From contig NZ_BBYK01000039.1 in assembly GCF_001570365.1 (NCBI RefSeq), positions 310,001 through 374,000 on the forward strand: a stretch of 64,000 bases of DNA, written 5' to 3'. Below are positions 1 to 64,000 of this stretch, in pieces. The notes under the pieces were generated by a model, which had not been told where the DNA came from, made no database searches, and saw nothing but the letters and a program-made list of their open reading frames with translations. A program made the position numbers and the translations under genes. This DNA comes from Microtetraspora fusca (lineage in GTDB: Bacteria > Actinomycetota > Actinomycetes > Streptosporangiales > Streptosporangiaceae). The first letter of the stretch is position 1, and each line of letters begins with the position of its first letter.

Positions 1-360
1 GCGCGGCAGGCGGAGCTGGAACGCGGCGTCACCCTGGTGGGGCCGCACCGCGACGACCTGCACCTGGCACTGGGCGAACTGCCCGCACGCGGATACGCGA
101 GCCATGGCGAGTCGTGGTCGTTCGCGTTGGCGCTGCGACTGGCGGCCTACGACCTGCTTCGCGCGGACGGCGGCGATCCGGTGCTGATCCTGGACGACGT
201 GTTCGCCGAGCTGGACGGCCATCGCCGGACCCGGCTCGCGGAGATCGTCGCGCCCGCCGAGCAGGTGCTGATCACCGCGGCGGTTCCGGACGACGTCCCC
301 GCCGAGCTGGCCGGCGCGCGGTTCGACGTCACCGAAGGGAGCGCCACCCGTGTCCGATGA
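1..360 (+). CDS. recF: RecF, C-terminal part (cut by window start)
   Basis: This is the 3' end of the RecF recombination and replication-repair ATPase, which loads RecA at single-strand gaps. The frame is open from base 1, so the gene starts outside the window. Visible are the family motif VGPHRDDL, the ABC-type signature around [15 protein letters not shown], and a Walker B with D-loop in [12 protein letters not shown]. These are the C-terminal ATPase motifs of the SMC-like RecF fold. The stop overlaps the start of the DUF721 gene by 11 bp, the usual actinobacterial dnaA-dnaN-recF-DUF721-gyrB order, so translational coupling is likely. Identity is secure; only the N-terminal half is missing. 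Confidence 0.96.
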
Positions 361-910
361 GCCGTCCCAGGCGTCCGCCCCGAACCGCGCGAGCGAAGCG
401 AGCGCCGTAAGCACAGCGAGTGCCATGAACACTGCCGCGAAGGGGGCGGCGCTCGCGCGGGAGAAGCTGGCCCAGGCGAAGGCCGACGCGGCCAGGCGGG
501 GGCAGCTCCCCCGCACGGAGCCGCGCCGCAGGTCCCCGGGGCAGCGGCGGGACGCCGGCGATCCACAGCCCTTCGGCCAGGCGATCAGGGATCTGCTGGC
601 CGCCCGGGGCTGGGAGCGTCCGGTCGCGGTGGGCGGGGTGTTCGGCCGCTGGCGCGAGATCGTGGGGCCCGATCTGGCGGCGCACACGAGGCCGGAGACT
701 TTCGAGGACGGCGAAGTGGTCGTGGCGGCGGACTCCACCGCCTGGGCCACGCAGGTGCGGCTTCTCGCGGCCACGCTCGTGAGGCGGTTGAACGAGGAAC
801 TCGGCGACGGCACGGTGAAGCGGGTCAAGGTGCGCGGTCCGGGGGCGGGACCGCGGCAGGGCGGGTTGCGCGTCCGCGGCGGCGGGGGTCCCGGCGACAC
901 CTACGGCTAG
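350..910 (+). CDS. DUF721 (DciA-like) protein
   Basis: A 186-residue protein with a GTG start inside the end of recF. The first ~70 residues are Ala/Arg-rich and probably disordered. The DUF721 domain follows from about residue 75, seen in [33 protein letters not shown] and [26 protein letters not shown]721 proteins include DciA, a loader of the replicative helicase in bacteria lacking DnaC; that role is known for the family and not shown here. The position between recF and gyrB is the conserved actinobacterial one and fits a replication role. The C-terminal tail is Gly/Arg-rich. Confidence 0.92.
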
Positions 911-1031
911 GCTCCCTAATTGCCCCTGAGCGGCTGACCCCCTTCCATGAGGGGGAGTGCCTGAAAACATGATCGTCGCGCTACAGGGCATCACAGCGGC
1001 CGTCATTGCCGCATAAGTGCTGTGAGCGCAG

Positions 1032-1037
1032 TAGAAT
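1032..1037 (+). promoter_or_regulatory. Candidate -10 element upstream of gyrB
   Basis: TAGAAT lies 162 bp before the gyrB start in a 288-bp gap after the DUF721 gene. A TTGCCG at 1006-1011 is the best -35 candidate, but its 20-bp spacer is long. The gap contains no convincing gene. A supercoiling-sensitive gyrase promoter is expected in this gap. Weak evidence. Confidence 0.3.
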
Positions 1038-1039
1038 GA

Positions 1040-3142
<2,103 letters not shown>

Positions 3143-3155
3143 GGACTGACTTTTC

Positions 3156-5653
<2,498 letters not shown>

Positions 5654-5657
<4 letters not shown>

Positions 5658-6517
5658 GCAGCTCCAGCGGCGAGAACGCGGCCGGCGCGCCAAAGAAGAA
5701 GGCAGGAGGCGCCCGTCCCGCGTCTTCACAGATGCGGGATCAGGTGACCGAGCGGGTCGGCGAAAGCGGTAACGTCGCTGGGGTGGCGCGTGAAGCTGAT
5801 GTGACACCTCCCGGCAAGGACGGCAAAGCCGGAGACTCGGCTCGGCCCCGGCCCGGCGGGCAGGGCGGCCAGCCGCAGCGGCCGGGCGGGAATCCGGGCG
5901 GCCCGGGGCCGAGCGGCCCCGGTGCGAGTGGCCCGAGTGGGAACGGTCCCGCTGGTTCCGGCGCGGGCGGCGCCGCTCCCGGCCGGCAGGTCGCCGGCCC
6001 GGGCCCGACGGCCGCCTACCCCCGGCCCGCCATGAGCTCCACGCCCAAGCCGGGCGGGCCCGGCGCCTCCAGCGCGTCCGAGTCGCCCCTGCGGACCGAA
6101 CCGGCCCCCGACGGCAAGGCGGCGATCCGCGCCCCGCGTAAGGCCCACCTGGTGCTCCGCCGGGTGGAGCCGTGGTCGGCGATGAAGTTCAGCTTCGTCC
6201 TGTCGCTGGTCTGCTTCGTGGTGCTGTTCGTCGCCGTGGCCGTGCTGTACGGCGTGCTCTCGGCCCTCGGCGTCTTCGACACCATCACCGACATGGTCAC
6301 CCAGCTCACCTCCGGTGACGGCGGCAAGGCGACGAGCGACCTCGCCAAGAGCATCGAGTCGTGGTTCGATCCGGTCCGCATCCTCGGCTACACGGCCCTG
6401 CTCGGTGCGATCAACGTCGTCCTCATCACCGCGCTGTCCACGCTGGGCGCCGTCATCTACAACCTGTCGGCCAGCCTCGTGGGTGGCATCGAGGTCACCT
6501 TCAGCGAGGCCGAGTAG
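5654..6517 (+). CDS. DUF3566 membrane protein
   Basis: A 287-residue protein whose ATG overlaps the gyrA stop (ATGA), so it is translationally coupled. Residues 1 to about 160 are Gly/Pro/Ser-rich low complexity, probably a disordered cytoplasmic tail. A DUF3566 domain follows, with [19 protein letters not shown] leading into a first membrane helix and a second helix after the loop carrying [20 protein letters not shown]. The DUF3566 gene downstream of gyrA is a standard actinobacterial neighbour and has been linked to cell-envelope or division functions in some members. The exact role is unknown, but the family call is firm. Confidence 0.88.
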
Positions 6518-6666
6518 CCCGCTCCGGTACGGTCGCCGCTCTCCGGGCGGTGGCCGTACCAGCCTGGCGGTTCGACCAGCCCGCCGGACACGGTAAGCTT
6601 TCTCTCGTTCGAGCAGCGGAATTCGCCTCCGTCCTACGGATGCGGTAACGTTCCTTGCGCGTACGA

Positions 6667-6740
6667 GGGGCTATAGCTCAGTCGGTTAGAGCGCTTCCCT
6701 GATAAGGAAGAGGTCTCAGGTTCAAGTCCTGATAGCCCCA
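6667..6740 (+). tRNA. tRNA-Ile (GAU anticodon)
   Basis: A complete cloverleaf of 74 nt. The acceptor GGGGCTA pairs with TAGCCCC, and the anticodon loop CTGATAA gives GAU between TTCC and GGAA stem halves. The T-loop is TTCAAGT. No CCA is encoded; CCC follows the discriminator A. An antisense reading of this gene makes a false protein-like frame. Confidence 0.97.
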
Positions 6741-6749
6741 CCCAAATCA

Positions 6750-6785
6750 AAGCCGCTCTCCGGGTATCGGAGAGCGGCTTTTTTT
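6750..6785 (+). terminator. Intrinsic terminator after tRNA-Ile
   Basis: A perfect 12-bp stem (6750-6761 with 6769-6780) with a 7-nt loop is followed by a run of seven T. It is a textbook rho-independent terminator ending the tRNA-Ile transcript. Confidence 0.93.
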
Positions 6786-6786
6786 G

Positions 6787-7073
6787 ATCTTTTGCGTGAC
6801 TGGCCGAGTGACTACCGATCGAGGCAGCGCCCGCCATCGACGAAGGCAGAGCCCAGCGGCTCGACTCCAGGTCAAGCCCAGCCGTACAGGTCCGGCAAGC
6901 AGCGGGCGCGGAAGGTCAAGCTCCGCCGGACTGGCCGGCTCCGCGAGAGATCGGATACATGTGTGGTCGTCTCGAGCACGCGGCAGAGACTGACCCGGGC
7001 CTGCGTTCCGACCAGGATCAGTCGTGCCGGATCTGGTTTACCGCCCTGATCGGGCTTGATCTGGCGGGCTGCG
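6787..7073. other. Gene-free gap
   Basis: Between the tRNA terminator and the first accessory gene I see no convincing coding frame, repeat or hairpin. Short frames here have unusual composition and no family resemblance. Confidence 0.5.
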
Positions 7074-7583
7074 TTATTGGCCCCGCCGCGCGAACTCGTC
7101 GGGGGTCGTGCCGCCGGGGAAGCGAGTGACGAAGTCCAGAACGCCGACCCATGCAGGCCGTACGGCGATGCGGACCATCTTGACACCGGGCCGGTCAACC
7201 GAAGCGACGTTCGCCGCACCCTGCTCTTCGCCGGCGTAGCGGCGCTGCGCGGCTGCGTATTCCTCGGCGATGCCGTCGACGTCTGTGACCTCGGCCTTTC
7301 CCCGGATGAGAAGTGTCGAAGGCGGGGTGGTGGCGGTGTCGATGGTGATGGCGACGTCGGGACGGGCTCGCAGGGCGTTGACCTTGAGACCCCCGAACGT
7401 GGAGAACACGATCTCGCTGCCGTTCCAGTGGAACAGCATGGGGAACACCCGTGGCGTTCCGTCCTTGGCCACGTAGGCGACACGTGCCAGCTCGGTGGAG
7501 TGGAGTAGCCGCTGGGCCACCTCGCTCTGTAGCAGGCGTACATCGCCCTGGGGCAAGGTCATCGGGTCGTCGAGGTGTGTCAT
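7074..7583 (-). CDS. Pyridoxamine 5'-phosphate oxidase-family protein
   Basis: A 169-residue split-barrel protein, probably binding FMN or F420. The start at 7583 is chosen because its ATG overlaps the stop of the upstream regulator (ATGA). Typical features are ARVAYVAKDGTPRVFPMLFHW near the N-terminus, the strand with IVFSTFGGLKVNALRARPDVAITID and the C-terminal MVRIAVRPAWVGVLDFV. Family members act as pyridoxamine-phosphate oxidases or F420-dependent reductases; the substrate cannot be told from sequence. Coupling to an ArsR-SRPBCC repressor suggests both genes answer the same small-molecule signal. Confidence 0.82.
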   Translation of the reverse strand: MTHLDDPMTLPQGDVRLLQSEVAQRLLHSTELARVAYVAKDGTPRVFPMLFHWNGSEIVFSTFGGLKVNALRARPDVAITIDTATTPPSTLLIRGKAEVTDVDGIAEEYAAAQRRYAGEEQGAANVASVDRPGVKMVRIAVRPAWVGVLDFVTRFPGGTTPDEFARRGQ

Positions 7584-8344
7584 GGGGTGATCACCTTGTC
7601 GAGGTTGTCCAGGCAAAGGCCCCAGCCCTCGCGGAACTCGGCCGCCGAATGCTGGTCGGGCAGGCCATGGTGGGTGAGCACCACGCTGGTGACACCGTCA
7701 TGCTCGACGATCTCCAGGTCGCACCGTGATCCGGTGCCGGACTCGCCGTCCTCGCCGTGCCAAATCCAGCCCAGGCGTGAAGGGCGCTCGATGACGGTGT
7801 AGACCCCTGTGGCCGTGTATTCGATGCCGTCGGTGTCGCGCATCACGACGCGGATGCGCCCGCCGACGCGGAGGTCGACCGCGGCCTCGGCGGTTTCCCA
7901 GTCAGGGCCGGCGTGCCACCATTTCTTGATCACTTCTGGGTTGGTCCAGGCGTCGAACAGGACATCTGCCGATGCTCGGTAGGTGCGTTCGATTCGGACG
8001 GCGGTTGACCGTGTGGTCGTATCGGTCACTGTTGTCTGCTCCTTGTCGGCCAGGTATCCCTCGACGGTGTCGAACATGCGCTCCCAGAGAGCGCGCTGGC
8101 GGTCGACCCAGCCGACCGCGTCGACGAGCGCTGCCGGATTCAGCGCCAGCCGGTGCGTGCGGCCGACCACTTTTCGAACGACGACACCGGAGTCTTCGAG
8201 GATCTTCAGATGCTTGGTGATCGCCGATTTGGAGACACCCAGGTCCGATGTCACCTCGCCAACCGTCGCGGGGCCGTTCCCCAGACGTTCGATCATCCTG
8301 CGGCGGATCGGATGGGCCACGGCCCGAAACGGATCGTTCACCAT
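7580..8344 (-). CDS. ArsR-type HTH fused to SRPBCC (AHSA1) domain
   Basis: A 254-residue fusion. The first ~95 residues form a winged helix: FRAVAHPIRRRMIERL, then EVTSDLGVSKSAITKHLKIL as the helix-turn-helix and a GRTHRLALNP wing. From about residue 115 an AHSA1/SRPBCC ligand-binding domain follows, with VRIERTYRASADVLFDAWTNPEVIKKWW. I chose the ATG at 8344 because the HTH begins directly after it and the codon lies in a perfect palindrome. It is the first gene of a two-gene operon with the oxidase. This is probably a repressor whose ligand is bound by its own SRPBCC cavity. Confidence 0.85.
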   Translation of the reverse strand: MVNDPFRAVAHPIRRRMIERLGNGPATVGEVTSDLGVSKSAITKHLKILEDSGVVVRKVVGRTHRLALNPAALVDAVGWVDRQRALWERMFDTVEGYLADKEQTTVTDTTTRSTAVRIERTYRASADVLFDAWTNPEVIKKWWHAGPDWETAEAAVDLRVGGRIRVVMRDTDGIEYTATGVYTVIERPSRLGWIWHGEDGESGTGSRCDLEIVEHDGVTSVVLTHHGLPDQHSAAEFREGWGLCLDNLDKVITP

Positions 8345-8353
8345 ATGGTGAAC
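8336..8353. promoter_or_regulatory. 18-bp palindromic operator over the start codon
   Basis: GTTCACCATATGGTGAAC is a perfect 18-bp palindrome centred on the start codon of the ArsR-SRPBCC gene. Its position and symmetry fit autorepression by a homodimeric winged-helix regulator. Confidence 0.72.
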
Positions 8354-8461
8354 AGTACACCTATTCGTAAACAATGGCGAGACGTGGCGCTCGCAGTCGG
8401 GTGGCCAACGAGCGGCTCGTTCACCCGCTTCCGCTTGTCCACAGCCTGTGCGCCGAGGTCC

Positions 8462-9061
8462 CTAGAAGCCCAACGGGTGCTTCGACAACCAGGTACGGTG
8501 CCGTTCCTTGAGGGCGTCACGTTCTGAGCGCGTGGGCAGTATCACGTCGGCGCCGCCGTCGTATGGGTGGTACAGCCAGCGGAGGTCCGAGGGGCCGAGG
8601 ATCACGCCGCTGATCTCGTCGTCCGCGACCGCTCGTAACACGGCGTCGATGATGCCGGGCCGCCATGGTCGTAGCTCGGCATAGAGCTGCGTATAGGCGC
8701 GGAACTCGGGGTCGTCGGGCTCTTCGATGAGGGTCCGCCAGTGCCGCGCTGACGGCGCGACCTGGGATCGCCTCGGCCACCGCTGGGGCGTGGTCGCCGC
8801 AGTGTCCGTCCATTCGGCCGTGATGACCAGGAGGTCCGCGCCCGGATCGAGTTCGGACAGCAGGGTGTGGTGGCGGTCGAGCACGACCGCGTATTCCGCC
8901 TCATTGTCCGGATAGCGCTTGGAGTCGGGCAGGCTGTGAAATCTGACCCAACGGTCGGGATAGTGGTCGCGCAGCCAGTGGGCGAACGGTGGGCACTCGG
9001 GCCACTGTCGTTCCCAGAGTCGGCTCAACGCGCGCGGATCAAGCTCGCTGTCGGAGAACAT
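8462..9061 (-). CDS. DUF3885-like protein
   Basis: A 199-residue soluble protein, rich in Trp and Asp. The C-terminal part, with LGPSDLRWLYHPYDGGADVIL followed by a helix ending in RHRTWLSKHPLGF, resembles the DUF3885 family, which is often found among polymorphic-toxin immunity proteins. No signal peptide or membrane segment is seen. It is convergent with nothing and stands alone, followed upstream by another small soluble protein on the same strand. The immunity idea is inference only. Confidence 0.5.
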   Translation of the reverse strand: MFSDSELDPRALSRLWERQWPECPPFAHWLRDHYPDRWVRFHSLPDSKRYPDNEAEYAVVLDRHHTLLSELDPGADLLVITAEWTDTAATTPQRWPRRSQVAPSARHWRTLIEEPDDPEFRAYTQLYAELRPWRPGIIDAVLRAVADDEISGVILGPSDLRWLYHPYDGGADVILPTRSERDALKERHRTWLSKHPLGF

Positions 9062-9202
9062 CGTGCCGCCCTATCGGAGGACGTGGAGGTTGATGGAGCG
9101 ACCCGGGACGCAAGGGGCGTCGGAGCGTCTGCCACTTCCGGTGAGCGGGGCGTTTTCCGGTCGTGATGTCTCCTCGCACTGTGGCAGGGCTTTCGGCGGC
9201 GC

Positions 9203-9580
9203 TCAGAAGACCATGAGGGGGACGTCCTGGTGGATGCACACCCGCACGACTTCGATGAGATCCTGTCCCCGCTCCGCGTACGCCTGCAGATCTTCCGAAG
9301 GGGCGGCGTGCCATCGCGAGATGACCTCCGAGAGCCGCGGCAAGAGCTGCGCGCATTCGGCCGCCGTCAGTTCCCACTCGTCACCTGGATGGCTGAGCAG
9401 AGGCGACAGGCTCGTCTCCACGGTGTCCCACGAACGATCGCCGCCGAACCCGACCATCGAGTCAAGGTCGATCCCCTCGGCCACGGCCAGTGCCCTGCGG
9501 AAGTGCCCGAACCAGGTCCACGACCAGCTCACGTCCGGACTTGTGGCATCGCCGTTGTCCGGAGCAAGAATCACGCCCAC
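9203..9580 (-). CDS. Conserved hypothetical protein
   Basis: A 125-residue acidic protein beginning MGVILAPDNGDATSPDVSW and containing WTWFGHFRRALAVAEGIDL and WELTAAECAQLLPRLSEVI. This layout recalls a common actinobacterial family of unknown function. There is no signal peptide or membrane helix. It lies on the same strand as the DUF3885-like gene, 141 bp upstream. Its function is not known. Confidence 0.6.
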   Translation of the reverse strand: MGVILAPDNGDATSPDVSWSWTWFGHFRRALAVAEGIDLDSMVGFGGDRSWDTVETSLSPLLSHPGDEWELTAAECAQLLPRLSEVISRWHAAPSEDLQAYAERGQDLIEVVRVCIHQDVPLMVF

Positions 9581-9692
9581 CGGAATCTCCTGAGGGGAGA
9601 TGGCACATCAGATCACGCGGTGCCGCCCTCCTGCTGACGACTCGCGTAGACGGCAAGATCATGGCAGGGGGCGGTTCGTCGGGCGATCGCTT

Positions 9693-10595
9693 TTACCTGT
9701 TCGTACGCGGCTGGGCGGGATCGGCGGGGGTGAGGACGGCCAGGAAGCGCGTGAGGAGCGCGCTCGGCTCGGCGGCCCGCCAGACGAGATGCAGCGTGGT
9801 GGTGGTGCCCACGAGCCGCCGGGGCGTCACCCCCTCGCGGCGCAGGACGCGGTAGGAGTCCGTCATGACGGCCGCGCCGAAGCCCGCGGCGACCAGGGCG
9901 AGGATCGTCTGCACGCTCCGGCCCCGGGCGCCGATGCGCGGCACGATCCCGGCGTGATGGCACAGCGCGAGGATCTCGTCGTGGGAGTGGGGTGCGGACT
10001 CGCGTGGCCACAGGACCAGCGGGACGTCTCCGAGAACGGAGACCGGTGCCGGTTCGCGGGTCGCGGCGAGCGGGTGGGCGGACGGCAGGAAGAGGGTGAG
10101 CGGCTCCCGCGTCCAGACCCGGGTGGCGAGCCGGGCGTCGCGGACCGGCAGCCGCTGCACCGCCACGTCGATGCTGCCGTCCAGGACGCCCGCCGACATC
10201 TCGGCGTCGTCGAACATCTCCACCAACCGCAGATCGACGTCGGGGAGGTGGTGCCGGAGGCGCCCGAGAGCGTCCCCCAGCGCCCCGTTGATGCCCGATC
10301 CGGCGAACGCGACCGTCACGCGTCCGGTCCGGCCCTGGGCGGCCAGTCGTACGTCGTCGAGGGCCGCCTCGGCCTCGCCCAGGACGGTCACCGCGCGGCG
10401 CAGCAGGGCCTCGCCGGCGGCGGTGGGCACGAGCCCGCGGCCCGCACGGGCGAACAGGTCGACGCCCAGCCGCCGTTCCAGCTCGCGCAGTTGCCTGCTC
10501 AGCGTCGGCTGGGTGAGGCGTAGCCGACGAGCGGCGCCGCTGATCGACCCCTCCTCGGCGATCGCGATCACGTAGCCGAGCACGCGCAGATCCAT
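9693..10595 (-). CDS. LysR-family transcriptional regulator
   Basis: A 300-residue LysR protein. The N-terminal HTH is GSISGAARRLRLTQPTLSRQ, followed by the linker helix LRELERRLGVDLFARAGRG. A periplasmic-binding-like effector domain covers residues ~90-290. It is divergent from an aspartate/glutamate racemase-family gene, with a short intergenic region holding an inverted repeat; LysR regulators usually control the divergent gene, so that racemase and the SRPBCC gene after it are the likely targets. The ligand is unknown. Confidence 0.9.
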   Translation of the reverse strand: MDLRVLGYVIAIAEEGSISGAARRLRLTQPTLSRQLRELERRLGVDLFARAGRGLVPTAAGEALLRRAVTVLGEAEAALDDVRLAAQGRTGRVTVAFAGSGINGALGDALGRLRHHLPDVDLRLVEMFDDAEMSAGVLDGSIDVAVQRLPVRDARLATRVWTREPLTLFLPSAHPLAATREPAPVSVLGDVPLVLWPRESAPHSHDEILALCHHAGIVPRIGARGRSVQTILALVAAGFGAAVMTDSYRVLRREGVTPRRLVGTTTTLHLVWRAAEPSALLTRFLAVLTPADPAQPRTNR

Positions 10596-10607
10596 CCATA
10601 CCTCCCA

Positions 10608-10624
10608 GGCATGATCGCTATGCC
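10608..10624. promoter_or_regulatory. Candidate LysR operator
   Basis: GGCAT-N7-ATGCC lies between the divergent LysR and racemase starts, with a further ATGCC half-site just downstream at 10630. Location and symmetry fit a LysR recall site; binding is inferred. Confidence 0.42.
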
Positions 10625-10704
10625 GATCGATGCCTCACGGTAAGAGACGGAGGTGCGCCGGTGCCAGGATGGAGGAATCCGCCTGCCTGACCCCCGGAGA
10701 AGCC

Positions 10705-11541
10705 ATGCATCACCTCGGCATCCTCGCCCACAGCACCGGAGGGGCCGCGCTGTGCTTCCTCGAGTTCTGCCAGGAGGGGTTCCGGCGGGTGGGCCGTCAC
10801 GAGCACCCCGATGTGACCCTCGACTACATCGCCTTCGGGTACAGCATGCCGGCGTGGGACGCCGGAGATCACGCGACGATCCGGACCACCCTGGCCAGGA
10901 GCGTGGAGCGGCTCGCCCGCGCGGGCGCGGATTTCTTCGTCTGCCCGGACAACACCGCCCATATGGCTCTTGAGGCACCCGGGCCCGATCTCGCCCTGCC
11001 GGGGCTGCACATCGCCGACGTGGTGGCCGACCAGGCGGCTCGTGACGGACGCAGCCGCGTCGGCCTGCTGGGGACGACGTACACGATGGACGGCCCGCTG
11101 TACCCGCGGGCACTGGCCACCCGGGGCATCGCCGCCGAGGTGCCGGACGCCGACGACCGCCGGATCGTCAACGAGATCATCTTCGATGAGTTGGTGAACG
11201 GCGTGGTCACTGAGAGCTCGCGACAGGAGTACTGCCGTGTCATCGGGCGGCTGGCGGCCCGGGGCTGCGACGCGGTCGCCCTGGTGTGCACGGAGATTCC
11301 GCTGTTGGTCACTCCCGAGGCGTCTCCCCTGCCTACGCTGGACTCGACCCGCCTGCTGGCCCGCGCCGCGTACGAGGTGGCGGCCGGTCACCTCGCTCTG
11401 CCGACCTGGCGCGGCGGCCCGATGCGAGCCCGGCCCCTCGCGTGCGGGAGCCGCCGGCCGGGTAGCGCGGCACTCGCGGGCGGCGGCGAGCCCATTTCCA
11501 CGACGAGGAGCAGTGATGACGGACGGCATCATCCAGCGTGA
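10705..11541 (+). CDS. Aspartate/glutamate racemase-family protein
   Basis: A 278-residue member of the Asp/Glu racemase superfamily, cofactor-independent enzymes that use two cysteines. The ATG at 10705 follows a GGAGA site. Cys half-motifs are FFVCPDNTAH and ALVCTEIPLL, with VGLLGTTYTMDGPLYPRAL between them, as in the family. The last ~45 residues (Arg/Ser-rich) exceed the usual family length and run into the next gene by 26 bp, so the tail may be read-through after loss of an earlier stop. Downstream is an SRPBCC gene in the same direction; upstream is the divergent LysR gene. Confidence 0.85.
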   Translation: MHHLGILAHSTGGAALCFLEFCQEGFRRVGRHEHPDVTLDYIAFGYSMPAWDAGDHATIRTTLARSVERLARAGADFFVCPDNTAHMALEAPGPDLALPGLHIADVVADQAARDGRSRVGLLGTTYTMDGPLYPRALATRGIAAEVPDADDRRIVNEIIFDELVNGVVTESSRQEYCRVIGRLAARGCDAVALVCTEIPLLVTPEASPLPTLDSTRLLARAAYEVAAGHLALPTWRGGPMRARPLACGSRRPGSAALAGGGEPISTTRSSDDGRHHPA

Positions 11542-12046
11542 CGGCGAACAGGTCGTCTTCCGGTACGAACGCCGCCTGGCGCGGCCCCTGGACGTCGCCT
11601 GGCACGCCGTCACCGACCCGGCGGAGATCGAGCGCTGGGGCGGGGTGCGCACCGAACTCGACCTCCGGCCCGGCGGGCGGTTCGTCTCGTATCACCAGGG
11701 CGGCCACCGCGTCGAGGACCAGGTGCTGCGGACGGAGCCGCCGCACCTGTTCGAGCACACCTATTTCAAGGACGTCAACCCCGGCGCCGTCGTCACCTGG
11801 CGGCTCCAGGAGGCCGACTCCGGCTCGCGGCTCACCTTCACCCACCGCCTGCCCATGGACGACGTACGCGCGGCGGCGAAGGGCATCGCGGCGGGAGACG
11901 ATACGCTCACCATCCTGGCCCGCAACGGCGCCGGCTGGCACCACGTGCTCGACATGCTCGGGGCGTATCTCAGCGGCCAGAGCCTGCCCTGGTCGCCGCA
12001 GGAGCAGCAGGCCCTCCAGCGGCACTACGCGACGCTGATCCCGTAG
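11516..12046 (+). CDS. SRPBCC / AHSA1 domain protein
   Basis: A 176-residue START-like protein. The ATG at 11516 has an AGGAG site 6 bp upstream. The fold is recognised from FRYERRLARPLDVAWHAVTD, IERWGGVRTELDLRPGGRF and the C-terminal helix GWHHVLDMLGAYLSG. Family members bind hydrophobic ligands or act as activators of Hsp90-like proteins; no partner is evident. It overlaps the racemase gene by 26 bp and is likely co-transcribed with it. Confidence 0.84.
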   Translation: MTDGIIQRDGEQVVFRYERRLARPLDVAWHAVTDPAEIERWGGVRTELDLRPGGRFVSYHQGGHRVEDQVLRTEPPHLFEHTYFKDVNPGAVVTWRLQEADSGSRLTFTHRLPMDDVRAAAKGIAAGDDTLTILARNGAGWHHVLDMLGAYLSGQSLPWSPQEQQALQRHYATLIP

Positions 12047-12067
12047 CGGCGGCGAGCGTCGCGTCGG

Positions 12068-12634
12068 TCACGAGGCCTCTGCGGGCACGGCTCTCCGGTG
12101 GCGTCGCCAGTACGAGAACGTGACGGCGAGCAGCAGGGGGCTCCAGCCGAGCAGTGGTGCGTAGCAGGCGACCAGCACGGCGATCCCCGTCGAGGACAGC
12201 ATGGTGAAGCCGGTGAGGTCGCCGCGCAGCGCCCAGGCGCAGATCATCGCGATGAGCGCGGCGCCGACGCACGCGGCCGTGACGGCGGCGGCCGGCCGTA
12301 CCCTCCTGCCGCCGACGAAGGGGATCCAGCGCGGCGCCACTTCGCCCCAGGGACGGACCAGGCCGAGGGTCATGTACGCGGCCAGCTCGCTGGTCAGGCT
12401 CAGCGAGAGGATGTACGCGATCTCTCCCGGGCTGAAGTGGAGTCCTCCGGCCGGGATGTGGTCGGCGTAGCCGATCGGGAGGCCGGTCACCAGCGCCACC
12501 CGCCACAGTCCCGAGGGCAGGACCAGCAGCGGCACGGTGTGGGCCGCCCAGACCGCCCAGCGGGGCGGGGGCGGGACGGAGGGGAGCGCGCTCATCGCGG
12601 GGACGTGCGGACTGGTCTCGGCTCGGCTGCTCAT
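12068..12634 (-). CDS. Multi-pass membrane protein of unknown function
   Basis: A 188-residue protein with about four to five hydrophobic helices, in AVWAAHTVPLLVLPSGLWRVALV, IAYILSLSLTSELAAYMTL, AAAVTAACVGAALIAMICAW and GIAVLVACYAPLLGWSPLLL (all quoted in part). I took the ATG at 12634; the frame upstream has no coding character. It is divergent from the lipoprotein gene. The family is common in actinomycetes but unnamed. Confidence 0.66.
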   Translation of the reverse strand: MSSRAETSPHVPAMSALPSVPPPPRWAVWAAHTVPLLVLPSGLWRVALVTGLPIGYADHIPAGGLHFSPGEIAYILSLSLTSELAAYMTLGLVRPWGEVAPRWIPFVGGRRVRPAAAVTAACVGAALIAMICAWALRGDLTGFTMLSSTGIAVLVACYAPLLGWSPLLLAVTFSYWRRHRRAVPAEAS

Positions 12635-12686
12635 GTTTTCAGCGTCCCGGTGACGGAGGGGGCGGGCCTCCCCCGTAGGTGCCGAC

Positions 12687-12710
12687 CGCCTCCCCCCAGC
12701 GGGGGAGGCG
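12687..12710. other. Strong GC hairpin in divergent intergenic region
   Basis: A perfect 10-bp stem, CGCCTCCCCC with GGGGGAGGCG, around a CAGC loop lies in the 268-bp gap between the divergent membrane-protein and lipoprotein genes. Neither side has a T-run. It may be a U-less terminator or an operator. Confidence 0.45.
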
Positions 12711-12902
12711 CCCGACGCACCGGGCCCGACAGGCGCTGAACGGGGCCTCGGCACCGATGAACTGCACAGCCGCAGGAAAGCGGAGAAACCCTCTCCTAAG
12801 GTCGGTGACGTGCGGGGACGAAAGGGAAGCACCCGGACGGACCCGCTCCGGTTGCAGCGGATCGCGACGCCGAGATCGCGATGAAGACGACAAGGGGGAA
12901 AC

Positions 12903-13385
12903 GTGCGAAGGATTCTGATCGCGGCGGCGATCGCCGCACTCACCACGACAACGGCGGCGGCGTGCGGGCAGGGCGCGGGCGAGCCGGCGTTCAAGGGCGC
13001 CCTGACCACGGCCGGGACGGCGCCCGAGGCCGTCGTGGCGACGTCACCGACCGCCCCGCCCGTCTACGTGAAGAACCTCTACGGGGCCGAGCAGGGAGGA
13101 CGGGACGACAGCCGTCCGGCGAACCTGGTGCTGTCGGAGTTCAGCTCCATGAACGGGATCACCTGGACGAGCTGGGAGCCGGACCGGGCGGTCGGCACCG
13201 GCGGGCTGAGCGGGAACTGGTGCCTGCCCGGCTGCCTGGAGAACCGGTACGAGGCGACGGTCACGCTCAGCGGCGTCACGACGGTGAAGGGCACGCGGTA
13301 TTTCACCCGGTTCACGGTCGACGGCGACTTCCCCAAGCCCGCCGACCCGGCCGACGCGCTCGCCGGGTCGCTGCCGACGCCGTGA
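12903..13385 (+). CDS. Secreted lipoprotein, hypothetical
   Basis: A 160-residue exported protein. The GTG start follows GGGGGA. The signal peptide RRILIAAAIAALTTTTAAAC ends in a lipobox-like AAAC, so Cys21 is probably lipidated. The mature part has a pair of close cysteines (WCLPGC) and YVKNLYGAEQGG. No known domain was recognised. It is followed at once by a relic of a serine hydrolase. Confidence 0.72.
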   Translation: MRRILIAAAIAALTTTTAAACGQGAGEPAFKGALTTAGTAPEAVVATSPTAPPVYVKNLYGAEQGGRDDSRPANLVLSEFSSMNGITWTSWEPDRAVGTGGLSGNWCLPGCLENRYEATVTLSGVTTVKGTRYFTRFTVDGDFPKPADPADALAGSLPTP

Positions 13386-13491
13386 ACGTGATCCGGTGCG
13401 GGGGGGACGGCCTGCCCCCGCATCGGGCCGGGGAGCCGACCTCACCTTCGAGAGACGAGGTGATCGAGCGCGAGACGATCGAGCAGCTCCG

Positions 13492-13896
13492 ATGGCGGCG
13501 CTCCCCGACGCCGCGTTCGGCAATCGCGCCGACGTGCTGACCTCGGACATCCCGGCCGGGGCGACGACGACGGCCCGCGCGGCGGCCCGCCTGTACGACG
13601 CGCTCCTGGCCGGGACGCTGGTCTCCCCAGCCCAGCTGGCGGAGCTGTCCTCGCCGGCGGTCTCCGGGACGGACGAGGTCACCGGCGCCCCCGCCGTCTT
13701 CGGGCTCGGCTACACGATCGGCCTGACCGCGGCCCTCTCGGAGCCCACCCTGTTCGGGATGGCCGGCAGTGGCGGCACCGCGGCCTTCGCGGACACGGCG
13801 ACGGGCTTCTGCCTCGGCGTGATGAAGAACCGCGCCTCGATGGGCGACTTCACCACCGTCGAACGGACCGCCCGGATCGTGCTCCAGGCCGGTTGA
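13492..13896 (+). pseudogene. C-terminal relic of a beta-lactamase-family serine hydrolase
   Basis: An open frame that encodes only the last third of a class C beta-lactamase/esterase-like enzyme. The tail resembles the family in GATTTARAAARLYDALLAG, FGLGYTIG, FGMAGSGGTAAFADTATGF and LGVMKNRAS. The catalytic SxxK and YxN motifs and the N-terminal two thirds are absent, and no good start or ribosome site is present. The frame extends to 13396 but the upstream residues are Arg-rich non-coding. I read it as a deletion remnant. Confidence 0.72.
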
Positions 13897-13913
13897 CCCT
13901 GCTGGTCGAGGCG

Positions 13914-14606
13914 CTACCCCTCGTCGGGGCCGGTTTCCGGGGCCCGGACGGCGTCCAGGACGAACAGGCCGACCAGGACGCCGTCGGGCCGCGTCACGAC
14001 CACCTGGTGGACCTTCTTCCGGTCCATCCGGCGTACCAGGGGCTCCATGTCCTCGCTGAGCCGTACGGTCGTGACGCCGACGCGCATGACGCGCTCGGCG
14101 GTGGCGCCGGGCGGCACGTCCTTCAGCTGGGCCGGGCCGATCACGCCCTGGACGAGGCGGTCCCGGTCGACCACTACGGCGAGGCCGGCCGGGTCGGCGA
14201 TGATCCGCTCGGCGACGTCGTCCACGGAGTCGTCGAGATAGGCGATCACCGGGTCACGCCGTACGGCCTGGGCGACCAGGACGGCGTGCCCGTCGAAGGG
14301 CAGGCCGGCGGCGATCCAGTCCATCTTGCCCTCGGCGTAGTCGTGGACCTGGGCGAAGCCGAGCCGTTCGAGCCGGCGGGCCGCGCGGGGGCTCAGGTCG
14401 CACATCCGGTCGTGGCAGTAGACGATCACGGGCCGGGTCGCGTCCAGCCGGGCGGCCGTCTCCTCGTTGAGATCCGTCAGCGGCAGATGCGCGGCGCCGG
14501 GGAGGTGCGCCCACTCGTACTCCTCCACTGGGAGCACCTCGACGAGCTGGGCCCCGTGGCCGGCCAGCAGGTCCTGTACGGCGTCGCGGTCGATCGTGTG
14601 CACCAT
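13914..14606 (-). CDS. Rhodanese domain plus CBS pair
   Basis: A 230-residue protein. Residues 1-105 form a rhodanese domain: HLPGAAHLPLTDLN, then the active loop IVYCHDRMCDLSPRAARRLE with the candidate catalytic cysteine. Residues ~110-225 hold two CBS motifs (AVRRDPVIAYLDDSVDDVAE and RVMRVGVTTVRLSEDMEPL), which in other proteins bind adenine nucleotides. The combination suggests a sulfur-transfer or redox activity gated by energy state; that is inference. Convergent with the serine-hydrolase relic. Confidence 0.87.
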   Translation of the reverse strand: MVHTIDRDAVQDLLAGHGAQLVEVLPVEEYEWAHLPGAAHLPLTDLNEETAARLDATRPVIVYCHDRMCDLSPRAARRLERLGFAQVHDYAEGKMDWIAAGLPFDGHAVLVAQAVRRDPVIAYLDDSVDDVAERIIADPAGLAVVVDRDRLVQGVIGPAQLKDVPPGATAERVMRVGVTTVRLSEDMEPLVRRMDRKKVHQVVVTRPDGVLVGLFVLDAVRAPETGPDEG

Positions 14607-14844
14607 GGGTCAGCCCTTACCCGCCGTCCGGGACAAGGCACGTGCCCGCGCCTTCCGGAGTGCCGGAAAACGAGTTTCCGGGGCCGGGAACAAAGCCCGG
14701 GGACGGGTGGTTACATTCGACGTGGCCGGTGTGCAGGTGTCCCCGGGCCTCACCTAATTTCGCCTTCGCGGATTACCGTTCGGCTGGAGCCGCGTTGTGC
14801 CTTTCGCCGAGAGGCGACCCGGCACCGGTTACATATACGTCGAG

Positions 14845-14872
14845 ACCCCGTCAGGAGCGTTCCTGACGGGGT
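14845..14872. terminator. Perfect hairpin, likely bidirectional terminator
   Basis: A 12-bp perfect inverted repeat with a 4-nt loop lies in the 338-bp gap between the rhodanese-CBS and DUF3140 genes. A short T-rich stretch follows on the plus strand. No gene was found in the rest of that gap. Confidence 0.6.
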
Positions 14873-14944
14873 TTCGTCTGTCTCCGGGGGACCCGCATCG
14901 GCGCGGCGCTCACGGGTAGGCGAGCCTGGTCGAAGGGGGAACTC

Positions 14945-15301
14945 ATGACCGATCGCTCGGACCCCGAGGTGGACCTGCTCTGGGAGGAGTTCCACGAGGT
15001 GGTCAACATGACGTCGGCGGAGCTGCGTTCCTGGCTGCTGACCTCCGCGTCGGACGAGGACGCCTTCCCTGCCGATCCGGACCTGGGCGTCCAGGAACTT
15101 GGACGCGGCGTCCTGCACGTGCTCGGCAAACGCAAGGTCGATCTGACCGACGAGGACGTCGAGGTCATGCGCCGGGTCGTCGACTTCGTACGCGAGAGGG
15201 TGACGACGGCCCCGGCCGGGGCGGCGCGGGACGACCGCTGGCGGCGCGCGCTGATGTCGGTGGGCCACGACCCTCTTGGGCCGACCGCCCCCGAAGGCTG
15301 A
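14945..15301 (+). CDS. DUF3140 protein
   Basis: A 118-residue acidic protein. The motif string LLWEEFHEVVNMTSAELRSWL, then LGRGVLHVLGKRKVDLTDED and MRRVVDFVRERV, is that of the DUF3140 family, small proteins widespread in actinobacteria and often seen near stress genes. No catalytic residues are known. It starts a same-strand run with a small membrane protein and a metallo-hydrolase. Confidence 0.84.
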   Translation: MTDRSDPEVDLLWEEFHEVVNMTSAELRSWLLTSASDEDAFPADPDLGVQELGRGVLHVLGKRKVDLTDEDVEVMRRVVDFVRERVTTAPAGAARDDRWRRALMSVGHDPLGPTAPEG

Positions 15302-15359
15302 CGCCGCAGGACGCTTGTGCCGGGTGTTCCCGCCACCTCCGGGGGAAGGGGACGACGTC

Positions 15360-15629
15360 ATGTGGGGCAAGCGACGAGGCACCGAGCCGCTGGAGGCGCG
15401 CTCCGCGCTTCGCGCCCGGGCGCTCCTCTCGGGGATCGCGCTGCCCATCGCGCTCGCGGCCGCCGTCTTCTTCGGGTGGCTCGCGAGCGTGACGGGAGCG
15501 GCGGTCTGGGCCGTGGAGTCGGGCATCGCCGCTTTCATCGCCCTGGTCGCGGCGATCGACCTGGTCGTCATCTGGGCCCGGATCAGGCGTAGCAGGAGAT
15601 CGGAGACGCGGGAATCGGAGGAGCCATGA
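15360..15629 (+). CDS. Small two-helix membrane protein, DUF6343-like
   Basis: An 89-residue protein. The ATG at 15360 follows GGGGGAAGGGG. RGTEPLEARSALRARALLS at the N-terminus resembles DUF6343 proteins, and two hydrophobic helices follow. The stop overlaps the metallo-hydrolase start by ATGA, so the two are coupled. Function unknown. Confidence 0.62.
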   Translation: MWGKRRGTEPLEARSALRARALLSGIALPIALAAAVFFGWLASVTGAAVWAVESGIAAFIALVAAIDLVVIWARIRRSRRSETRESEEP

Positions 15630-16450
15630 CCGATATGGACGACGTGAGCGTGTTCTTCGTCGGCACCGCCACCACCGTGATCCGGTGCGGCGGCTTCACA
15701 TTGCTGACCGACCCCAACTTCCTTCATCGCGGCCAGCGGGCCTACCTCGGCCACGGCCTGAGCTCGCGGCGGCGTACGGATCCGGCGATCGACGTCGACG
15801 AGCTGCCCGCCCTGGACGCCGTGGTGCTGTCGCACATGCACGGCGACCACTGGGACCGGGTGGCCCGGCGGAGACTGGATCGGGATCTGCCGATCATCAC
15901 GACCCGGCACGCCGCGCGTCGCCTCGTACGGCAGGGGTTCGGCCGGGCGCGCGGCATGGACACCTGGCAGCGGCATCTGATCCGGGGCGACGGGGGCCGG
16001 ACGCTGCGGATCACCGCGCTGCCGGCCCGGCACGCCCGTGGGCCGGCGCGAGCGCTGCTGCCTCCGGTCATGGGCAGCCTGCTGGAGTTCTGCCGCGGCG
16101 ACCGGGTGAACCTGCGGCTGTACATCAGCGGGGACACACTGATGGTCCCCCAGCTGGCCGAGATTCCACGGCGCTGTCCCGGCATCGATCTCGGGATCGT
16201 CCATCTGGGAGGAACGAGGATCCTCGGGATGCTGGTGACGATGGACGGACGTGAGGGGATGGACTGGCTCCGCCTGATCGACCCCGGTATCGCGGTTCCG
16301 ATCCACTACGACGACTACGAGGTGTTCACCTCGCCCCTCGACGACTTCCGCCGCCGCGTGGAGCAGGCCGGCCTCTCGGACCGCGTGCGCTACGTCGCCC
16401 GCGGAGAGACGGTGCGCCTGCCGGTGGTCGCGGCGGCCGCGCCCGTCTGA
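15626..16450 (+). CDS. Metallo-beta-lactamase-fold hydrolase (UlaG/NAPE-PLD-like)
   Basis: A 274-residue protein of the lactonase/phospholipase D-like MBL group. Metal ligands are seen in VVLSHMHGDHWD (HxHxDH), in LYISGDTL and in VPIHYDDYEVF. The N-terminal FVGTATTVIRCGGFTLLTDP is typical of the UlaG/YfhI type. The substrate is unknown. The ATGA overlap with the preceding membrane protein indicates co-translation. Confidence 0.86.
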   Translation: MTDMDDVSVFFVGTATTVIRCGGFTLLTDPNFLHRGQRAYLGHGLSSRRRTDPAIDVDELPALDAVVLSHMHGDHWDRVARRRLDRDLPIITTRHAARRLVRQGFGRARGMDTWQRHLIRGDGGRTLRITALPARHARGPARALLPPVMGSLLEFCRGDRVNLRLYISGDTLMVPQLAEIPRRCPGIDLGIVHLGGTRILGMLVTMDGREGMDWLRLIDPGIAVPIHYDDYEVFTSPLDDFRRRVEQAGLSDRVRYVARGETVRLPVVAAAAPV

Positions 16451-16488
16451 TCCTGCCTGCCCGGCGCCCCCGGGCCGGGCAGGCGCGA

Positions 16489-16698
16489 TCAGTGCCCGGG
16501 GCCGGTGTCGTCCCCGGCGACCGCGCGCATGACCTCGGCAGAGTTGGCGTACCGGCCTGCGGGCAACAGGGTCAGTGCCGTCACGACGCTCTCGTCCGCT
16601 CCCATGCGCTCCGCGAAGCGGACGAGCTGCTCCCGGGTCCCCGGATACGGGAAGGCCGAGAGGGTCTCGCTCACATGGACGGGATCAGCGGTGGCCAC
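16489..16698 (-). CDS. DUF2795 protein
   Basis: A 69-residue protein with a GTG start after GAGGAG. The DUF2795 pattern is seen in SAFPYPGTREQLVRFAERM, then LTLLPAGRYANSAEVMRAV. These small helical proteins are common in actinobacteria and have no known function. Convergent with the metallo-hydrolase. Confidence 0.82.
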   Translation of the reverse strand: MATADPVHVSETLSAFPYPGTREQLVRFAERMGADESVVTALTLLPAGRYANSAEVMRAVAGDDTGPGH

Positions 16699-16784
16699 GG
16701 TATCTCCTCGACTTGTCGCAACCGGTTCGGCCGCCCACGCCTACCCCGGCCCCGGCATGTCATGCGTGCGACCGCGCCGGCGGT

Positions 16785-17081
16785 TCAGGGGGCCGCGGGG
16801 GCGGGGCCGGGACGCCCGACCTCGGCGAGGACCCGTTCGATGCGGTCGGCCGCCGCGACGATGTCGGCCACCGGCCCGATGCGCGTCTGCCAGGGGAACC
16901 AGAACCAGAGGGCGCCCTCCTCGTCCGGGGCGGTGAACACGCTCTCCGCCAGGGCGGGGGCGGCGACGTTGGTGATGTTGAGCATGGCGTGGCTCCCGCG
17001 GGCGCGCACGCGCACGGCGAACCGCCGCTGCTCCAGCTCGGTGCCGAGTCGCTCCAGGTGGCCGATGGCGTCGATCGTCAT
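16785..17081 (-). CDS. Conserved hypothetical protein
   Basis: A 98-residue soluble protein. The ATG at 17081 has GAGGA upstream, and the open frame before it lacks coding character. It reads MTIDAIGHLERLGTELEQ, then GALWFWFPWQTRIGP and ADRIERVLAEVG. Proteins with this W-rich strand next to a terminal helix are frequent in actinomycetes; none has an assigned role. Confidence 0.6.
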   Translation of the reverse strand: MTIDAIGHLERLGTELEQRRFAVRVRARGSHAMLNITNVAAPALAESVFTAPDEEGALWFWFPWQTRIGPVADIVAAADRIERVLAEVGRPGPAPAAP

Positions 17082-17172
17082 GATGGTCCTCGCTGTTCGA
17101 ACCGTTGTCGGTACCAGGTGGCGGGGCCGGCCGTCGCAGGTCACGCGGCGGCCGGCACCGGCCGGTTCGTGA

Positions 17173-18522
17173 TCAGACCCGCTGCCAGAGGGCGGGCACG
17201 TTCGGCGGCTCCCAGCCGGCCATCGACGTGTGCCCCTGGAGGCACCGGTAGGTGACGCCGCCGTAGGTCACCGTGGCGCCCGCCGCGTACGACGTGTTGG
17301 CCTGCCAGGTGGTGCCGCCGGGCGGGTTGCTGGGGCTGGGGCTGGGGTTCCCGCCGCCGCCCTCGACCTTCAGCGTGAGGCCGTAGGTCGAGAGGATCTC
17401 GCCGACCGGCTGGAAGTAGGTCGTACCGCCGCTGCTGCAGTTGCCGGTGCCGCCGGAGGTGACGCCCTGGGCCTGGTCGCCGGAGATGAAGGAACCGCCG
17501 GAGTCACCGGGCTCGGCGCATACGTTGGTGCGGGTCACCTCGTAGACGGTGCCCTCCTGGTACGTGACGCTGCTGTTGCGCTGCTGCACGGTGCCGCAGT
17601 GCCAGCCGGTGGTCGAGCCGGAGCGGCAGACGGACGCGCCCTCGATCGCCACGTTCGCGCCGCGTACGGGGAGGTTGGCGCCGTTGCTGTACACCCACGG
17701 CTGCGCGGTCCAGCTGCTGTTGGCCGCGACCCAGGCGTAGTCGTTGACCGGGAAGGACGAGCCCTGGAAGGTGCCCTGGGCGACGCGGTTGGAGCCGCTG
17801 GTGGAGCTCGCCACGGCGCAGTGGCCCGCGGTGACGAATCCCTGCGTGGTGCCACGGGTCACCGGGAAGCCGATCGAGCAGCGGGTGCCGCTGCCGATGT
17901 AGTACGCGTCGCCGCCGCGCAGGTCGTAGAACGTCCGCGGCTGCTCCGCCGACTGCTCCACACGGACGAGGGAGCGGTCGGCGCCGCTGGCGGCGACGAA
18001 CGCCTCAGCCTTCGCGGGCTGGGAGGACAGCACGACGACGCTGTTGGTCCGCACGTCCACGTACCAGACGGGGGCGGTGCGGGGCGCCTTGGCCGCGGCC
18101 CGGTCCAGGGCCTCCTTGGCGCCGTCGAGCGCGGTGAGGGAGTGCTGGACGACCTTGGCCTCGGCTCCGGTGGCGACGATGCCGGGCACCGCGTTCGCGT
18201 CGGTGGTGGCGACCACGAGGGAGGCGGTGGGGCCGTTCAGCCAGGAGCCGCCGAAGCTGTCGGAGAGCCGGGCGCGCAGCGACGCCTCGGTCTGGCCGGC
18301 GCGCTGCTCGTTGGCGAGGCGGGTCTGCGCCTGTTCCGCGCTGAGGCCGAGGTCGCGCTGCATCGCCTCGGCCACGCCGGGCGGCGGCTGCGGGGCCGGC
18401 TGGGCGGCGGCCGGCCCCTGGGGAGAGGTCGCGGGCTGCGCGGCCGCCATGGTGGCGGGGAACGCCAGGGCGGCGACGGTGAGGGCGCATCCCGCGAGAA
18501 CGGAGTGTCGGATGCGGAGCAT
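17173..18522 (-). CDS. Secreted S1 (streptogrisin-type) protease with CBM5/12
   Basis: A 449-residue extracellular serine protease. A signal peptide ends near AAAQPA. A Pro_Al_protease-type propeptide covers about residues 45-185 (GLSAEQAQTRLANEQRAGQ). The catalytic domain has GFVTAGHCA (His), DYAWV (Asp) and EPGDSGGSF (Ser), with the streptogrisin cysteines. After a Gly/Pro/Ser linker, the last ~45 residues form a CBM5/12-like chitin-binding module (YAAGATVTYGGVTYRCLQGH). The same module ends the M4-M28 protein upstream. It probably degrades proteins bound to chitin or cell walls. Confidence 0.92.
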   Translation of the reverse strand: MLRIRHSVLAGCALTVAALAFPATMAAAQPATSPQGPAAAQPAPQPPPGVAEAMQRDLGLSAEQAQTRLANEQRAGQTEASLRARLSDSFGGSWLNGPTASLVVATTDANAVPGIVATGAEAKVVQHSLTALDGAKEALDRAAAKAPRTAPVWYVDVRTNSVVVLSSQPAKAEAFVAASGADRSLVRVEQSAEQPRTFYDLRGGDAYYIGSGTRCSIGFPVTRGTTQGFVTAGHCAVASSTSGSNRVAQGTFQGSSFPVNDYAWVAANSSWTAQPWVYSNGANLPVRGANVAIEGASVCRSGSTTGWHCGTVQQRNSSVTYQEGTVYEVTRTNVCAEPGDSGGSFISGDQAQGVTSGGTGNCSSGGTTYFQPVGEILSTYGLTLKVEGGGGNPSPSPSNPPGGTTWQANTSYAAGATVTYGGVTYRCLQGHTSMAGWEPPNVPALWQRV

Positions 18523-18609
18523 GACGTTTCTCCTTGGGGGGTGGGGACGCCCTCAAGGTAACGGCCATCACATCCGCGGAGTATCTACCTCTTTACCCCT
18601 GTCTCGGTG

Positions 18610-19569
18610 TTATGGAATGGCGTGGAACTGCGGGTTCGCTCTGAGCCACTCCGCGCATCGCGGGCTGCGCTGTACGGCATCGTCATGCGCCGCCATGGCG
18701 AGGTCGATCATCATGGGCGCGGCCCGGGCGGCGGGGGCGTCGGCGTGCCAGCCGATCCGCTGCCGCCAGTGGAGCGGCGCTCCGGCCAGGGGCACCATGA
18801 CGATGCCGGGGACGAGCTGGAAGGTGGCCTGGCAGAGCACGACGGCGCGGTTGAGCTGCGCGAGGTAGATACAGGTGGCCAGGTCGGTCTCGTACATGGT
18901 GGCCGGGGTGAAGCCGGCCCGGGCGCACGCGGCGGCGAAGCAGTCGCCGAAGCAGCCGTCCCCCGGCGTGACCGCCCAGCTCTCGTCGGCGAGCTGGCTC
19001 AGCTCGATCTCGTCCGCGTCGGCGAGCGGATGGTCCTCGCTCAGCAGCACGAAGACCGGGACGGTGCCGACGGTGCTCCACACCACGGGGTCGCCGGCGG
19101 GTGGCGGGCTCTCGCCGCAGGTGCCCACCATGGCGAAGTCCAGCCGGCCGGTGACGAGCATCCCGGTGAGCTCCCGCGCGGACCACGAGGTGTAGGTGTT
19201 CACCGGGGTCTCCGGCCAGGTGGTGGTCAGCCGGGCGACGAGCCCGCCGAGGATGGGCCCGTTGGTGGCGCCCATCCGGAAGCAGGTGATGCCGTCGTAC
19301 GTGTTGGCGAACCGCACCGCCTCCTCTTGGAGCTCCCGTACCGCGGGCAGGACCACGCGGGCCCTGCTCAGGACCAGCTCCCCGAGGGGCGTGGGGCGGG
19401 CGCCGTAGCGGTCGCGCTCGAACAGGGCGCCGCCGAGTGTCCGCTCGATGCGCTTGAGCTGCGCGGTCAGCGCGGGCTGGGCGAGGCCGAGCAACGTGGC
19501 GGCCTTGGTGATGCTTCCCGCCTCCGCGACCGCGGTCACGATTTTGAGGTGACGCAGCTCGAGATCCAT
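18610..19569 (-). CDS. LysR-family transcriptional regulator
   Basis: A 319-residue LysR protein starting at the ATG at 19569 (MDLELRHLKIVTAVAEAG). The HTH is GSITKAATLLGLAQPALTAQ, followed by LKRIERTLGGALFERDRYG. The effector domain has a cysteine pair in GDGCFGDCFAAACARAGF. The gene lies between two secreted protease genes in the same orientation and may regulate them; no divergent partner exists, so this is inference from position. Confidence 0.88.
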   Translation of the reverse strand: MDLELRHLKIVTAVAEAGSITKAATLLGLAQPALTAQLKRIERTLGGALFERDRYGARPTPLGELVLSRARVVLPAVRELQEEAVRFANTYDGITCFRMGATNGPILGGLVARLTTTWPETPVNTYTSWSARELTGMLVTGRLDFAMVGTCGESPPPAGDPVVWSTVGTVPVFVLLSEDHPLADADEIELSQLADESWAVTPGDGCFGDCFAAACARAGFTPATMYETDLATCIYLAQLNRAVVLCQATFQLVPGIVMVPLAGAPLHWRQRIGWHADAPAARAAPMMIDLAMAAHDDAVQRSPRCAEWLRANPQFHAIP

Positions 19570-19671
19570 AGCCGGAAAGTACGGCGCTTCAGTTGTCTGT
19601 GCAATCAAGCTGTGTCACGAAATACAGACTGATTTCATTTTGGAGCGTGACATTTCAGATTCGGAGAGTGA

Positions 19672-19705
19672 AACGGTGGGCGGCTCCCCGCGGCCGCCCA
19701 CCGTT
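19672..19705 (-). terminator. Terminator of the M4-M28 gene
   Basis: A 13-bp perfect stem with an 8-nt loop begins 8 bp past the stop of the M4-M28 gene. It is followed on the minus strand by TTTCACTCT, a weak T-run. Confidence 0.75.
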
Positions 19706-19712
19706 CACCCGA

Positions 19713-23162
<3,450 letters not shown>

Positions 23163-23180
23163 TCACGCGATATCTGCTCG

Positions 23181-23324
23181 TTCGACTGGGAGGGCTACGG
23201 CCTGCCAACCCGGGTCGAGGACGTGATCATCACAGGGCGGGGATGTGACACGCCCGCGTTCCGCGCCAACATCGCCGACTATGTGGACTGGGTGACGGAG
23301 ATGAAGAGCGCGCAGCGGCAGTAG
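23181..23324 (+). pseudogene. 47-codon C-terminal fragment, perhaps of an S1 protease
   Basis: A short frame ending in TAG reads FDWEGYGLPTRVEDVI, then FRANIADYVDWVTEMKS. The final helix resembles the C-terminal helix of trypsin-like proteases (xxNIAxYxDWI). No start, signal peptide or catalytic residues exist upstream, where the frame decays. It lies in the 473-bp gap between the M4-M28 gene and the MFS gene; nothing else was found in that gap. Confidence 0.35.
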
Positions 23325-23467
23325 CCCCCGGAGGAGCTGTGTCTGCCCTTTCCCCGGGCGGCCACACCCGCCGCCGATCCGTGCGAGCCGGGCCTAAATG
23401 AAGCGACAGCGCGGGCCCCGGACCGGCACCATGGATCAGGTCCGGGGGCGTCAGGCGAGGAGCAGCA

Positions 23468-24745
23468 GTGCACAGTGTCCGTCATGATCTCGTCCTGCTG
23501 CGGGATCGGCGCTTCGCCCTGCTGCTCGCCGCGCGCACCATCTCGGTGCTCGGCAGTAGCTTCGCGCCCGTCGCCCTCGCCTTCGGCGTGCTCGCGCTGC
23601 CGGGGGCGACGCCGACCACGCTGTCGGTGGTCCTCACCGCCGAGGCGCTGCCGATGGTCGCGTTCATGCTCGTCGGCGGCGTCATCGCGGACCGGTTGCC
23701 CAGGAACCGCGTGATGATGGTGGGCGAAGGGCTCAACGCCGCGGCGTACTGCTGCCTCGCCATGATGATGCTCACCGGCTGGACGCCGATCCCCGGCCTG
23801 GTGACGGCGGCGGCCGTCAGCGGCGTCGCGACCGCGATCTTCTTCCCCGCGCTGACCGGGATCGTGCCCGACGTCGTCCCCGCCGAGCGGCTGCAGACGG
23901 CGAACGCCCTGCTCGGGCTCGGCACCAACATCTCGCGGGTGGCCGGGCTCGTCCTGAGCGGCGCGGCGGTGGTCCTGATCGGGGCCGGCTGGTCGCTCGC
24001 GGTCAGCGGCGCGATGTTCGCCGTGGCCGCCACGTTGGTGGCCGCGCTGCGCCTCACCTCGGCGGAACGCGTCGCCGCGGAACGCCACTCGGTGCTCGGC
24101 GACCTGCGCGACGGCTGGCGTGAGTTCAGCTCCCGGCAGTGGCTGTGGGTGGTGGTCGCGCAGTTCTCCATCCTGGTCATAGCGATGCAGGCGGCCCACG
24201 GCGTCCTCGGCCCGCTGGTCGCCAAGGAGAGCCTGGGCGGCGCCCCCGCCTGGTCCGCGGTTCTCGCGGGTGAGGCCGTCGGCATGATCGCCGGCATCCT
24301 GGTGACCCTTCGGCTGCGGCCACGCCGACCCATCCTGGTCGCGACCCTGCTCACCCTGCCGACGGCGCTGCCGTACCTGCTGCTCGGGGCGGCGGCTCCG
24401 CTGTGGGCGGTGGTGGCCGCCGCGGTCGTGATGGGCGTCTGCTTCGACATCTTCGGCGTGCTGTGGAACACCACCATGCAGCGGGAGGTGCCGCCGGAGG
24501 CGCTGTCGCGGGTCAGCTCCTATGACGCGCTGGGCTCGCTGATGTTCGGGCCGGTCGGCCTGATGCTGGCCGGGCCGGCGGCGATCTCGATCGGTCCGCG
24601 CCCGGCGCTGCTCGGCTGCGCGGCGATCGTCGCCGTGGTCTCCCTGCTCGCGCTGCTGTCTCCCGGCGTACGGAATCTGCGCGCGCCGCGCGAGGAGCCG
24701 GGGCCGGAGGCGCCGGACGTCGCCCCGGCGGAGGCCGGAGCCTAG
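23468..24745 (+). CDS. MFS exporter
   Basis: A 425-residue transporter with about 12 hydrophobic helices. The GTG at 23468 follows GAGGAG. Features are LLRDRRFALLLAARTISVLGSSF at the start, the loop motif GGVIADRLPRNRVMM between helices 2 and 3 (MFS motif A), and FDIFGVLWNTTMQREVPPEAL in the second half. This pattern is typical of enterobactin-exporter-like/DHA3 MFS proteins, which export drugs or siderophores. Substrate not known. The gene is monocistronic. Confidence 0.88.
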   Translation: MHSVRHDLVLLRDRRFALLLAARTISVLGSSFAPVALAFGVLALPGATPTTLSVVLTAEALPMVAFMLVGGVIADRLPRNRVMMVGEGLNAAAYCCLAMMMLTGWTPIPGLVTAAAVSGVATAIFFPALTGIVPDVVPAERLQTANALLGLGTNISRVAGLVLSGAAVVLIGAGWSLAVSGAMFAVAATLVAALRLTSAERVAAERHSVLGDLRDGWREFSSRQWLWVVVAQFSILVIAMQAAHGVLGPLVAKESLGGAPAWSAVLAGEAVGMIAGILVTLRLRPRRPILVATLLTLPTALPYLLLGAAAPLWAVVAAAVVMGVCFDIFGVLWNTTMQREVPPEALSRVSSYDALGSLMFGPVGLMLAGPAAISIGPRPALLGCAAIVAVVSLLALLSPGVRNLRAPREEPGPEAPDVAPAEAGA

Positions 24746-24990
24746 CTCTCTCCCCCTGCAGGCCGGTGCGCTGTCGAGCGCCTCGATTCGGTCACTCTTT
24801 GTGTGTGGCCGAGTCTGGTGCGCAACCATCACCCGTCTCGTGTGGAGCCGGTTCAGGGATGATCGTCGAGAGTGAGGCCGACTTAGACGATCCCAGAGCC
24901 GAATCCGTGCCATCTTCCTTCTGTGATCTGCGTCACATTCCACGTCCTGACTTGAGGGCGTCCCGCCGGTCATGGTTCGCGGCCAAATTT

Positions 24991-25013
24991 GCCGTCTGAC
25001 CAGGTCAAACGGC
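24991..25013. promoter_or_regulatory. Inverted repeat upstream of the S1-like gene
   Basis: GCCGT and ACGGC flank an inner TGACCAGGTCA palindrome in the 443-bp gap between the MFS gene and the S1-like gene. It is 176 bp before the start and could be an operator. The rest of the gap shows no gene. Confidence 0.38.
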
Positions 25014-25188
25014 ATTGTCTCCTTTTGATCGTCTTTTGGGTAACGAAACGGTCACTCGTCCGACCTGCGCAAATGATGACCTCAAACCGCCTTACGGGGA
25101 GTTGGTGCGGCTTGTAGGTTCTTGACCTGTCCTTAACTGACGGATGGGGCGCAGATGACGTCCCACGACAGCCCAAGGAGCTTTTCCC

Positions 25189-26742
25189 TTGAAGCGCACC
25201 CTCGCCATCGGCGGAACCCTCACCGGCCTCCTGGCCGCCGGCCTGGTGGCCTCTCCGGCCCAGGCGGGCGGCTACAGCGTCAAGGAGACGCTGGCCGGCA
25301 CCTCGCAGGCCGCACAGCAGGTCGCCTTCTTCTGGTCGGCGCAGATGCTGAAGCAGGCCACGCCGTACAACGTCGAGACCACGGTCTCGGCGAAGCACAT
25401 CTCCACCGGCGGGCCGTCCAAGAGCAGCAAGCCCGGCACGGTTCCGGCCATCGGGGACGAGAAGAAGTCGTCCTCGAAGTCCAAGAACGTCAACCTTCCG
25501 AAGACCACCGGCAAGGTGTTCTTCCTCGGGGCGGACAACCAGCCGCACTGGTGCACCGCCACCTCCGTGCAGTCCAAGTACCGCAACCTGGTCGCCACCG
25601 CCGGCCACTGTGTGTACGACACGAAGAGCAACAAGGCCACCCTCGACAAGTGGGTCTTCGTGCCCGGCTACTACCAGGGCAAGACCCCGTGGGGCATCTA
25701 CGTCGGCAAGCAGGCGTTCACGCACTACGACTACGACGTCTACGAGGACGGCGACCGCGACTACGCGTTCGTGACGGTCTACAACGGCATCCAGCTCGCC
25801 GGTGACAAGGAAGTCGACAAGAAGACCTACGACGCCTACACCGGTGACAAGCAGATCCTCTCCGAGGAGGTCAGCGCCGCCGAGTTCGCCGCGAAGTACA
25901 CCGAGGGCGGGCCGTACTGGAAGAAGGCGCTCGACCCCGAGAGCGTGGAGGTGGACCCGCCGGCCGACGGCCACGCCAAGCACGACGAGTACTACACCAA
26001 GGGCATCGACGGCATCAAGCTGACCGCCGTCGAGGTCGACGCCAAGACCTACAAGGCGGCCCCTGGCGGCACCAACGCCATGAAGAACGGCGAGAAGTGC
26101 CCGAACTGGTGCGGCCACCAGAGCGACGTGTGGACCCGGATCTCCATGATCGAGTACCACAAGCTCAAGCACGACAAGAACTTCCTGGGCGACCTCAAGG
26201 TGGAGCGCGGCAAGCGCTACATCGAGGCGTACAAGAAGCAGTACTTCCTCAAGCGGTGGATCAAGACCAGCACCCAGGAGAAGTACTACAAGGACCACTA
26301 CTACGTCCGCGCGGTCTCCAACGTCGGCCGCCTGGGCGACCAGGTCGGCGGCCAGGGCCTGGCCTACAACCAGAAGCTCGGCAAGAACGTCTACGTCTTC
26401 GGCTACCCGAGCGGGTCGCACCCGGACGGCAACCACGCCTACACCGGCCAGACCCTCAAGTGGAGCTACGGCAAGACGTTCGCCGCCAAGGCTCCCGCGA
26501 TCAAGGCCGAGGAACTGGTCGCCGTGAAGTCCTCCTTCACCGGTGAGGGCTCCCTCGGCTCGGCGTGGCTGCTCAACTACAAGAACAACCGCCGCCTCGG
26601 CTACCTGAACGGCGTGACCATCGCGGTCGCCGACCGTGACGGCAACAAGCGGATCGACACCAGCATGTCCCCGTACTTCGACGGGGAGACGTACGGCGTC
26701 TACAAGCAGGCCGCCAACGTCTGGTCGGGTTCGATCGTCTAG
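25189..26742 (+). CDS. Secreted S1-like protein with degenerate serine loop
   Basis: A 517-residue exported protein; the TTG start has AAGGAG 8 bp upstream. The signal peptide is cleaved near SPAQAGG. The trypsin-like core shows His140 in ATAGHCVYD and Asp191 in DGDRDYAFV. The loop that should read GxSGGP instead reads GEGSLGSAW at residues 452-460: aligned on the flanking Gly and Trp, the catalytic serine is Leu456. A Lys/Tyr-rich insertion of roughly 200 residues (about 210-400) separates Asp from the serine loop. It is either a pseudoprotease or uses Ser455 or Ser458. Base composition is normal. Confidence 0.75.
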   Translation: MKRTLAIGGTLTGLLAAGLVASPAQAGGYSVKETLAGTSQAAQQVAFFWSAQMLKQATPYNVETTVSAKHISTGGPSKSSKPGTVPAIGDEKKSSSKSKNVNLPKTTGKVFFLGADNQPHWCTATSVQSKYRNLVATAGHCVYDTKSNKATLDKWVFVPGYYQGKTPWGIYVGKQAFTHYDYDVYEDGDRDYAFVTVYNGIQLAGDKEVDKKTYDAYTGDKQILSEEVSAAEFAAKYTEGGPYWKKALDPESVEVDPPADGHAKHDEYYTKGIDGIKLTAVEVDAKTYKAAPGGTNAMKNGEKCPNWCGHQSDVWTRISMIEYHKLKHDKNFLGDLKVERGKRYIEAYKKQYFLKRWIKTSTQEKYYKDHYYVRAVSNVGRLGDQVGGQGLAYNQKLGKNVYVFGYPSGSHPDGNHAYTGQTLKWSYGKTFAAKAPAIKAEELVAVKSSFTGEGSLGSAWLLNYKNNRRLGYLNGVTIAVADRDGNKRIDTSMSPYFDGETYGVYKQAANVWSGSIV

Positions 26743-26868
26743 TTCCCCCATCGGGTGATTCCGCCCGTCAGGGAAGCACGACCTAGGGATGAGCTCCTAG
26801 GGAAAAAGGGATGCCATCGGGGTCCGGCGCTCGGCGCCGGGCCCCGGTTCGGCGTCTCCTGACCTGTT

Positions 26869-28638
26869 TCAGGACGGCGCCTGGGAGGCGAGGCCGAGCG
26901 CGGTGCCGACCAGCGGGATGTGCGAGAGCGCCTGCGGGAAGTTGCCGGTCATCCGCCCCTCGTACGGGTCGTACTCCTCGGACAACAGGCCCACGTCGTT
27001 GCGCAGGGCGATCAGCCGCTCGAAGAGGGCCCGCGCCTCGCGGGCCCTGCCCTGCAGGAGGTAGTTGTCCGCCAGCCAGAAGCTGCACGCGAGGAACGCC
27101 GACTCGCCGGGCGGCAGCCCGTCCACCCCGGAGTCGCTGTCGTAGCGGCGCAGCAGGCCCTGATGGCCCAGCTCGGACTCGATGGCCGCCACGGTGCCGC
27201 GCATCCGCTCGTCGTCCGCGGGGAGGAAACCCACGGGCGCCATCCGCAGCAGCGCCGCGTCCACATCCTTTCCGCCGTAATACTGCGTGAACGTGCGGCG
27301 CTCGGCGTTGTACCCCTTGGCACAGACCTCCGTGAAGATGTCCTCGCGGAGCCGCCGCCACCGGTCCACCGGGCCTTCCAGCCCGAGCCGCTCGGTGGCC
27401 CGCACCGCCCGGTCCGCGGCCACCCACGCCATCACCTTGGAGGAGGTGAACTGGCGGCACGGCCCGCGGATCTCCCAGATCCCCCGGTCCGGCCGCCGCC
27501 AGTTGGACTCCAGGAACTCCAGCAGGTCGCGCTGGACCTCCCACGCGCGGTCGTCCGGGGCCATGCCGTACCGCCTGGCCTGGTGCATCGCGTCCATGAG
27601 CTCGCCGTACATGTCGAGCTGGAGCTGGTCGGTGGCCGAGTTGCCGATGCGCACCGGCGCCGAGTCCGCGTAGCCGGGCAGCCACGGCAGCTCGATCTCG
27701 AGGAGCCGCCGCTCCCCTGTCACGCCGTAAAGGATCTGCATCTGCTCGGGACGGCCGGCGACCGCGCGCAGCAACCAGTCGCGCCAGGCCACCGCCTCCT
27801 CGGCGTAGCCGCCTTCGAGCAGGGCCTTGAGCGTGAAGGTGGCGTCCCTGATCCAGCAGTAGCGGTAGTCCCAGTTGCGCGTGCCGCCGATCCGCTCGGG
27901 GAGCGATGTGGTCGGTGCGGCCACCACCCCGCCGCTCGGGGCGTACGTCAACGCCTTCAACGTGATGAGCGAACGCACGACCGCGTCCCGGTAGGGCCCC
28001 TCGTACGCGCACCGGCCGGCCCAGTCGCGCCACCAGCGGGTGGTCTCCTCGACCGAGCGGGTGAGGTCGTCCGGCCGCCGCGGCTCCCGCCCGAGCGGCG
28101 TCCACACGAGGTGGAAGTCGGCCGCGCGCCCCTCGGACAGCTCGAACTCCCCGCACAGCCGCCCGTCCGCGAGGGACAGCTCGACGTCGCAGGTCAGCGT
28201 CAGCGTGTCCGGGCCGGCGAAGGCCTGCACCCGCCGCCCCTCCCGCCGCAGCCACGGCACGATGTGTCCGTAGTCGAAGGCGGGGACGAGCTCGCAGCGC
28301 AGCCGCACCCGCCCGCGGACCCCCTCGACCCGGCGCGCGATCTCGGCCTCGCCGTCGCGCAGCGGCATCCAGTCGGTCAGCCGCACCTGCCCGTCGCCGG
28401 TCGCGTACTCCGTCTCCAGGACCAGCGTGTCCTCCCGGTAGGCCCGCCGTACGACACGGCCCCCGCCCGCCGGGCCGAGCAGCCAGCGGCCGTGTCCCGG
28501 GTGGCCGAGCAGGGAGGCGAAGCACGCGCCCGAGTCGAACCGGGGCAGGCACAGCCAGTCGATCGACCCGTCCAGGCCCACCAGCCCGGCGGTGCGCAGG
28601 TTGCCGATCAGCGCGTAGTCCTCAATCGCCTGCGGCAT
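26869..28638 (-). CDS. GH15-family glycosidase (glucoamylase/trehalase type)
   Basis: A 589-residue cytoplasmic enzyme. The ATG at 28638 begins MPQAIEDYALIGNLRTAGLVG, the canonical GH15 N-terminus. An N-terminal beta domain is followed by the (alpha/alpha)6 barrel with GTRNWDYRYCWIRDATFTL, WEIRGPCRQFTSSKVMAW (general acid region) and LSEEYDPYEGRMTGNFPQAL (general base region). Actinobacterial members hydrolyse trehalose or alpha-glucans; which one is not decided here. No signal peptide. It is the last gene of a four-gene operon, overlapping the previous gene by 17 bp. Confidence 0.9.
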   Translation of the reverse strand: MPQAIEDYALIGNLRTAGLVGLDGSIDWLCLPRFDSGACFASLLGHPGHGRWLLGPAGGGRVVRRAYREDTLVLETEYATGDGQVRLTDWMPLRDGEAEIARRVEGVRGRVRLRCELVPAFDYGHIVPWLRREGRRVQAFAGPDTLTLTCDVELSLADGRLCGEFELSEGRAADFHLVWTPLGREPRRPDDLTRSVEETTRWWRDWAGRCAYEGPYRDAVVRSLITLKALTYAPSGGVVAAPTTSLPERIGGTRNWDYRYCWIRDATFTLKALLEGGYAEEAVAWRDWLLRAVAGRPEQMQILYGVTGERRLLEIELPWLPGYADSAPVRIGNSATDQLQLDMYGELMDAMHQARRYGMAPDDRAWEVQRDLLEFLESNWRRPDRGIWEIRGPCRQFTSSKVMAWVAADRAVRATERLGLEGPVDRWRRLREDIFTEVCAKGYNAERRTFTQYYGGKDVDAALLRMAPVGFLPADDERMRGTVAAIESELGHQGLLRRYDSDSGVDGLPPGESAFLACSFWLADNYLLQGRAREARALFERLIALRNDVGLLSEEYDPYEGRMTGNFPQALSHIPLVGTALGLASQAPS

Positions 28639-29734
28639 CGGCGCCTCCGGTGCGGAACCTCGCCACATCGGCCTCCCGCAGATCGAGGCCGAGGCCGGGA
28701 CGGGACAGGTCGGGCCGCAGCACGCCCTCGACCGGTTCACGGAAGCCGTCGAAGAACTTCGACTCGATCCTGACGTGGTCGTGGAACCACTCCAGGTGCC
28801 GGACGTTCGGCGTCGCCAGCGCGACGTGCAGGTGCAGCTGCGGCGCGCAGTGCCCGGACACGTCGAGGCCGCGCGCGGCGGCGAGCGCGGCGGCCCGACG
28901 CCACTCCAGCATCCCGCCGCACCGGGTGACGTCGATCTGCAGGCAGTCGACCACGCCGGTCAGCCGCCGGAAGGTGTACAGGTCGCAGCCGTACTCCCCC
29001 GCCGCGACGTCGGCGCGCACCGCGTCGCGGACCCGGCGCAGGCCCGCGATGTCGTCGGAGGTGACCGGCTCCTCGAACCACCGGACGTCCCACTCCTCCA
29101 TCGCCCGGCCCATCCGGATCGCCTGCTTCGGCGTGTACGCGCCGTTGGCGTCGACGTACAGCTCGGCGTGGTCGCCGACGGCCTCGCGGGCCTGCCGTAC
29201 GCGCTGGAGGTCGCGTTCCTCCCGGGTGCCCCGGCTTTCGCCGATCTTGAGCTTCGCGCGCGGGATCCCCTGGTCGTGGACCCAGCCGCCGAGTTGCTCG
29301 GCCAGGACCGCGTGGGGATAGGTGGTGAAGCCGCCACTGCCGTAGACGCGCACCCCGTCGACCGCCTGGCCGAACAGCACGCAGAGCGGCACGCCGAGCA
29401 GCCGCGCTTTCAGGTCCCACAACGCGGTCTCGATCGCCGAGATCGCGTACCCGCACACGCCCGGCCGGCCGTCGTTGCGGATCTTGCGGACCATCTCCTG
29501 GAACGCGCCGGGCACGTCGAACGCGTTCCGGCCGATCATCACCGGGGCCAGCTCGTCGTGGGCGACCGCGGCGCACGCGGCGGCGCCGTACGTCCAGCCG
29601 AGGCCGCTCTGCCCGCCGCCGGTGACCTGGACCACGACGACGGTCGTCCGATCCCAGGCCAGCGTGCCGTCGGCCTCCGGCCGGTCGGTCGGCACGGTGT
29701 AGGCGGTCGCGCGCAGGCTCCGGATCGGCGTCAT
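28622..29734 (-). CDS. Enolase-superfamily (mandelate racemase-like) enzyme
   Basis: A 370-residue enzyme that would abstract an alpha-proton from a carboxylate. The start at 29734 overlaps the upstream stop by ATGA. The catalytic KxK is in RAKLKIGES; metal ligands are in YVDANGAY, WFEEPV and AAGEYG; the distal base region is VSGHCAPQLHLH. This is the pattern of the mandelate racemase subgroup, which includes many sugar-acid dehydratases. The substrate is unknown. Operon partners (ThDP enzyme, FAD/FeS dehydrogenase, glycosidase) suggest sugar-acid breakdown. Confidence 0.9.
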   Translation of the reverse strand: MTPIRSLRATAYTVPTDRPEADGTLAWDRTTVVVVQVTGGGQSGLGWTYGAAACAAVAHDELAPVMIGRNAFDVPGAFQEMVRKIRNDGRPGVCGYAISAIETALWDLKARLLGVPLCVLFGQAVDGVRVYGSGGFTTYPHAVLAEQLGGWVHDQGIPRAKLKIGESRGTREERDLQRVRQAREAVGDHAELYVDANGAYTPKQAIRMGRAMEEWDVRWFEEPVTSDDIAGLRRVRDAVRADVAAGEYGCDLYTFRRLTGVVDCLQIDVTRCGGMLEWRRAAALAAARGLDVSGHCAPQLHLHVALATPNVRHLEWFHDHVRIESKFFDGFREPVEGVLRPDLSRPGLGLDLREADVARFRTGGADAAGD

Positions 29735-32652
29735 CGCGAGCCGGGGGTCCGATCCGCCGGCACCGGTTCCGGCCGCCGCGCCTGCCGGGGCAGCGCGCCG
29801 GAGACGGCCTCCCGCCATGCCTCGTCCAGCGCCTCGGCGAGATGGATCGGCCGCCGCCCGATCTGCGCCTGCTCGATCTGCGTACGGCAACTGAACCCGT
29901 CGGCGAGGACGAGCGCGTGCGGCGGGGCGGCGCGCAGCGCGGGCAGCAGTGCGTCCTCGGCGCACGCCATCGACACGGCGTGGTGGCCGTCCTCGAACCC
30001 GAAGTTCCCAGCGAGCCCGCAGCATCCGGCGTCGAGCACGGTCAGCCGCGCCCCGGCCGCCTCAAGCAGCCGCCGGTCCGCGTCGAACCGCATGACCGCG
30101 TGCTGGTGGCAGTGCGGCTGCGCGACGACATCGCGGTCCATCGGGGGCGGCTCCACGCCGTGCTCGTCCAGCAGCTCGGCGAGAGTGCGCGTCTGGTCGC
30201 GCAGCCGCCTGACGTCGAGGTCGTTCGGCATCAGTTCCGCGGCGTCGGCGCGGAACACGGCCGTGCAGGACGGTTCGAGGCCGACGATCGGGAGCCCCGC
30301 CCTGATCTCCTCGCGGAGCACCCCGAGAGTCCGCTCGATCACCTTGCGCGCGACGCCGAGCTGCCCCGTGGAGATCCAGGTCAGGCCGCAGCACGCCGCC
30401 GCGCGCGGCAGCCGTACGGTGAACCCGGCCCGCTCCAGGACCCGGACCGCGGCCACACCGACCTCCGGGTGGAAGTTGTCGGTGAAGGTGTCCGGCCACA
30501 GCAGCACCTCGCCGCGGTGGCCGTCGCCGTGCGGCCCCCGGCGGCGGTAGGACCGGCTGAACCTGGCGGCGGCGAAGGGCGGGAGCGCCCGCTCCCGCGC
30601 GATGCCGCCGATGCGCTTGACCAGGGCGTCCAGCGGAGGCGTCCCGGTGACGAAGTTGACCAGGTCGGGCGCGATCGCCGCGAGCCGCGCCCACACCGGC
30701 AGCCATCCCATCGAGTAGTGGGCGCGCGGGCGCAGCCGCCCGGCGTAGTGGTGGGCCATGAACTCGGCCTTGTACGTCGCCATGTCCACGTTGACCGGGC
30801 AGTCGCTCTTGCAGCCCTTGCAGGCCAGGCACAGGTCGAGGGCGTCCATCACGGCCTCGGAGCGCCAGCCGTCGTCGATCACGCCGCCGTTCACCATCTC
30901 GAACAGCAGCCGGGCCCGGCCTCGGGTGGAGTGCTTCTCCTCGCGGGTCGCGCGGTAGCTCGGGCACATGACGCCGCCCTTCTCGTGGCGGCACTTGCCG
31001 ACGCCCACGCAGCGCAGCGCCGCCCGCGCGAACGAGCCCCGGTCGTGCGGATAGGCGAAGTGCGTGTCGAGGTGGGGCGGCGCGTAGTCGGTGCCCAGGC
31101 GCAGGTTCTCGTCCATCCGGTACGGCTCGTCACCCGAGAGGCGGATCAGCTTCCCGGGGCTCATCCGCTCGTGCGGGTCGAAGATCGCCTTGAACTCGGT
31201 GAACGCCGGCATGAGCTCGGTGCCGAACATGGTGGGCCACAGCTCGCCGCGGGCCTGGCCGTCGCCGTGCTCTCCGGACATTGAGCCGTTGTAGGAGACG
31301 GCGAGGTCGGCCGCCCGCTCCACGAACTCCCGATATTTCCTGATCCCCTCGGCCGTGACCAGGTCGAACGGGATCCGGGTGTGCACGCACGCCTGCCCGA
31401 AGTGTCCGTACAGCGAGGACGCCTCGGCGTAGTCGTACTCCTCCTGGAGCCGGTGCAGATCGCGCAGGTAGGAGCCGAGATCCTCCGGGGCGACCGCGGA
31501 GTCCTCCCAGCCGGGCCAGGTGTCCGGTTCGAGCGGCACCCAGGCGGTCGCGCCGAGGCCGGCCTCGCGGATCTGCCACAGCTCGTCCTCGCGCCGGGGG
31601 TCGTCGAAGAAGCGCACGGCGTGGCCGAGCTCCTCGGCCAGGTCCCGCGCCCTGGCGTCCGCCTCGTCCTGGGTGTCCCCGCTGAACATGACGATCAGCC
31701 ATCCCGCGCCCTCGGGCAGCAGGCGCAGCGCCTCGGCGTTGAGGTGCTTGCGCTTCTCGAAGCCGATCAGCTTGTCGTCCAGCCCCTCCAGGACGAGCGG
31801 CTTGTGCGGCAGGATCGAGGGCACCGCGTCCGCCGCCTCGAAGATCGACGGATAGCCGAGGACGACCATCGCCCGCGCCTTCGGCCGGTCCACCAGCCGC
31901 ATCCGCGCCCGCAGGATCGTGACCAGAGTGGACTCCGACCCGACCAGCGCGTTCGCGAGGTCGAAGCCGTTCTCCGGCAGGAGGGCGTCGAGGTTGTATC
32001 CCGAGACCCGGCGCGGGATGGCCGGGAATCGACGCCGGATCTCCTCGCCGTACCGCTCGGCGATCGAGCGCAGCCGCGCGGTCATCTGCGCGGGCACGCC
32101 GTCGCCGCCGCCCGGCCCCGCCCAGAAGCGGTCGCCGTCGTACGTCAGCACGTCGAGGCCGAGCACGTTGTCGGACATCTTGCCGAACGCCTGGGCGGTG
32201 GAGCCGCAGGAGTTGTTGCCCAGCATCCCGCCGATCGTGCAGTGGTCGTGCGTCGCCGGCCGGGGCCCGACCATGAGGTCGTGCTCGGCGATGCGCGCGT
32301 TGAGCGTGTCGAGCACGATGCCCGGTTCGACCGTCACGCTCTTGGCATCGGGATCGAACTCGACGACCCGGTCGCAATACTTGGACCAGTCGATGACGAC
32401 GGCCGCGTTGCAGCACTGCCCGCCGAGGCTGGTGCCGCCGCCGCGCGACAGCACCGGGACGTCCTGCTCGCGGCACACCGCCACCGCCTCCACCGCGGCC
32501 TCCACGGTGTGCGGGACGACCACGCCGACCGGCACCTGCCGGTAGTTGCTCGCGTCGGTGGAGTACAGCGCGCGGCTGCCGTCGTCGAACCTGACCTCGC
32601 CGTCCACGCGGCGGCGCAGCTCGCTTTCGAGCAGGAGGTTGCGGGAAGCCAT
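29731..32652 (-). CDS. FAD-linked oxidase with [4Fe-4S] and CCG domains
   Basis: A 973-residue fusion. The N-terminal FAD_binding_4 domain has VLSRGGGTSLGGQCCN and GPRPATHDHCTIGGMLGNNSCGS (in part); an FAD-oxidase C-terminal domain follows. Two Fe-S cysteine clusters are CVGVGKCRHEKGGVMC and CLACKGCKSDCPVNVD. CCG cysteine-rich domains close the protein (AACCGLTW, DAGCCGLAG). This is the architecture of YdiJ/D-lactate dehydrogenase-like enzymes, which oxidise D-2-hydroxy acids and pass electrons to quinone. It starts 3 bp after the ThDP gene, second in the operon. Confidence 0.92.
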   Translation of the reverse strand: MASRNLLLESELRRRVDGEVRFDDGSRALYSTDASNYRQVPVGVVVPHTVEAAVEAVAVCREQDVPVLSRGGGTSLGGQCCNAAVVIDWSKYCDRVVEFDPDAKSVTVEPGIVLDTLNARIAEHDLMVGPRPATHDHCTIGGMLGNNSCGSTAQAFGKMSDNVLGLDVLTYDGDRFWAGPGGGDGVPAQMTARLRSIAERYGEEIRRRFPAIPRRVSGYNLDALLPENGFDLANALVGSESTLVTILRARMRLVDRPKARAMVVLGYPSIFEAADAVPSILPHKPLVLEGLDDKLIGFEKRKHLNAEALRLLPEGAGWLIVMFSGDTQDEADARARDLAEELGHAVRFFDDPRREDELWQIREAGLGATAWVPLEPDTWPGWEDSAVAPEDLGSYLRDLHRLQEEYDYAEASSLYGHFGQACVHTRIPFDLVTAEGIRKYREFVERAADLAVSYNGSMSGEHGDGQARGELWPTMFGTELMPAFTEFKAIFDPHERMSPGKLIRLSGDEPYRMDENLRLGTDYAPPHLDTHFAYPHDRGSFARAALRCVGVGKCRHEKGGVMCPSYRATREEKHSTRGRARLLFEMVNGGVIDDGWRSEAVMDALDLCLACKGCKSDCPVNVDMATYKAEFMAHHYAGRLRPRAHYSMGWLPVWARLAAIAPDLVNFVTGTPPLDALVKRIGGIARERALPPFAAARFSRSYRRRGPHGDGHRGEVLLWPDTFTDNFHPEVGVAAVRVLERAGFTVRLPRAAACCGLTWISTGQLGVARKVIERTLGVLREEIRAGLPIVGLEPSCTAVFRADAAELMPNDLDVRRLRDQTRTLAELLDEHGVEPPPMDRDVVAQPHCHQHAVMRFDADRRLLEAAGARLTVLDAGCCGLAGNFGFEDGHHAVSMACAEDALLPALRAAPPHALVLADGFSCRTQIEQAQIGRRPIHLAEALDEAWREAVSGALPRQARRPEPVPADRTPGSR

Positions 32653-32655
32653 GAT

Positions 32656-34419
32656 CTAGTCGCCCATCTGCTGGATCCGGTCCTTGAACAGCGTGGTCGC
32701 GATCGCCACCTTGTGCGGCTGGCCACGGAGGAACGCCTGGGTGAACTTCTTGGCCTGCTGATAGGTCACCTTGCCCGGCATGGGCGGTTCGTTCGGGTCG
32801 ACGTTCACGTCGACCAGCGCCGGCCCGTCGTGCGCCAGCGCCTCCGCCACGGCCGACCCGACGTCGGCGGCGCGGGTGACCTTCGCCCCGAAGCCGTGGC
32901 AGGCGCGGGCCCAGATCGAGAAGTCGGGCCAGGGCTCGTCGAAGCGCACCCCGTGCTCGGGGTAGCCGAGCACCATCTGCTCCCACAGGATCTGGCCGAG
33001 CGAGTTGTTGTTGTTGATCACGACCTTGATCGGCAGGCCGTGCTGCGCGGCGGTGAGGAACTCGGCCATCAGCATGGCGAAGCCGCCGTCGCCGACGAAC
33101 GCGATCACCTGCCGCCCCGGGAAGGCGTGCTGCATCGCGACCGCGTACGGCAGGCCGGGCGCCATCGTGGCGAGGTTGCCGGACAGGTAGAAGCCGCGGT
33201 TGCCTCTGATCGTCCAGTGCCGGGCCGCCCACGTGGCGATGGTGCCGCTGTCGCAGGTGAGGATGGCGTCGTCGCTCGCCTGGTCGTCGATGACCGACAT
33301 GAGGTACTGCGGAGCGATGGGGTCGCGTTCCGGGTTCTCCAGCGCCTCCATGTCCGACCGCCAGGACCTCATCTTCTCCTGATATTTCTGGAGATGGGCG
33401 TGGTCGTGCTCGTCGAGCAGCGGCAGCAGGGCGCGCAGGCCCTCCTTGGCGTCCCCGATCACGGGCACGTCGGTGGGGATGCGGACGCCGGCCCGTGACG
33501 GGTCCACCTCCAGTTGCACCACCTTGACCTTGCCCGCCGGCGGCAGGTGCTTGGTGTAGGGGAAGTTCGTGCCGACCATGAACAGCACGTCCACGTCGTC
33601 GACCAGTTCCTCGCTCGGCCGCGTGCCGAGCAGCCCGATCCCGCCCGTCGTGTACGGCGAGTCGTCCGGGATCACCGCCTTGCCGGGGAGCGTCTTGATC
33701 ACCGGCGCGCCGAGGCGTTCCGCGACGGCGAGGACCTCGTCGCGCGCGTGCAGCGCGCCCGCGCCGACCAGCATCCCGGGCCGCACGGCGGAGTTGAGCA
33801 CGCTCGCGGCCTGCTCCAGGTCGGCCTCGCGCGGCCGTCCCGGCGGTCTGAGGTAGATCGGCGCCGTCTCCGGCGGCCGGGCCGGGGCCACGTGCTCCCA
33901 GGGGTCGGCGCCCGCGGGCGCGACCTGGATGTCGTTCGGCAGGGTCAGGTGGGCCACCCCGCGCCGCGCGTACGCCGTCCGGATCGCGATGTCCACCAGC
34001 GCGGGAAGCTGCACCGGGTTGTAGATCATCTCGTTGTAGACCGTGACGTCCTCGTACAGGCGCTCCAGGTGGACCTCCTGCTGGTAGCCGGTGCCGAGCA
34101 CGGAGGTCTCCTGCATCCCGGTGATCGCCAGCACGGGCACGTGGTCGAGCTTCGCGTCGTACAGGCCGTTGAGCAGGTGGACGCCGCCGGGGCCGGATGT
34201 GGCGAGGCACACCCCGATGCGGCCGGTGGCCTTGGCGTGGCCGGTGGCCATGAAGGCCGCCGCCTCCTCGTGATGGACCAGGAAGAAGCGCACTTTGTCC
34301 TGGTGGCGTCTCAGCCCCTCCATGATCCCGTTGATGCCGTCGCCGGGCAGGCCGAAGACCGTGTCGACGCCCCAGGCGGCCAGCCGTTCGATCAGAGATT
34401 CCGACGCTATTTGGGCCAT
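32656..34419 (-). CDS. ThDP-dependent enzyme, pyruvate oxidase (PoxB)-like
   Basis: A 587-residue ThDP enzyme. I chose the ATG at 34419; an ATG at 34452 is possible. The N-terminal pyrimidine domain has the catalytic Glu51 in HHEEAAAF; the middle FAD-binding-like domain follows; the C-terminal domain has GDGGFAMLMAEFLTAAQ with NNNN for ThDP-Mg. Best fit is pyruvate dehydrogenase (quinone)/pyruvate oxidase, making acetate and CO2; an acetolactate synthase-like activity is less likely. First gene of the four-gene operon. Confidence 0.88.
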   Translation of the reverse strand: MAQIASESLIERLAAWGVDTVFGLPGDGINGIMEGLRRHQDKVRFFLVHHEEAAAFMATGHAKATGRIGVCLATSGPGGVHLLNGLYDAKLDHVPVLAITGMQETSVLGTGYQQEVHLERLYEDVTVYNEMIYNPVQLPALVDIAIRTAYARRGVAHLTLPNDIQVAPAGADPWEHVAPARPPETAPIYLRPPGRPREADLEQAASVLNSAVRPGMLVGAGALHARDEVLAVAERLGAPVIKTLPGKAVIPDDSPYTTGGIGLLGTRPSEELVDDVDVLFMVGTNFPYTKHLPPAGKVKVVQLEVDPSRAGVRIPTDVPVIGDAKEGLRALLPLLDEHDHAHLQKYQEKMRSWRSDMEALENPERDPIAPQYLMSVIDDQASDDAILTCDSGTIATWAARHWTIRGNRGFYLSGNLATMAPGLPYAVAMQHAFPGRQVIAFVGDGGFAMLMAEFLTAAQHGLPIKVVINNNNSLGQILWEQMVLGYPEHGVRFDEPWPDFSIWARACHGFGAKVTRAADVGSAVAEALAHDGPALVDVNVDPNEPPMPGKVTYQQAKKFTQAFLRGQPHKVAIATTLFKDRIQQMGD

Positions 34420-34583
34420 GGGCCCGCACTTACCCCTGTCGGCCCACGTCATACCCGCGCGTACGTCCGGGGCTGTGCCGTAGGGATTCCGATGCCTACG
34501 CTCGCGGCCTCACCTAGATTGCGATCCTAACTAGCTTGTTCTACGGTTTAGATCGTCACGCAACAAGTGAAGGGATCACCGCG
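34420..34583. promoter_or_regulatory. Divergent promoter region
   Basis: The 164-bp gap separates the leftward four-gene operon from the rightward CPBP gene and must contain both promoters. I could not pick clear -10/-35 boxes; the region near 34525-34555 is the most AT-rich. Confidence 0.4.
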
Positions 34584-35342
34584 ATGACGATCTCCCCCGA
34601 GTTCTCGCCCTTGGCCGCCTGGCTCGCCGTCCCGCTGGTGGCGTACCTGCTGTTCGTCACCCCCTGGCTGGGCAAGCGCGCGTACGAGAAGCTGGCCCGC
34701 CAACGGGATCGCGACCCCCGGGCACTCGTACGGATGTTCCGCTCCTGGATCGCCGAGACGTGGGCCCTGATGGCCGTCGCGCTCGTCCTCGCCGCCATGT
34801 CGCCGGGCGTCGGCCTCGCCGACCTCGGCCTCGTGGCGCCGTCCGGCGGTGGTTCGCGGGTCACCGGAATGGTCGTCGGGGCGACGATCGGCCTGGTCGC
34901 CGTGACCCTGGTGTTCCGGCGCCGGGCGAAGTCGGGCCGCGCCGTCCCCGGCCAGGCCGCCTTCAGTGCGATGCTGCCGCGTACGACGGCCGAGCGCTGG
35001 GCCGCGGCCGCCATGGCGGTGACGGCGGGCGTCTGCGAGGAGGTGCTCTACCGCGGCTTCCTCATCGCGCTCGGCGTGGGCGTGCTCGGTCTCGACGTGA
35101 AGGTCGCGGCCGGCGCCGCCCTGGTCGTCTTCGTCGCCGGCCACTGGTACCAGGGGTGGAAGGGACTGCTGATCGTGACGGTGGCCGGATACGGCCTCAC
35201 CGCGTTGTACCTCGCGCAGGGCAGCCTGCTCCTCCCGATCGTCGTTCACGTCCTCGTCGACCTCCGCGGGCTGCTCTTCGTGCCCGCTCCCGCAGGGCCG
35301 GTCGGCGCCGACACGGGATCGGTCGAACCGGTGCGAGGATGA
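34584..35342 (+). CDS. CPBP-family intramembrane metalloprotease
   Basis: A 252-residue membrane protein with about seven hydrophobic helices. Family motifs are VCEEVLYRGFLI (EExxxR), VAGHWYQGWKG (motif 2) and PIVVHVLVDL (motif 3). CPBP (Abi) proteins are relatives of Rce1 protease and of bacteriocin self-immunity proteins. The start at 34584 is the ATG with AAGGG upstream; the ORF extends to 34536 without support. It lies 4 bp before a PadR gene, so the three genes here may form an operon. Confidence 0.87.
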   Translation: MTISPEFSPLAAWLAVPLVAYLLFVTPWLGKRAYEKLARQRDRDPRALVRMFRSWIAETWALMAVALVLAAMSPGVGLADLGLVAPSGGGSRVTGMVVGATIGLVAVTLVFRRRAKSGRAVPGQAAFSAMLPRTTAERWAAAAMAVTAGVCEEVLYRGFLIALGVGVLGLDVKVAAGAALVVFVAGHWYQGWKGLLIVTVAGYGLTALYLAQGSLLLPIVVHVLVDLRGLLFVPAPAGPVGADTGSVEPVRG

Positions 35343-35346
35343 GCGC

Positions 35347-35685
35347 ATGGCCACCGACCGACGCGCGAGCTGGCTCAAGGGCGTCCTCGACCTCCTGGTG
35401 CTCGCCAGCCTTACCGAGGGCGAGAGCTACGGATACGAGATCGCCAAGACGTTGGCGGGGACCGGGCTGGGCCAGATCAGGGGCGGCACGCTCTACCCCG
35501 TGCTCAACCGGCTGGAGGAGGCGGGGCTGGTCGCCGCGGAGTTCCGGGCCACCGAGCGCGGACCGGGCCGCCGCTACTACCGCCTCACCGAGGAGGGGCA
35601 CCGGACCCTCGACGAGCAGGGCCGGCTGTGGCTGGCGTTCGACGACTCGGTGCGCGCCGTGCTGTCCAAGGGAAAGATCGGATGA
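35347..35685 (+). CDS. PadR-family transcriptional regulator
   Basis: A 112-residue winged-helix regulator. PadR hallmarks are LDLLVLASLTEGESYGYEIAK, RGGTLYPVLNRLEEAGLV and the basic wing RGPGRRYYRLTEEG. The C-terminal dimer helix is short, as in PadR-s1 proteins paired with a membrane protein. Its stop overlaps the next start (ATGA). Confidence 0.92.
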   Translation: MATDRRASWLKGVLDLLVLASLTEGESYGYEIAKTLAGTGLGQIRGGTLYPVLNRLEEAGLVAAEFRATERGPGRRYYRLTEEGHRTLDEQGRLWLAFDDSVRAVLSKGKIG

Positions 35686-36401
35686 CGGACCACTCTGACG
35701 ACTACTTCGAGGAGCTGGCGGAGCGGCTGCGCGCCGCGGGCGTCCCGGCGGACCGGGTGGCCGCCACGATCGACGACCTGGCCGCCCACCTCGACGAGAC
35801 CGGAGCCGAGGCCGAGGCCGAGTTCGGTCCCGCGGCCGACTTCGCCGCCGAGCTCACCGCGCGTACGGCCGACGAGGGCGAGGCGCCGCCGCAGGCGAGC
35901 GAGTGGCGGTGGACCGCCGACATCTTCCAGGACCGGCAGATGCTCGATCACTTCGGACGGCAGGGCTGGGAGGTCGAGCGGGTGGACGGCCTCGGCCGCT
36001 TCGTCTGCCGCCGTGACGCCGAGCGCCCGCTCCAGTGGGAGTACCGCCGCGAGCGGGTCCCCGTCGGAGGACGCCGCGTCCTGAGTGACCGCCTCGCTCC
36101 TGACGGCTGGGAGCCGTGCGGCTCCTGGATGTACTTCGAATACTTCAAGCGCCCCGCCTCCGCCAGCGCGGGCCCGGCCGCCGAGGTCGTCTCGCCGCCG
36201 GACGCCCCGGGGAGGCGCACCTTCTTCAGCCGCCGCTTCTACGTCTTCTCCGCGACGTATCTCGCCTTCCTGGCCGTGGTCGGTGTCGTCCTGATCAAGA
36301 CCGGCGTGAGCGACGGCGGGTCGGGCTTCCTCGTCGGGGCCGCCTTCGGAGTGCTCCTCGCGGCCGCCTTCATCGCCGTACGCGCCCGCGGCGTGCGATA
36401 G
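35682..36401 (+). CDS. Membrane protein coupled to PadR
   Basis: A 239-residue protein translated from an ATGA overlap with PadR. The N-terminus (DYFEELAERLRAAGVPADRV) is a DUF1700/HAAS-like acidic helical domain, common in PadR partners. A middle part (FGRQGWEVERVDGLGRFVC) recalls DUF2812, and two membrane helices close the protein. Such proteins probably sense the envelope and act with the PadR regulator. Exact role unknown. Confidence 0.76.
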   Translation: MTDHSDDYFEELAERLRAAGVPADRVAATIDDLAAHLDETGAEAEAEFGPAADFAAELTARTADEGEAPPQASEWRWTADIFQDRQMLDHFGRQGWEVERVDGLGRFVCRRDAERPLQWEYRRERVPVGGRRVLSDRLAPDGWEPCGSWMYFEYFKRPASASAGPAAEVVSPPDAPGRRTFFSRRFYVFSATYLAFLAVVGVVLIKTGVSDGGSGFLVGAAFGVLLAAAFIAVRARGVR

Positions 36402-36447
36402 CCGTACGCCGGAGTTCTGCCGATTCGGTATATCAGGGGCATTGCCG

Positions 36448-36465
36448 GTGCATGTACCGATGCAC
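36448..36465. promoter_or_regulatory. Inverted repeat upstream of the DUF397 gene
   Basis: GTGCAT and ATGCAC flank GTACCG in the 119-bp gap before the DUF397 gene. It may be an operator. No regulator gene is adjacent. Confidence 0.35.
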
Positions 36466-36520
36466 GTGCAAATGTAAAGAGTCGTATTCTTGCCCATGAT
36501 CAAGAGAGAGTGAGGCATGG

Positions 36521-36760
36521 ATGACCGATTTCCCCAACGGAGTGCCGTGCGCCGAACTGGGCGACCTTCCCTGGCGCAAGAGCCGGTACAGCAACCCGAA
36601 CGGCAACTGCGTCGAACTCGCGCCGCTGCCCGGCGGCGGCGTGGCGATGCGGAACTCGCGGCACCCCGAGGGACCCGCGCTCGTCTACCGAGCCGCGGAC
36701 CTGCGTCTCTTCGTACACGCCGTCAAGGCTGGCGAGTTCGACGATCTGCTCGGCGGCTGA
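36521..36760 (+). CDS. DUF397 protein
   Basis: A 79-residue DUF397 protein with the family core LPWRKSRYSNPNGNCVELA and the closing DLRLFVHAVKAGEFDDLL. DUF397 genes normally pair with an XRE-DUF5753 regulator, and often with an RsbW-like ATPase. Here the ATPase gene follows but the XRE gene is missing; an XRE-DUF5753 gene lies in the AICE at 47812. The pair acts in developmental regulation in streptomycetes (for example WhiJ-like systems). Confidence 0.9.
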   Translation: MTDFPNGVPCAELGDLPWRKSRYSNPNGNCVELAPLPGGGVAMRNSRHPEGPALVYRAADLRLFVHAVKAGEFDDLLGG

Positions 36761-36867
36761 GCTTTCCTCAGCCGATTGTCCGCAGGACGTGTCAGGTGGC
36801 CCTCGTCGGTAAGTAGAAGTAACGGCAAAAGAGACGAAAGCCGCAGACGGCGAGAGGCGGTGATGAG

Positions 36868-37251
36868 GTGTCGGCCACCCTCCTGAGCCTGGAGTTCGAC
36901 CGCAGCACGATCACTATGGTCCGGCACATGGTCACCGACTCGGCCCGCAACGCCGGCCTGACCGGCATGGCGCTGGAGGACTTCGTTCTCGCCGTCCACG
37001 AAGCGGTCACCAACGCCGTCCGGTACGGCAACGCCCCCCGAGGCATCGCCATGTGGAGAGAGCCGGGCGTGCTGCGGTGCGAGGTCACCGACAGCGGGCC
37101 GGGCATCCCCGACCGCACGCTGCACCGCAAGCGCATGGCCCGGTTCGACTTCGGCGGCCGCGGGATCTGGCTGATGCACCGGCTCGCCGACGTCACCATT
37201 CGCACCGGCCCCGAAGGTACGAGGGTGCTTCTCTCCACCCCCATCTCCTGA
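36868..37251 (+). CDS. RsbW-like ATP-binding regulator
   Basis: A 127-residue HATPase_c_2 protein starting with GTG. Boxes are VLAVHEAVTNAVRYGNA (N box), EVTDSGPGIP (G1) and GGRGIWLMHRLADVTI (G2). These are anti-sigma or serine-kinase-type regulators in actinomycetes. It follows the DUF397 gene by 107 bp, likely the same unit. Confidence 0.86.
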   Translation: MSATLLSLEFDRSTITMVRHMVTDSARNAGLTGMALEDFVLAVHEAVTNAVRYGNAPRGIAMWREPGVLRCEVTDSGPGIPDRTLHRKRMARFDFGGRGIWLMHRLADVTIRTGPEGTRVLLSTPIS

Positions 37252-37496
37252 GAACGTTTTTTGCTCAGGGCGGATCCGGTGATGGCTGTCCGAAAAACCG
37301 GGGACCTCGCTCGCGTCGCCGGGATTAGCGCGTCCATGACCTGGGCAATCTCACGTAGTACACCGTGCGTCGCGAGTTGTACGGCCTGCCATACGGACCG
37401 ATCGGGCCTTGAGATAAGGTCCAACCGGTTCCATGGTCGGCAGGGCTGAACGTCGATCCCTTGCTAGGCTGCAGGGAACCGTAGAACCGGGGCGTT

Positions 37497-37517
37497 GTCT
37501 CACCCGGCAGGTGAGAC
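37497..37517 (+). promoter_or_regulatory. Hairpin in the leader of the DLW-39 gene
   Basis: An 8-bp perfect inverted repeat (GTCTCACC with GGTGAGAC, 5-nt loop) ends 22 bp before the GTG start. It could attenuate or shape translation of the small gene. The 288-bp gap upstream otherwise shows no gene. Confidence 0.35.
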
Positions 37518-37539
37518 CGTCAAGAAGTGGGGTCACACC

Positions 37540-37659
37540 GTGAAGAAGCTGCTCGTTCTGGCGCTGGTCGCTCTTGGGGGACTGCTCGTCTGGCGCAAGG
37601 TGCAGGCGGACCGCGCCGAGCTCGACCTGTGGACTGAGGCCACCGGCAGCGAGAACTGA
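37540..37659 (+). CDS. DLW-39 family small protein
   Basis: A 39-codon gene starting with GTG. The product begins VKKLLVLALVALGGLLVWR, a membrane or signal-type helix, and then reads QADRAELDLWTEATG, with the Asp-Leu-Trp that names the family; its length of exactly 39 residues fits. In many actinobacteria this gene lies in the gyrA - tRNA-Ile - tRNA-Ala interval, where it is found here. Function unknown. A ribosome site is weak (AAGTGGGG). Confidence 0.88.
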   Translation: MKKLLVLALVALGGLLVWRKVQADRAELDLWTEATGSEN

Positions 37660-37698
37660 CCACCAGAGGTGGACATTGATCGTGGGGAAGGAGCGGGC

Positions 37699-38421
37699 AT
37701 GACGCCCGTACGGCTGGTCTGCCTGGACCTGGCCGGCACCACGATCGGCGACATCGCGATGGTGGAGAGGGCGTTCGCTGAGGCGATCGCCACCCAGGGC
37801 ATTGTCCCCGGGACCGGTGCGTACGCACGCGCCATGGTGCACGTGCACAGGTCCCGGGGCTGCCCGACGATCGACGTCTTCCGCGGCATCTTCCCGGGCA
37901 ACGAGGCCCAGGCGCAGGCGGCGAACCTCACGTTCGAGCGCGCCTACGAGGGGGCCATCGAGCGGACGGGACTGTTCCCGCTTCCCGAGGCCGTCGAGGC
38001 GCTGCGACAGCTCCGCGAGGCCGAGGTCAAGGTCGCCTTGATCACCGGCTTCAGCCGGTCCACTCTCGGACGTGTCCTCGGCACGCTTGGCTGGGCCGCA
38101 GAGCTCGACTTCGCCCTCTGCCCCGAGGACTGCTCCGGACGGGGCCGCCCCTTCCCGGACCTGATCCTCACCGCCCTGCTACGCGCCGGCCTCGAGGACG
38201 TACGCGAGGTGGCCGTCCTCGGCGACTCGGAGAACGACATGCTCGCGGGCAGACGCGCGGGCGCCTCGATCGTCGCGGGGATGCTGTCCGGCGGTCACAG
38301 CCGTGAGCGCCTCATCGACGGCGGCGCCACCCACATCGTCGAGTCGATCGCGGAGTTCCCCGCTGTGCTCACCGCCACCGACGGGGTCGGCGCGCACCAC
38401 GTTGCCACTTCCGCCCGGTAA
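37699..38421 (+). CDS. HAD-family phosphatase, phosphonatase-like
   Basis: A 240-residue HAD hydrolase; the ATG at 37699 has AAGGAG at 7 bp. Motif I is VCLDLAGTTIGD (nucleophile Asp), motif II is VALITGFSRST, motif III Lys/Arg region is CSGRGRPFPD, and motif IV is VLGDSENDMLAG. A helical cap sits between motifs I and II. It resembles phosphonoacetaldehyde-hydrolase-like HADs; the substrate is unknown. It ends 17 bp before tRNA-Ala. Confidence 0.88.
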   Translation: MTPVRLVCLDLAGTTIGDIAMVERAFAEAIATQGIVPGTGAYARAMVHVHRSRGCPTIDVFRGIFPGNEAQAQAANLTFERAYEGAIERTGLFPLPEAVEALRQLREAEVKVALITGFSRSTLGRVLGTLGWAAELDFALCPEDCSGRGRPFPDLILTALLRAGLEDVREVAVLGDSENDMLAGRRAGASIVAGMLSGGHSRERLIDGGATHIVESIAEFPAVLTATDGVGAHHVATSAR

Positions 38422-38437
38422 GCTTTCCCTAGCACCA

Positions 38438-38513
38438 GGGGCCTTAGCTCAGTTGGCAGAGCGCCTGCTTTGCAAGCAGGATGTCAGGAGTTCGAATCTC
38501 CTAGGCTCCACCA
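38438..38513 (+). tRNA. tRNA-Ala (UGC anticodon), integration target
   Basis: A complete cloverleaf: GGGGCCT pairs with AGGCTCC (one G-U), the anticodon loop is TTTGCAA between CCTGC and GCAGG, and the T-loop is TTCGAAT. The 3' CCA is encoded. Its last 44 nt (from the anticodon loop) are the att core of the AICE, so the tRNA is kept intact by the integrated copy. Confidence 0.97.
38469..38512 (+). repeat. attL core, copy 1 of 4
   Basis: The 44-nt 3' end of tRNA-Ala starting TTTGCAAGCAGG. It recurs at 51225, 52313 and 53312 with at most one change each. Cores of this length at tRNA 3' ends are normal for tyrosine integrases. Confidence 0.93.
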
Positions 38514-38518
38514 GCCAA

Positions 38519-38551
38519 AACGCCGCTTCCTCGATCAAGAGGAGCGGCGTT
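38519..38551. terminator. Hairpin terminator between tRNA-Ala and int
   Basis: AACGCCGCT pairs with AGCGGCGTT, extended by CCTC with GAGG and one bulged T. It can stop both the tRNA transcript and the leftward int operon. A homologue with compensatory changes lies at 53362. Confidence 0.78.
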
Positions 38552-38553
38552 CG

Positions 38554-38573
38554 GGCCATTAGCGGGCCATTAA
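38554..38573. repeat. Left arm-type repeat
   Basis: GGCCATTAGCGGGCCATTAA, two GGCCATTA boxes 11 bp apart, overlapping the int stop. The same pair lies about 100 bp inside each right-hand att core. Likely integrase arm sites. Confidence 0.72.
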
Positions 38574-39736
38574 CCCTTGGAGACCGGCACATCGGCCGCG
38601 TCCTCTTCGTCGTTCTTCCGCTCGGCCTCGACGCGAGCACTTAGCGCGTCGGCGATCTTCTGGTCAGCGTCGCGGGTCGCGTGCTGGTAGATCAGCGCCG
38701 CCCGGTCGCTGTCGTGCCCCATCCGGGCCTTGAGGTCGGCGAGACTCGCCCCTGACTGCGCGGCGAGCGTGTTGCCGGTGTGCCGAAGGTCGTGAAAGTG
38801 CAGGCCGGAGACACCCATCTCCTTGAGCGCGTTCGCCCACTTGGCCTCACGCCGAAAATTGCCGCCACGCAGGAACGCGCCCCGCTTGCCGAGGAAGACG
38901 AACGCGTCCTCCGCCTCGTCGACGTACTTGGCGAGATGCTCGGACAACGCCGGAACGATCGCCGAGGGGATGCTGATCGTGCGTTTCCCCGCCCGCGACT
39001 TGGGCGGGGCGAGCACCATCTCTCCCCCGTCCAGCTCGATGAGCTGCTCCCTTACCCGGACGGTGCGCGCCTTGAGGTCGAGGTCAGACCGGCGCAGCGC
39101 GATCACTTCGCCCCATCGGAGGCTTGCGAAGGTGGTGAGCAGGATCAGCGCACGAAAGCGGCGACCGGCCATCCGATCGGACAGCTCGAAGACCTGGGCC
39201 ACGGTGAGGATGGGCCGTTCCGGAGTCTGCTCATTGTCCGCGCCCTTGATACGGCAGGGGTTCCGGCTGATCAGCTTGTCCTCTTCTACCGCCGTCATGA
39301 GCACGGCCCGCAGCAGGCGGTACGCCTTGGCCGCGGTGGACACCGAGACGCCTTTGTCGATGAGTTCGGCCCGCCATGAGCGCACCATCGGTGTGGTGAG
39401 CTTGCCGACCGCCACCCCACCGAGGCCGGGAACGATGTGCCGCTCCAGGAGCCAGGTGTACAGCTCGACCGTCTTGGGGCGCAGGCCGGGCCGCTCTTTG
39501 ATCCACATCCGGGCGTAGTCTCCGAGGGTGATCTTCCCGCGCTCGGGGTCCGTCCACTCCCCTGAGATCATCTGCGCTTCGATGAGGGTGAGTGCCCGAT
39601 CGGCGTCCGTCTTCGTGGCGTAGGTCGTGGTGCCGCTGTGCATACGGCCATCCGGGCCGGGATAGCGGATCTGATAGCGCCCGGACTCTCGTTTCCTGAT
39701 GTTGCCGAAACGGCGGCGACCGTCTCTGTTCGCCAT
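38570..39736 (-). CDS. Tyrosine-recombinase integrase
   Basis: A 388-residue site-specific integrase. An AP2-like arm-binding domain is at residues ~10-60 and a SAM-like core-binding domain at ~70-160. Catalytic residues are Arg207 (SLRWGE), His315 and Arg318 (HFHDLRHT), His341 (MGHDS) and Tyr350 (ALIYQHAT). All are present. It is last in the leftward operon, one base overlapping the xis stop. It lies next to attL, as in pSAM2. It probably acts on the four att cores seen here. Confidence 0.95.
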   Translation of the reverse strand: MANRDGRRRFGNIRKRESGRYQIRYPGPDGRMHSGTTTYATKTDADRALTLIEAQMISGEWTDPERGKITLGDYARMWIKERPGLRPKTVELYTWLLERHIVPGLGGVAVGKLTTPMVRSWRAELIDKGVSVSTAAKAYRLLRAVLMTAVEEDKLISRNPCRIKGADNEQTPERPILTVAQVFELSDRMAGRRFRALILLTTFASLRWGEVIALRRSDLDLKARTVRVREQLIELDGGEMVLAPPKSRAGKRTISIPSAIVPALSEHLAKYVDEAEDAFVFLGKRGAFLRGGNFRREAKWANALKEMGVSGLHFHDLRHTGNTLAAQSGASLADLKARMGHDSDRAALIYQHATRDADQKIADALSARVEAERKNDEEDAADVPVSKG

Positions 39737-39951
39737 TACGCGGCCCTCCCGCGCTTGGAGGTCACGTCAGTGGCGTGCATCGGCGCGACAGTGCCGGCGA
39801 CGACGAAGGCCATCAGCGCCGACTCGGGGATACGCACGTGTCGGCCGAGCTTGACGAACTCGATCCGCCGTTCTGCGACCAGTCGGCGCACGAACCTGAC
39901 CGACGTGTGGAGAAGGTCCGACGCCTCCTCAACGGTGAGCAGCTTGTCCAT
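39736..39951 (-). CDS. Excisionase, MerR-like HTH
   Basis: A 71-residue protein; the ATG at 39951 has a perfect AGGAGG. The sequence LLTVEEASDLLHTSVRFVRR and GRHVRIPESALMAFV is that of helix_turn_helix_17 excisionases that bend DNA for excision. Its stop overlaps the int start. Confidence 0.9.
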   Translation of the reverse strand: MDKLLTVEEASDLLHTSVRFVRRLVAERRIEFVKLGRHVRIPESALMAFVVAGTVAPMHATDVTSKRGRAA

Positions 39952-39965
39952 GTGGGGCCTCCTCT

Positions 39966-41660
39966 CTACGCGGCTTCCGGAGTTGCCGAAAGTTCTTGTC
40001 CGTCTGCTTGGGCTTGGAGTTGGTTCATGTGGTTGCGCCATCGCTGGCGTTCGTGGACCGACCGCAGGAGCCGAACGCTGATGGGGTCGAGGCCGGGGTC
40101 ACCGGGCTTGACCGTCCGCCAGACATAGCGGTGCGAATCGATCGGCTCGTCTGGCAGGCCGAGGGCTTCCAGGACCCAGGTACGCCGGTCGTGCTTGTGT
40201 TCGGTCAGTGTCTTGTTCGACCACTTCCGCGAGACCAGAACGCGGCGACCGGCGTAGCCGAGGTGTTCAGGCTTGTGCGCCTTGCCCCGGCACCGGCCCG
40301 GGATCATGCCCGACTTGGCCCCCTTGGGCTGGACCCCGTAGCGGAGCCAGTTCGGGCAGGTCGGCGAGCACGGCTCATAGCGGAGGGCGTTGCCGAGGCG
40401 TTCCGCGTGCTCCCGTTGCGCGGAGTCGTCCGGGTCGATCGCGTCCCCGATGCTTTTCGTGAGGTACTTGGACAGGTACCGGATGCACGTGTCGGCATCA
40501 GTGGTCCCGGCCAGTACGCCTTGGACGTCGAGTTGAGGACCGAAGGTCAGCACGTGCAGCGGTTCGGCCTCGTCGTCCTGGTCAAGGTCGTCGAGCGCTT
40601 CATCCCAGGTAGGCAGGACTTCCCCAGTCGTCGGGTCGAGGTAGCCGACCCCATCCGCCCACACCGGCAGGTGATCAGCCTCGAACTTCACCGTGTCGAC
40701 AGACGGCCACCACACTTGGTGGTACGTGGCCGCCGCGATCTGCTTGATCTCCGCACGCGGGAGATGGCCCCGGATGGCCATGTGCAGATGCGGCGCGAGC
40801 CGCTTCTGAGGCTCGACGCTCGCGAAGTACTGGACATCGAACCCGGCGACCCGGCGAAGGTTCTGCACGAACCGGTCCACCAGCTTGGAGAAGTGCAGAG
40901 CGTCCCGAGCCGCCCGCGAATAGTCGTACGTGGCCGGGTCGACGGGCGCGCCGTTCTTCCTGACCCGCCCGTAGGAGGGCAGAGTGAGCGTGATGAACAT
41001 CGACGGCCGGAACGTCTTGCCGTCCGCACCGGTGAAGGTCCGCCCGAGCGTCGTGGCGCTCATGGTTCGCTTGGGCAGGTCCGGCGCGTCCTGTCGCCGC
41101 CTCGTCGAGCGCGACCGCTTACCCGTCGTACGGCCGAGGACGGTGCCACGCATCCCGGCCCGGTTGATCTCGTCGTCCAGGTCGCCTATCGCCGCTTCGA
41201 GGTCGGTCGTGTCTTGGCCGGCCTTTTCCGCCTCATCTCGCCAGGCGTGGGCGTCGGCGCGGAGTTCGACGAGGTAGCGATGATAGTCGTCGGCTTCGTT
41301 CGGGGTGTTGACCGGTTCGTGGTCGAGGTGCCAGCCCTCCCGGCACTGGGCCATACGCAGTTGCCGGTTCCGCTTGGCACACGGCGGGCACTTGCTCTCC
41401 AACGTCGCCCCGCACGGCACGTCAACGGTTTCGACCTTGCCCGTGTAGGTGTCGAGCCGCCGGAGGGCGATGGGGCGGATGCACACGCCGTATTGCTTGG
41501 CGATCTCTTCGACGACCTCACGGGCGAGTGGCTGAGCCATCCGCAGGGCGCGGGGCGTGGCCCGATTGGCGAGCTGGGCTGAGGTTGAGGAGTCGGAGGT
41601 GGGGCCAGGGGAGATCGTGTCGTCTCCCCCGACCTGGTGGGCGTCGGTGGTGTCGGTCAA
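39966..41660 (-). CDS. RepSA-like rolling-circle replication initiator
   Basis: A 564-residue initiator. The TTG at 41660 is chosen for its AAAGGAGG ribosome site. The protein has two CxxC-type zinc sites (CPPCAKRNRQ and CSPTCPNW), the HUH-like metal motif PHLHMAIRGH, and the tyrosine motif YLSKYLTKS. This is the pSAM2 RepSA pattern, nicking at a double-strand origin to replicate the excised circle. The TTG overlaps the stop of the small zinc-ribbon gene. Confidence 0.9.
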   Translation of the reverse strand: MTDTTDAHQVGGDDTISPGPTSDSSTSAQLANRATPRALRMAQPLAREVVEEIAKQYGVCIRPIALRRLDTYTGKVETVDVPCGATLESKCPPCAKRNRQLRMAQCREGWHLDHEPVNTPNEADDYHRYLVELRADAHAWRDEAEKAGQDTTDLEAAIGDLDDEINRAGMRGTVLGRTTGKRSRSTRRRQDAPDLPKRTMSATTLGRTFTGADGKTFRPSMFITLTLPSYGRVRKNGAPVDPATYDYSRAARDALHFSKLVDRFVQNLRRVAGFDVQYFASVEPQKRLAPHLHMAIRGHLPRAEIKQIAAATYHQVWWPSVDTVKFEADHLPVWADGVGYLDPTTGEVLPTWDEALDDLDQDDEAEPLHVLTFGPQLDVQGVLAGTTDADTCIRYLSKYLTKSIGDAIDPDDSAQREHAERLGNALRYEPCSPTCPNWLRYGVQPKGAKSGMIPGRCRGKAHKPEHLGYAGRRVLVSRKWSNKTLTEHKHDRRTWVLEALGLPDEPIDSHRYVWRTVKPGDPGLDPISVRLLRSVHERQRWRNHMNQLQAQADGQELSATPEAA

Positions 41661-41809
41661 CTGTCCTCCTTTCCGATCTCGGGGAAGGTGAGCGCGGTCT
41701 GTCCGCATTCGTGGCACTCGATCAGGCCGCGCACGGGGTCGAGCCACAGCACGTCGAGTACGGAGCAGCCGGAGCAGCGCAGGCCGTGGAGGAGGTGAGC
41801 CAGGGTCAC
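41657..41809 (-). CDS. Small zinc-ribbon protein
   Basis: A 50-residue protein missed by length cut-offs. It has two cysteine pairs, LRCSGC and ECHECGQ, ~20 residues apart, as in a zinc ribbon. Its GTG start overlaps the traSA stop (GTGA) and its stop overlaps the rep TTG, so all three genes are coupled. Similar small genes lie between tra and rep in other AICEs; role unknown. Confidence 0.82.
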   Translation of the reverse strand: MTLAHLLHGLRCSGCSVLDVLWLDPVRGLIECHECGQTALTFPEIGKEDS

Positions 41810-43320
41810 GGTGCCACCTCTCCCACGACCGGCATGCGGGCAGTGACAGGCGTGGTGTCCGGGACAGAGTTCAGGGTCGCCGTATGGTCCGCGACTGGCA
41901 CGGTGTCCACAGCCTGTGCGTACTCGGCGACCATCGCGCGAATGTCGTCGTCGGAGACGTAGGCGGCCCGCACCCGGATCGGGTCGGGTGAGGTTTCGAG
42001 CCGAACGTATCCGACGCCCGCGCCGAGTTCGGGAACCGGTGAGATGTGGTCGGCCAGTGCACCGCGATCACGTGCGCCGTCGCCGAGGACCATGTCGACC
42101 TGTTCGGACTCGTCGAGCCGGAGCGCGATCTTGTCGGGGAACAGGTTGCGGATGTTCATGACTTCCTTGCGCGGGTCCTGCAACGCGGCCATGACTCCGA
42201 CGCCGACCGCCCGTCCTTGGGTGGTGAGCGTGGCGAGTGCGGCCGTGATGCGCTGCTTGAGTGTGCGGTCGGACTGGTAGGCGGTGAGGAACGCGACCTC
42301 ATCGACGAGCACCAGGACGAACGGGTCCGCCACCGTCGGGACGTGGTTGCGCTGCTGTCCGGCGAAGCGTCCGGCGCGTTCCTGCATGACCGTGACGGCC
42401 TGGTCGAGCAGGTCGGCGCACTGCTCGGGGTCGGCCGCGTACCGGGTGAAGAGGTCCCGGCCGAACGAGAGTTCCATCAGTTTCGGGTCGAGTGCCCAGA
42501 GTTCGACCAGGCCCGCCCGCAGCGCGGGGAGTAGGCCGCGGATCGTCGACCAGAGGAACGAGCCTTTGCCGGCCCCGGTCGCTCCCGCGATCAGGACATG
42601 TGTGCCGTGGACCTTGAGCCGGTACGGGGTGCCGTCCTCACGAGCACCGATCTCGACCGGCCCAACCGAGACCACGTCCGGGATCGGGACGGCAGGCAGG
42701 GCAACGGCGAGCGGGTCACGCCGAGGGAAGGTCAGGACGAGGCGACCGGCCCGCGCGATGGAGACGCGGCAGGTTCGGGAGTCGAAGCCGTGGGCGAGTT
42801 GGTCGGTTCGGTCGGCCCAGTCTTTGACCGCTTGGCCGTTGAGCATCTTCACGGTGACGTGGTCGGCCCAGCCGTCGCAGTCGACCCGCACCAGTCGGGG
42901 CAGGTAGTCCCGGCCGCGTAAGTGTCGCCCGAGACCGGAGACGATCATCACGGGTTGCCAGTGACGGCGGTAGATCCAGATCCGTCGCCAGAAGGCGAGC
43001 AGCCGCCAGGCGACCAGCCGCGCGAACGAGGCCCGGTGAAGCGATGCCCAGGACAGGCCCGCCAGGAGGACGAGGCCGACGAGAAGCAGGGCGAGACGCC
43101 AGCCGTACAAGGTCCAGATCACACCGGGTACGGCCGGGCCGGCGACGGCGATCGGGTGCCGCCAGACGATCCGGATCAGGCCCGCGACCAGGCGGGACAG
43201 CCAGATCACGATCGTGACGAACGCCGGGGTCCGGACGACGGCCGGACGGAACACGACAGCGGTGTCGGGTGTGGTGGAGACGAGGTTGCGCGCCTCGTCT
43301 CCGGGAAGCTTTCGGAACAT
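41806..43320 (-). CDS. TraSA/TraB-type FtsK-like DNA translocase
   Basis: A 504-residue membrane ATPase that would move double-stranded DNA between mycelial cells. Membrane helices lie at about residues 33-95. The motor has Walker A HVLIAGATGAGKGS (245-254) and Walker B VLVLVDEVAFL (~335). Like TraSA it is one protein without a type IV system. A ribosome site GAGAGGAAA is upstream. The first gene of the rep-xis-int half. Confidence 0.92.
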   Translation of the reverse strand: MFRKLPGDEARNLVSTTPDTAVVFRPAVVRTPAFVTIVIWLSRLVAGLIRIVWRHPIAVAGPAVPGVIWTLYGWRLALLLVGLVLLAGLSWASLHRASFARLVAWRLLAFWRRIWIYRRHWQPVMIVSGLGRHLRGRDYLPRLVRVDCDGWADHVTVKMLNGQAVKDWADRTDQLAHGFDSRTCRVSIARAGRLVLTFPRRDPLAVALPAVPIPDVVSVGPVEIGAREDGTPYRLKVHGTHVLIAGATGAGKGSFLWSTIRGLLPALRAGLVELWALDPKLMELSFGRDLFTRYAADPEQCADLLDQAVTVMQERAGRFAGQQRNHVPTVADPFVLVLVDEVAFLTAYQSDRTLKQRITAALATLTTQGRAVGVGVMAALQDPRKEVMNIRNLFPDKIALRLDESEQVDMVLGDGARDRGALADHISPVPELGAGVGYVRLETSPDPIRVRAAYVSDDDIRAMVAEYAQAVDTVPVADHTATLNSVPDTTPVTARMPVVGEVAP

Positions 43321-43365
43321 TAGGCTTGGTTTCCTCTCTCAAGCATTCGCGTGTGTGGGAGATCA

Positions 43366-43398
43366 GGGGCCGCCGGAAGGACCAGTTCCAGCGGCCCC
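43366..43398. promoter_or_regulatory. Intra-operon hairpin before traSA
   Basis: A 13-bp stem with one mismatch lies in the 88-bp gap between the 105-residue gene and traSA. It has no T-run; it may be an attenuator or an mRNA-stabilising element that sets a lower level for tra. Confidence 0.5.
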
Positions 43399-43408
43399 GC
43401 TTCATCTC

Positions 43409-43726
43409 TCAGGCCGCCTCACCGGGGACCGGAGACGTGGCCGACTGCTGCTCGTCGTTGTGCAGGCGCTCGCAGTCGGCCAGGTACCGCGCGGCGGCGT
43501 TGAAGATCTGCCGGGCGATGTCGACATCGGTCGTGCTGACCGGCCCTGCTCCGCTGGTCGAGACCGCGATGTCGGCCTCGTTGGACTCGATCGACAGGTA
43601 CGGCCGCCCGGAGTCCAGCACCGAGGCCCCCACCCGCAGATCAGGTGTGTAGAACGAGACCGCGAGCCGGGGCGGCTTGCCCGGATCGATCGACATCGTC
43701 ACGTAGGTGTACGGGGTGCGCTTCAT
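43409..43726 (-). CDS. AICE hypothetical protein
   Basis: A 105-residue protein: PYTYVTMSIDPGKPPRLAVSF, then DIAVSTSGAGPVSTTDVDIARQIF and a Ser/Asn-rich end. It has no recognised domain. The ATG overlaps the stop of the gene upstream. It is part of the pra-traSA leftward operon, and shares an alpha/beta pattern and the phrase DV(E/D)xAR with the next gene, so the two may be diverged paralogues. Confidence 0.68.
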   Translation of the reverse strand: MKRTPYTYVTMSIDPGKPPRLAVSFYTPDLRVGASVLDSGRPYLSIESNEADIAVSTSGAGPVSTTDVDIARQIFNAAARYLADCERLHNDEQQSATSPVPGEAA

Positions 43727-43998
43727 CAGGCCGCCACCCCTCGACCGTCCGGAAGGCCGTGGAACATGCGCTCCACCGACCGGGCGAACGAGGCCGCCTC
43801 ACGCGCCAGAACTCGCGCGAACTCAACGTCCTCGGCGGTGACGTGGTCGGCGGCGGAGGTGGTGACGAGCACCTGAACTCCGCCGAAGACCAGCCCCAGC
43901 ACCGGGGAGCGCTGCGGGTACGGGTGGTTGACCGCCGAGGCGCCCGGACCCGTCTTGAGGCTGATCGTGCTCACCGGGTGAGCCGCCCGCCGCCGCAT
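43726..43998 (-). CDS. AICE hypothetical protein
   Basis: A 90-residue protein: VFGGVQVLVTTSAADHVTAED, then EFARVLAREAASFARSVERM. Both its start and stop overlap neighbours by ATGA. Its pattern of a strand followed by 'TAEDVEFAR' resembles 'STTDVDIAR' in the downstream protein. Function unknown. Confidence 0.68.
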   Translation of the reverse strand: MRRRAAHPVSTISLKTGPGASAVNHPYPQRSPVLGLVFGGVQVLVTTSAADHVTAEDVEFARVLAREAASFARSVERMFHGLPDGRGVAA

Positions 43999-44411
43999 CA
44001 CGCCGCGTCCTTCGCGCTCGCGGCGGCCTTGCCCATCCGAACGGCGCGCATTTCGCGGACCCGGATCGAGTACGCCAGCCGGTTGGTGTTGCTGTTGACG
44101 TACGGCGTGACCGTGACGCCGTCGAACTCGACCGGCGTGAACGGCACCCCCGGCACCGGGGCCGGCGGAACCGGCTGCACTGCGGCGAGGATCTTCACCG
44201 CCACCGTCTTCTGTGACGGCTTGAGCGTCGGGTCCGCGTCCATCACGGCGACCTGCCAGACCAGTTCCCTTGTCTGCTTGTCGCGGGCCTGGACGAAGCG
44301 GCCGTTGGTCGAGGCGTCGAAGTCCTTGACCGCCTCGACCTCGCCCACCAGGTAGCAGCCGTGCGGGAACACCATGTCGAACGTGACCGGGATAGGTCCC
44401 TGTAGAGCCAT
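43998..44411 (-). CDS. Pra-like replication/integration/excision activator
   Basis: A 137-residue protein: PIPVTFDMVFPHGCYLVGEVE, then WQVAVMDADPTLKPSQKTVAVKI and PFTPVEFDGVTVTPYV. This is the family annotated in AICEs as activator of replication, integration and excision (Pra of pSAM2 type). It is first in the leftward operon, with GAGGAGG upstream and a region of repeated operators just beyond. It is probably the switch for the whole element. A relic of its start lies at 54646. Confidence 0.84.
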   Translation of the reverse strand: MALQGPIPVTFDMVFPHGCYLVGEVEAVKDFDASTNGRFVQARDKQTRELVWQVAVMDADPTLKPSQKTVAVKILAAVQPVPPAPVPGVPFTPVEFDGVTVTPYVNSNTNRLAYSIRVREMRAVRMGKAAASAKDAA

Positions 44412-44435
44412 GTCGTGTACCTCCTCTTCTGTCGA

Positions 44436-44535
44436 CCCCCCTAGACATTTCGGCTGCGTCTCGCCCTGCGCGAGAACTGTCTAGGGGGCTATGCGGATGA
44501 CGATAGCTCCGTCCTACCCCAACTGTCTAGGGGGG
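44436..44535. promoter_or_regulatory. Operator cluster upstream of pra operon
   Basis: Three copies of TGTCTAGGGGG(C/G): one reversed at 44436-44447 and two forward at 44478-44489 and 44524-44535. Related boxes lie at 46922-46961 and 47722-47739 before the regulatory genes. It fits one repressor binding all AICE promoters. The rest of the 228-bp gap is AT-richer and holds the divergent promoters. Confidence 0.68.
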
Positions 44536-44639
44536 TAAACATAAGAGCGGTCCGATCGCTTGTGAAGAAATTGCGCAAAAGACGTGAATATCTCTGCTTG
44601 AGAATGGCGGCCCCTCTTCAGCTCTAGGAAACTGCGCCC

Positions 44640-45230
44640 GTGCCCCCCATGCCGAAGACTGCCCGATCACCCAAGCGGCCCCTCTTCATAGCGTTGCTCG
44701 GCTGGTTCCTGCTGACCGCTGCGTCCTATCTGTGGATACCGATGTTTAGGGTGATCGGGCCGCTCAACAGGCTTGTGCTCCTGGCGCTTTGGATATGGGT
44801 CATCCGCTCAACCTTCACTGCGGTGGCTTCCTGCCTCTCGCTCAAGGCCTACGCCCGAGCTTTCACCACACTGGTGATCGTGCTGACCATTGGCCCAGCC
44901 ATCTGGTGGGCTGACTGGAAAGCCATCTATGTGGATAGCCAGTTCTGGTTGCATCGTGAGGAGTTCGCCGCTCTCGTCGATGCCCATGAGAACCACCGGC
45001 CGCTCATCGTGCCCTGGTGGATGGAGTACCTGTCGATAGACGGTCAAGTGCGGCAGCAGGGACAGACTCTCTACCTTCCGGTGTTCGAAGATCCCTGGCG
45101 CTCGGAAACCGGTGCTGGGATCGCTTACCTGCCGGGCACGCCGGATTCCCAGACAATCGTTCAGACCGCTGCCGGTGATATGGGCAGTCCAGTTCGTGAC
45201 CTTGGGAGCGGCTGGTGGTGGGTGGAGTAG
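44640..45230 (+). CDS. Membrane protein, hypothetical
   Basis: A 196-residue protein, GTG at 44640 (ATG at 44649 possible; no ribosome site). Three hydrophobic helices lie in LFIALLGWFLLTAASYLWI, NRLVLLALWIWVIR and TTLVIVLTIGPAIWW, followed by a soluble Trp-rich domain. It is divergent from the pra operon and convergent with the PP2C gene. Its base use is less GC-rich than its neighbours. Its place is that of transfer/spread (Spd-like) genes in other AICEs, but no similarity is claimed. Confidence 0.58.
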   Translation: MPPMPKTARSPKRPLFIALLGWFLLTAASYLWIPMFRVIGPLNRLVLLALWIWVIRSTFTAVASCLSLKAYARAFTTLVIVLTIGPAIWWADWKAIYVDSQFWLHREEFAALVDAHENHRPLIVPWWMEYLSIDGQVRQQGQTLYLPVFEDPWRSETGAGIAYLPGTPDSQTIVQTAAGDMGSPVRDLGSGWWWVE

Positions 45231-45233
45231 GGA

Positions 45234-46055
45234 TCAGACACCGCAGTATGCGGCCGTGGCATCGTCAAACACCTTGCCCCGAGGCCAGCGCTTGCCATTG
45301 AGGTCGGACCGTTCTGCATCGCGGACCCGGCGGACAAGTTCGGCGGGGCCGCCCTGGGCGAGGATGTCGAGGGCTTGCCGCCAGGTGGCGAGTCCGAAGC
45401 GGTCGACGAGGCGGGATGCGCCATCGCTGAGGAGCGCCGCCGCGCGAACCTGGTCAGCGGGGAGTGTTCCTGTGAGCGCTTGTTCTGCGACGAGGGGGTC
45501 GGATGAGGCGACCCAGAATCCGCCGTCGCGGTTGCGGTGCGCTCGCATGGCTTCCACGTACGTCCGCAGAGCGGCGGTGTGATCGGTAGTGCCAGAGTCG
45601 AGCGCATCCATGGCCGTCCGGTAACGCTTGCCTACCTGGCCTTCCCGGTCGTCGGTGATGACCACCGGATCCTCTGTACCGATCACGTCGAGCACGAGGA
45701 CAGAGTCTGCCAAGACGAGATAGTCCAGATCGTCACCGGTACGGCGGAGCATGACGACGGTGGCGGAAGGTGAGCCGGGATGGTTCACGTCGCAGGTGAA
45801 GTCATGCAGCGACGTTGCGGCCTTGATGCACTCCGCCAGGATTTCGGTCAAGGTGCCGGCGCTTTGCGTCAGAGATGCGATCAGTATTGAGCCGAGGGTT
45901 CGCGCGTACCAGGCCACTCCGTGGGAGCATCCAGATTCCGAGCCCGCAGGCGTACCCGCGCCATCCAGGAGGACCACGGCATCCGGGATCGCGGCGATGA
46001 AGTCCTCGTTGGGCCGGTCAGGGGATGCGGGTTCGGTGGCGAAGGTGACGTGCAT
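45234..46055 (-). CDS. PP2C-like protein phosphatase
   Basis: A 273-residue protein with PP2C features: NEDFIAAIPDAVVLLDGAGTP (metal Asp), SPSATVVMLRRTGDDLDYLVLADS, RAAALLSDGASRLVD and KVFDDATAAYC (final Asp). The start overlaps the HTH regulator stop (ATGA). It may dephosphorylate a Ser/Thr target in the AICE regulatory block. A 25-nt piece of it is repeated exactly at 61609. Confidence 0.8.
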   Translation of the reverse strand: MHVTFATEPASPDRPNEDFIAAIPDAVVLLDGAGTPAGSESGCSHGVAWYARTLGSILIASLTQSAGTLTEILAECIKAATSLHDFTCDVNHPGSPSATVVMLRRTGDDLDYLVLADSVLVLDVIGTEDPVVITDDREGQVGKRYRTAMDALDSGTTDHTAALRTYVEAMRAHRNRDGGFWVASSDPLVAEQALTGTLPADQVRAAALLSDGASRLVDRFGLATWRQALDILAQGGPAELVRRVRDAERSDLNGKRWPRGKVFDDATAAYCGV

Positions 46056-46894
46056 CAGGTGTCCTCGTGGCGGTAGAGCGGACTGGCGAGTTCCGCTGTA
46101 ACCGGTTCCCCCGTCTCCAGGTCGTATTCGACGCCGACCACAGTGGAGAAGCGCCCGTCCCCAGCTTGCCCCCACAGGGTGGCGATCTCGGTGGTGATGA
46201 GCTGGACGACGCCGAGGGTTCCTTGCGGGTGGATGCCGGTGAAGACCAGGACGTTGCCCTTGCCGTCCGGCCGGGGCAGCCGACCCAGGTACGCGTAGTC
46301 GACCGGGCGGGCCGGGTCGCTGTCGGAACCCGAGCGGTAGGTCGTGCCGGTACGGGTGTCACGGAGGGTCCAGGCGCCGTCCTTGACCCACTCCAACACG
46401 GGATCAGTCTCGTACAGCCCTCCCATGACGGGGGAGAGCTTGGGTCCGCAGATCACGATGAGGTTGGGCCGGTTGAGGTCGATCTCGCCGCCGAGGGGGA
46501 CGTGTTCGAGCTCCATTGACAGGCCGAAGCCGCGCGCGAGGTCTTCCAGCCGCTTTGCGGCAGCGACGTCTTCCATCGCGACCACGGGCCGGGCGTTGGT
46601 GGCCTCGCGCTTGAGCGGGGTGGCCAGGGTGATGGTGCCGGTGCCGAGGAAAGCGCCCTCAGGTGCCGGGCCGGTGTGGCGGATATGGTGGATACGGCCA
46701 CGGGTGAGCCCAGCCGCCTGGGCGATCTGCGCATAGGACATGCCTTGCGCGTGCAACTCTTGGATCACACGACGGCGGAGTCGAGCAAGTTCGGTGACCT
46801 CTTGCTGAGCGGCGTTGAGCCGTTCGGTGGCGGTCCGTAGCAGCAGGTACGGATCGTCGATGGCGGCTATGCGCTCAAGGTCGTTCGGTGGCAT
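46055..46894 (-). CDS. HTH transcriptional regulator with large C-terminal domain
   Basis: A 279-residue protein; the ATG at 46894 has GGGGGAG. The first ~85 residues hold a helix-turn-helix (MSYAQIAQAAGLTRGRIHHI). The remainder is a soluble domain (LNRPNLIVICGPKLSPVMGG, then GRLPRPDGKGNVLVFTGIHP) I cannot name. CCCCCTAGAC boxes lie just upstream, so it is a good candidate to bind the AICE operators and autoregulate. Confidence 0.7.
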   Translation of the reverse strand: MPPNDLERIAAIDDPYLLLRTATERLNAAQQEVTELARLRRRVIQELHAQGMSYAQIAQAAGLTRGRIHHIRHTGPAPEGAFLGTGTITLATPLKREATNARPVVAMEDVAAAKRLEDLARGFGLSMELEHVPLGGEIDLNRPNLIVICGPKLSPVMGGLYETDPVLEWVKDGAWTLRDTRTGTTYRSGSDSDPARPVDYAYLGRLPRPDGKGNVLVFTGIHPQGTLGVVQLITTEIATLWGQAGDGRFSTVVGVEYDLETGEPVTAELASPLYRHEDT

Positions 46895-46921
46895 TGCTCC
46901 CCCTGGGTTGAACTCCGCTGA

Positions 46922-46961
46922 GTCTAGACCCCTGGACAGAATGCCGTCGATCCCCCTAGAC
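46922..46961. promoter_or_regulatory. Operator boxes upstream of the HTH regulator
   Basis: GTCTAGACCCC (46922-46932) and CCCCCTAGAC (46952-46961) are 30 bp apart, and match the CTAGACA/TGTCTAGGGGG boxes before pra. Confidence 0.55.
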
Positions 46962-47031
46962 GGTATGACTTCGCCTGTTTTGGGATTCGTTGCCCGTATG
47001 GCGGAGCGTCGGTTGGGGACACCGCGAGGGC

Positions 47032-47304
47032 TCATCTCGCCCGTCCGGCCATGATGTCCGCCCAGACCTCGCGGGCCTGCCGGAGCGGCCAGCGGTTCGT
47101 CTCAACGATCGAGACCGGAGTTCCCTGGATGGTGCGCCGGATGAAGCCGACGCCGGCCATCTCGTACAGCTCGTAGAACCGGGCCGTGCAGTCACACGTC
47201 CACGCCACCACCCGGCACCGGTCGCCGGATACGAACTCGAACCATTGCAGCTCGCGGCAGTTGGGCTGAGGCAACGACAGGTGCGGTGCGACGCAGTCGC
47301 TCAT
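47032..47304 (-). CDS. Cysteine-containing small protein
   Basis: A 90-residue protein, ATG overlapping the ATPase stop. It reads NCRELQWFEFVSGDRCRVVAW, then WTCDCTARFYELYEMAGVGF and RWPLRQAREVWADIMAG. A CxC pair may bind metal. Proteins like this often follow RsbW-like ATPases in actinomycetes. No function is known. Confidence 0.65.
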   Translation of the reverse strand: MSDCVAPHLSLPQPNCRELQWFEFVSGDRCRVVAWTCDCTARFYELYEMAGVGFIRRTIQGTPVSIVETNRWPLRQAREVWADIMAGRAR

Positions 47305-47708
47305 CTGCCGGTCGCCATGGCGGTGGCGGGGTCGAGGACGGCCCACACGGTCCGGCCGTTGTGGTCGCCCAGGACGCCCCAGCCGGTGGCGAGGGTGGAG
47401 ACGAGCATGAGGCCGCGCCCTCCTTCGGCCTCTTCGTAGGCGGGGAGCAGTTCCGGAGAGCGGGGGCCGCCCTCGTCGGCGACGCCGAGCCACAGCCGCC
47501 GATGGTTGACGCGGATCGTGACGATGAACAGCCCGCCGAACCGGCCGCTGGCCGAGTGTCGTACGGCGTTGGTGGCCAGTTCGCTCACGATGAGTTCGGC
47601 CGATTCCAGGGACGGCCAACCCTTCAAGAAGGTGGTGACGAAGCGGCGGGCTTCGGTGATCGAGGCGGGGGAGCCGAGGAAGTGGCGGGACATTCGCCAG
47701 CCTGACAT
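47301..47708 (-). CDS. RsbW-like ATP-binding regulator (AICE)
   Basis: A 135-residue HATPase_c_2 protein. N box: LIVSELATNAVRHSASG; G1 region: LWLGVADEGG; G2: EGGRGLMLVSTLATGWG. It is probably an anti-sigma or anti-regulator kinase. With the PP2C and the XRE-DUF5753 protein it makes a phospho-switch module inside the element. An 18-bp inverted repeat is directly upstream. Confidence 0.85.
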   Translation of the reverse strand: MSGWRMSRHFLGSPASITEARRFVTTFLKGWPSLESAELIVSELATNAVRHSASGRFGGLFIVTIRVNHRRLWLGVADEGGPRSPELLPAYEEAEGGRGLMLVSTLATGWGVLGDHNGRTVWAVLDPATAMATGR

Positions 47709-47721
47709 GGGCGTACTCCTG

Positions 47722-47739
47722 TGTATAGGGGGCTATACA
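47722..47739. promoter_or_regulatory. Inverted-repeat operator before the AICE ATPase
   Basis: TGTATAGGGGGCTATACA, 7-bp perfect arms around GGGG, ends 14 bp upstream of the start. It shares TNTAGGGGGCTAT with the box at 44478. Confidence 0.66.
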
Positions 47740-47811
47740 TGCATGTCGGCAGCGTATGACCAACGCTAGAAGCTACTCAAGGCATTCGACGTATAAATGC
47801 GCCAGAACTGG

Positions 47812-48651
47812 CTACTTGCTCGCGAGAGCGCGGTAGTCCGCCCCGATCTGCCCCAGAAGATCCCGCAGGGCATCGTCATACACAGCGGCAGCCGCGAACG
47901 CCTCGAAGACATCCATATGCGTGTCGATCTCGCCGGTCTCCGTCAGGGTGAGATCACCCGTCAGGCTCTCGACCACGCTCACCGAACCGTCGAAAATCGT
48001 GAACCCGTGGAGAGGGAAGGCCGGCGCTTCCACGCTCCAGGGCACGACCCCCAGGCGCACATGGGGAAGCGTGGACACCTGGGTAAGCCGGTCAAGCTGC
48101 GCCGGCATCAACGACGGCGATCCCGGCCACGTCCGCACCGCGCCCTCCGTCAGCACGAACGCGAACTTCCGACCAGGCTCGAACACGACGGCCTGAGACT
48201 CGACCCGTACGGCCGCCGCCTTGGCCGCGTCCTCTGGGTCCACATCCTGGCCGATCGAGAGAGCGAGCCGGGCATATTCGGCCGTCTGCAACAGCGGCGG
48301 AATCATCGCCGAGGAGAACACGGCCATCCATTGAGCCGAGCGAACCCGTGCGGCGTTCGCCGCCTCTCGACCGGCAAGCCCACTCTTCAACCGGGACACC
48401 TCATCACGCAGCCGCAGCAGCAGCGCGTCCAACTCACGCCGCCTGTCCTCGTCGAGGGTAAGCGCCGCGGATACCCGCTCAACCGTCTCCGGAGTCGGCA
48501 GCAATCGCCCGGTCTCCATCCGAGAAATCGTCGGCTGAGCCACCCCGGCCCGCTGCGCCAGGTCCTTACCAGTCAGCCCCGCATCCTTACGCAGCCGCCG
48601 CAGCAGCTCCCCCAGCTCCCGCAACCGATCCCGCCGCTCCTCCATGACCAA
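47812..48651 (-). CDS. XRE-DUF5753 regulator
   Basis: A 279-residue regulator (ATG 48651; 48645 possible). The N-terminal XRE HTH is LTGKDLAQRAGVAQPTISRME; a DUF5753 domain follows with FSSAMIPPLLQTAEYARLAL and LPHVRLGVVPW. DUF5753 proteins pair with DUF397 proteins, but no DUF397 gene lies in the element. It is the last leftward gene in the element. Confidence 0.9.
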   Translation of the reverse strand: MVMEERRDRLRELGELLRRLRKDAGLTGKDLAQRAGVAQPTISRMETGRLLPTPETVERVSAALTLDEDRRRELDALLLRLRDEVSRLKSGLAGREAANAARVRSAQWMAVFSSAMIPPLLQTAEYARLALSIGQDVDPEDAAKAAAVRVESQAVVFEPGRKFAFVLTEGAVRTWPGSPSLMPAQLDRLTQVSTLPHVRLGVVPWSVEAPAFPLHGFTIFDGSVSVVESLTGDLTLTETGEIDTHMDVFEAFAAAAVYDDALRDLLGQIGADYRALASK

Positions 48652-49376
48652 CGGTCTACCACCGGACGTAGACAGCTCGGCCGATCATTGCCGAATTGAG
48701 CTTTTAAGGATCAAGGGCGGCGCTCCGCGCCGCCTCGCGGCCCTACGCCCGCTCGGCGGCCGAGCATGCGGCCTGGGGGCCGGTCCCGGCCGCCGGCAGC
48801 TCGGGCCGCCCACCGCACGCCTATCACGCCACAACCAGCGCCCTCACCGCTCACATTGCCGCGCCGTCGCGAGGAAGGAGCCACCGCGCGCTACCGGACT
48901 CGAACCGGCTCACCCCAATTACCGGGAAACGAACGCACAGGGCGTTGGCCTGAACTCCCATTCAGCATTTGCCCGCGGCGGCACGAAAAGCGTACGGCGA
49001 CATAGGGCTGATGTCGAAGAATTAGCCTCCGGCGGGGCCTCGGCTCCGGGATGATCGCCCGGCCGTGAGCCCAAGTCCGTAGCTGGCTGAGGTGGGAGCC
49101 TGATCGTCCCGCCCGCCACGACCCAGGCAAGCCCAGCAGACCGACTCCTACGGCTCAAGCCCGTCTGTGGCCGTTGGCGTCCGATGATCGAGGAATGGGG
49201 ACCGGCTCGCGTACACGCGAAGACGGGCTTGCCCCTCCGTCGCCGGCCCGCTGCCGCTTCGCGGTGGGTCGAGGCATACGGGACGATCAGGGGGAAGGCG
49301 TGCGCGGGCGCGCCACTCTCCTTGCCTTCTCAGCCGTAAGCCGTCAGATTGCTTTCAGACCTTCGAGAGGAGTTAG
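48652..49376. other. Gene-poor region of the AICE
   Basis: A 725-bp GC-rich stretch. I see no credible coding frame; open frames on both strands have random composition. The sequence at 49087-49110 recurs in similar form at 56440-56463 in the decayed unit. It may hold an origin or regulatory DNA. Confidence 0.5.
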
Positions 49377-49826
49377 ATGACCGAGGCATCTGCATCAAGG
49401 CCGAAAAAGCGGTCGCTACGTAAACCGGTGCTCTTGGTGCTGGCCGTCGTCATTGTGCTCCTTGCGGGGTTGGCTCTCTTCAACCGCGATGATTACGAGC
49501 AGGCCGATCTTCCGTTCATCGTCAAGCAGATCCAGGAGCACAAGGTCTGGAGCGCCACTGTTCGTGACAAGGAACAGCGCATCGAGATCACCATGATCGA
49601 CGGCAAGCGCTTCCAAGCCGAGTGGGAGAAACCCGACAAGGCGAGAGAGCTGACTGACGCCCTGCGGAAAGCCGAGCCCAAAAGCGGATACACCATCGAA
49701 GTGTCGACGACCCGGCTCCTGCTCGGTCCCTTTGAGATCTTCGTGGGAGCGGTTCTAGCTGCGGTTCTAGTTGCGGTTCTAGTTGCAGTTTCACGCCGTC
49801 TGAGGCGGTTCCAGAAGGACCGCTGA
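49377..49826 (+). CDS. FtsH extracellular-domain-like membrane protein
   Basis: A 149-residue protein, ATG with GAGGAG. Membrane helices at ~19-36 and ~118-138 bracket a domain (YEQADLPFIVKQIQEHKVWSA, then QRIEITMIDGKRFQAEW) that resembles the extracellular FtsH_ext domain without the protease. The second helix is coded by three 12-bp tandem repeats (49749-49784), giving AVLAAVLVAVLVAV. It may bind or mimic FtsH; this is inference. Confidence 0.66.
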   Translation: MTEASASRPKKRSLRKPVLLVLAVVIVLLAGLALFNRDDYEQADLPFIVKQIQEHKVWSATVRDKEQRIEITMIDGKRFQAEWEKPDKARELTDALRKAEPKSGYTIEVSTTRLLLGPFEIFVGAVLAAVLVAVLVAVSRRLRRFQKDR

Positions 49827-49891
49827 GCGCCGCTGGTCCTGGTGGAACAGATCGGGACGGGCAAGATCCGAGCTGCTAATGCGGTTTGGCT

Positions 49892-49911
49892 GTACAGCCA
49901 CGAGTACAGCC
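49892..49911. repeat. Arm-type repeat of a second element
   Basis: GTACAGCC occurs twice, 12 bp apart, about 100 bp before a 3' tRNA fragment. The layout copies that of the GGCCATTA pair and the tRNA-Ala cores, so it may be the arm site of another integrase. Confidence 0.45.
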
Positions 49912-49993
49912 AAGGGGCGAGCGACGGCGGAACTCGGCGGACGTCCACGGACACCGCACCCGCAGGTCGGAGCCTCGGACCTCGATCGAATCG

Positions 49994-50041
49994 ACTTCTT
50001 TAATCTGTAGGTTCAGGGTTCGAATCCCTGGCGCCCCACCA
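49994..50041 (+). pseudogene. 3' half of a tRNA (not Ala), att-like scar
   Basis: A T-arm (CAGGG, TTCGAAT, CCCTG), acceptor half GCGCCCC, discriminator A and encoded CCA are intact, with part of an anticodon arm upstream (CTTTAATCTG). There is no 5' half. It matches no tRNA in this window, and its identity is uncertain (Lys-like). Confidence 0.72.
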
Positions 50042-50159
50042 TCAATGAGCTGGGCAGACTCCCGAATGGTGATCTTTCGGAAGGCTGCCCGGTTGCAGTT
50101 GTGCGCTTGTCTGTTCAGTCGGCCCACAGCGCGCGGCCAAGCAAGAGGAGAATGCATGA

Positions 50160-50732
50160 ATGCATACAGCCCCTTGGATGGTCCTCATTGGTCCGGCCGC
50201 AGCAGGGAAGAGCACACTCGGTGACGGACTGGCCTCAGCGACAGGGCGAAGTTTTCTCGACGTTGACACCCTTGGCGAGACCTATTACGCCGAAGTGGGA
50301 TGGAACATGGACAAACTGCGTGACCGAATCCAGGCCGTGGGCCGAGTGGCAGCCGAGCAGGAGTGGGAACCTGCGCGCGCTCATGCCGTGGAACGCATTG
50401 TCGCTGACCACCCCGGAACGATCATTTCCCTGGGAGCCGGCCACAGCCACTACACGCAATCTGAACTGTTCCAGCGTGTTCAGGCTGCCCTTCGCTCTGT
50501 CAACCATGTGGTGCTTGTACTGCCCTCCCCTGACCATGAACGATCCGTCCAGGTCCTGCGACAGCGCAGCCTCGCCACGAAGGGGACCAACTGGATCAGC
50601 AGGGACGGGCACGACTTCCTCTACCAGTGGGTACACGATCCGGGAAATCACGCTCTTGCGACGACGGTCCTCTATACCGAGGGTGACGAACCTGCGCAGA
50701 GCATCAGTCGCCTCATAACCATGTGCGACTGA
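50160..50732 (+). CDS. P-loop kinase, shikimate-kinase-like
   Basis: A 190-residue protein, ATG with AAGAGGAG. The P-loop is MVLIGPAAAGKSTLGDGLA, followed by FLDVDTLGETYYAEVGW and TIISLGAGHSHYT, the shikimate/gluconate-kinase pattern (LxDxD and GGG-like strand). The lid is VLRQRSLATKGTNW. Likely phosphorylates a small molecule; substrate unknown. It is AICE cargo near attR. Confidence 0.8.
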   Translation: MHTAPWMVLIGPAAAGKSTLGDGLASATGRSFLDVDTLGETYYAEVGWNMDKLRDRIQAVGRVAAEQEWEPARAHAVERIVADHPGTIISLGAGHSHYTQSELFQRVQAALRSVNHVVLVLPSPDHERSVQVLRQRSLATKGTNWISRDGHDFLYQWVHDPGNHALATTVLYTEGDEPAQSISRLITMCD

Positions 50733-51120
50733 CCTCAAATGGGCCTGGATGGAACCAAACGCCTGCCAGCCGCACCGCCCATGGCCTGGCCGCCCGCGCG
50801 CGGAGTGTAGATCCGGAACATGCTCGGAATGATCTTGGCCAAGCCTCAGATGCCTGAAAGCCACGCGCAGGTCGACACGGTCTCACAACAAGAAACGGCG
50901 ATCCACTTCTAATCCGATGCCCTTTGTCCTCCTCGCTGCGTGAGTGTCCCGGCCGTGCCCGCCGAGTCAAGGGCGCCTGCGGCGTCGCTTCGCGATCAAC
51001 TTCGTTGACCCCTGACACGGCGGTCCCGTCCTGGGGGTCGGCAGCTACGAGGAGGACGGGGGCGGACCAGGGGACGGGCTGCGCATGGCACGCCGCCGCA
51101 GATCGCGAGCGTGATCGCCG
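50733..51120. other. Gene-free stretch before attR
   Basis: No gene found. The last ~80 bp (from 51041) are also present, diverged, at 60503, where they again precede arm repeats. Confidence 0.5.
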
Positions 51121-51184
51121 GGCCATTAGCGGGCCATTAAGGGCGGTCAACAGGGGGCACTCACGGTCACTCGCGGAGTGCCCC
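51041..51184. repeat. Right-end repeat copy A (arm sites and hairpin)
   Basis: GGCCATTAGCGGGCCATTAA at 51121-51140 is followed by a 9-bp perfect hairpin, GGGGCACTC with GAGTGCCCC (51154-51184). Related blocks lie at 52209, 53209 and 60503. They are likely integrase arm sites with a structured element. Confidence 0.8.
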
Positions 51185-51224
51185 TCGCCCAGGTCACGGC
51201 CGTTTCCCCTGCAGATCAGGCCGA

Positions 51225-51267
51225 TTTGCAAGCAGGATGTCAGGAGTTCGAATCTCCTAGGCTCCAC
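51225..51267 (+). repeat. att core copy 2 (attR of the AICE)
   Basis: 43 nt identical to the 3' end of tRNA-Ala from TTTGCAAGCAGG to GGCTCCAC, then T in place of C. Confidence 0.93.
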
Positions 51268-51274
51268 TCATAAG

Positions 51275-51313
51275 AAAGCCCAGGTGAGGGATAGTTTCCC
51301 CGACCTGGGCTTT
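51275..51313. terminator. Terminator next to att copy 2
   Basis: AAAGCCCAGGT pairs with ACCTGGGCTTT, 11 bp, with T-rich sequence on both sides. It ends the leftward toxin transcript and rightward reading from att. Confidence 0.82.
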
Positions 51314-51375
51314 GATTTTGGCGATCGATAGCGACAGATCGTCGGCTAGGACAAGCGGCCTCGGGACAGGATTCC

Positions 51376-51798
51376 TTACTCGCCATCCCACTGTGGCCGG
51401 GTAACCGGAACCACTGTGAGCAAGTGATCCAGCCCTTTGAAGTCCTTCGGGTTGCATGTGTAGAGCGGCAGGCGGTTCGCGATGGCGACACAGGCGATCA
51501 TGAGATCCGCCGTCCGGGGACGTGGGTTGCGGCCTGAGGAGATGACAGCGGTCCAGAGTTGGCCGTACTCGCGGGCGGCGGTCTCGTCGAAGGGGAGGGG
51601 GTCGAACTCGGCCTCGGCTGCCTGCAGGATCTTCATTCGCTGAGCGAGTTCTTGCGGTCCGGACGCCACCAGCACGCCGACCGACAACTCTGCGGTGGTG
51701 ATGGCGCTGATCATCATCTCGTCGGGTAGCTCATCCGGGTCGATCCCAGCCCGCAGGATGAGGATGTTGGTGTCGAGCAGCCCTTGATTAGGGGTCAT
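51376..51798 (-). CDS. PIN-domain toxin (VapC type)
   Basis: A 140-residue PIN ribonuclease: first Asp in QGLLDTNILILRA, Glu in TTAELSVGVL, then RTADLMIACVAIAN and TCNPKDFKGL. All acidic residues expected for Mg binding are present. Its start overlaps the antitoxin stop by ATGA. VapC toxins cut tRNA or rRNA; the target here is unknown. It is cargo of att cassette 1. Confidence 0.9.
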   Translation of the reverse strand: MTPNQGLLDTNILILRAGIDPDELPDEMMISAITTAELSVGVLVASGPQELAQRMKILQAAEAEFDPLPFDETAAREYGQLWTAVISSGRNPRPRTADLMIACVAIANRLPLYTCNPKDFKGLDHLLTVVPVTRPQWDGE

Positions 51799-52115
51799 TC
51801 CCCGTCCTCTGTGAACTCGCCCCTGCCGTAGGCGCGATCGTACGGGTCGTAGAGATCGTCATTGACGTGACGGTCCATATCCTTGCGGTACTTCCGGTCG
51901 TCCAAACGGGGCATGCCGCGGGACATCGCCACGAATTCGGCACGTGACACGGCCCGGCGTCGGCGCCGAATAGGGACCAGATCGCCGATGTGGTGGCCAT
52001 TGCGGGTGACGGCGTACCGCTCCCCGCGTTCCAGCCCATCCATGATCTCCGCGGAGCGGTTACGCAGGTCGCGTTGAGAGATCTGGTGGGAGGGGTCAGG
52101 TTCAGAGATGCTCAC
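51795..52115 (-). CDS. Phd/YefM-type antitoxin
   Basis: A 106-residue antitoxin. HQISQRDLRNRSAEIMDGLERGERYAVT and NGHHIGDLVPI (quoted in part) form the Phd/YefM DNA-binding fold; the Arg- and Asp-rich tail would wrap the toxin. It lies upstream of and overlaps the PIN gene, the usual antitoxin-first order. Confidence 0.88.
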   Translation of the reverse strand: MSISEPDPSHQISQRDLRNRSAEIMDGLERGERYAVTRNGHHIGDLVPIRRRRRAVSRAEFVAMSRGMPRLDDRKYRKDMDRHVNDDLYDPYDRAYGRGEFTEDGE

Positions 52116-52208
52116 CCCTCAAGTCTATGTCCGTGTGCTACGACGTGCTACTAAGTGGCACATCTCCGCCACTCGACTTCGTTGAGGCAGGTTGCGGCTT
52201 GATCGCGA

Positions 52209-52272
52209 GGCCATTAGCGGGTCATTAAGGGCGGCCAACAGGGGGCAGTCACGGTCACTCACGGACTGCCCC
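52209..52272. repeat. Right-end repeat copy B
   Basis: The arm pair (52209-52228, one base changed) plus the hairpin GGGGCAGTC with GACTGCCCC (52242-52272). Relative to copy A two stem bases have changed on each side and pairing is kept. Confidence 0.8.
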
Positions 52273-52312
52273 TCGCCCAGGTTGCGGCCGTCATCCCAGA
52301 AGATCGGCCCGA

Positions 52313-52356
52313 TTTGCAAGCAGGATGTCAGGAGTTCGAATCTCCTAGGCTCCACC
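52313..52356 (+). repeat. att core copy 3
   Basis: 44 nt, identical to the tRNA-Ala 3' end. Confidence 0.93.
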
Positions 52357-52363
52357 GCACGTC

Positions 52364-52397
52364 AAAGGCCACTTCCCATGATCAGGAAGTGGCCTTT
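52364..52397. terminator. Terminator next to att copy 3
   Basis: AAAGGCCACTTCC pairs with GGAAGTGGCCTTT, 13 bp, 8-nt loop. Sequence is unrelated to the hairpins at the other att copies but at the same place. Confidence 0.84.
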
Positions 52398-52490
52398 CGA
52401 TCTTGTGAGGTGGCGAAGTGCGGAACCGACGCAGGGGCAATCGGCCTCCGGCGGATTGCGTTTCCGCTATCAACAGGCCGGTTCTGAAAG

Positions 52491-52850
52491 TCACCCTGCC
52501 TTGAGGAACTGCTCGAATGCTTCTCGGGCCAGTGCGGACACCGTCTTACCCTCTTGCTCGGCTCGAGCCTTCGCGCGTTCGCGTAGTTCTTCGGGTACCC
52601 GGAAGGAGACCCTTGGTGAGTGCGTCCCTTCGCGTGTCAGTGAGGGACGCCCGCCGCGGCTGGTCGGGACGGGTACGCGGCCCTCATCGATCGCATGGTG
52701 AACATCGGCGATCGCATCATCCACATACTTGTCGGTGATCCGATTGCCCTTGCTGTCGTAGATCTCTTCGACGTCACTGTCGATCTCGGAGTCGTGATCC
52801 AGGACCAACTCGATGTCGTCGGGCGGCCACGCTTCTCGGTGCTCGGTCAT
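52491..52850 (-). CDS. Ribbon-helix-helix antitoxin
   Basis: A 119-residue protein. The C-terminal SPRVSFRVPEELRERAKARAE then GKTVSALAREAFEQFL is a CopG/Arc-like RHH domain. The acidic N-terminal half (DDIELVLDHDSEIDSDVEEIYD) would neutralise the toxin. The order is toxin first, as in BrnT-BrnA; the genes overlap by ATGA. Confidence 0.8.
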   Translation of the reverse strand: MTEHREAWPPDDIELVLDHDSEIDSDVEEIYDSKGNRITDKYVDDAIADVHHAIDEGRVPVPTSRGGRPSLTREGTHSPRVSFRVPEELRERAKARAEQEGKTVSALAREAFEQFLKAG

Positions 52851-53092
52851 GGCTTCCTCCTCCTCAACGCGGTCGGCATCACGTGAATGATCACCAGGTA
52901 CTTATCGGTGAGGATGCCGATCACTTCCAGTTCGACGCCCCTATCATCTGGGCCGATCCATACCCATCGGTCCTCCAAGTTAGGGTCGGCAGCCGGAACG
53001 ATGGCCGGCGGTCCGGATCGAACCACGTGAAGAGCACGCGCCTGCCCGATGCGGTGCTTGCGTGCCGACCGGTAGAAGCGCAACTTCCTCAT
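52847..53092 (-). CDS. BrnT-like toxin
   Basis: An 81-residue basic protein (ATG 53092; ATG 53098 possible). The sequence RKLRFYRSARKHRIGQARAL resembles the K/RH-helix of BrnT, and RWVWIGPDDRGVELEVIGIL plus LVIIHVMPTALRRR the RelE-like sheet. A TAATAT box sits just before the start, so the mRNA may be leaderless. The family assignment is tentative. Confidence 0.64.
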   Translation of the reverse strand: MRKLRFYRSARKHRIGQARALHVVRSGPPAIVPAADPNLEDRWVWIGPDDRGVELEVIGILTDKYLVIIHVMPTALRRRKP

Positions 53093-53208
53093 GCCCATAT
53101 TATGTCCGACACAACCACGATGGATAGGGCGTTCCGCAGACAGGCGCACATGGTGGGCGTGCGTGTCCCGGTGGTGACTCGGGATCCGCGCGGCTGAGCT
53201 GATCGTCG

Positions 53209-53272
53209 GGCCATTGGCGGGCCATTAGGGGCGGTCAACAGGGGGCAGTCACGGTCACTCACGGACCGCTCC
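53209..53272. repeat. Right-end repeat copy C
   Basis: Arm pair 53209-53228 (one base changed) plus the hairpin 53242-53272, here with one G-U pair and one mismatch. Confidence 0.76.
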
Positions 53273-53311
53273 TCGCCCAGGTCGCGGCCATCCCCCTGAA
53301 GATCAGGCCGA

Positions 53312-53355
53312 TTCGCAAGCAGGATGTCAGGAGTTCGAATCTCCTAGGCTCCACC
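53312..53355 (+). repeat. att core copy 4
   Basis: 44 nt, one change (C for T at the third base, in the former anticodon). Similarity to attL extends on through the hairpin to about 53395. Confidence 0.92.
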
Positions 53356-53361
53356 AGCCAA

Positions 53362-53394
53362 AACGCCGCTTTCCCGATCAAGGGAAGCGGCGTT
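53362..53394. terminator. Terminator next to att copy 4
   Basis: AACGCCGCT with AGCGGCGTT, extended by TCCC with GGGA and a bulged T, the same plan as 38519-38551 with compensating changes. Confidence 0.78.
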
Positions 53395-53410
53395 CGTGCC
53401 ATTAGCTTGC

Positions 53411-53512
53411 GGCCACAGCCTTCTGAGCCCTTGCGCTCAGCTTCCACCCGGGCGCTCAGCGCATCAGCGATCTCCTGATCAAGGTCGCGCGTCGCGTGCT
53501 GGTAGATCAACC
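53411..53512 (-). pseudogene. Integrase C-terminal remnant
   Basis: About 27 codons homologous to the end of the AICE integrase: LIYQHATRDLDQEIADALS and ARVEAERK, including the catalytic Tyr. Homology stops abruptly at ~53512, where the kinase-like gene ends. The original stop is lost by a frameshift. Confidence 0.9.
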
Positions 53513-54607
53513 TATTGCGCTCATGGCGCGTTCGATCTTCTCGCTCGGATACGGCGTTGTCCTACTGGTGCCGAACAGGTCCCAGTAGAAGTCGTTCATG
53601 GCCGCCGCCACGGGTGCGTACCGGCGGATCACTGCGGCTACAGTCGGCGGAGCATCAGCGGGGTCCGCGCCGTCCGCGCACGCGCGGATGTACTCGTTGC
53701 GTTGTACCGGTCCGCCGTTCTGCGGCACCTTCACCCCGCAGACATTGGTGACGAGCCAGTTGACCAGCCGCATCAGCGCGTACCCGATGTCGTGGGTCCG
53801 GTTGCGCTCCAGGAATTCGATCTCCTGCTTGGACAGGTCGAACCGAGAGGAGGTCGCCAATCCGAGGTCGGCGATGTACAGGCGTTCGCCATCGGTGAGA
53901 ATGTTGCCGAAGTGGCCGTCGAAGTGCATCAATTGCTGGCCGTTCATGAAGGCCACGTCGGTGAGCAGGCACGACTCGACCATGGCGCTTGCCGCTATCG
54001 CAGCCTCCTGGCCGGCGGTGAGCTGAGCGGCGAGCCAGTTGTTGAGGCTGTAGGGGATGAACTCCTGGAACAGCACGATGCTGGCCGAGGCGCGGGCAAG
54101 GGCGTGAAGACGATCCCGTACCGCCGGTGATCTATCCCAGTACTGCACGACCGCCTCGACGTCGGCGTGCTCATCGCTGGGTGGCGGCGCTCCCGGCAGC
54201 ACCCGCCAGTGATACAGCAGCGGAAAGGCCGCACTGCGCCCGGCCAGGACCCAGTTGGTCGTCATGACGTTGGCCGCAAGTTCACGCCACGCACCGAAGC
54301 CTGGCCCGCCGAACTCGACAAGTCCGTACTGGCAGAACGGAGGCACCCCGAACAGGTTCGCGGTGGACATCACATTGCCCGCGCGGCGCTCCAGGTCGGT
54401 CAGTGGGATTCGCTTGGCGAAGACCGGTACGCCATCGATCGCCAACACTGCCGAGGTACCACCGATCCCCGAGCCCAGAATCTGCGCCTGCTCCAGTGAC
54501 TCGCCGAGCTGCCGGTCACTGTGCAACGCCAACGCGCTCGCGACATCGCTGTATCTGCTGACACGCTCACCTTGAGACATGTCCAACCGTGTGTCTTGCA
54601 GTTCCAA
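53507..54607 (-). CDS. Protein-kinase-like phosphotransferase
   Basis: A 366-residue protein with a kinase fold. A Gly-rich start (LGSGIGGTSAVLAI) precedes VPVFAKRIPL (ATP Lys); the catalytic loop is MHFDGHFGNILTDG and the metal loop YIADLGLATS. N- and C-lobes are of normal size. It may phosphorylate proteins or a small molecule. The stop is at the junction with the integrase remnant, so the end may have been created by the deletion. The nearby AICE has a PP2C phosphatase. Confidence 0.72.
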   Translation of the reverse strand: MELQDTRLDMSQGERVSRYSDVASALALHSDRQLGESLEQAQILGSGIGGTSAVLAIDGVPVFAKRIPLTDLERRAGNVMSTANLFGVPPFCQYGLVEFGGPGFGAWRELAANVMTTNWVLAGRSAAFPLLYHWRVLPGAPPPSDEHADVEAVVQYWDRSPAVRDRLHALARASASIVLFQEFIPYSLNNWLAAQLTAGQEAAIAASAMVESCLLTDVAFMNGQQLMHFDGHFGNILTDGERLYIADLGLATSSRFDLSKQEIEFLERNRTHDIGYALMRLVNWLVTNVCGVKVPQNGGPVQRNEYIRACADGADPADAPPTVAAVIRRYAPVAAAMNDFYWDLFGTSRTTPYPSEKIERAMSAIG

Positions 54608-54645
54608 TGGCAGGTACCCCTCTGATCAACTTCGCGTGTTAGACG

Positions 54646-54729
54646 CTATACCCGTCGGGGATGGGCTTCTCCGGGTCCATTCCGCGCGATCGCGTCGAAT
54701 GGGACCGGGATCGGTCCCTGCGGAGCCAT
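54646..54729 (-). pseudogene. Relic of the pra-like gene start
   Basis: A 27-codon frame begins MAPQGPIPVPFDAI, close to MALQGPIPVTFDMV of the intact activator, then diverges to a stop. The ribosome site GAGGAGG is kept. Confidence 0.82.
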
Positions 54730-54815
54730 GTCGCACACCTCCTCTTCTGTCGACCTCTAGACACTTCGGCTTGCGTCTCGCCCGAGCGAGAACCGTCTGG
54801 GGGCTATGCGGATGA
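54730..54815. promoter_or_regulatory. Relic of the AICE operator region
   Basis: About 85 bp are clearly homologous to 44412-44505, including CTAGACA and the shortened GTCTGGGGGCTAT box. The third operator is missing. Confidence 0.78.
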
Positions 54816-55023
54816 CGATCGCCAGACGACTGTCTCCGTCGTAGCGCTGATCTCGGGCGCCGGCCTGACCGCCAATGCGATCGAAGCGCTCCCAGCAGCT
54901 CCCGATGCATCCCACAAAGTGTCCCAGGCGTGAACATTGAGCACTAACCTAGCCAAATCCGAGATCGCTATGTGATTCAAAGGCGGCAAGGTTTCCGTTG
55001 CTTGCTTTAGCTCAAGGAGCGAT

Positions 55024-55941
55024 ATGAAGCGTCTCAGCGTCGTCGTCGTGCTTGGTATGCTCGCGGCCCTGCTTACTGACACTGGAACTGCTCTTGCCGC
55101 ATCGCCTGTCAAGCCGGTTCAGACTCTCAGGCAGCAGTTCGTGGTCGGACGCGGAGTCCTGGTTTCCGAGACGCACCAGACGATCTCCAAGGGGTCCAAG
55201 CGGGCCTATATCAACCGGACCACTGGCGTGATCGGGTTTGGGAAGTCTGGAGTGGTCGGTTATGACCTCACATCCAAGGTGAAGATCACGCCCGAACTCG
55301 AGGCCACCTTCAGTGACGAAGAGTTGGAAGGCATACGCACACCCCTTCGTGCAGTCAACGTGGGACGCTACACCTATGTCCAGGGTTTCGACTGGGGGCC
55401 GATGCCTGAAGGAACGACCTGGATCAGGTTCGGCAAGAGCGCATCCTGGCAAAATTATGGCCAGCGCGGCGATCAGCTTGTTGACATCCTTAGCCCCGCA
55501 AGGCTGAAGTTCGTGATCTCGAAAGCCACTTCTCTCCGCTCGGGCGAGTATCGCGGCACCCTCAAAGCTGAGGATCTGTATGCCGAGCTGGGTCCCATGA
55601 ACCCAGAAAAACAAAAAATTTCTTTCAGGTTGTTCACCGACAAGGATGGGTTGCCTGTCCGCCTGGTTACGCAGTACGACGCAAAGGAGTATGAACGCGG
55701 CTCCGACGGCAAGCTGACCAGGAAAATGAGTGCTCACGTGGTGGATACTCGGTACCACCATTGGAACGCAAAGGTGAAGGTCATTGCCCCTCCGGCATCC
55801 GAAGTTGTGGACTTCGGTGACCTGCCGATAAATCAGTCGGACCAGAGTGGAGCACCATTGGTCCTTAATTCTGCAGGGCCGGCTGCAAAGTGCGGTAACC
55901 ACACTCTCTGTCAGCGCCTAACAACTCGCCCATACAACTGA
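55024..55941 (+). CDS. Secreted protein, hypothetical (possible LolA/LppX fold)
   Basis: A 305-residue exported protein, ATG with AAGGAG. The signal peptide ends at TALAASP. The body (VVGYDLTSKVKITPEL, then GRYTYVQGFDWGPMPEGTTW and GLPVRLVTQYD) recalls LppX/LpqN-like or LolA-like sheets binding lipids; this is a guess. Base use is AT-richer than usual here (a run of A and T near 55606), a sign of transfer. Confidence 0.65.
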   Translation: MKRLSVVVVLGMLAALLTDTGTALAASPVKPVQTLRQQFVVGRGVLVSETHQTISKGSKRAYINRTTGVIGFGKSGVVGYDLTSKVKITPELEATFSDEELEGIRTPLRAVNVGRYTYVQGFDWGPMPEGTTWIRFGKSASWQNYGQRGDQLVDILSPARLKFVISKATSLRSGEYRGTLKAEDLYAELGPMNPEKQKISFRLFTDKDGLPVRLVTQYDAKEYERGSDGKLTRKMSAHVVDTRYHHWNAKVKVIAPPASEVVDFGDLPINQSDQSGAPLVLNSAGPAAKCGNHTLCQRLTTRPYN

Positions 55942-56510
55942 ACGAAAGTCGGACGGAATCGTCGAATCAGAGCGTTTGCGAGACTGATCGGCGGTGCCGA
56001 GTTTTCTTTCCGTGCTGCCTGAGGCCATTGACCCGGATCGGGCGGGAAGGATGGTGATTTGGCCGAATGGCGCAGAGTGCCGACACGGAAACGTTCTGTC
56101 TCTTGTTGTCCTCGTGCGAGGTTGTCTATCTGCTTCGCCACCTGGTGCCGCCGCTCGTCGGTAACGCGCCGCCCTGTGCTCGGCCGCATGCTGCGCGTGC
56201 GGCCTGAGGGCCGTCCTCGCGTGAACCATGCGGCCCGTGCGCGGTTACCGAAGATGCCAAGCACCACAAGCATCACGGTCGAGCGTTCCGCCACCGAGTT
56301 CAACCGCATCGCGGCCCTTCGGCGCTTCACGTTGGCGTCGGCCGTTCCCGCCTCTCGGCCCACACCGCTTCAACTCAGTGCCTCCGGCCGGAGGACAGGC
56401 ATCGGTGTGATCGGCATACGCGACCGGAGGTCCATGGATGGCTGAGGTGGGGACCTGACGTCGGGCAGCGGGGCGCAGACAAGAAGATGCGCCGGCCGTA
56501 CAGTTCGACC
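55942..56510. other. Gene-free stretch in decayed unit
   Basis: 569 bp with no credible frame. The piece at 56440-56463 resembles 49087-49110 of the AICE gene-poor region. Confidence 0.45.
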
Positions 56511-56906
56511 ATGACCCTCGACATGCGCCCAAAACGCCTGTCCCTCAGCCGTATGCAGTTAGCCTTGATCGCAGTCGCCGCTGCCCTCCTGGGTGGTTTC
56601 GTCGCGACATACCTTCCATTCGGGACGGTCCCTCTGCGCGTGGCGGAGGGGCAAGCATGGCTGATGGCTGATGGCGAGGAGGGGTCCTTCCAGGCGGACA
56701 ACGGGGTCACGGCGGCCTTCCGCGCAAACATGGTGTGGACAGACGCCGGCGGCCAGACCACAGTAGGTGGTCGCCCGTCCTGTCTCTGGGATGCCCAGGC
56801 CCATGAGCCACGCAGTAGAGGGGCCAGGGTCGAAGCCGGGTACCGCTGGGTCAAGACGCCGGATGGGATCAGCTTCCCCATTGCTGCCTGGCTGAAGTGC
56901 CTGTAG
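56511..56906 (+). CDS. Single-pass membrane protein, hypothetical
   Basis: A 131-residue protein (ATG 56511; the frame opens at 56487). One helix (MQLALIAVAAALLGGFVATYL, in part) anchors an outer domain with a Cys pair (SCLWDAQ and the terminal KCL). No family recognised. Confidence 0.55.
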   Translation: MTLDMRPKRLSLSRMQLALIAVAAALLGGFVATYLPFGTVPLRVAEGQAWLMADGEEGSFQADNGVTAAFRANMVWTDAGGQTTVGGRPSCLWDAQAHEPRSRGARVEAGYRWVKTPDGISFPIAAWLKCL

Positions 56907-57191
56907 CCGGCTCATTGGAACACCCGCAATATGCGGGGCGCTGAACGGGGAGCGTTGCCCCGACATGTGGCTCGGGCTCACGCCGTACGCGGTGCCGGCC
57001 GACCCCAGGGCGTCGCCGAGTCGAGCGGCGTGCTCGCTCCCGAGCGCGGCACCTCGGAGACCACGGTGCCGCGGCTCTGCGGGACCATTGGACTGCGCGG
57101 CTACCCGAACTGCGGCTCGCGCTCGCCCGCGAGGCGACTACCTTCGTCAGCAGCCGCCGCCGCGAGTGAGTACGCGCCGAGCAGGCAGGGC

Positions 57192-57827
57192 TCAAGCCTG
57201 CTGCTCGGCTCCGACCCGCAACTGCGGGTCGAGCGCTGCACGCGCTGAGCCGCGCACCGTCAGCACCCCGATGGTGAGCAGCGCGGTGAAGCACAGGTAG
57301 TCGGCGATCAGCGCCCAGCCCCCGGGCAGGCCGAGGAAACTGGCCACCGGCGTGACGATGAACAGCACACCGGTCCACCATGGGTACACCTTGGCCCGCA
57401 GCACGGCGATGCCCAGGCAGATGAAGCCGGCGAGCATCAGAACCAGCGCGCACGTCTCGTAGACGGCGTAACCGGCCGGCGGGTCCGACGGGATGCCGCC
57501 GTGCCCGACCAGGTACGGCTTGACGAAGGCCTCGATGACGCCCTCGGCGACGTTCAGCATCACCAGCGCGGCGAAGGTGCCGATGTACCCGAACATGGTC
57601 AGTTTCTCCGCGCGGCGCCCGTGCCCGGTGAGGATCGCCGGCAGGCCGAGTACGACGAGGATGTCGCCGCCGATGGCGATGCCGTTGAGCAGCGGCCAGT
57701 GCGGGCTGGTGAACCGGGCGTCCCCGGTGCCGCTCGCCAGTGCGTTCGCCGTCAGGTATCCGGCGCACGCCACCACGGTGCCGACGATCAGCGCCCAGCC
57801 GGCCAGGCGTGTCCGCATGTCGTTCAT
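57192..57827 (-). CDS. Multi-pass membrane protein
   Basis: A 211-residue protein with about six helices; ATG at 57827 with GGAAGGG. It begins MNDMRTRLAGWALIVGTVVA, then PHWPLLNGIAIGGDILVVLGL. The type is common beside two-component systems; it is divergent from the histidine kinase, so it may be its target. No named family. Confidence 0.7.
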   Translation of the reverse strand: MNDMRTRLAGWALIVGTVVACAGYLTANALASGTGDARFTSPHWPLLNGIAIGGDILVVLGLPAILTGHGRRAEKLTMFGYIGTFAALVMLNVAEGVIEAFVKPYLVGHGGIPSDPPAGYAVYETCALVLMLAGFICLGIAVLRAKVYPWWTGVLFIVTPVASFLGLPGGWALIADYLCFTALLTIGVLTVRGSARAALDPQLRVGAEQQA

Positions 57828-57998
57828 GATCACCCTTCCGCCGCCGCGCCCCGGTGGCGCGCTCCGGCGCACCCAGGGTCGCCCCGCGGCCGGGGCCGGG
57901 GCATCGAGCTGGGGTCGCCTCGTGCCGATACTCGCGGATGACCCGGGAGATACCCGGGGATGACGTGCGACGGCCGTGCAGGTCGGTACATTCGCCGC

Positions 57999-59180
57999 AT
58001 GACCGACCGGCGCCAGGCGCACCTGATCGGCGACGGTGTGCTCGCCCTGGTGCTCACCGTCTTCGCCCAATTGGACCTGCGCTTCAACGTCGAGCAGGCG
58101 GACCACTACGGCTCCGAGCCGGTCCGCGCGATCACCACCGCGGTGGCCACCGCCGTGCTCGCGCTGCGCCGCCGCGCGCCGGTCGCGACGGCGGTGTGCG
58201 TGGCGCTGGCGAGCGCCGGGCCGCAGCTGTTCACCACGCTCACCGTGCAGCTGTGGGGCGATTTCCTGCCGCTGCTCATCGCCACCTACTCCGCCGCCCG
58301 GTACGCCGAGGGCCGCCGGGTGATCCTGGGTGTGCTCGCGCCCTGCGCGGCGATGACGGTCGCCTGGCTGCTGGTGCCGGCCGTCCACAGCACGCCCAAC
58401 CTGCCGATCATGTTCCTGCCGTACCTCTTCTGCATCGCCGCCGGCCGGATCGTGCGCCGTCAGGTGCACGGCCACGAGGCGGCCCGGGCCCTCGCGCGGC
58501 GGCTGGAGGACGAGCGTCAGGAGTCCATCCGCGCCGCGATCTCCGAGGAGCGGGGCCGGCTGGCCCGGGAACTGCACGACATCGTGGCGCACTGCGTGAG
58601 CGTCATGGTCGTGCAGGCCGGTGCCGCCGAGGACCTGCTCGACCGCGATCCGGATGCGGCCCGGGCCCCGCTGCGCTCGGTCCAGGACACGGGCCGGCAG
58701 GCGATCACGGAGCTCAGCCGGATGCTCGGGCTGCTGCGCGGCGCGGCCGGTGGGCCGGGCCTGCGCCCCCAGCCCGGCACCGCCGACCTCGCCGACCTCG
58801 CCACCCACATGAGCGAGATCGGGCTGCCGGTCACGGTCTCCGCGACCGGCGCGGTACGCCCGCTCGCGCCCGGCGTCGAGCTCACCATCTACCGTGTGGT
58901 GCAGGAGGCGTTGACCAACACGCTCAAGCACGCCGGTCCCGCTCAGGCCCGGGTGCTGCTGCACTACACGGAGAGCGAGGTGACCGTGGAGGTGGTCGAC
59001 GACGGGCGCGGCGCGATCGGCGCCGGGACCGGGCACGGGCTCGTCGGCATGCGGGAGCGGGTCGGCCTGTACGGGGGCACGCTCAGCGCGGACGCCGAGC
59101 CGACCGGCGGGTTCGCGGTGCGGGCGAGTCTGCCGCTGACCGAGCCGCCCGCCCGCGCCGGTGCGGCTCCGCAGCCGTGA
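57999..59180 (+). CDS. NarL-type sensor histidine kinase
   Basis: A 393-residue kinase (ATG 57999; 57960 possible). Four to five N-terminal helices (~10-155) are followed by a HisKA_3 domain with His193 in RGRLARELHDIVAHCVSVM and an HATPase with VVQEALTNTLKHAG and GHGLVGMRERVGLYGG. Like DesK-type sensors it probably senses the membrane. The stop overlaps the response regulator GTG. Confidence 0.92.
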   Translation: MTDRRQAHLIGDGVLALVLTVFAQLDLRFNVEQADHYGSEPVRAITTAVATAVLALRRRAPVATAVCVALASAGPQLFTTLTVQLWGDFLPLLIATYSAARYAEGRRVILGVLAPCAAMTVAWLLVPAVHSTPNLPIMFLPYLFCIAAGRIVRRQVHGHEAARALARRLEDERQESIRAAISEERGRLARELHDIVAHCVSVMVVQAGAAEDLLDRDPDAARAPLRSVQDTGRQAITELSRMLGLLRGAAGGPGLRPQPGTADLADLATHMSEIGLPVTVSATGAVRPLAPGVELTIYRVVQEALTNTLKHAGPAQARVLLHYTESEVTVEVVDDGRGAIGAGTGHGLVGMRERVGLYGGTLSADAEPTGGFAVRASLPLTEPPARAGAAPQP

Positions 59181-59839
59181 TCCGGGTCCTCCTGGCCGAC
59201 GACCAGGCCCTGGTGCGCGGCGGCTTCCGCTCCATCCTCGAGGGCCAGCCCGACATCGAGGTCGTGGGAGAGGCGGCCGACGGCGGCGAGGCGGTGGTCG
59301 CCGCGCTGACCGGCGACCCGGACGTGGTCGTGATGGACATACGGATGCCCCGGGTCGACGGCATCGAGGCCACCCGGCGGCTGCTCGCCGACGGGCGCAG
59401 TCGGGCGCGGGTGCTGATCCTGACCACGTTCGACCACGACGAGTACGTCTACGAGGCGCTGCGCGCCGGCGCCAGCGGCTTCCTGCTCAAGACCGCACCG
59501 CCCCGGCAGCTCGCGGACGCCATCCGCACCGTCGCGGCGGGCGAGGCGCTCCTCGCCCCGGAGATCACGCGGCTGCTGATCGAGGACTATGTACGCCGCC
59601 CCCGCCCCTCGGCCGCCGCCCCTGCGGGCTTGAACCAGCTGACCCCGCGGGAGCTGGAGGTGCTGGTGATGATCGCCCGTGGACTGTCGAACGCCGAGAT
59701 CGGCGCCGCCCTGTTCCTCAGCGAACCGACCATCAAGACGCATGTGACCCACGTCCTGGCCAAGCTGACCCTGCGCGACCGCGTTCAGGCGGTGGTGTTC
59801 GCCTACGAGTGCGGACTGATCCGCCCCGGCGGGCCCTGA
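59177..59839 (+). CDS. NarL/FixJ response regulator
   Basis: A 220-residue regulator. The GTG overlaps the kinase stop (GTGA). The receiver has ADD near the start, the phosphoacceptor Asp54 (VVMDIRMP) and Lys in FLLKTAPP. The LuxR-type HTH is LTPRELEVLVMIARGLSNAEI with TIKTHVTHVLAKL. It forms a complete two-component pair. Confidence 0.94.
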   Translation: MIRVLLADDQALVRGGFRSILEGQPDIEVVGEAADGGEAVVAALTGDPDVVVMDIRMPRVDGIEATRRLLADGRSRARVLILTTFDHDEYVYEALRAGASGFLLKTAPPRQLADAIRTVAAGEALLAPEITRLLIEDYVRRPRPSAAAPAGLNQLTPRELEVLVMIARGLSNAEIGAALFLSEPTIKTHVTHVLAKLTLRDRVQAVVFAYECGLIRPGGP

Positions 59840-59927
59840 TACGGCCTCGGTCCCGTACCGAACGCGCCGAGGCGCCGGCCACTACGACGAGCTACGCCGG
59901 CACACCTCGGTGATGGTCACGTGCTCA

Positions 59928-60476
59928 TTACCGCCGCCCGCCGAACTCCCAGTCGTGGACCTCGATGTCGGCGTACCGGTCCGGGGTCAGGACGGCGCGT
60001 GCCGCATCCGGGTCCGGCGCCCGGACCAGCAGCGCCGTACCCAGCCAGGTGGTGCCGTCGTCGGACAGCAGTGGCCCATACGCGATCAGTTCGTCCTGGC
60101 CGGACGGCGGGACAAGGTCGGCAGCCTGCCCGGAGCCGAGGCCCAGCACGAGATACCGGTTGCCGCCCTCTCGGCCGCCAGGGAAATCCCACATGGTGCG
60201 CCCCAGCACGTTGCGCCATCGGCGCAACACCACATCCCGATATACACCGGCCTGATAGTTGGGCTCGTCGAAGACGAACGCACGCGCAGTGGCGACATCT
60301 GGCAGGTCGAGGATGTGCACGCTGCCGGTGGCCGTGTCGCTGCCGGGGCCGAAGGTCGGGCCACGGGCGATCATTTCCGCCGCGTACCGGTCCATGTAGG
60401 ACCAGTGCTCTTCCAGCAGCTCGTCGCGCAGCGCCGCGGAGTCAGGCCGATCACGGTGATAACAGAAGAACTCCAT
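59928..60476 (-). CDS. Tandem YCII-domain protein
   Basis: A 182-residue protein of two YCII (EthD-like) barrels: MEFFCYHRDRPDSAALRDELLEEH with SVHILDLPDVATARAFVFDEP (quoted in part), then YLVLGLGSGQAADLV with ALLVRAPDPDAARAVL. YCII domains carry a His-Asp pair; a catalytic role is uncertain. The ATG at 60476 is preferred. Convergent with the response regulator. Confidence 0.76.
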   Translation of the reverse strand: MEFFCYHRDRPDSAALRDELLEEHWSYMDRYAAEMIARGPTFGPGSDTATGSVHILDLPDVATARAFVFDEPNYQAGVYRDVVLRRWRNVLGRTMWDFPGGREGGNRYLVLGLGSGQAADLVPPSGQDELIAYGPLLSDDGTTWLGTALLVRAPDPDAARAVLTPDRYADIEVHDWEFGGRR

Positions 60477-60502
60477 GCCGAGATTACCTACCACGGACTC
60501 GG

Positions 60503-60665
60503 CGACAGCTACGAGGAGGGCGGGGACAGGCCGGGCATGGCACCTCTGTCAGAGCAGCCCGTGCGGGTGATCACGGTGTCAATAGCGTGCCATTAAGGAC
60601 GTTCAGTCACGGTCACTCGCGGGCTGTCGGCAATACGGAGCCCAGAGCCTCACCCAGGCGTAGGC
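60503..60665. repeat. Right-end repeat copy D, degenerate
   Basis: 60503-60580 matches 51041-51120 with gaps; then one intact GCCATTAA arm and TCAGTCACGGTCACTCGCGG as in the other copies. The hairpin and att core are lost. It marks the old end of the third unit. Confidence 0.7.
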
Positions 60666-60719
60666 CGGGCACGTCTATTCGGGATGCGATGACAGATCGC
60701 GCGCAGGCAGACTGTGCGG

Positions 60720-61577
60720 ATGAGCGTGGACACGTCTACGTCGCCGCAGGAGCGAGCCCTCCGCCACGTCGAGGCCCTGTCGTCAGGGGACCCGCTCGAC
60801 CCTCGGTTGCAGGTGACGCTCAACTTCCACCCTGACCGCTTGGTCGGCGGCCGGCAGATCCTGCTCAGGCTGGCCGACGACGGCGTCTACGTGTCGCAAT
60901 TCGTCACCGGAACGAGCAACGGGGGACTCACCGCTCATCCCGGCGGCGACCGGTGGCGCTGGGAAAGCAGGATCTTCGGTGGCGCGTACGACCATGCGCC
61001 TGCCGAGGAGCGCCCCGTCTACGGTGCGCTGAACTTCCGGCGCAAGTCCATCGGCGCCGCGCCGCGGTTTGGCTCCGCCCACTTCAAGCTGACGGCCGAG
61101 ACTCTTCGGCGAACCACATTCTGCTACCCAGACAGCTTCTTCGAACCCTCGGCGTTCGGCGTCGCGTCCCGCATGGCGCTGATCGAACTGGCCGAAGCTG
61201 ACGACCAGGACCTCCTGGACGACTACATCGAGGCGCAGGTGCACGGGCCGGTCAGGCTCGACCGGGACGTGGAGGCCCTGTTCCTCGACCCGAGCTATCG
61301 CGGCACGGCCGTGGAGGCTGCGGCCCGCCGGCTTCCGTGCGCCCTGAAGTGGCATTCCGGATTTCGTCTCACGATCGATCATCTGCGGCGCCACCCGAAC
61401 TACCGGGGACAGGAGTACGTAGCGCTCGGCGCCGAGATCGCGGTCGACGGCCTGCTCGATCCGCGGATCATCGGAGACGCTGCCCGCACTGGACGCTACG
61501 ACGTGCAGGCGCTGAAGAAGGTCTGGCACTGCGTGGCGTGCTTCGGCTCGCCTCTGCTCCCGGCCGGCGAGTGCTGA
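60720..61577 (+). CDS. DUF3626 protein
   Basis: A 285-residue protein (ATG 60720; GTG 60714 possible). The DUF3626 core is clear: VTLNFHPDRL, VSQFVTGTSNGGLTAHPGG, WESRIFGGAYD and RPVYGALNFRRK, then PRFGSAHFKL and TTFCYPDSFF. The family has conserved His/Arg/Asp residues suggesting an enzyme, perhaps toxin-like, but no function is proven. Confidence 0.88.
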   Translation: MSVDTSTSPQERALRHVEALSSGDPLDPRLQVTLNFHPDRLVGGRQILLRLADDGVYVSQFVTGTSNGGLTAHPGGDRWRWESRIFGGAYDHAPAEERPVYGALNFRRKSIGAAPRFGSAHFKLTAETLRRTTFCYPDSFFEPSAFGVASRMALIELAEADDQDLLDDYIEAQVHGPVRLDRDVEALFLDPSYRGTAVEAAARRLPCALKWHSGFRLTIDHLRRHPNYRGQEYVALGAEIAVDGLLDPRIIGDAARTGRYDVQALKKVWHCVACFGSPLLPAGEC

Positions 61578-61956
61578 TCACCGTCTGCTGACCGCCGTCT
61601 CGACCTCTCGTCGCGGTTGCGGTGCGCTCGCATTACCCAAGGGAAGCGAAGGCCACGCGATGGTTGGCCAAGCAGCAAAGAAGGTGCGGAACGCTGCCGA
61701 GGGCAGCTGATCGGCGCCGCGCCGGGCCGCAGGTCAGAAGCCCACTCCCCCCAACATGATCAATTCCACGAGGTTGGGCGGCGTGCTGCTCGGTGTGAGC
61801 CCGGCGAGGTTTGCCGTGATAACGGCGAATCCTTTCGCGGTGTGGGGGCCTCTTATGGGGTGATGGCCACACTGGCGAAGGAGATGGGGATGAGTGACGT
61901 CGTGATGCCGACTGTGCGGCTGGCGCTCTTCGGGACCTCGTTTCGGCGGCGAGGGC
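61578..61956. other. Intergenic region with AICE-derived fragment
   Basis: No gene found in 379 bp. Bases 61609-61633 are identical to 45524-45548 inside the AICE PP2C gene. Confidence 0.55.
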
Positions 61957-62547
61957 GTGGACGTGGCTGACCGCTCTTGGGCGAGCACGCAGCTCATTGA
62001 GGCCGCACAGGCCGGTGATCGCGAGTCGATCACTGCGGTGCTCCATGGTGCCCATTCTCATGTGCGGCGCTTCGCGGAGCATCTTTGTGCGTCCCCGCAG
62101 GATGCCGAAGACGCCGCGCAGGAAGCGCTGATCATCCTCTACCGGAAGATCGGCTCCCTGCGCGCCACCAGGGCACTGGCATCGTGGATGTTCCAAATCG
62201 TCCGGAACGAGTGCCTGCGCCGCGCTCGAGTGCTGTTCGAGCGTCCTGACGAGGCCGAAGCCGGTCTGGTGACCTCAGCCGAGGACGAGGTCATCCGGCG
62301 TCTGGAAGCCGAACTCGTCGCGAAGGCGATCCAGGAGTTGCCAGATGTTCAGCGCAGAGTATTGATCATGCGGGATGTACTGGGCTACCCGGGGCGGAGC
62401 GTCGCAGGGGCGCTCGGCTTGAGTAACGCCGCGATGAAGTCCCAGCTGCACCGGGCCCGCAACAGGCTTCGCCTCAGCTTGGGCGGCACGACCGGCCCCA
62501 TCGACGGCCGGCATGACCCCGGAACCACCGGCACCTGGCCTGTGTAG
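61957..62547 (+). CDS. ECF-type RNA polymerase sigma factor
   Basis: A 196-residue sigma factor (GTG 61957). Region 2: SHVRRFAEHLCASPQDAEDAAQEAL (in part), with LASWMFQIVRNECLRR; region 4: AIQELPDVQRRVLIMRDVLGY and ALGLSNAAMKSQLHRARNRL (in part). There is no anti-sigma gene beside it. A peroxiredoxin gene follows after 41 bp, suggesting redox control. Confidence 0.92.
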   Translation: MDVADRSWASTQLIEAAQAGDRESITAVLHGAHSHVRRFAEHLCASPQDAEDAAQEALIILYRKIGSLRATRALASWMFQIVRNECLRRARVLFERPDEAEAGLVTSAEDEVIRRLEAELVAKAIQELPDVQRRVLIMRDVLGYPGRSVAGALGLSNAAMKSQLHRARNRLRLSLGGTTGPIDGRHDPGTTGTWPV

Positions 62548-62588
62548 ACCGCATTTCCACAACCCGAGTTAGAAGGGGAAGCTTCGCC

Positions 62589-63062
62589 ATGCTCGAAACC
62601 GGATCGCCCGCACCCGACATAGCGCTGGAGGACACCGACGGCCGGGCCGTCCGCCTGTCCGACTTCCAGGGCAATCATGCCGTGCTGATCTATTTCATGC
62701 GGTCGACGTCATGCGCGGTCTGCAACAGGCACGTCCACGACCTCATCCGGCGCCGCAACGAGTTCGCAGCTGACGACGTTCAGGTGCTTGTCGCGGTTCC
62801 TGAGGACCGTCAAGAAGCGGCGGCGTGGAAGGCCAAGCGCCAGGTCCCGTTCCCCGTCCTCGTCGGCCGCCGGGGCACCCCGCACGAGATGATCGGCTTG
62901 AGCAGAAAGGTCTTCGGCTCCCTGCAGCAGTCAGGCAGCATCCTCATCGACTCCCGAGGCGTCATCCGCCACGCTCACGGCGCGACCATGCCCACCAGCG
63001 GCTACGACAAGAAAAGGATCATCGCCGCCGTCCAGGGTCTCCGCACCCGGAAGGGCACCTAG
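62589..63062 (+). CDS. Peroxiredoxin (AhpC/TSA family)
   Basis: A 157-residue thioredoxin-fold peroxidase. ETGSPAPDIALEDTDGRAVRL opens the fold; the active loop is MRSTSCAVCNRHVH, a CxxC replacing the usual PxxxTxxC, so disulfide chemistry rather than classic peroxidase is possible. Probably co-transcribed with the sigma factor. Confidence 0.86.
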   Translation: MLETGSPAPDIALEDTDGRAVRLSDFQGNHAVLIYFMRSTSCAVCNRHVHDLIRRRNEFAADDVQVLVAVPEDRQEAAAWKAKRQVPFPVLVGRRGTPHEMIGLSRKVFGSLQQSGSILIDSRGVIRHAHGATMPTSGYDKKRIIAAVQGLRTRKGT

Positions 63063-63270
63063 ACCAGCCGCCACCTCGTTCCCGAGCTGCGCTACTTCGT
63101 CCAAGGCCCCTACCGCACTCGACCTCCGGTTCCTCCCAGGACAGCTGTATCAGCGTCGTGTCGGCGAGCCGCTCATCTTTCGCGGGTAGTCCGGGCATGG
63201 ATTGCTTGCTCCTTCATTCGATGCCTTTCGACACGTGAGCACGGTTGCCTGTACTTACCGCTGATTCCGG

Positions 63271-63611
63271 AAATGGTTCACGGCAGGGTTGCGGCCGTCG
63301 CCGGCCAACTCGGTGTGCATGGGAAGGCGTGGCGCGGCCAGGTCCGCCAGGCCGAGAGCGACGACAGGAAACGGCCCAGCACCTTCAGCAGGGACGTGGT
63401 TGGGTCTGCTCGGGCCGGCTCACGCGGAGACGGTTACGACAAGGCTCTGGCCGAGAGCCCCACCGACCCGTACAAGACCGATGGGACGGGCCTGGATGAT
63501 GTGGAGATCGCCACCATGGAATAGGTGGACTGCTGCAACAGTCCGCGGTTGCGCAGAGCTTGCCGGGATCTCCCGCCTGCCGAATTCGAGGCGCTGTATC
63601 CGCAGAGAAAT
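63271..63611 (+). pseudogene. IS3-family transposase relic (OrfA joined to OrfB end)
   Basis: The first part, VAAVAGQLGVHGKAWRGQVRQAE, is the HTH of IS3 OrfA. It is joined to the end of OrfB: GDGYDKALAES (with the last catalytic Glu), LDDVEIATMEW-type helix and CRDLPPAEFEALYPQ. An in-frame TAG at 63522 replaces the Trp codon. Everything between is deleted. No terminal repeats were found. The 208 bp before it hold no gene. Confidence 0.8.
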
Positions 63612-63739
63612 CAACCCGGCGCTCTCCGCGCCGGAGCCAACTGCCGTGCCATTACCAGGAGATGAAGCTCGCAGGTCAGGGGCCCGCGCCGCCTCCACTG
63701 CCTGCCCGAGATCGGCGTTGTGATGCATTGCGAGAGTGG

Positions 63740-64000
63740 TCACTGGCAGTTGGCCGGATCCTGGCCTTGGCGGTCGAATTCTTTCCGTGTGATCACGACA
63801 TCAACCCAATCGGGCACCGACCGTTTCTCGTCGTAACGCTGGACCAGCACCGACCCTGGCTTCAGCGTCGCCACACTGTCGGCGGAGAAGCTGACGTAGT
63901 TGGTGTTGACCTGGTTGGAGCCCCGTCCCTGATAACCGAATGCGTGATAGGAAACCCCCGGGCGCAGTACGAACGGCTTTGGCTCCACCGTCCAGCCGTC
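63740..64000 (-). CDS. C-terminal part of a protein cut by the window end
   Basis: The frame is open to the last base, so the start lies outside. It reads GWTVEPKPFVLRPGVSYHAFG, then SFSADSVATLKPGSVLVQRYD and ends in DPANCQ. The beta-rich pattern suggests a secreted or surface domain; no family recognised. Confidence 0.6.
   Translation of the reverse strand, partial: DGWTVEPKPFVLRPGVSYHAFGYQGRGSNQVNTNYVSFSADSVATLKPGSVLVQRYDEKRSVPDWVDVVITRKEFDRQGQDPANCQ

Follow-up and report, generated by a model that had tools for sequence, protein, structure and literature searches.

Integrase-less toxin–antitoxin cassettes with chimeric end sequences in a tRNA-Ala array of Microtetraspora fusca

Two toxin–antitoxin (TA) cassettes of about 1 kb, neither with an integrase, stand in series behind an AICE at a tRNA-Ala gene of Microtetraspora fusca. 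Sequence comparison with relatives gives good support to the view that one of them, cassette 2, has passed from genus to genus as a self-contained unit running from core to core. With moderate confidence, we read the cassettes as CIME-like passengers that would have been born by deletion fusion and would be carried in cis by AICEs, without being excised alone. CIMEs are defined, in the two reports that we draw on, as elements that have lost their integration and transfer genes, have kept attL and attR, and move by accretion (PMC5704250, PMC7563491). The window, that is, the whole stretch of 64,000 nucleotides analysed, comprises positions 310001–374000 of a contig (NZ_BBYK01000039.1) in a genome of 9.02 Mb (G000); coordinates of the cassettes and the AICE are window positions.

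The tRNA-Ala array and its cargo

The array lies 3′ of an intact tRNA-Ala(TGC) gene in the order AICE, cassette 1, cassette 2 (Table 1). A 40-bp core occurs four times with zero mismatches (at 38472, 51228, 52316 and 53315; 0 in 100 shuffles): the first copy sits inside the tRNA gene and the other three follow the AICE. Between its att sites the AICE carries the integrase, Xis, RepSA-type replication initiator and FtsK-like transfer gene by which such elements are recognised, and its integrase scored 25.2 bits against an integron-integrase profile whose cut-off is 265. The arrangement described in the original prediction, att cores in series around two integrase-less units with leftward TA operons, was borne out. 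Cassette 1 measures 1088 bp and cassette 2 999 bp, each holds a single TA operon with a 4-bp gene overlap, and neither matched Int, Xis, Rep or FtsK in a profile search.

Table 1 Features of the tRNA-Ala array in window coordinates
Feature	Positions	Strand	Details
Intact tRNA-Ala(TGC), integration target	38438-38513	+	ARAGORN
AICE, type A	38469-51267		left arms 38554-38572, right arms 51121-51139
Tyrosine integrase, type A	38570-39736	-	Phage_integrase 62.4 bits
Core, AICE right end and cassette 1 left border	51228-51267	+
Cassette 1 left hairpin	51275-51313		fold z -4.11; matches type B left hairpin, arms absent
Cassette 1 putative VapC-like PIN-domain toxin	51376-51798	-	PF01850 35.3 bits (cut-off 23.6); PDB 3dbo_B E 1.3e-15
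Cassette 1 putative Phd/VapB-like antitoxin	51795-52115	-	GTG start; 4 bp overlap with toxin; PF02604 21.0 bits, below cut-off 29.8
Cassette 1 right arm pair, type A	52209-52227	+	1 mismatch
Core dividing cassettes 1 and 2	52316-52355	+
Cassette 2 left hairpin	52364-52397		fold z -7.28; matches type C left hairpin, arms absent
Cassette 2 putative ribbon-helix-helix antitoxin (BrnA-like)	52491-52850	-	PF07878 (RHH_5) 26.0 bits, at cut-off 26
Cassette 2 putative BrnT-like toxin	52847-53092	-	PF04365 18.8 bits (cut-off 34.5)
Cassette 2 right arm pair, type A	53209-53227	+	1 mismatch
Core, cassette 2 right border	53315-53354	+
Decayed further element, type A left end, 80-bp integrase 3′ remnant	53355-53509		81-94% to AICE left end

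A PIN toxin with an adjacent antitoxin identifies the cargo of cassette 1 as a putative VapBC, or PIN-domain, TA system; its antitoxin reached 20.6 bits against TIGR01552 (cut-off 20.8). The toxin of cassette 2 can be assigned only weakly, as putatively BrnT-like: its best toxin match in the PDB (9sdc_C, E 0.62) was not significant, and it had no NCBIfam match.

End sequences and arm families

The right ends of the AICE, cassette 1 and cassette 2 consist of one 159-bp arm-hairpin-core string, recurring at 89% and 91%, in which the GGCCATTA arm pair keeps a near-constant distance from the core. At the left end of the AICE, a GGCCATTA arm pair (38554–38572) lies 42 bp beyond the core. No such pair was found at the left end of either cassette, with up to 4 mismatches allowed in one search and up to 3 in another. 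Both left ends have hairpins, which fold much more stably than shuffled sequences do (z values in Table 1).

Four arm families are found at this tRNA-Ala among relatives: A (GGCCATTA), B (GTGCCCG), C (TACAGCA) and D (GAGTGAC). In the relatives compared, every family goes with a left hairpin and an integrase particular to it. The core and left hairpin of cassette 1 are 97.9% identical over 95 bp to those of a unit in genome G003 that has B arms and carries a glyoxalase-like gene. Cassette 2 has the left hairpin of family C; in G003 this hairpin precedes C arms and an integrase, and an integrase-bearing type C element is present at locus L045. Since left ends of families B and C are joined to type A right ends, both cassettes are, by these sequence matches, chimeric (ends B/A in cassette 1 and C/A in cassette 2). 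The original prediction had both cassettes end like the adjacent AICE, which stands for the right ends and fails for the left, where the arm pair is absent and the hairpins are those of other integrase families. These left hairpins may serve to terminate tRNA transcription.

Spread of cassette 2 and related units in other genomes

Cassette 2 recurs from core to core in G041 (1004 bp), G025 (995 bp) and G079 (1001 bp), and partially in G001, G002 and G003; the G002 copy has lost the toxin gene. As a yardstick of chromosomal identity we used gyrBA, recognised from translations. Between genus g23 and genera g1/g39, cassette 2 is 93–95% identical, compared with 88% for gyrBA and 79–80% for the chromosome flanking the tRNA. 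The excess over gyrBA is seen in G000-G025 (94.9 versus 88.0%), G000-G079 (94.7 versus 88.2%), G041-G025 (93.5 versus 88.0%), G041-G079 (93.4 versus 88.1%) and G025-G079 (98.3 versus 92.2%), while the order is reversed in G000-G041 (95.0 versus 96.0%) and G041-G001 (93.9 versus 95.5%); for these two pairs vertical descent is as good an explanation of the sharing. Upstream of the tRNA, chromosomal identity is 78.8% for G000-G025, 80.0% for G000-G079, 78.5% for G041-G025 and 85.1% for G025-G079. The toxin and antitoxin genes of G000 are 97.1–98.3% identical to those of G025 and G079.

The limits of homology coincide with the cores. In five pairs (G000 and G041 against G025 and G079, and G025-G079) it ends no more than 9 bp from both of them. 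Over the 2.5 kb on either side of each full copy (1.05 kb on the left in G025), what the four genomes have in common is limited to end sequences no longer than about 300 bp. Farther out, G000 and G041 share the AICE and other array segments. In G025, cassette 2 lies directly at the tRNA, and the third unit of the array holds a VapBC relative of cassette 1. Taken together, these comparisons make it a well supported reading of the sequences that cassette 2 has moved between genera as one discrete piece bounded by its cores.

We also compared the borders of units shorter than 3 kb from different genomes, with lengths within 150 bp of each other and one alignment covering more than 70% of both. 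Both borders fell within 13 bp of the core borders in 8 of 16 such pairs. One pair, from the close relatives G000 and G041, reached beyond the borders, and the remaining seven started 175–313 bp inside on the left, six of them matching a C-left with a B-left BrnTA lineage. Among the units compared, G240 and G265, two species belonging to one genus, share a VapBC cassette at 98.4% identity. The match spans 1145 bp, from core to core with 4 bp more; gyrBA is 93.7% identical, and outside the cassette only cores and end sequences are common. A 1.25-kb unit shared by two genera (G181 and G130) is 91.5% identical, versus 84.8% for gyrBA; the G130 copy has a short integrase remnant. By these measures, both units seem to behave like cassette 2.

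Other results limit how far this reading extends. Cassette 1 was found at full length in the window only, among the matches listed (341 genomes, two candidates scored in each and more in a few). Its core, left end and VapBC genes recur at 78–80% in G125, G105 and G337, where the right end differs, and G041 has a clean core-to-core junction in its place. A second BrnTA lineage occurs in seven genomes, with a B-type left end in six (G062, G098, G202, G194, G138 and G067) and a D-type left end in G193. Within Microbispora its identity is 83.0–92.8%, below that of gyrBA (94.7–98.4%) in 10 of 10 pairs; it is near gyrBA for G062 and above it in five of six pairs with G194. With this mixed picture, the lineage gives no clean sign of recent transfer. 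As for the integrases, that of type A was not found in G002, G079, G098 or G240 (E 1e-60), and G025 has only relatives of it, elsewhere in the genome (62% over 375 aa and 68% over 191 aa). The VapBC cassettes of G240 and G265 have type C right ends; in G240 a type C integrase (84%) lies between two cores of a different contig, and none was detected in G265 at E 1e-50.

Related sequences are widespread. The core, at up to 3 mismatches, is present in at least 82 of 200 genomes of the family, where a single match is possibly just the tRNA gene, and DNA resembling the cassettes or their ends in at least 112 of 341 genomes (E 1e-20). The right-end string was found in 28 stretches, with carriers including Nonomuraea and Planotetraspora, both Streptosporangiaceae, as well as Microbispora and Acrocarpospora; two of the stretches are from Prauserella, beside a tRNA-Gly-like core. 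From the fetched stretches we cut 96 distinct core intervals, of which 53 are core-to-core units under 2.5 kb, a non-random sample given that loci were chosen for close-set cores or TA gene matches. Other genomes have many integrase-less units of this kind. TA units without an integrase exist in them, and the TA genes also occur outside integrase-bearing elements; neither of the two findings that the original prediction named as refuting it came about. Stretches without any core hold 12 of the 18 VapBC loci, and 5 of the 13 BrnTA loci, among those listed from L079 onward.

After removal of identical sequences (L067, a duplicate of L071, was left out), short units were merged where they shared 45% of the shorter one, with the first member as representative. 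The outcome was 39 clusters. In 14 of them one member or more matched an integrase, which sufficed to score the cluster as integrase-bearing (L127 was so counted on a 24% match); the other 25 had no such match. The integrase-free clusters have right arms only (11), arms of different types (6), arms of the same type (4) or none (4), and never left arms only. Right arms are likewise present in 10 of the 11 short units with VapBC or BrnTA, and left arms in one. Left arms occur in all 12 intervals with an integrase match of at least 190 aa, and in ten of these the two ends belong to one arm family. The other two are L074 (B/A, with a truncated integrase) and L121, where no right arms were found. 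Because the left arms lie between core and integrase, loss of a whole integrase tends to take them too, and some of the right-over-left bias is geometric. Clusters with integrase matches have no such bias (right arms only in three, left only in two). The bias is weakened on both counts as proof of selection.

The cargo of the short units is diverse. Pfam recognises TA families in 4 of the 39 clusters, with 3 more possible (part of the ORFs were scanned), which gives no support to TA operons as the rule. In a scan of 28 ORFs from sister units, 8 of which lacked any family, the TA-type cargo comprised PIN and Gp49 plus HTH, to which may be added DUF433, a nucleotidyltransferase and DUF6247, whose role we take to be in TA systems. 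Glyoxalase-like, response-regulator, MFS, epimerase, GNAT, APH, SUKH, HIT, CBM2 and LysR-type genes make up the other cargo, and these many non-TA genes rule out TA as sole cargo.

Modes of movement and relation to known systems

In the reading that we favour, passage in cis, deletions that ran across the boundary between adjacent elements would have joined the left end of a tRNA-Ala element, of family B or C, to the right-hand portion of one of type A, an origin that we infer from the chimeric ends. As each cassette retains a type A right end, the left end of the AICE could be paired with the right end at 51228, 52316 or 53315, and the AICE integrase might excise the AICE alone, the AICE with cassette 1, or the AICE with both cassettes. 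The composite would then integrate as one into another tRNA-Ala, and later exit of the AICE through its own right end would leave the cassette at the tRNA. There its left hairpin would act as the tRNA terminator, and TA addiction may favour retention, although non-TA cargo is also common. Pairing in cis would explain a right end that is kept, a left end of any family with a hairpin at each, and the position of cassette 2 directly at the tRNA in G025. A deletion series in relatives documents shrinkage with VapBC kept: a 4730-bp unit with a truncated integrase (L074) and a 2476-bp unit with integrase scraps (L073) are 94–96% alike. In Frankia, AICE Fean6303 has been described as excising when attR recombined with one or the other of two left sites, and two tandem AICEs as excising both separately and jointly (PMC3218068).

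The original prediction had each cassette moved in trans: the AICE integrase would excise it alone as a small circle and insert it elsewhere. This we consider unlikely for the window cassettes, even though it would explain discrete, core-bounded spread and the right arms in both. Tyrosine integrases such as this one should require arm sites on both sides of their circle, as for pSAM2 and lambda. With right arms only, the window cassettes are doubtful candidates for excision as lone circles, which would present a one-armed attP; they lack the type A left arms, whereas every unit with a substantial integrase match has left arms. The route is plausible for the four integrase-free clusters with matching arms at both ends.

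Homologous recombination would swap array segments after chromosome transfer, through crossing-over where right ends and cores are repeated. The likeness of the 159-bp right-end strings within the array makes such crossovers conceivable, and they could delete or duplicate units. For the spread itself we think this quite improbable: G000-G025, G000-G079 and G240-G265 share only 3–9 bp past the left core, which leaves 43–49 bp of homology on that side, and their neighbours differ. That the cassettes are plain deletion scars, remnants of old elements that became immobile and passed on vertically, is very improbable and, for cassette 2, already contradicted by the sequences, because the same chimeric junctions occur in g1/g39 and g23 beside different neighbours, with identity above both gyrBA and the locus flank, even if integrase matches in one or more members of 14 of 39 clusters, the L074-L073 series, and the array segments common to G000 and G041 (gyrBA 96%) fit such decay.

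CIMEs are usually viewed as decaying leftovers; here an integrase-less chimeric unit of about 1 kb has kept exact borders while spreading between genera, which suggests that a right-end att site and a core may suffice to ride on an AICE. The array could provide a simple test system for cis-mobilization and a possible route for single TA operons into many genomes, and one tRNA gene acts as an exchange point that four integrase families share. More tentatively, and as a minority possibility, the tRNA-Ala locus might work in the manner of an integron, as a store of cassettes that does without attC. Cassettes of a single operon, each with its own tRNA terminator and a one-sided att, would accumulate behind a shared core; at least four integrase families would supply and rearrange them, and TA operons would help to preserve the array. 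Superintegrons also store small TA cassettes in an array, with attC sites and a single integron integrase; the borders in the window are 40-bp tRNA-Ala cores, and no fewer than four integrase families serve them. Actinobacterial cassettes of this form, with one TA operon each, did not appear among the listed titles and abstract openings of open-licence papers, and may be in print elsewhere.

Tandem islands between RNA-gene repeats have been described at ssrA of Dehalococcoides, 15 of them without an integration module and possibly cis-mobilizable (PMC3146451). They differ from the present array in their serine recombinase, their reductive dehalogenase cargo and their phylum. In Streptomyces, several AICEs and a remnant lie between identical repeats at one tRNA-Arg gene, and the authors propose cis-mobilization of tandem defective elements (PMC9513070); unlike those arrays as described there, ours has one-operon TA cassettes and a unit traced between genera.

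The closest likeness that we draw is to the streptococcal CIMEs. The classical CIMEs of S. salivarius measure 1.2–13 kb (PMC7563491), so the size of the cassettes alone is not new, and the original prediction of units far smaller than CIMEs is not supported. Both cassettes contain TA operons only, with no integrase, conjugation or mobilization genes. Their end sequences match the integrase-bearing families A, B and C, and a deletion series exists in relatives; no direct ancestor was found among the relatives compared. Array position and discrete spread fit movement by accretion. As to attL and attR, the cassettes have border cores and right arms and lack the left arm pair; with the left att incomplete, we class them, from their sequences, as probably working like CIMEs and only possibly as full CIMEs. 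Like streptococcal CIMEs, they have no recombinase or transfer genes, have att cores at both borders and stand in tandem accretion with integrase-bearing elements. Unlike those CIMEs as described, the window cassettes have ends from different integrase families and no left arms, each carries one TA operon, and one unit can be traced across genera (PMC5704250, PMC7563491).

A second array in the source genome

The array at tRNA-Gly(CCC) carries four cores, the arm pairs TGCCATTA, TGCAATTA and GGCCATTA, and left ends that hold integrase-like fragments. By their translations alone, the cargo genes resemble those for a glycosyltransferase, a carbonic anhydrase and a mannosyltransferase rather than toxin-antitoxin genes.

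Coordinates of the second array, altered units and features within the AICE
Feature	Sequence	Position	Strand	Remarks
Second array	L010 (G000:C37:600000-619900)	5225-18280		at tRNA-Gly(CCC), same genome as window
Decayed element	window	53355-60650		type A left end and integrase scrap
Cassette 2 copy	L043 (G002)	7063-7714	reverse	toxin gene removed, antitoxin gene kept
tRNA 3'-end-like stretch	window	49988-50040		inside AICE, shortly before shikimate-kinase-like gene
Shikimate-kinase-like gene	window	50160-50732		inside AICE

Altered units and a tRNA-like stretch

Beyond cassette 2, the decayed element has a right-end-like string whose arms (60577-60595) carry three mismatches, and no core follows this string. 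Between 56.9 and 59.9 kb, the element shows 92% similarity to a unit found in the relative G041. The toxin-less cassette 2 of another relative, G002, is in line with what one would see were an antitoxin able to persist after loss of its toxin. Within the AICE, the tRNA-like stretch, which we take to resemble the 3'-terminal part of a tRNA-Lys gene, is possibly the att site of some other element.

Conservation and occurrence of the type A right end

In an alignment of 34 right ends of type A, the arm and integrase family of the window AICE, stem bases of the hairpin appear to have undergone paired changes. Alongside the hairpin, the same alignment shows further blocks of strong conservation in the regions of GGGCGGTCAACAG and TCACGGTCACTCGCGG. 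The right-end string is also present in two stretches (L152 and L165) from Prauserella, a member of another family, where it adjoins a tRNA-Gly-like core.
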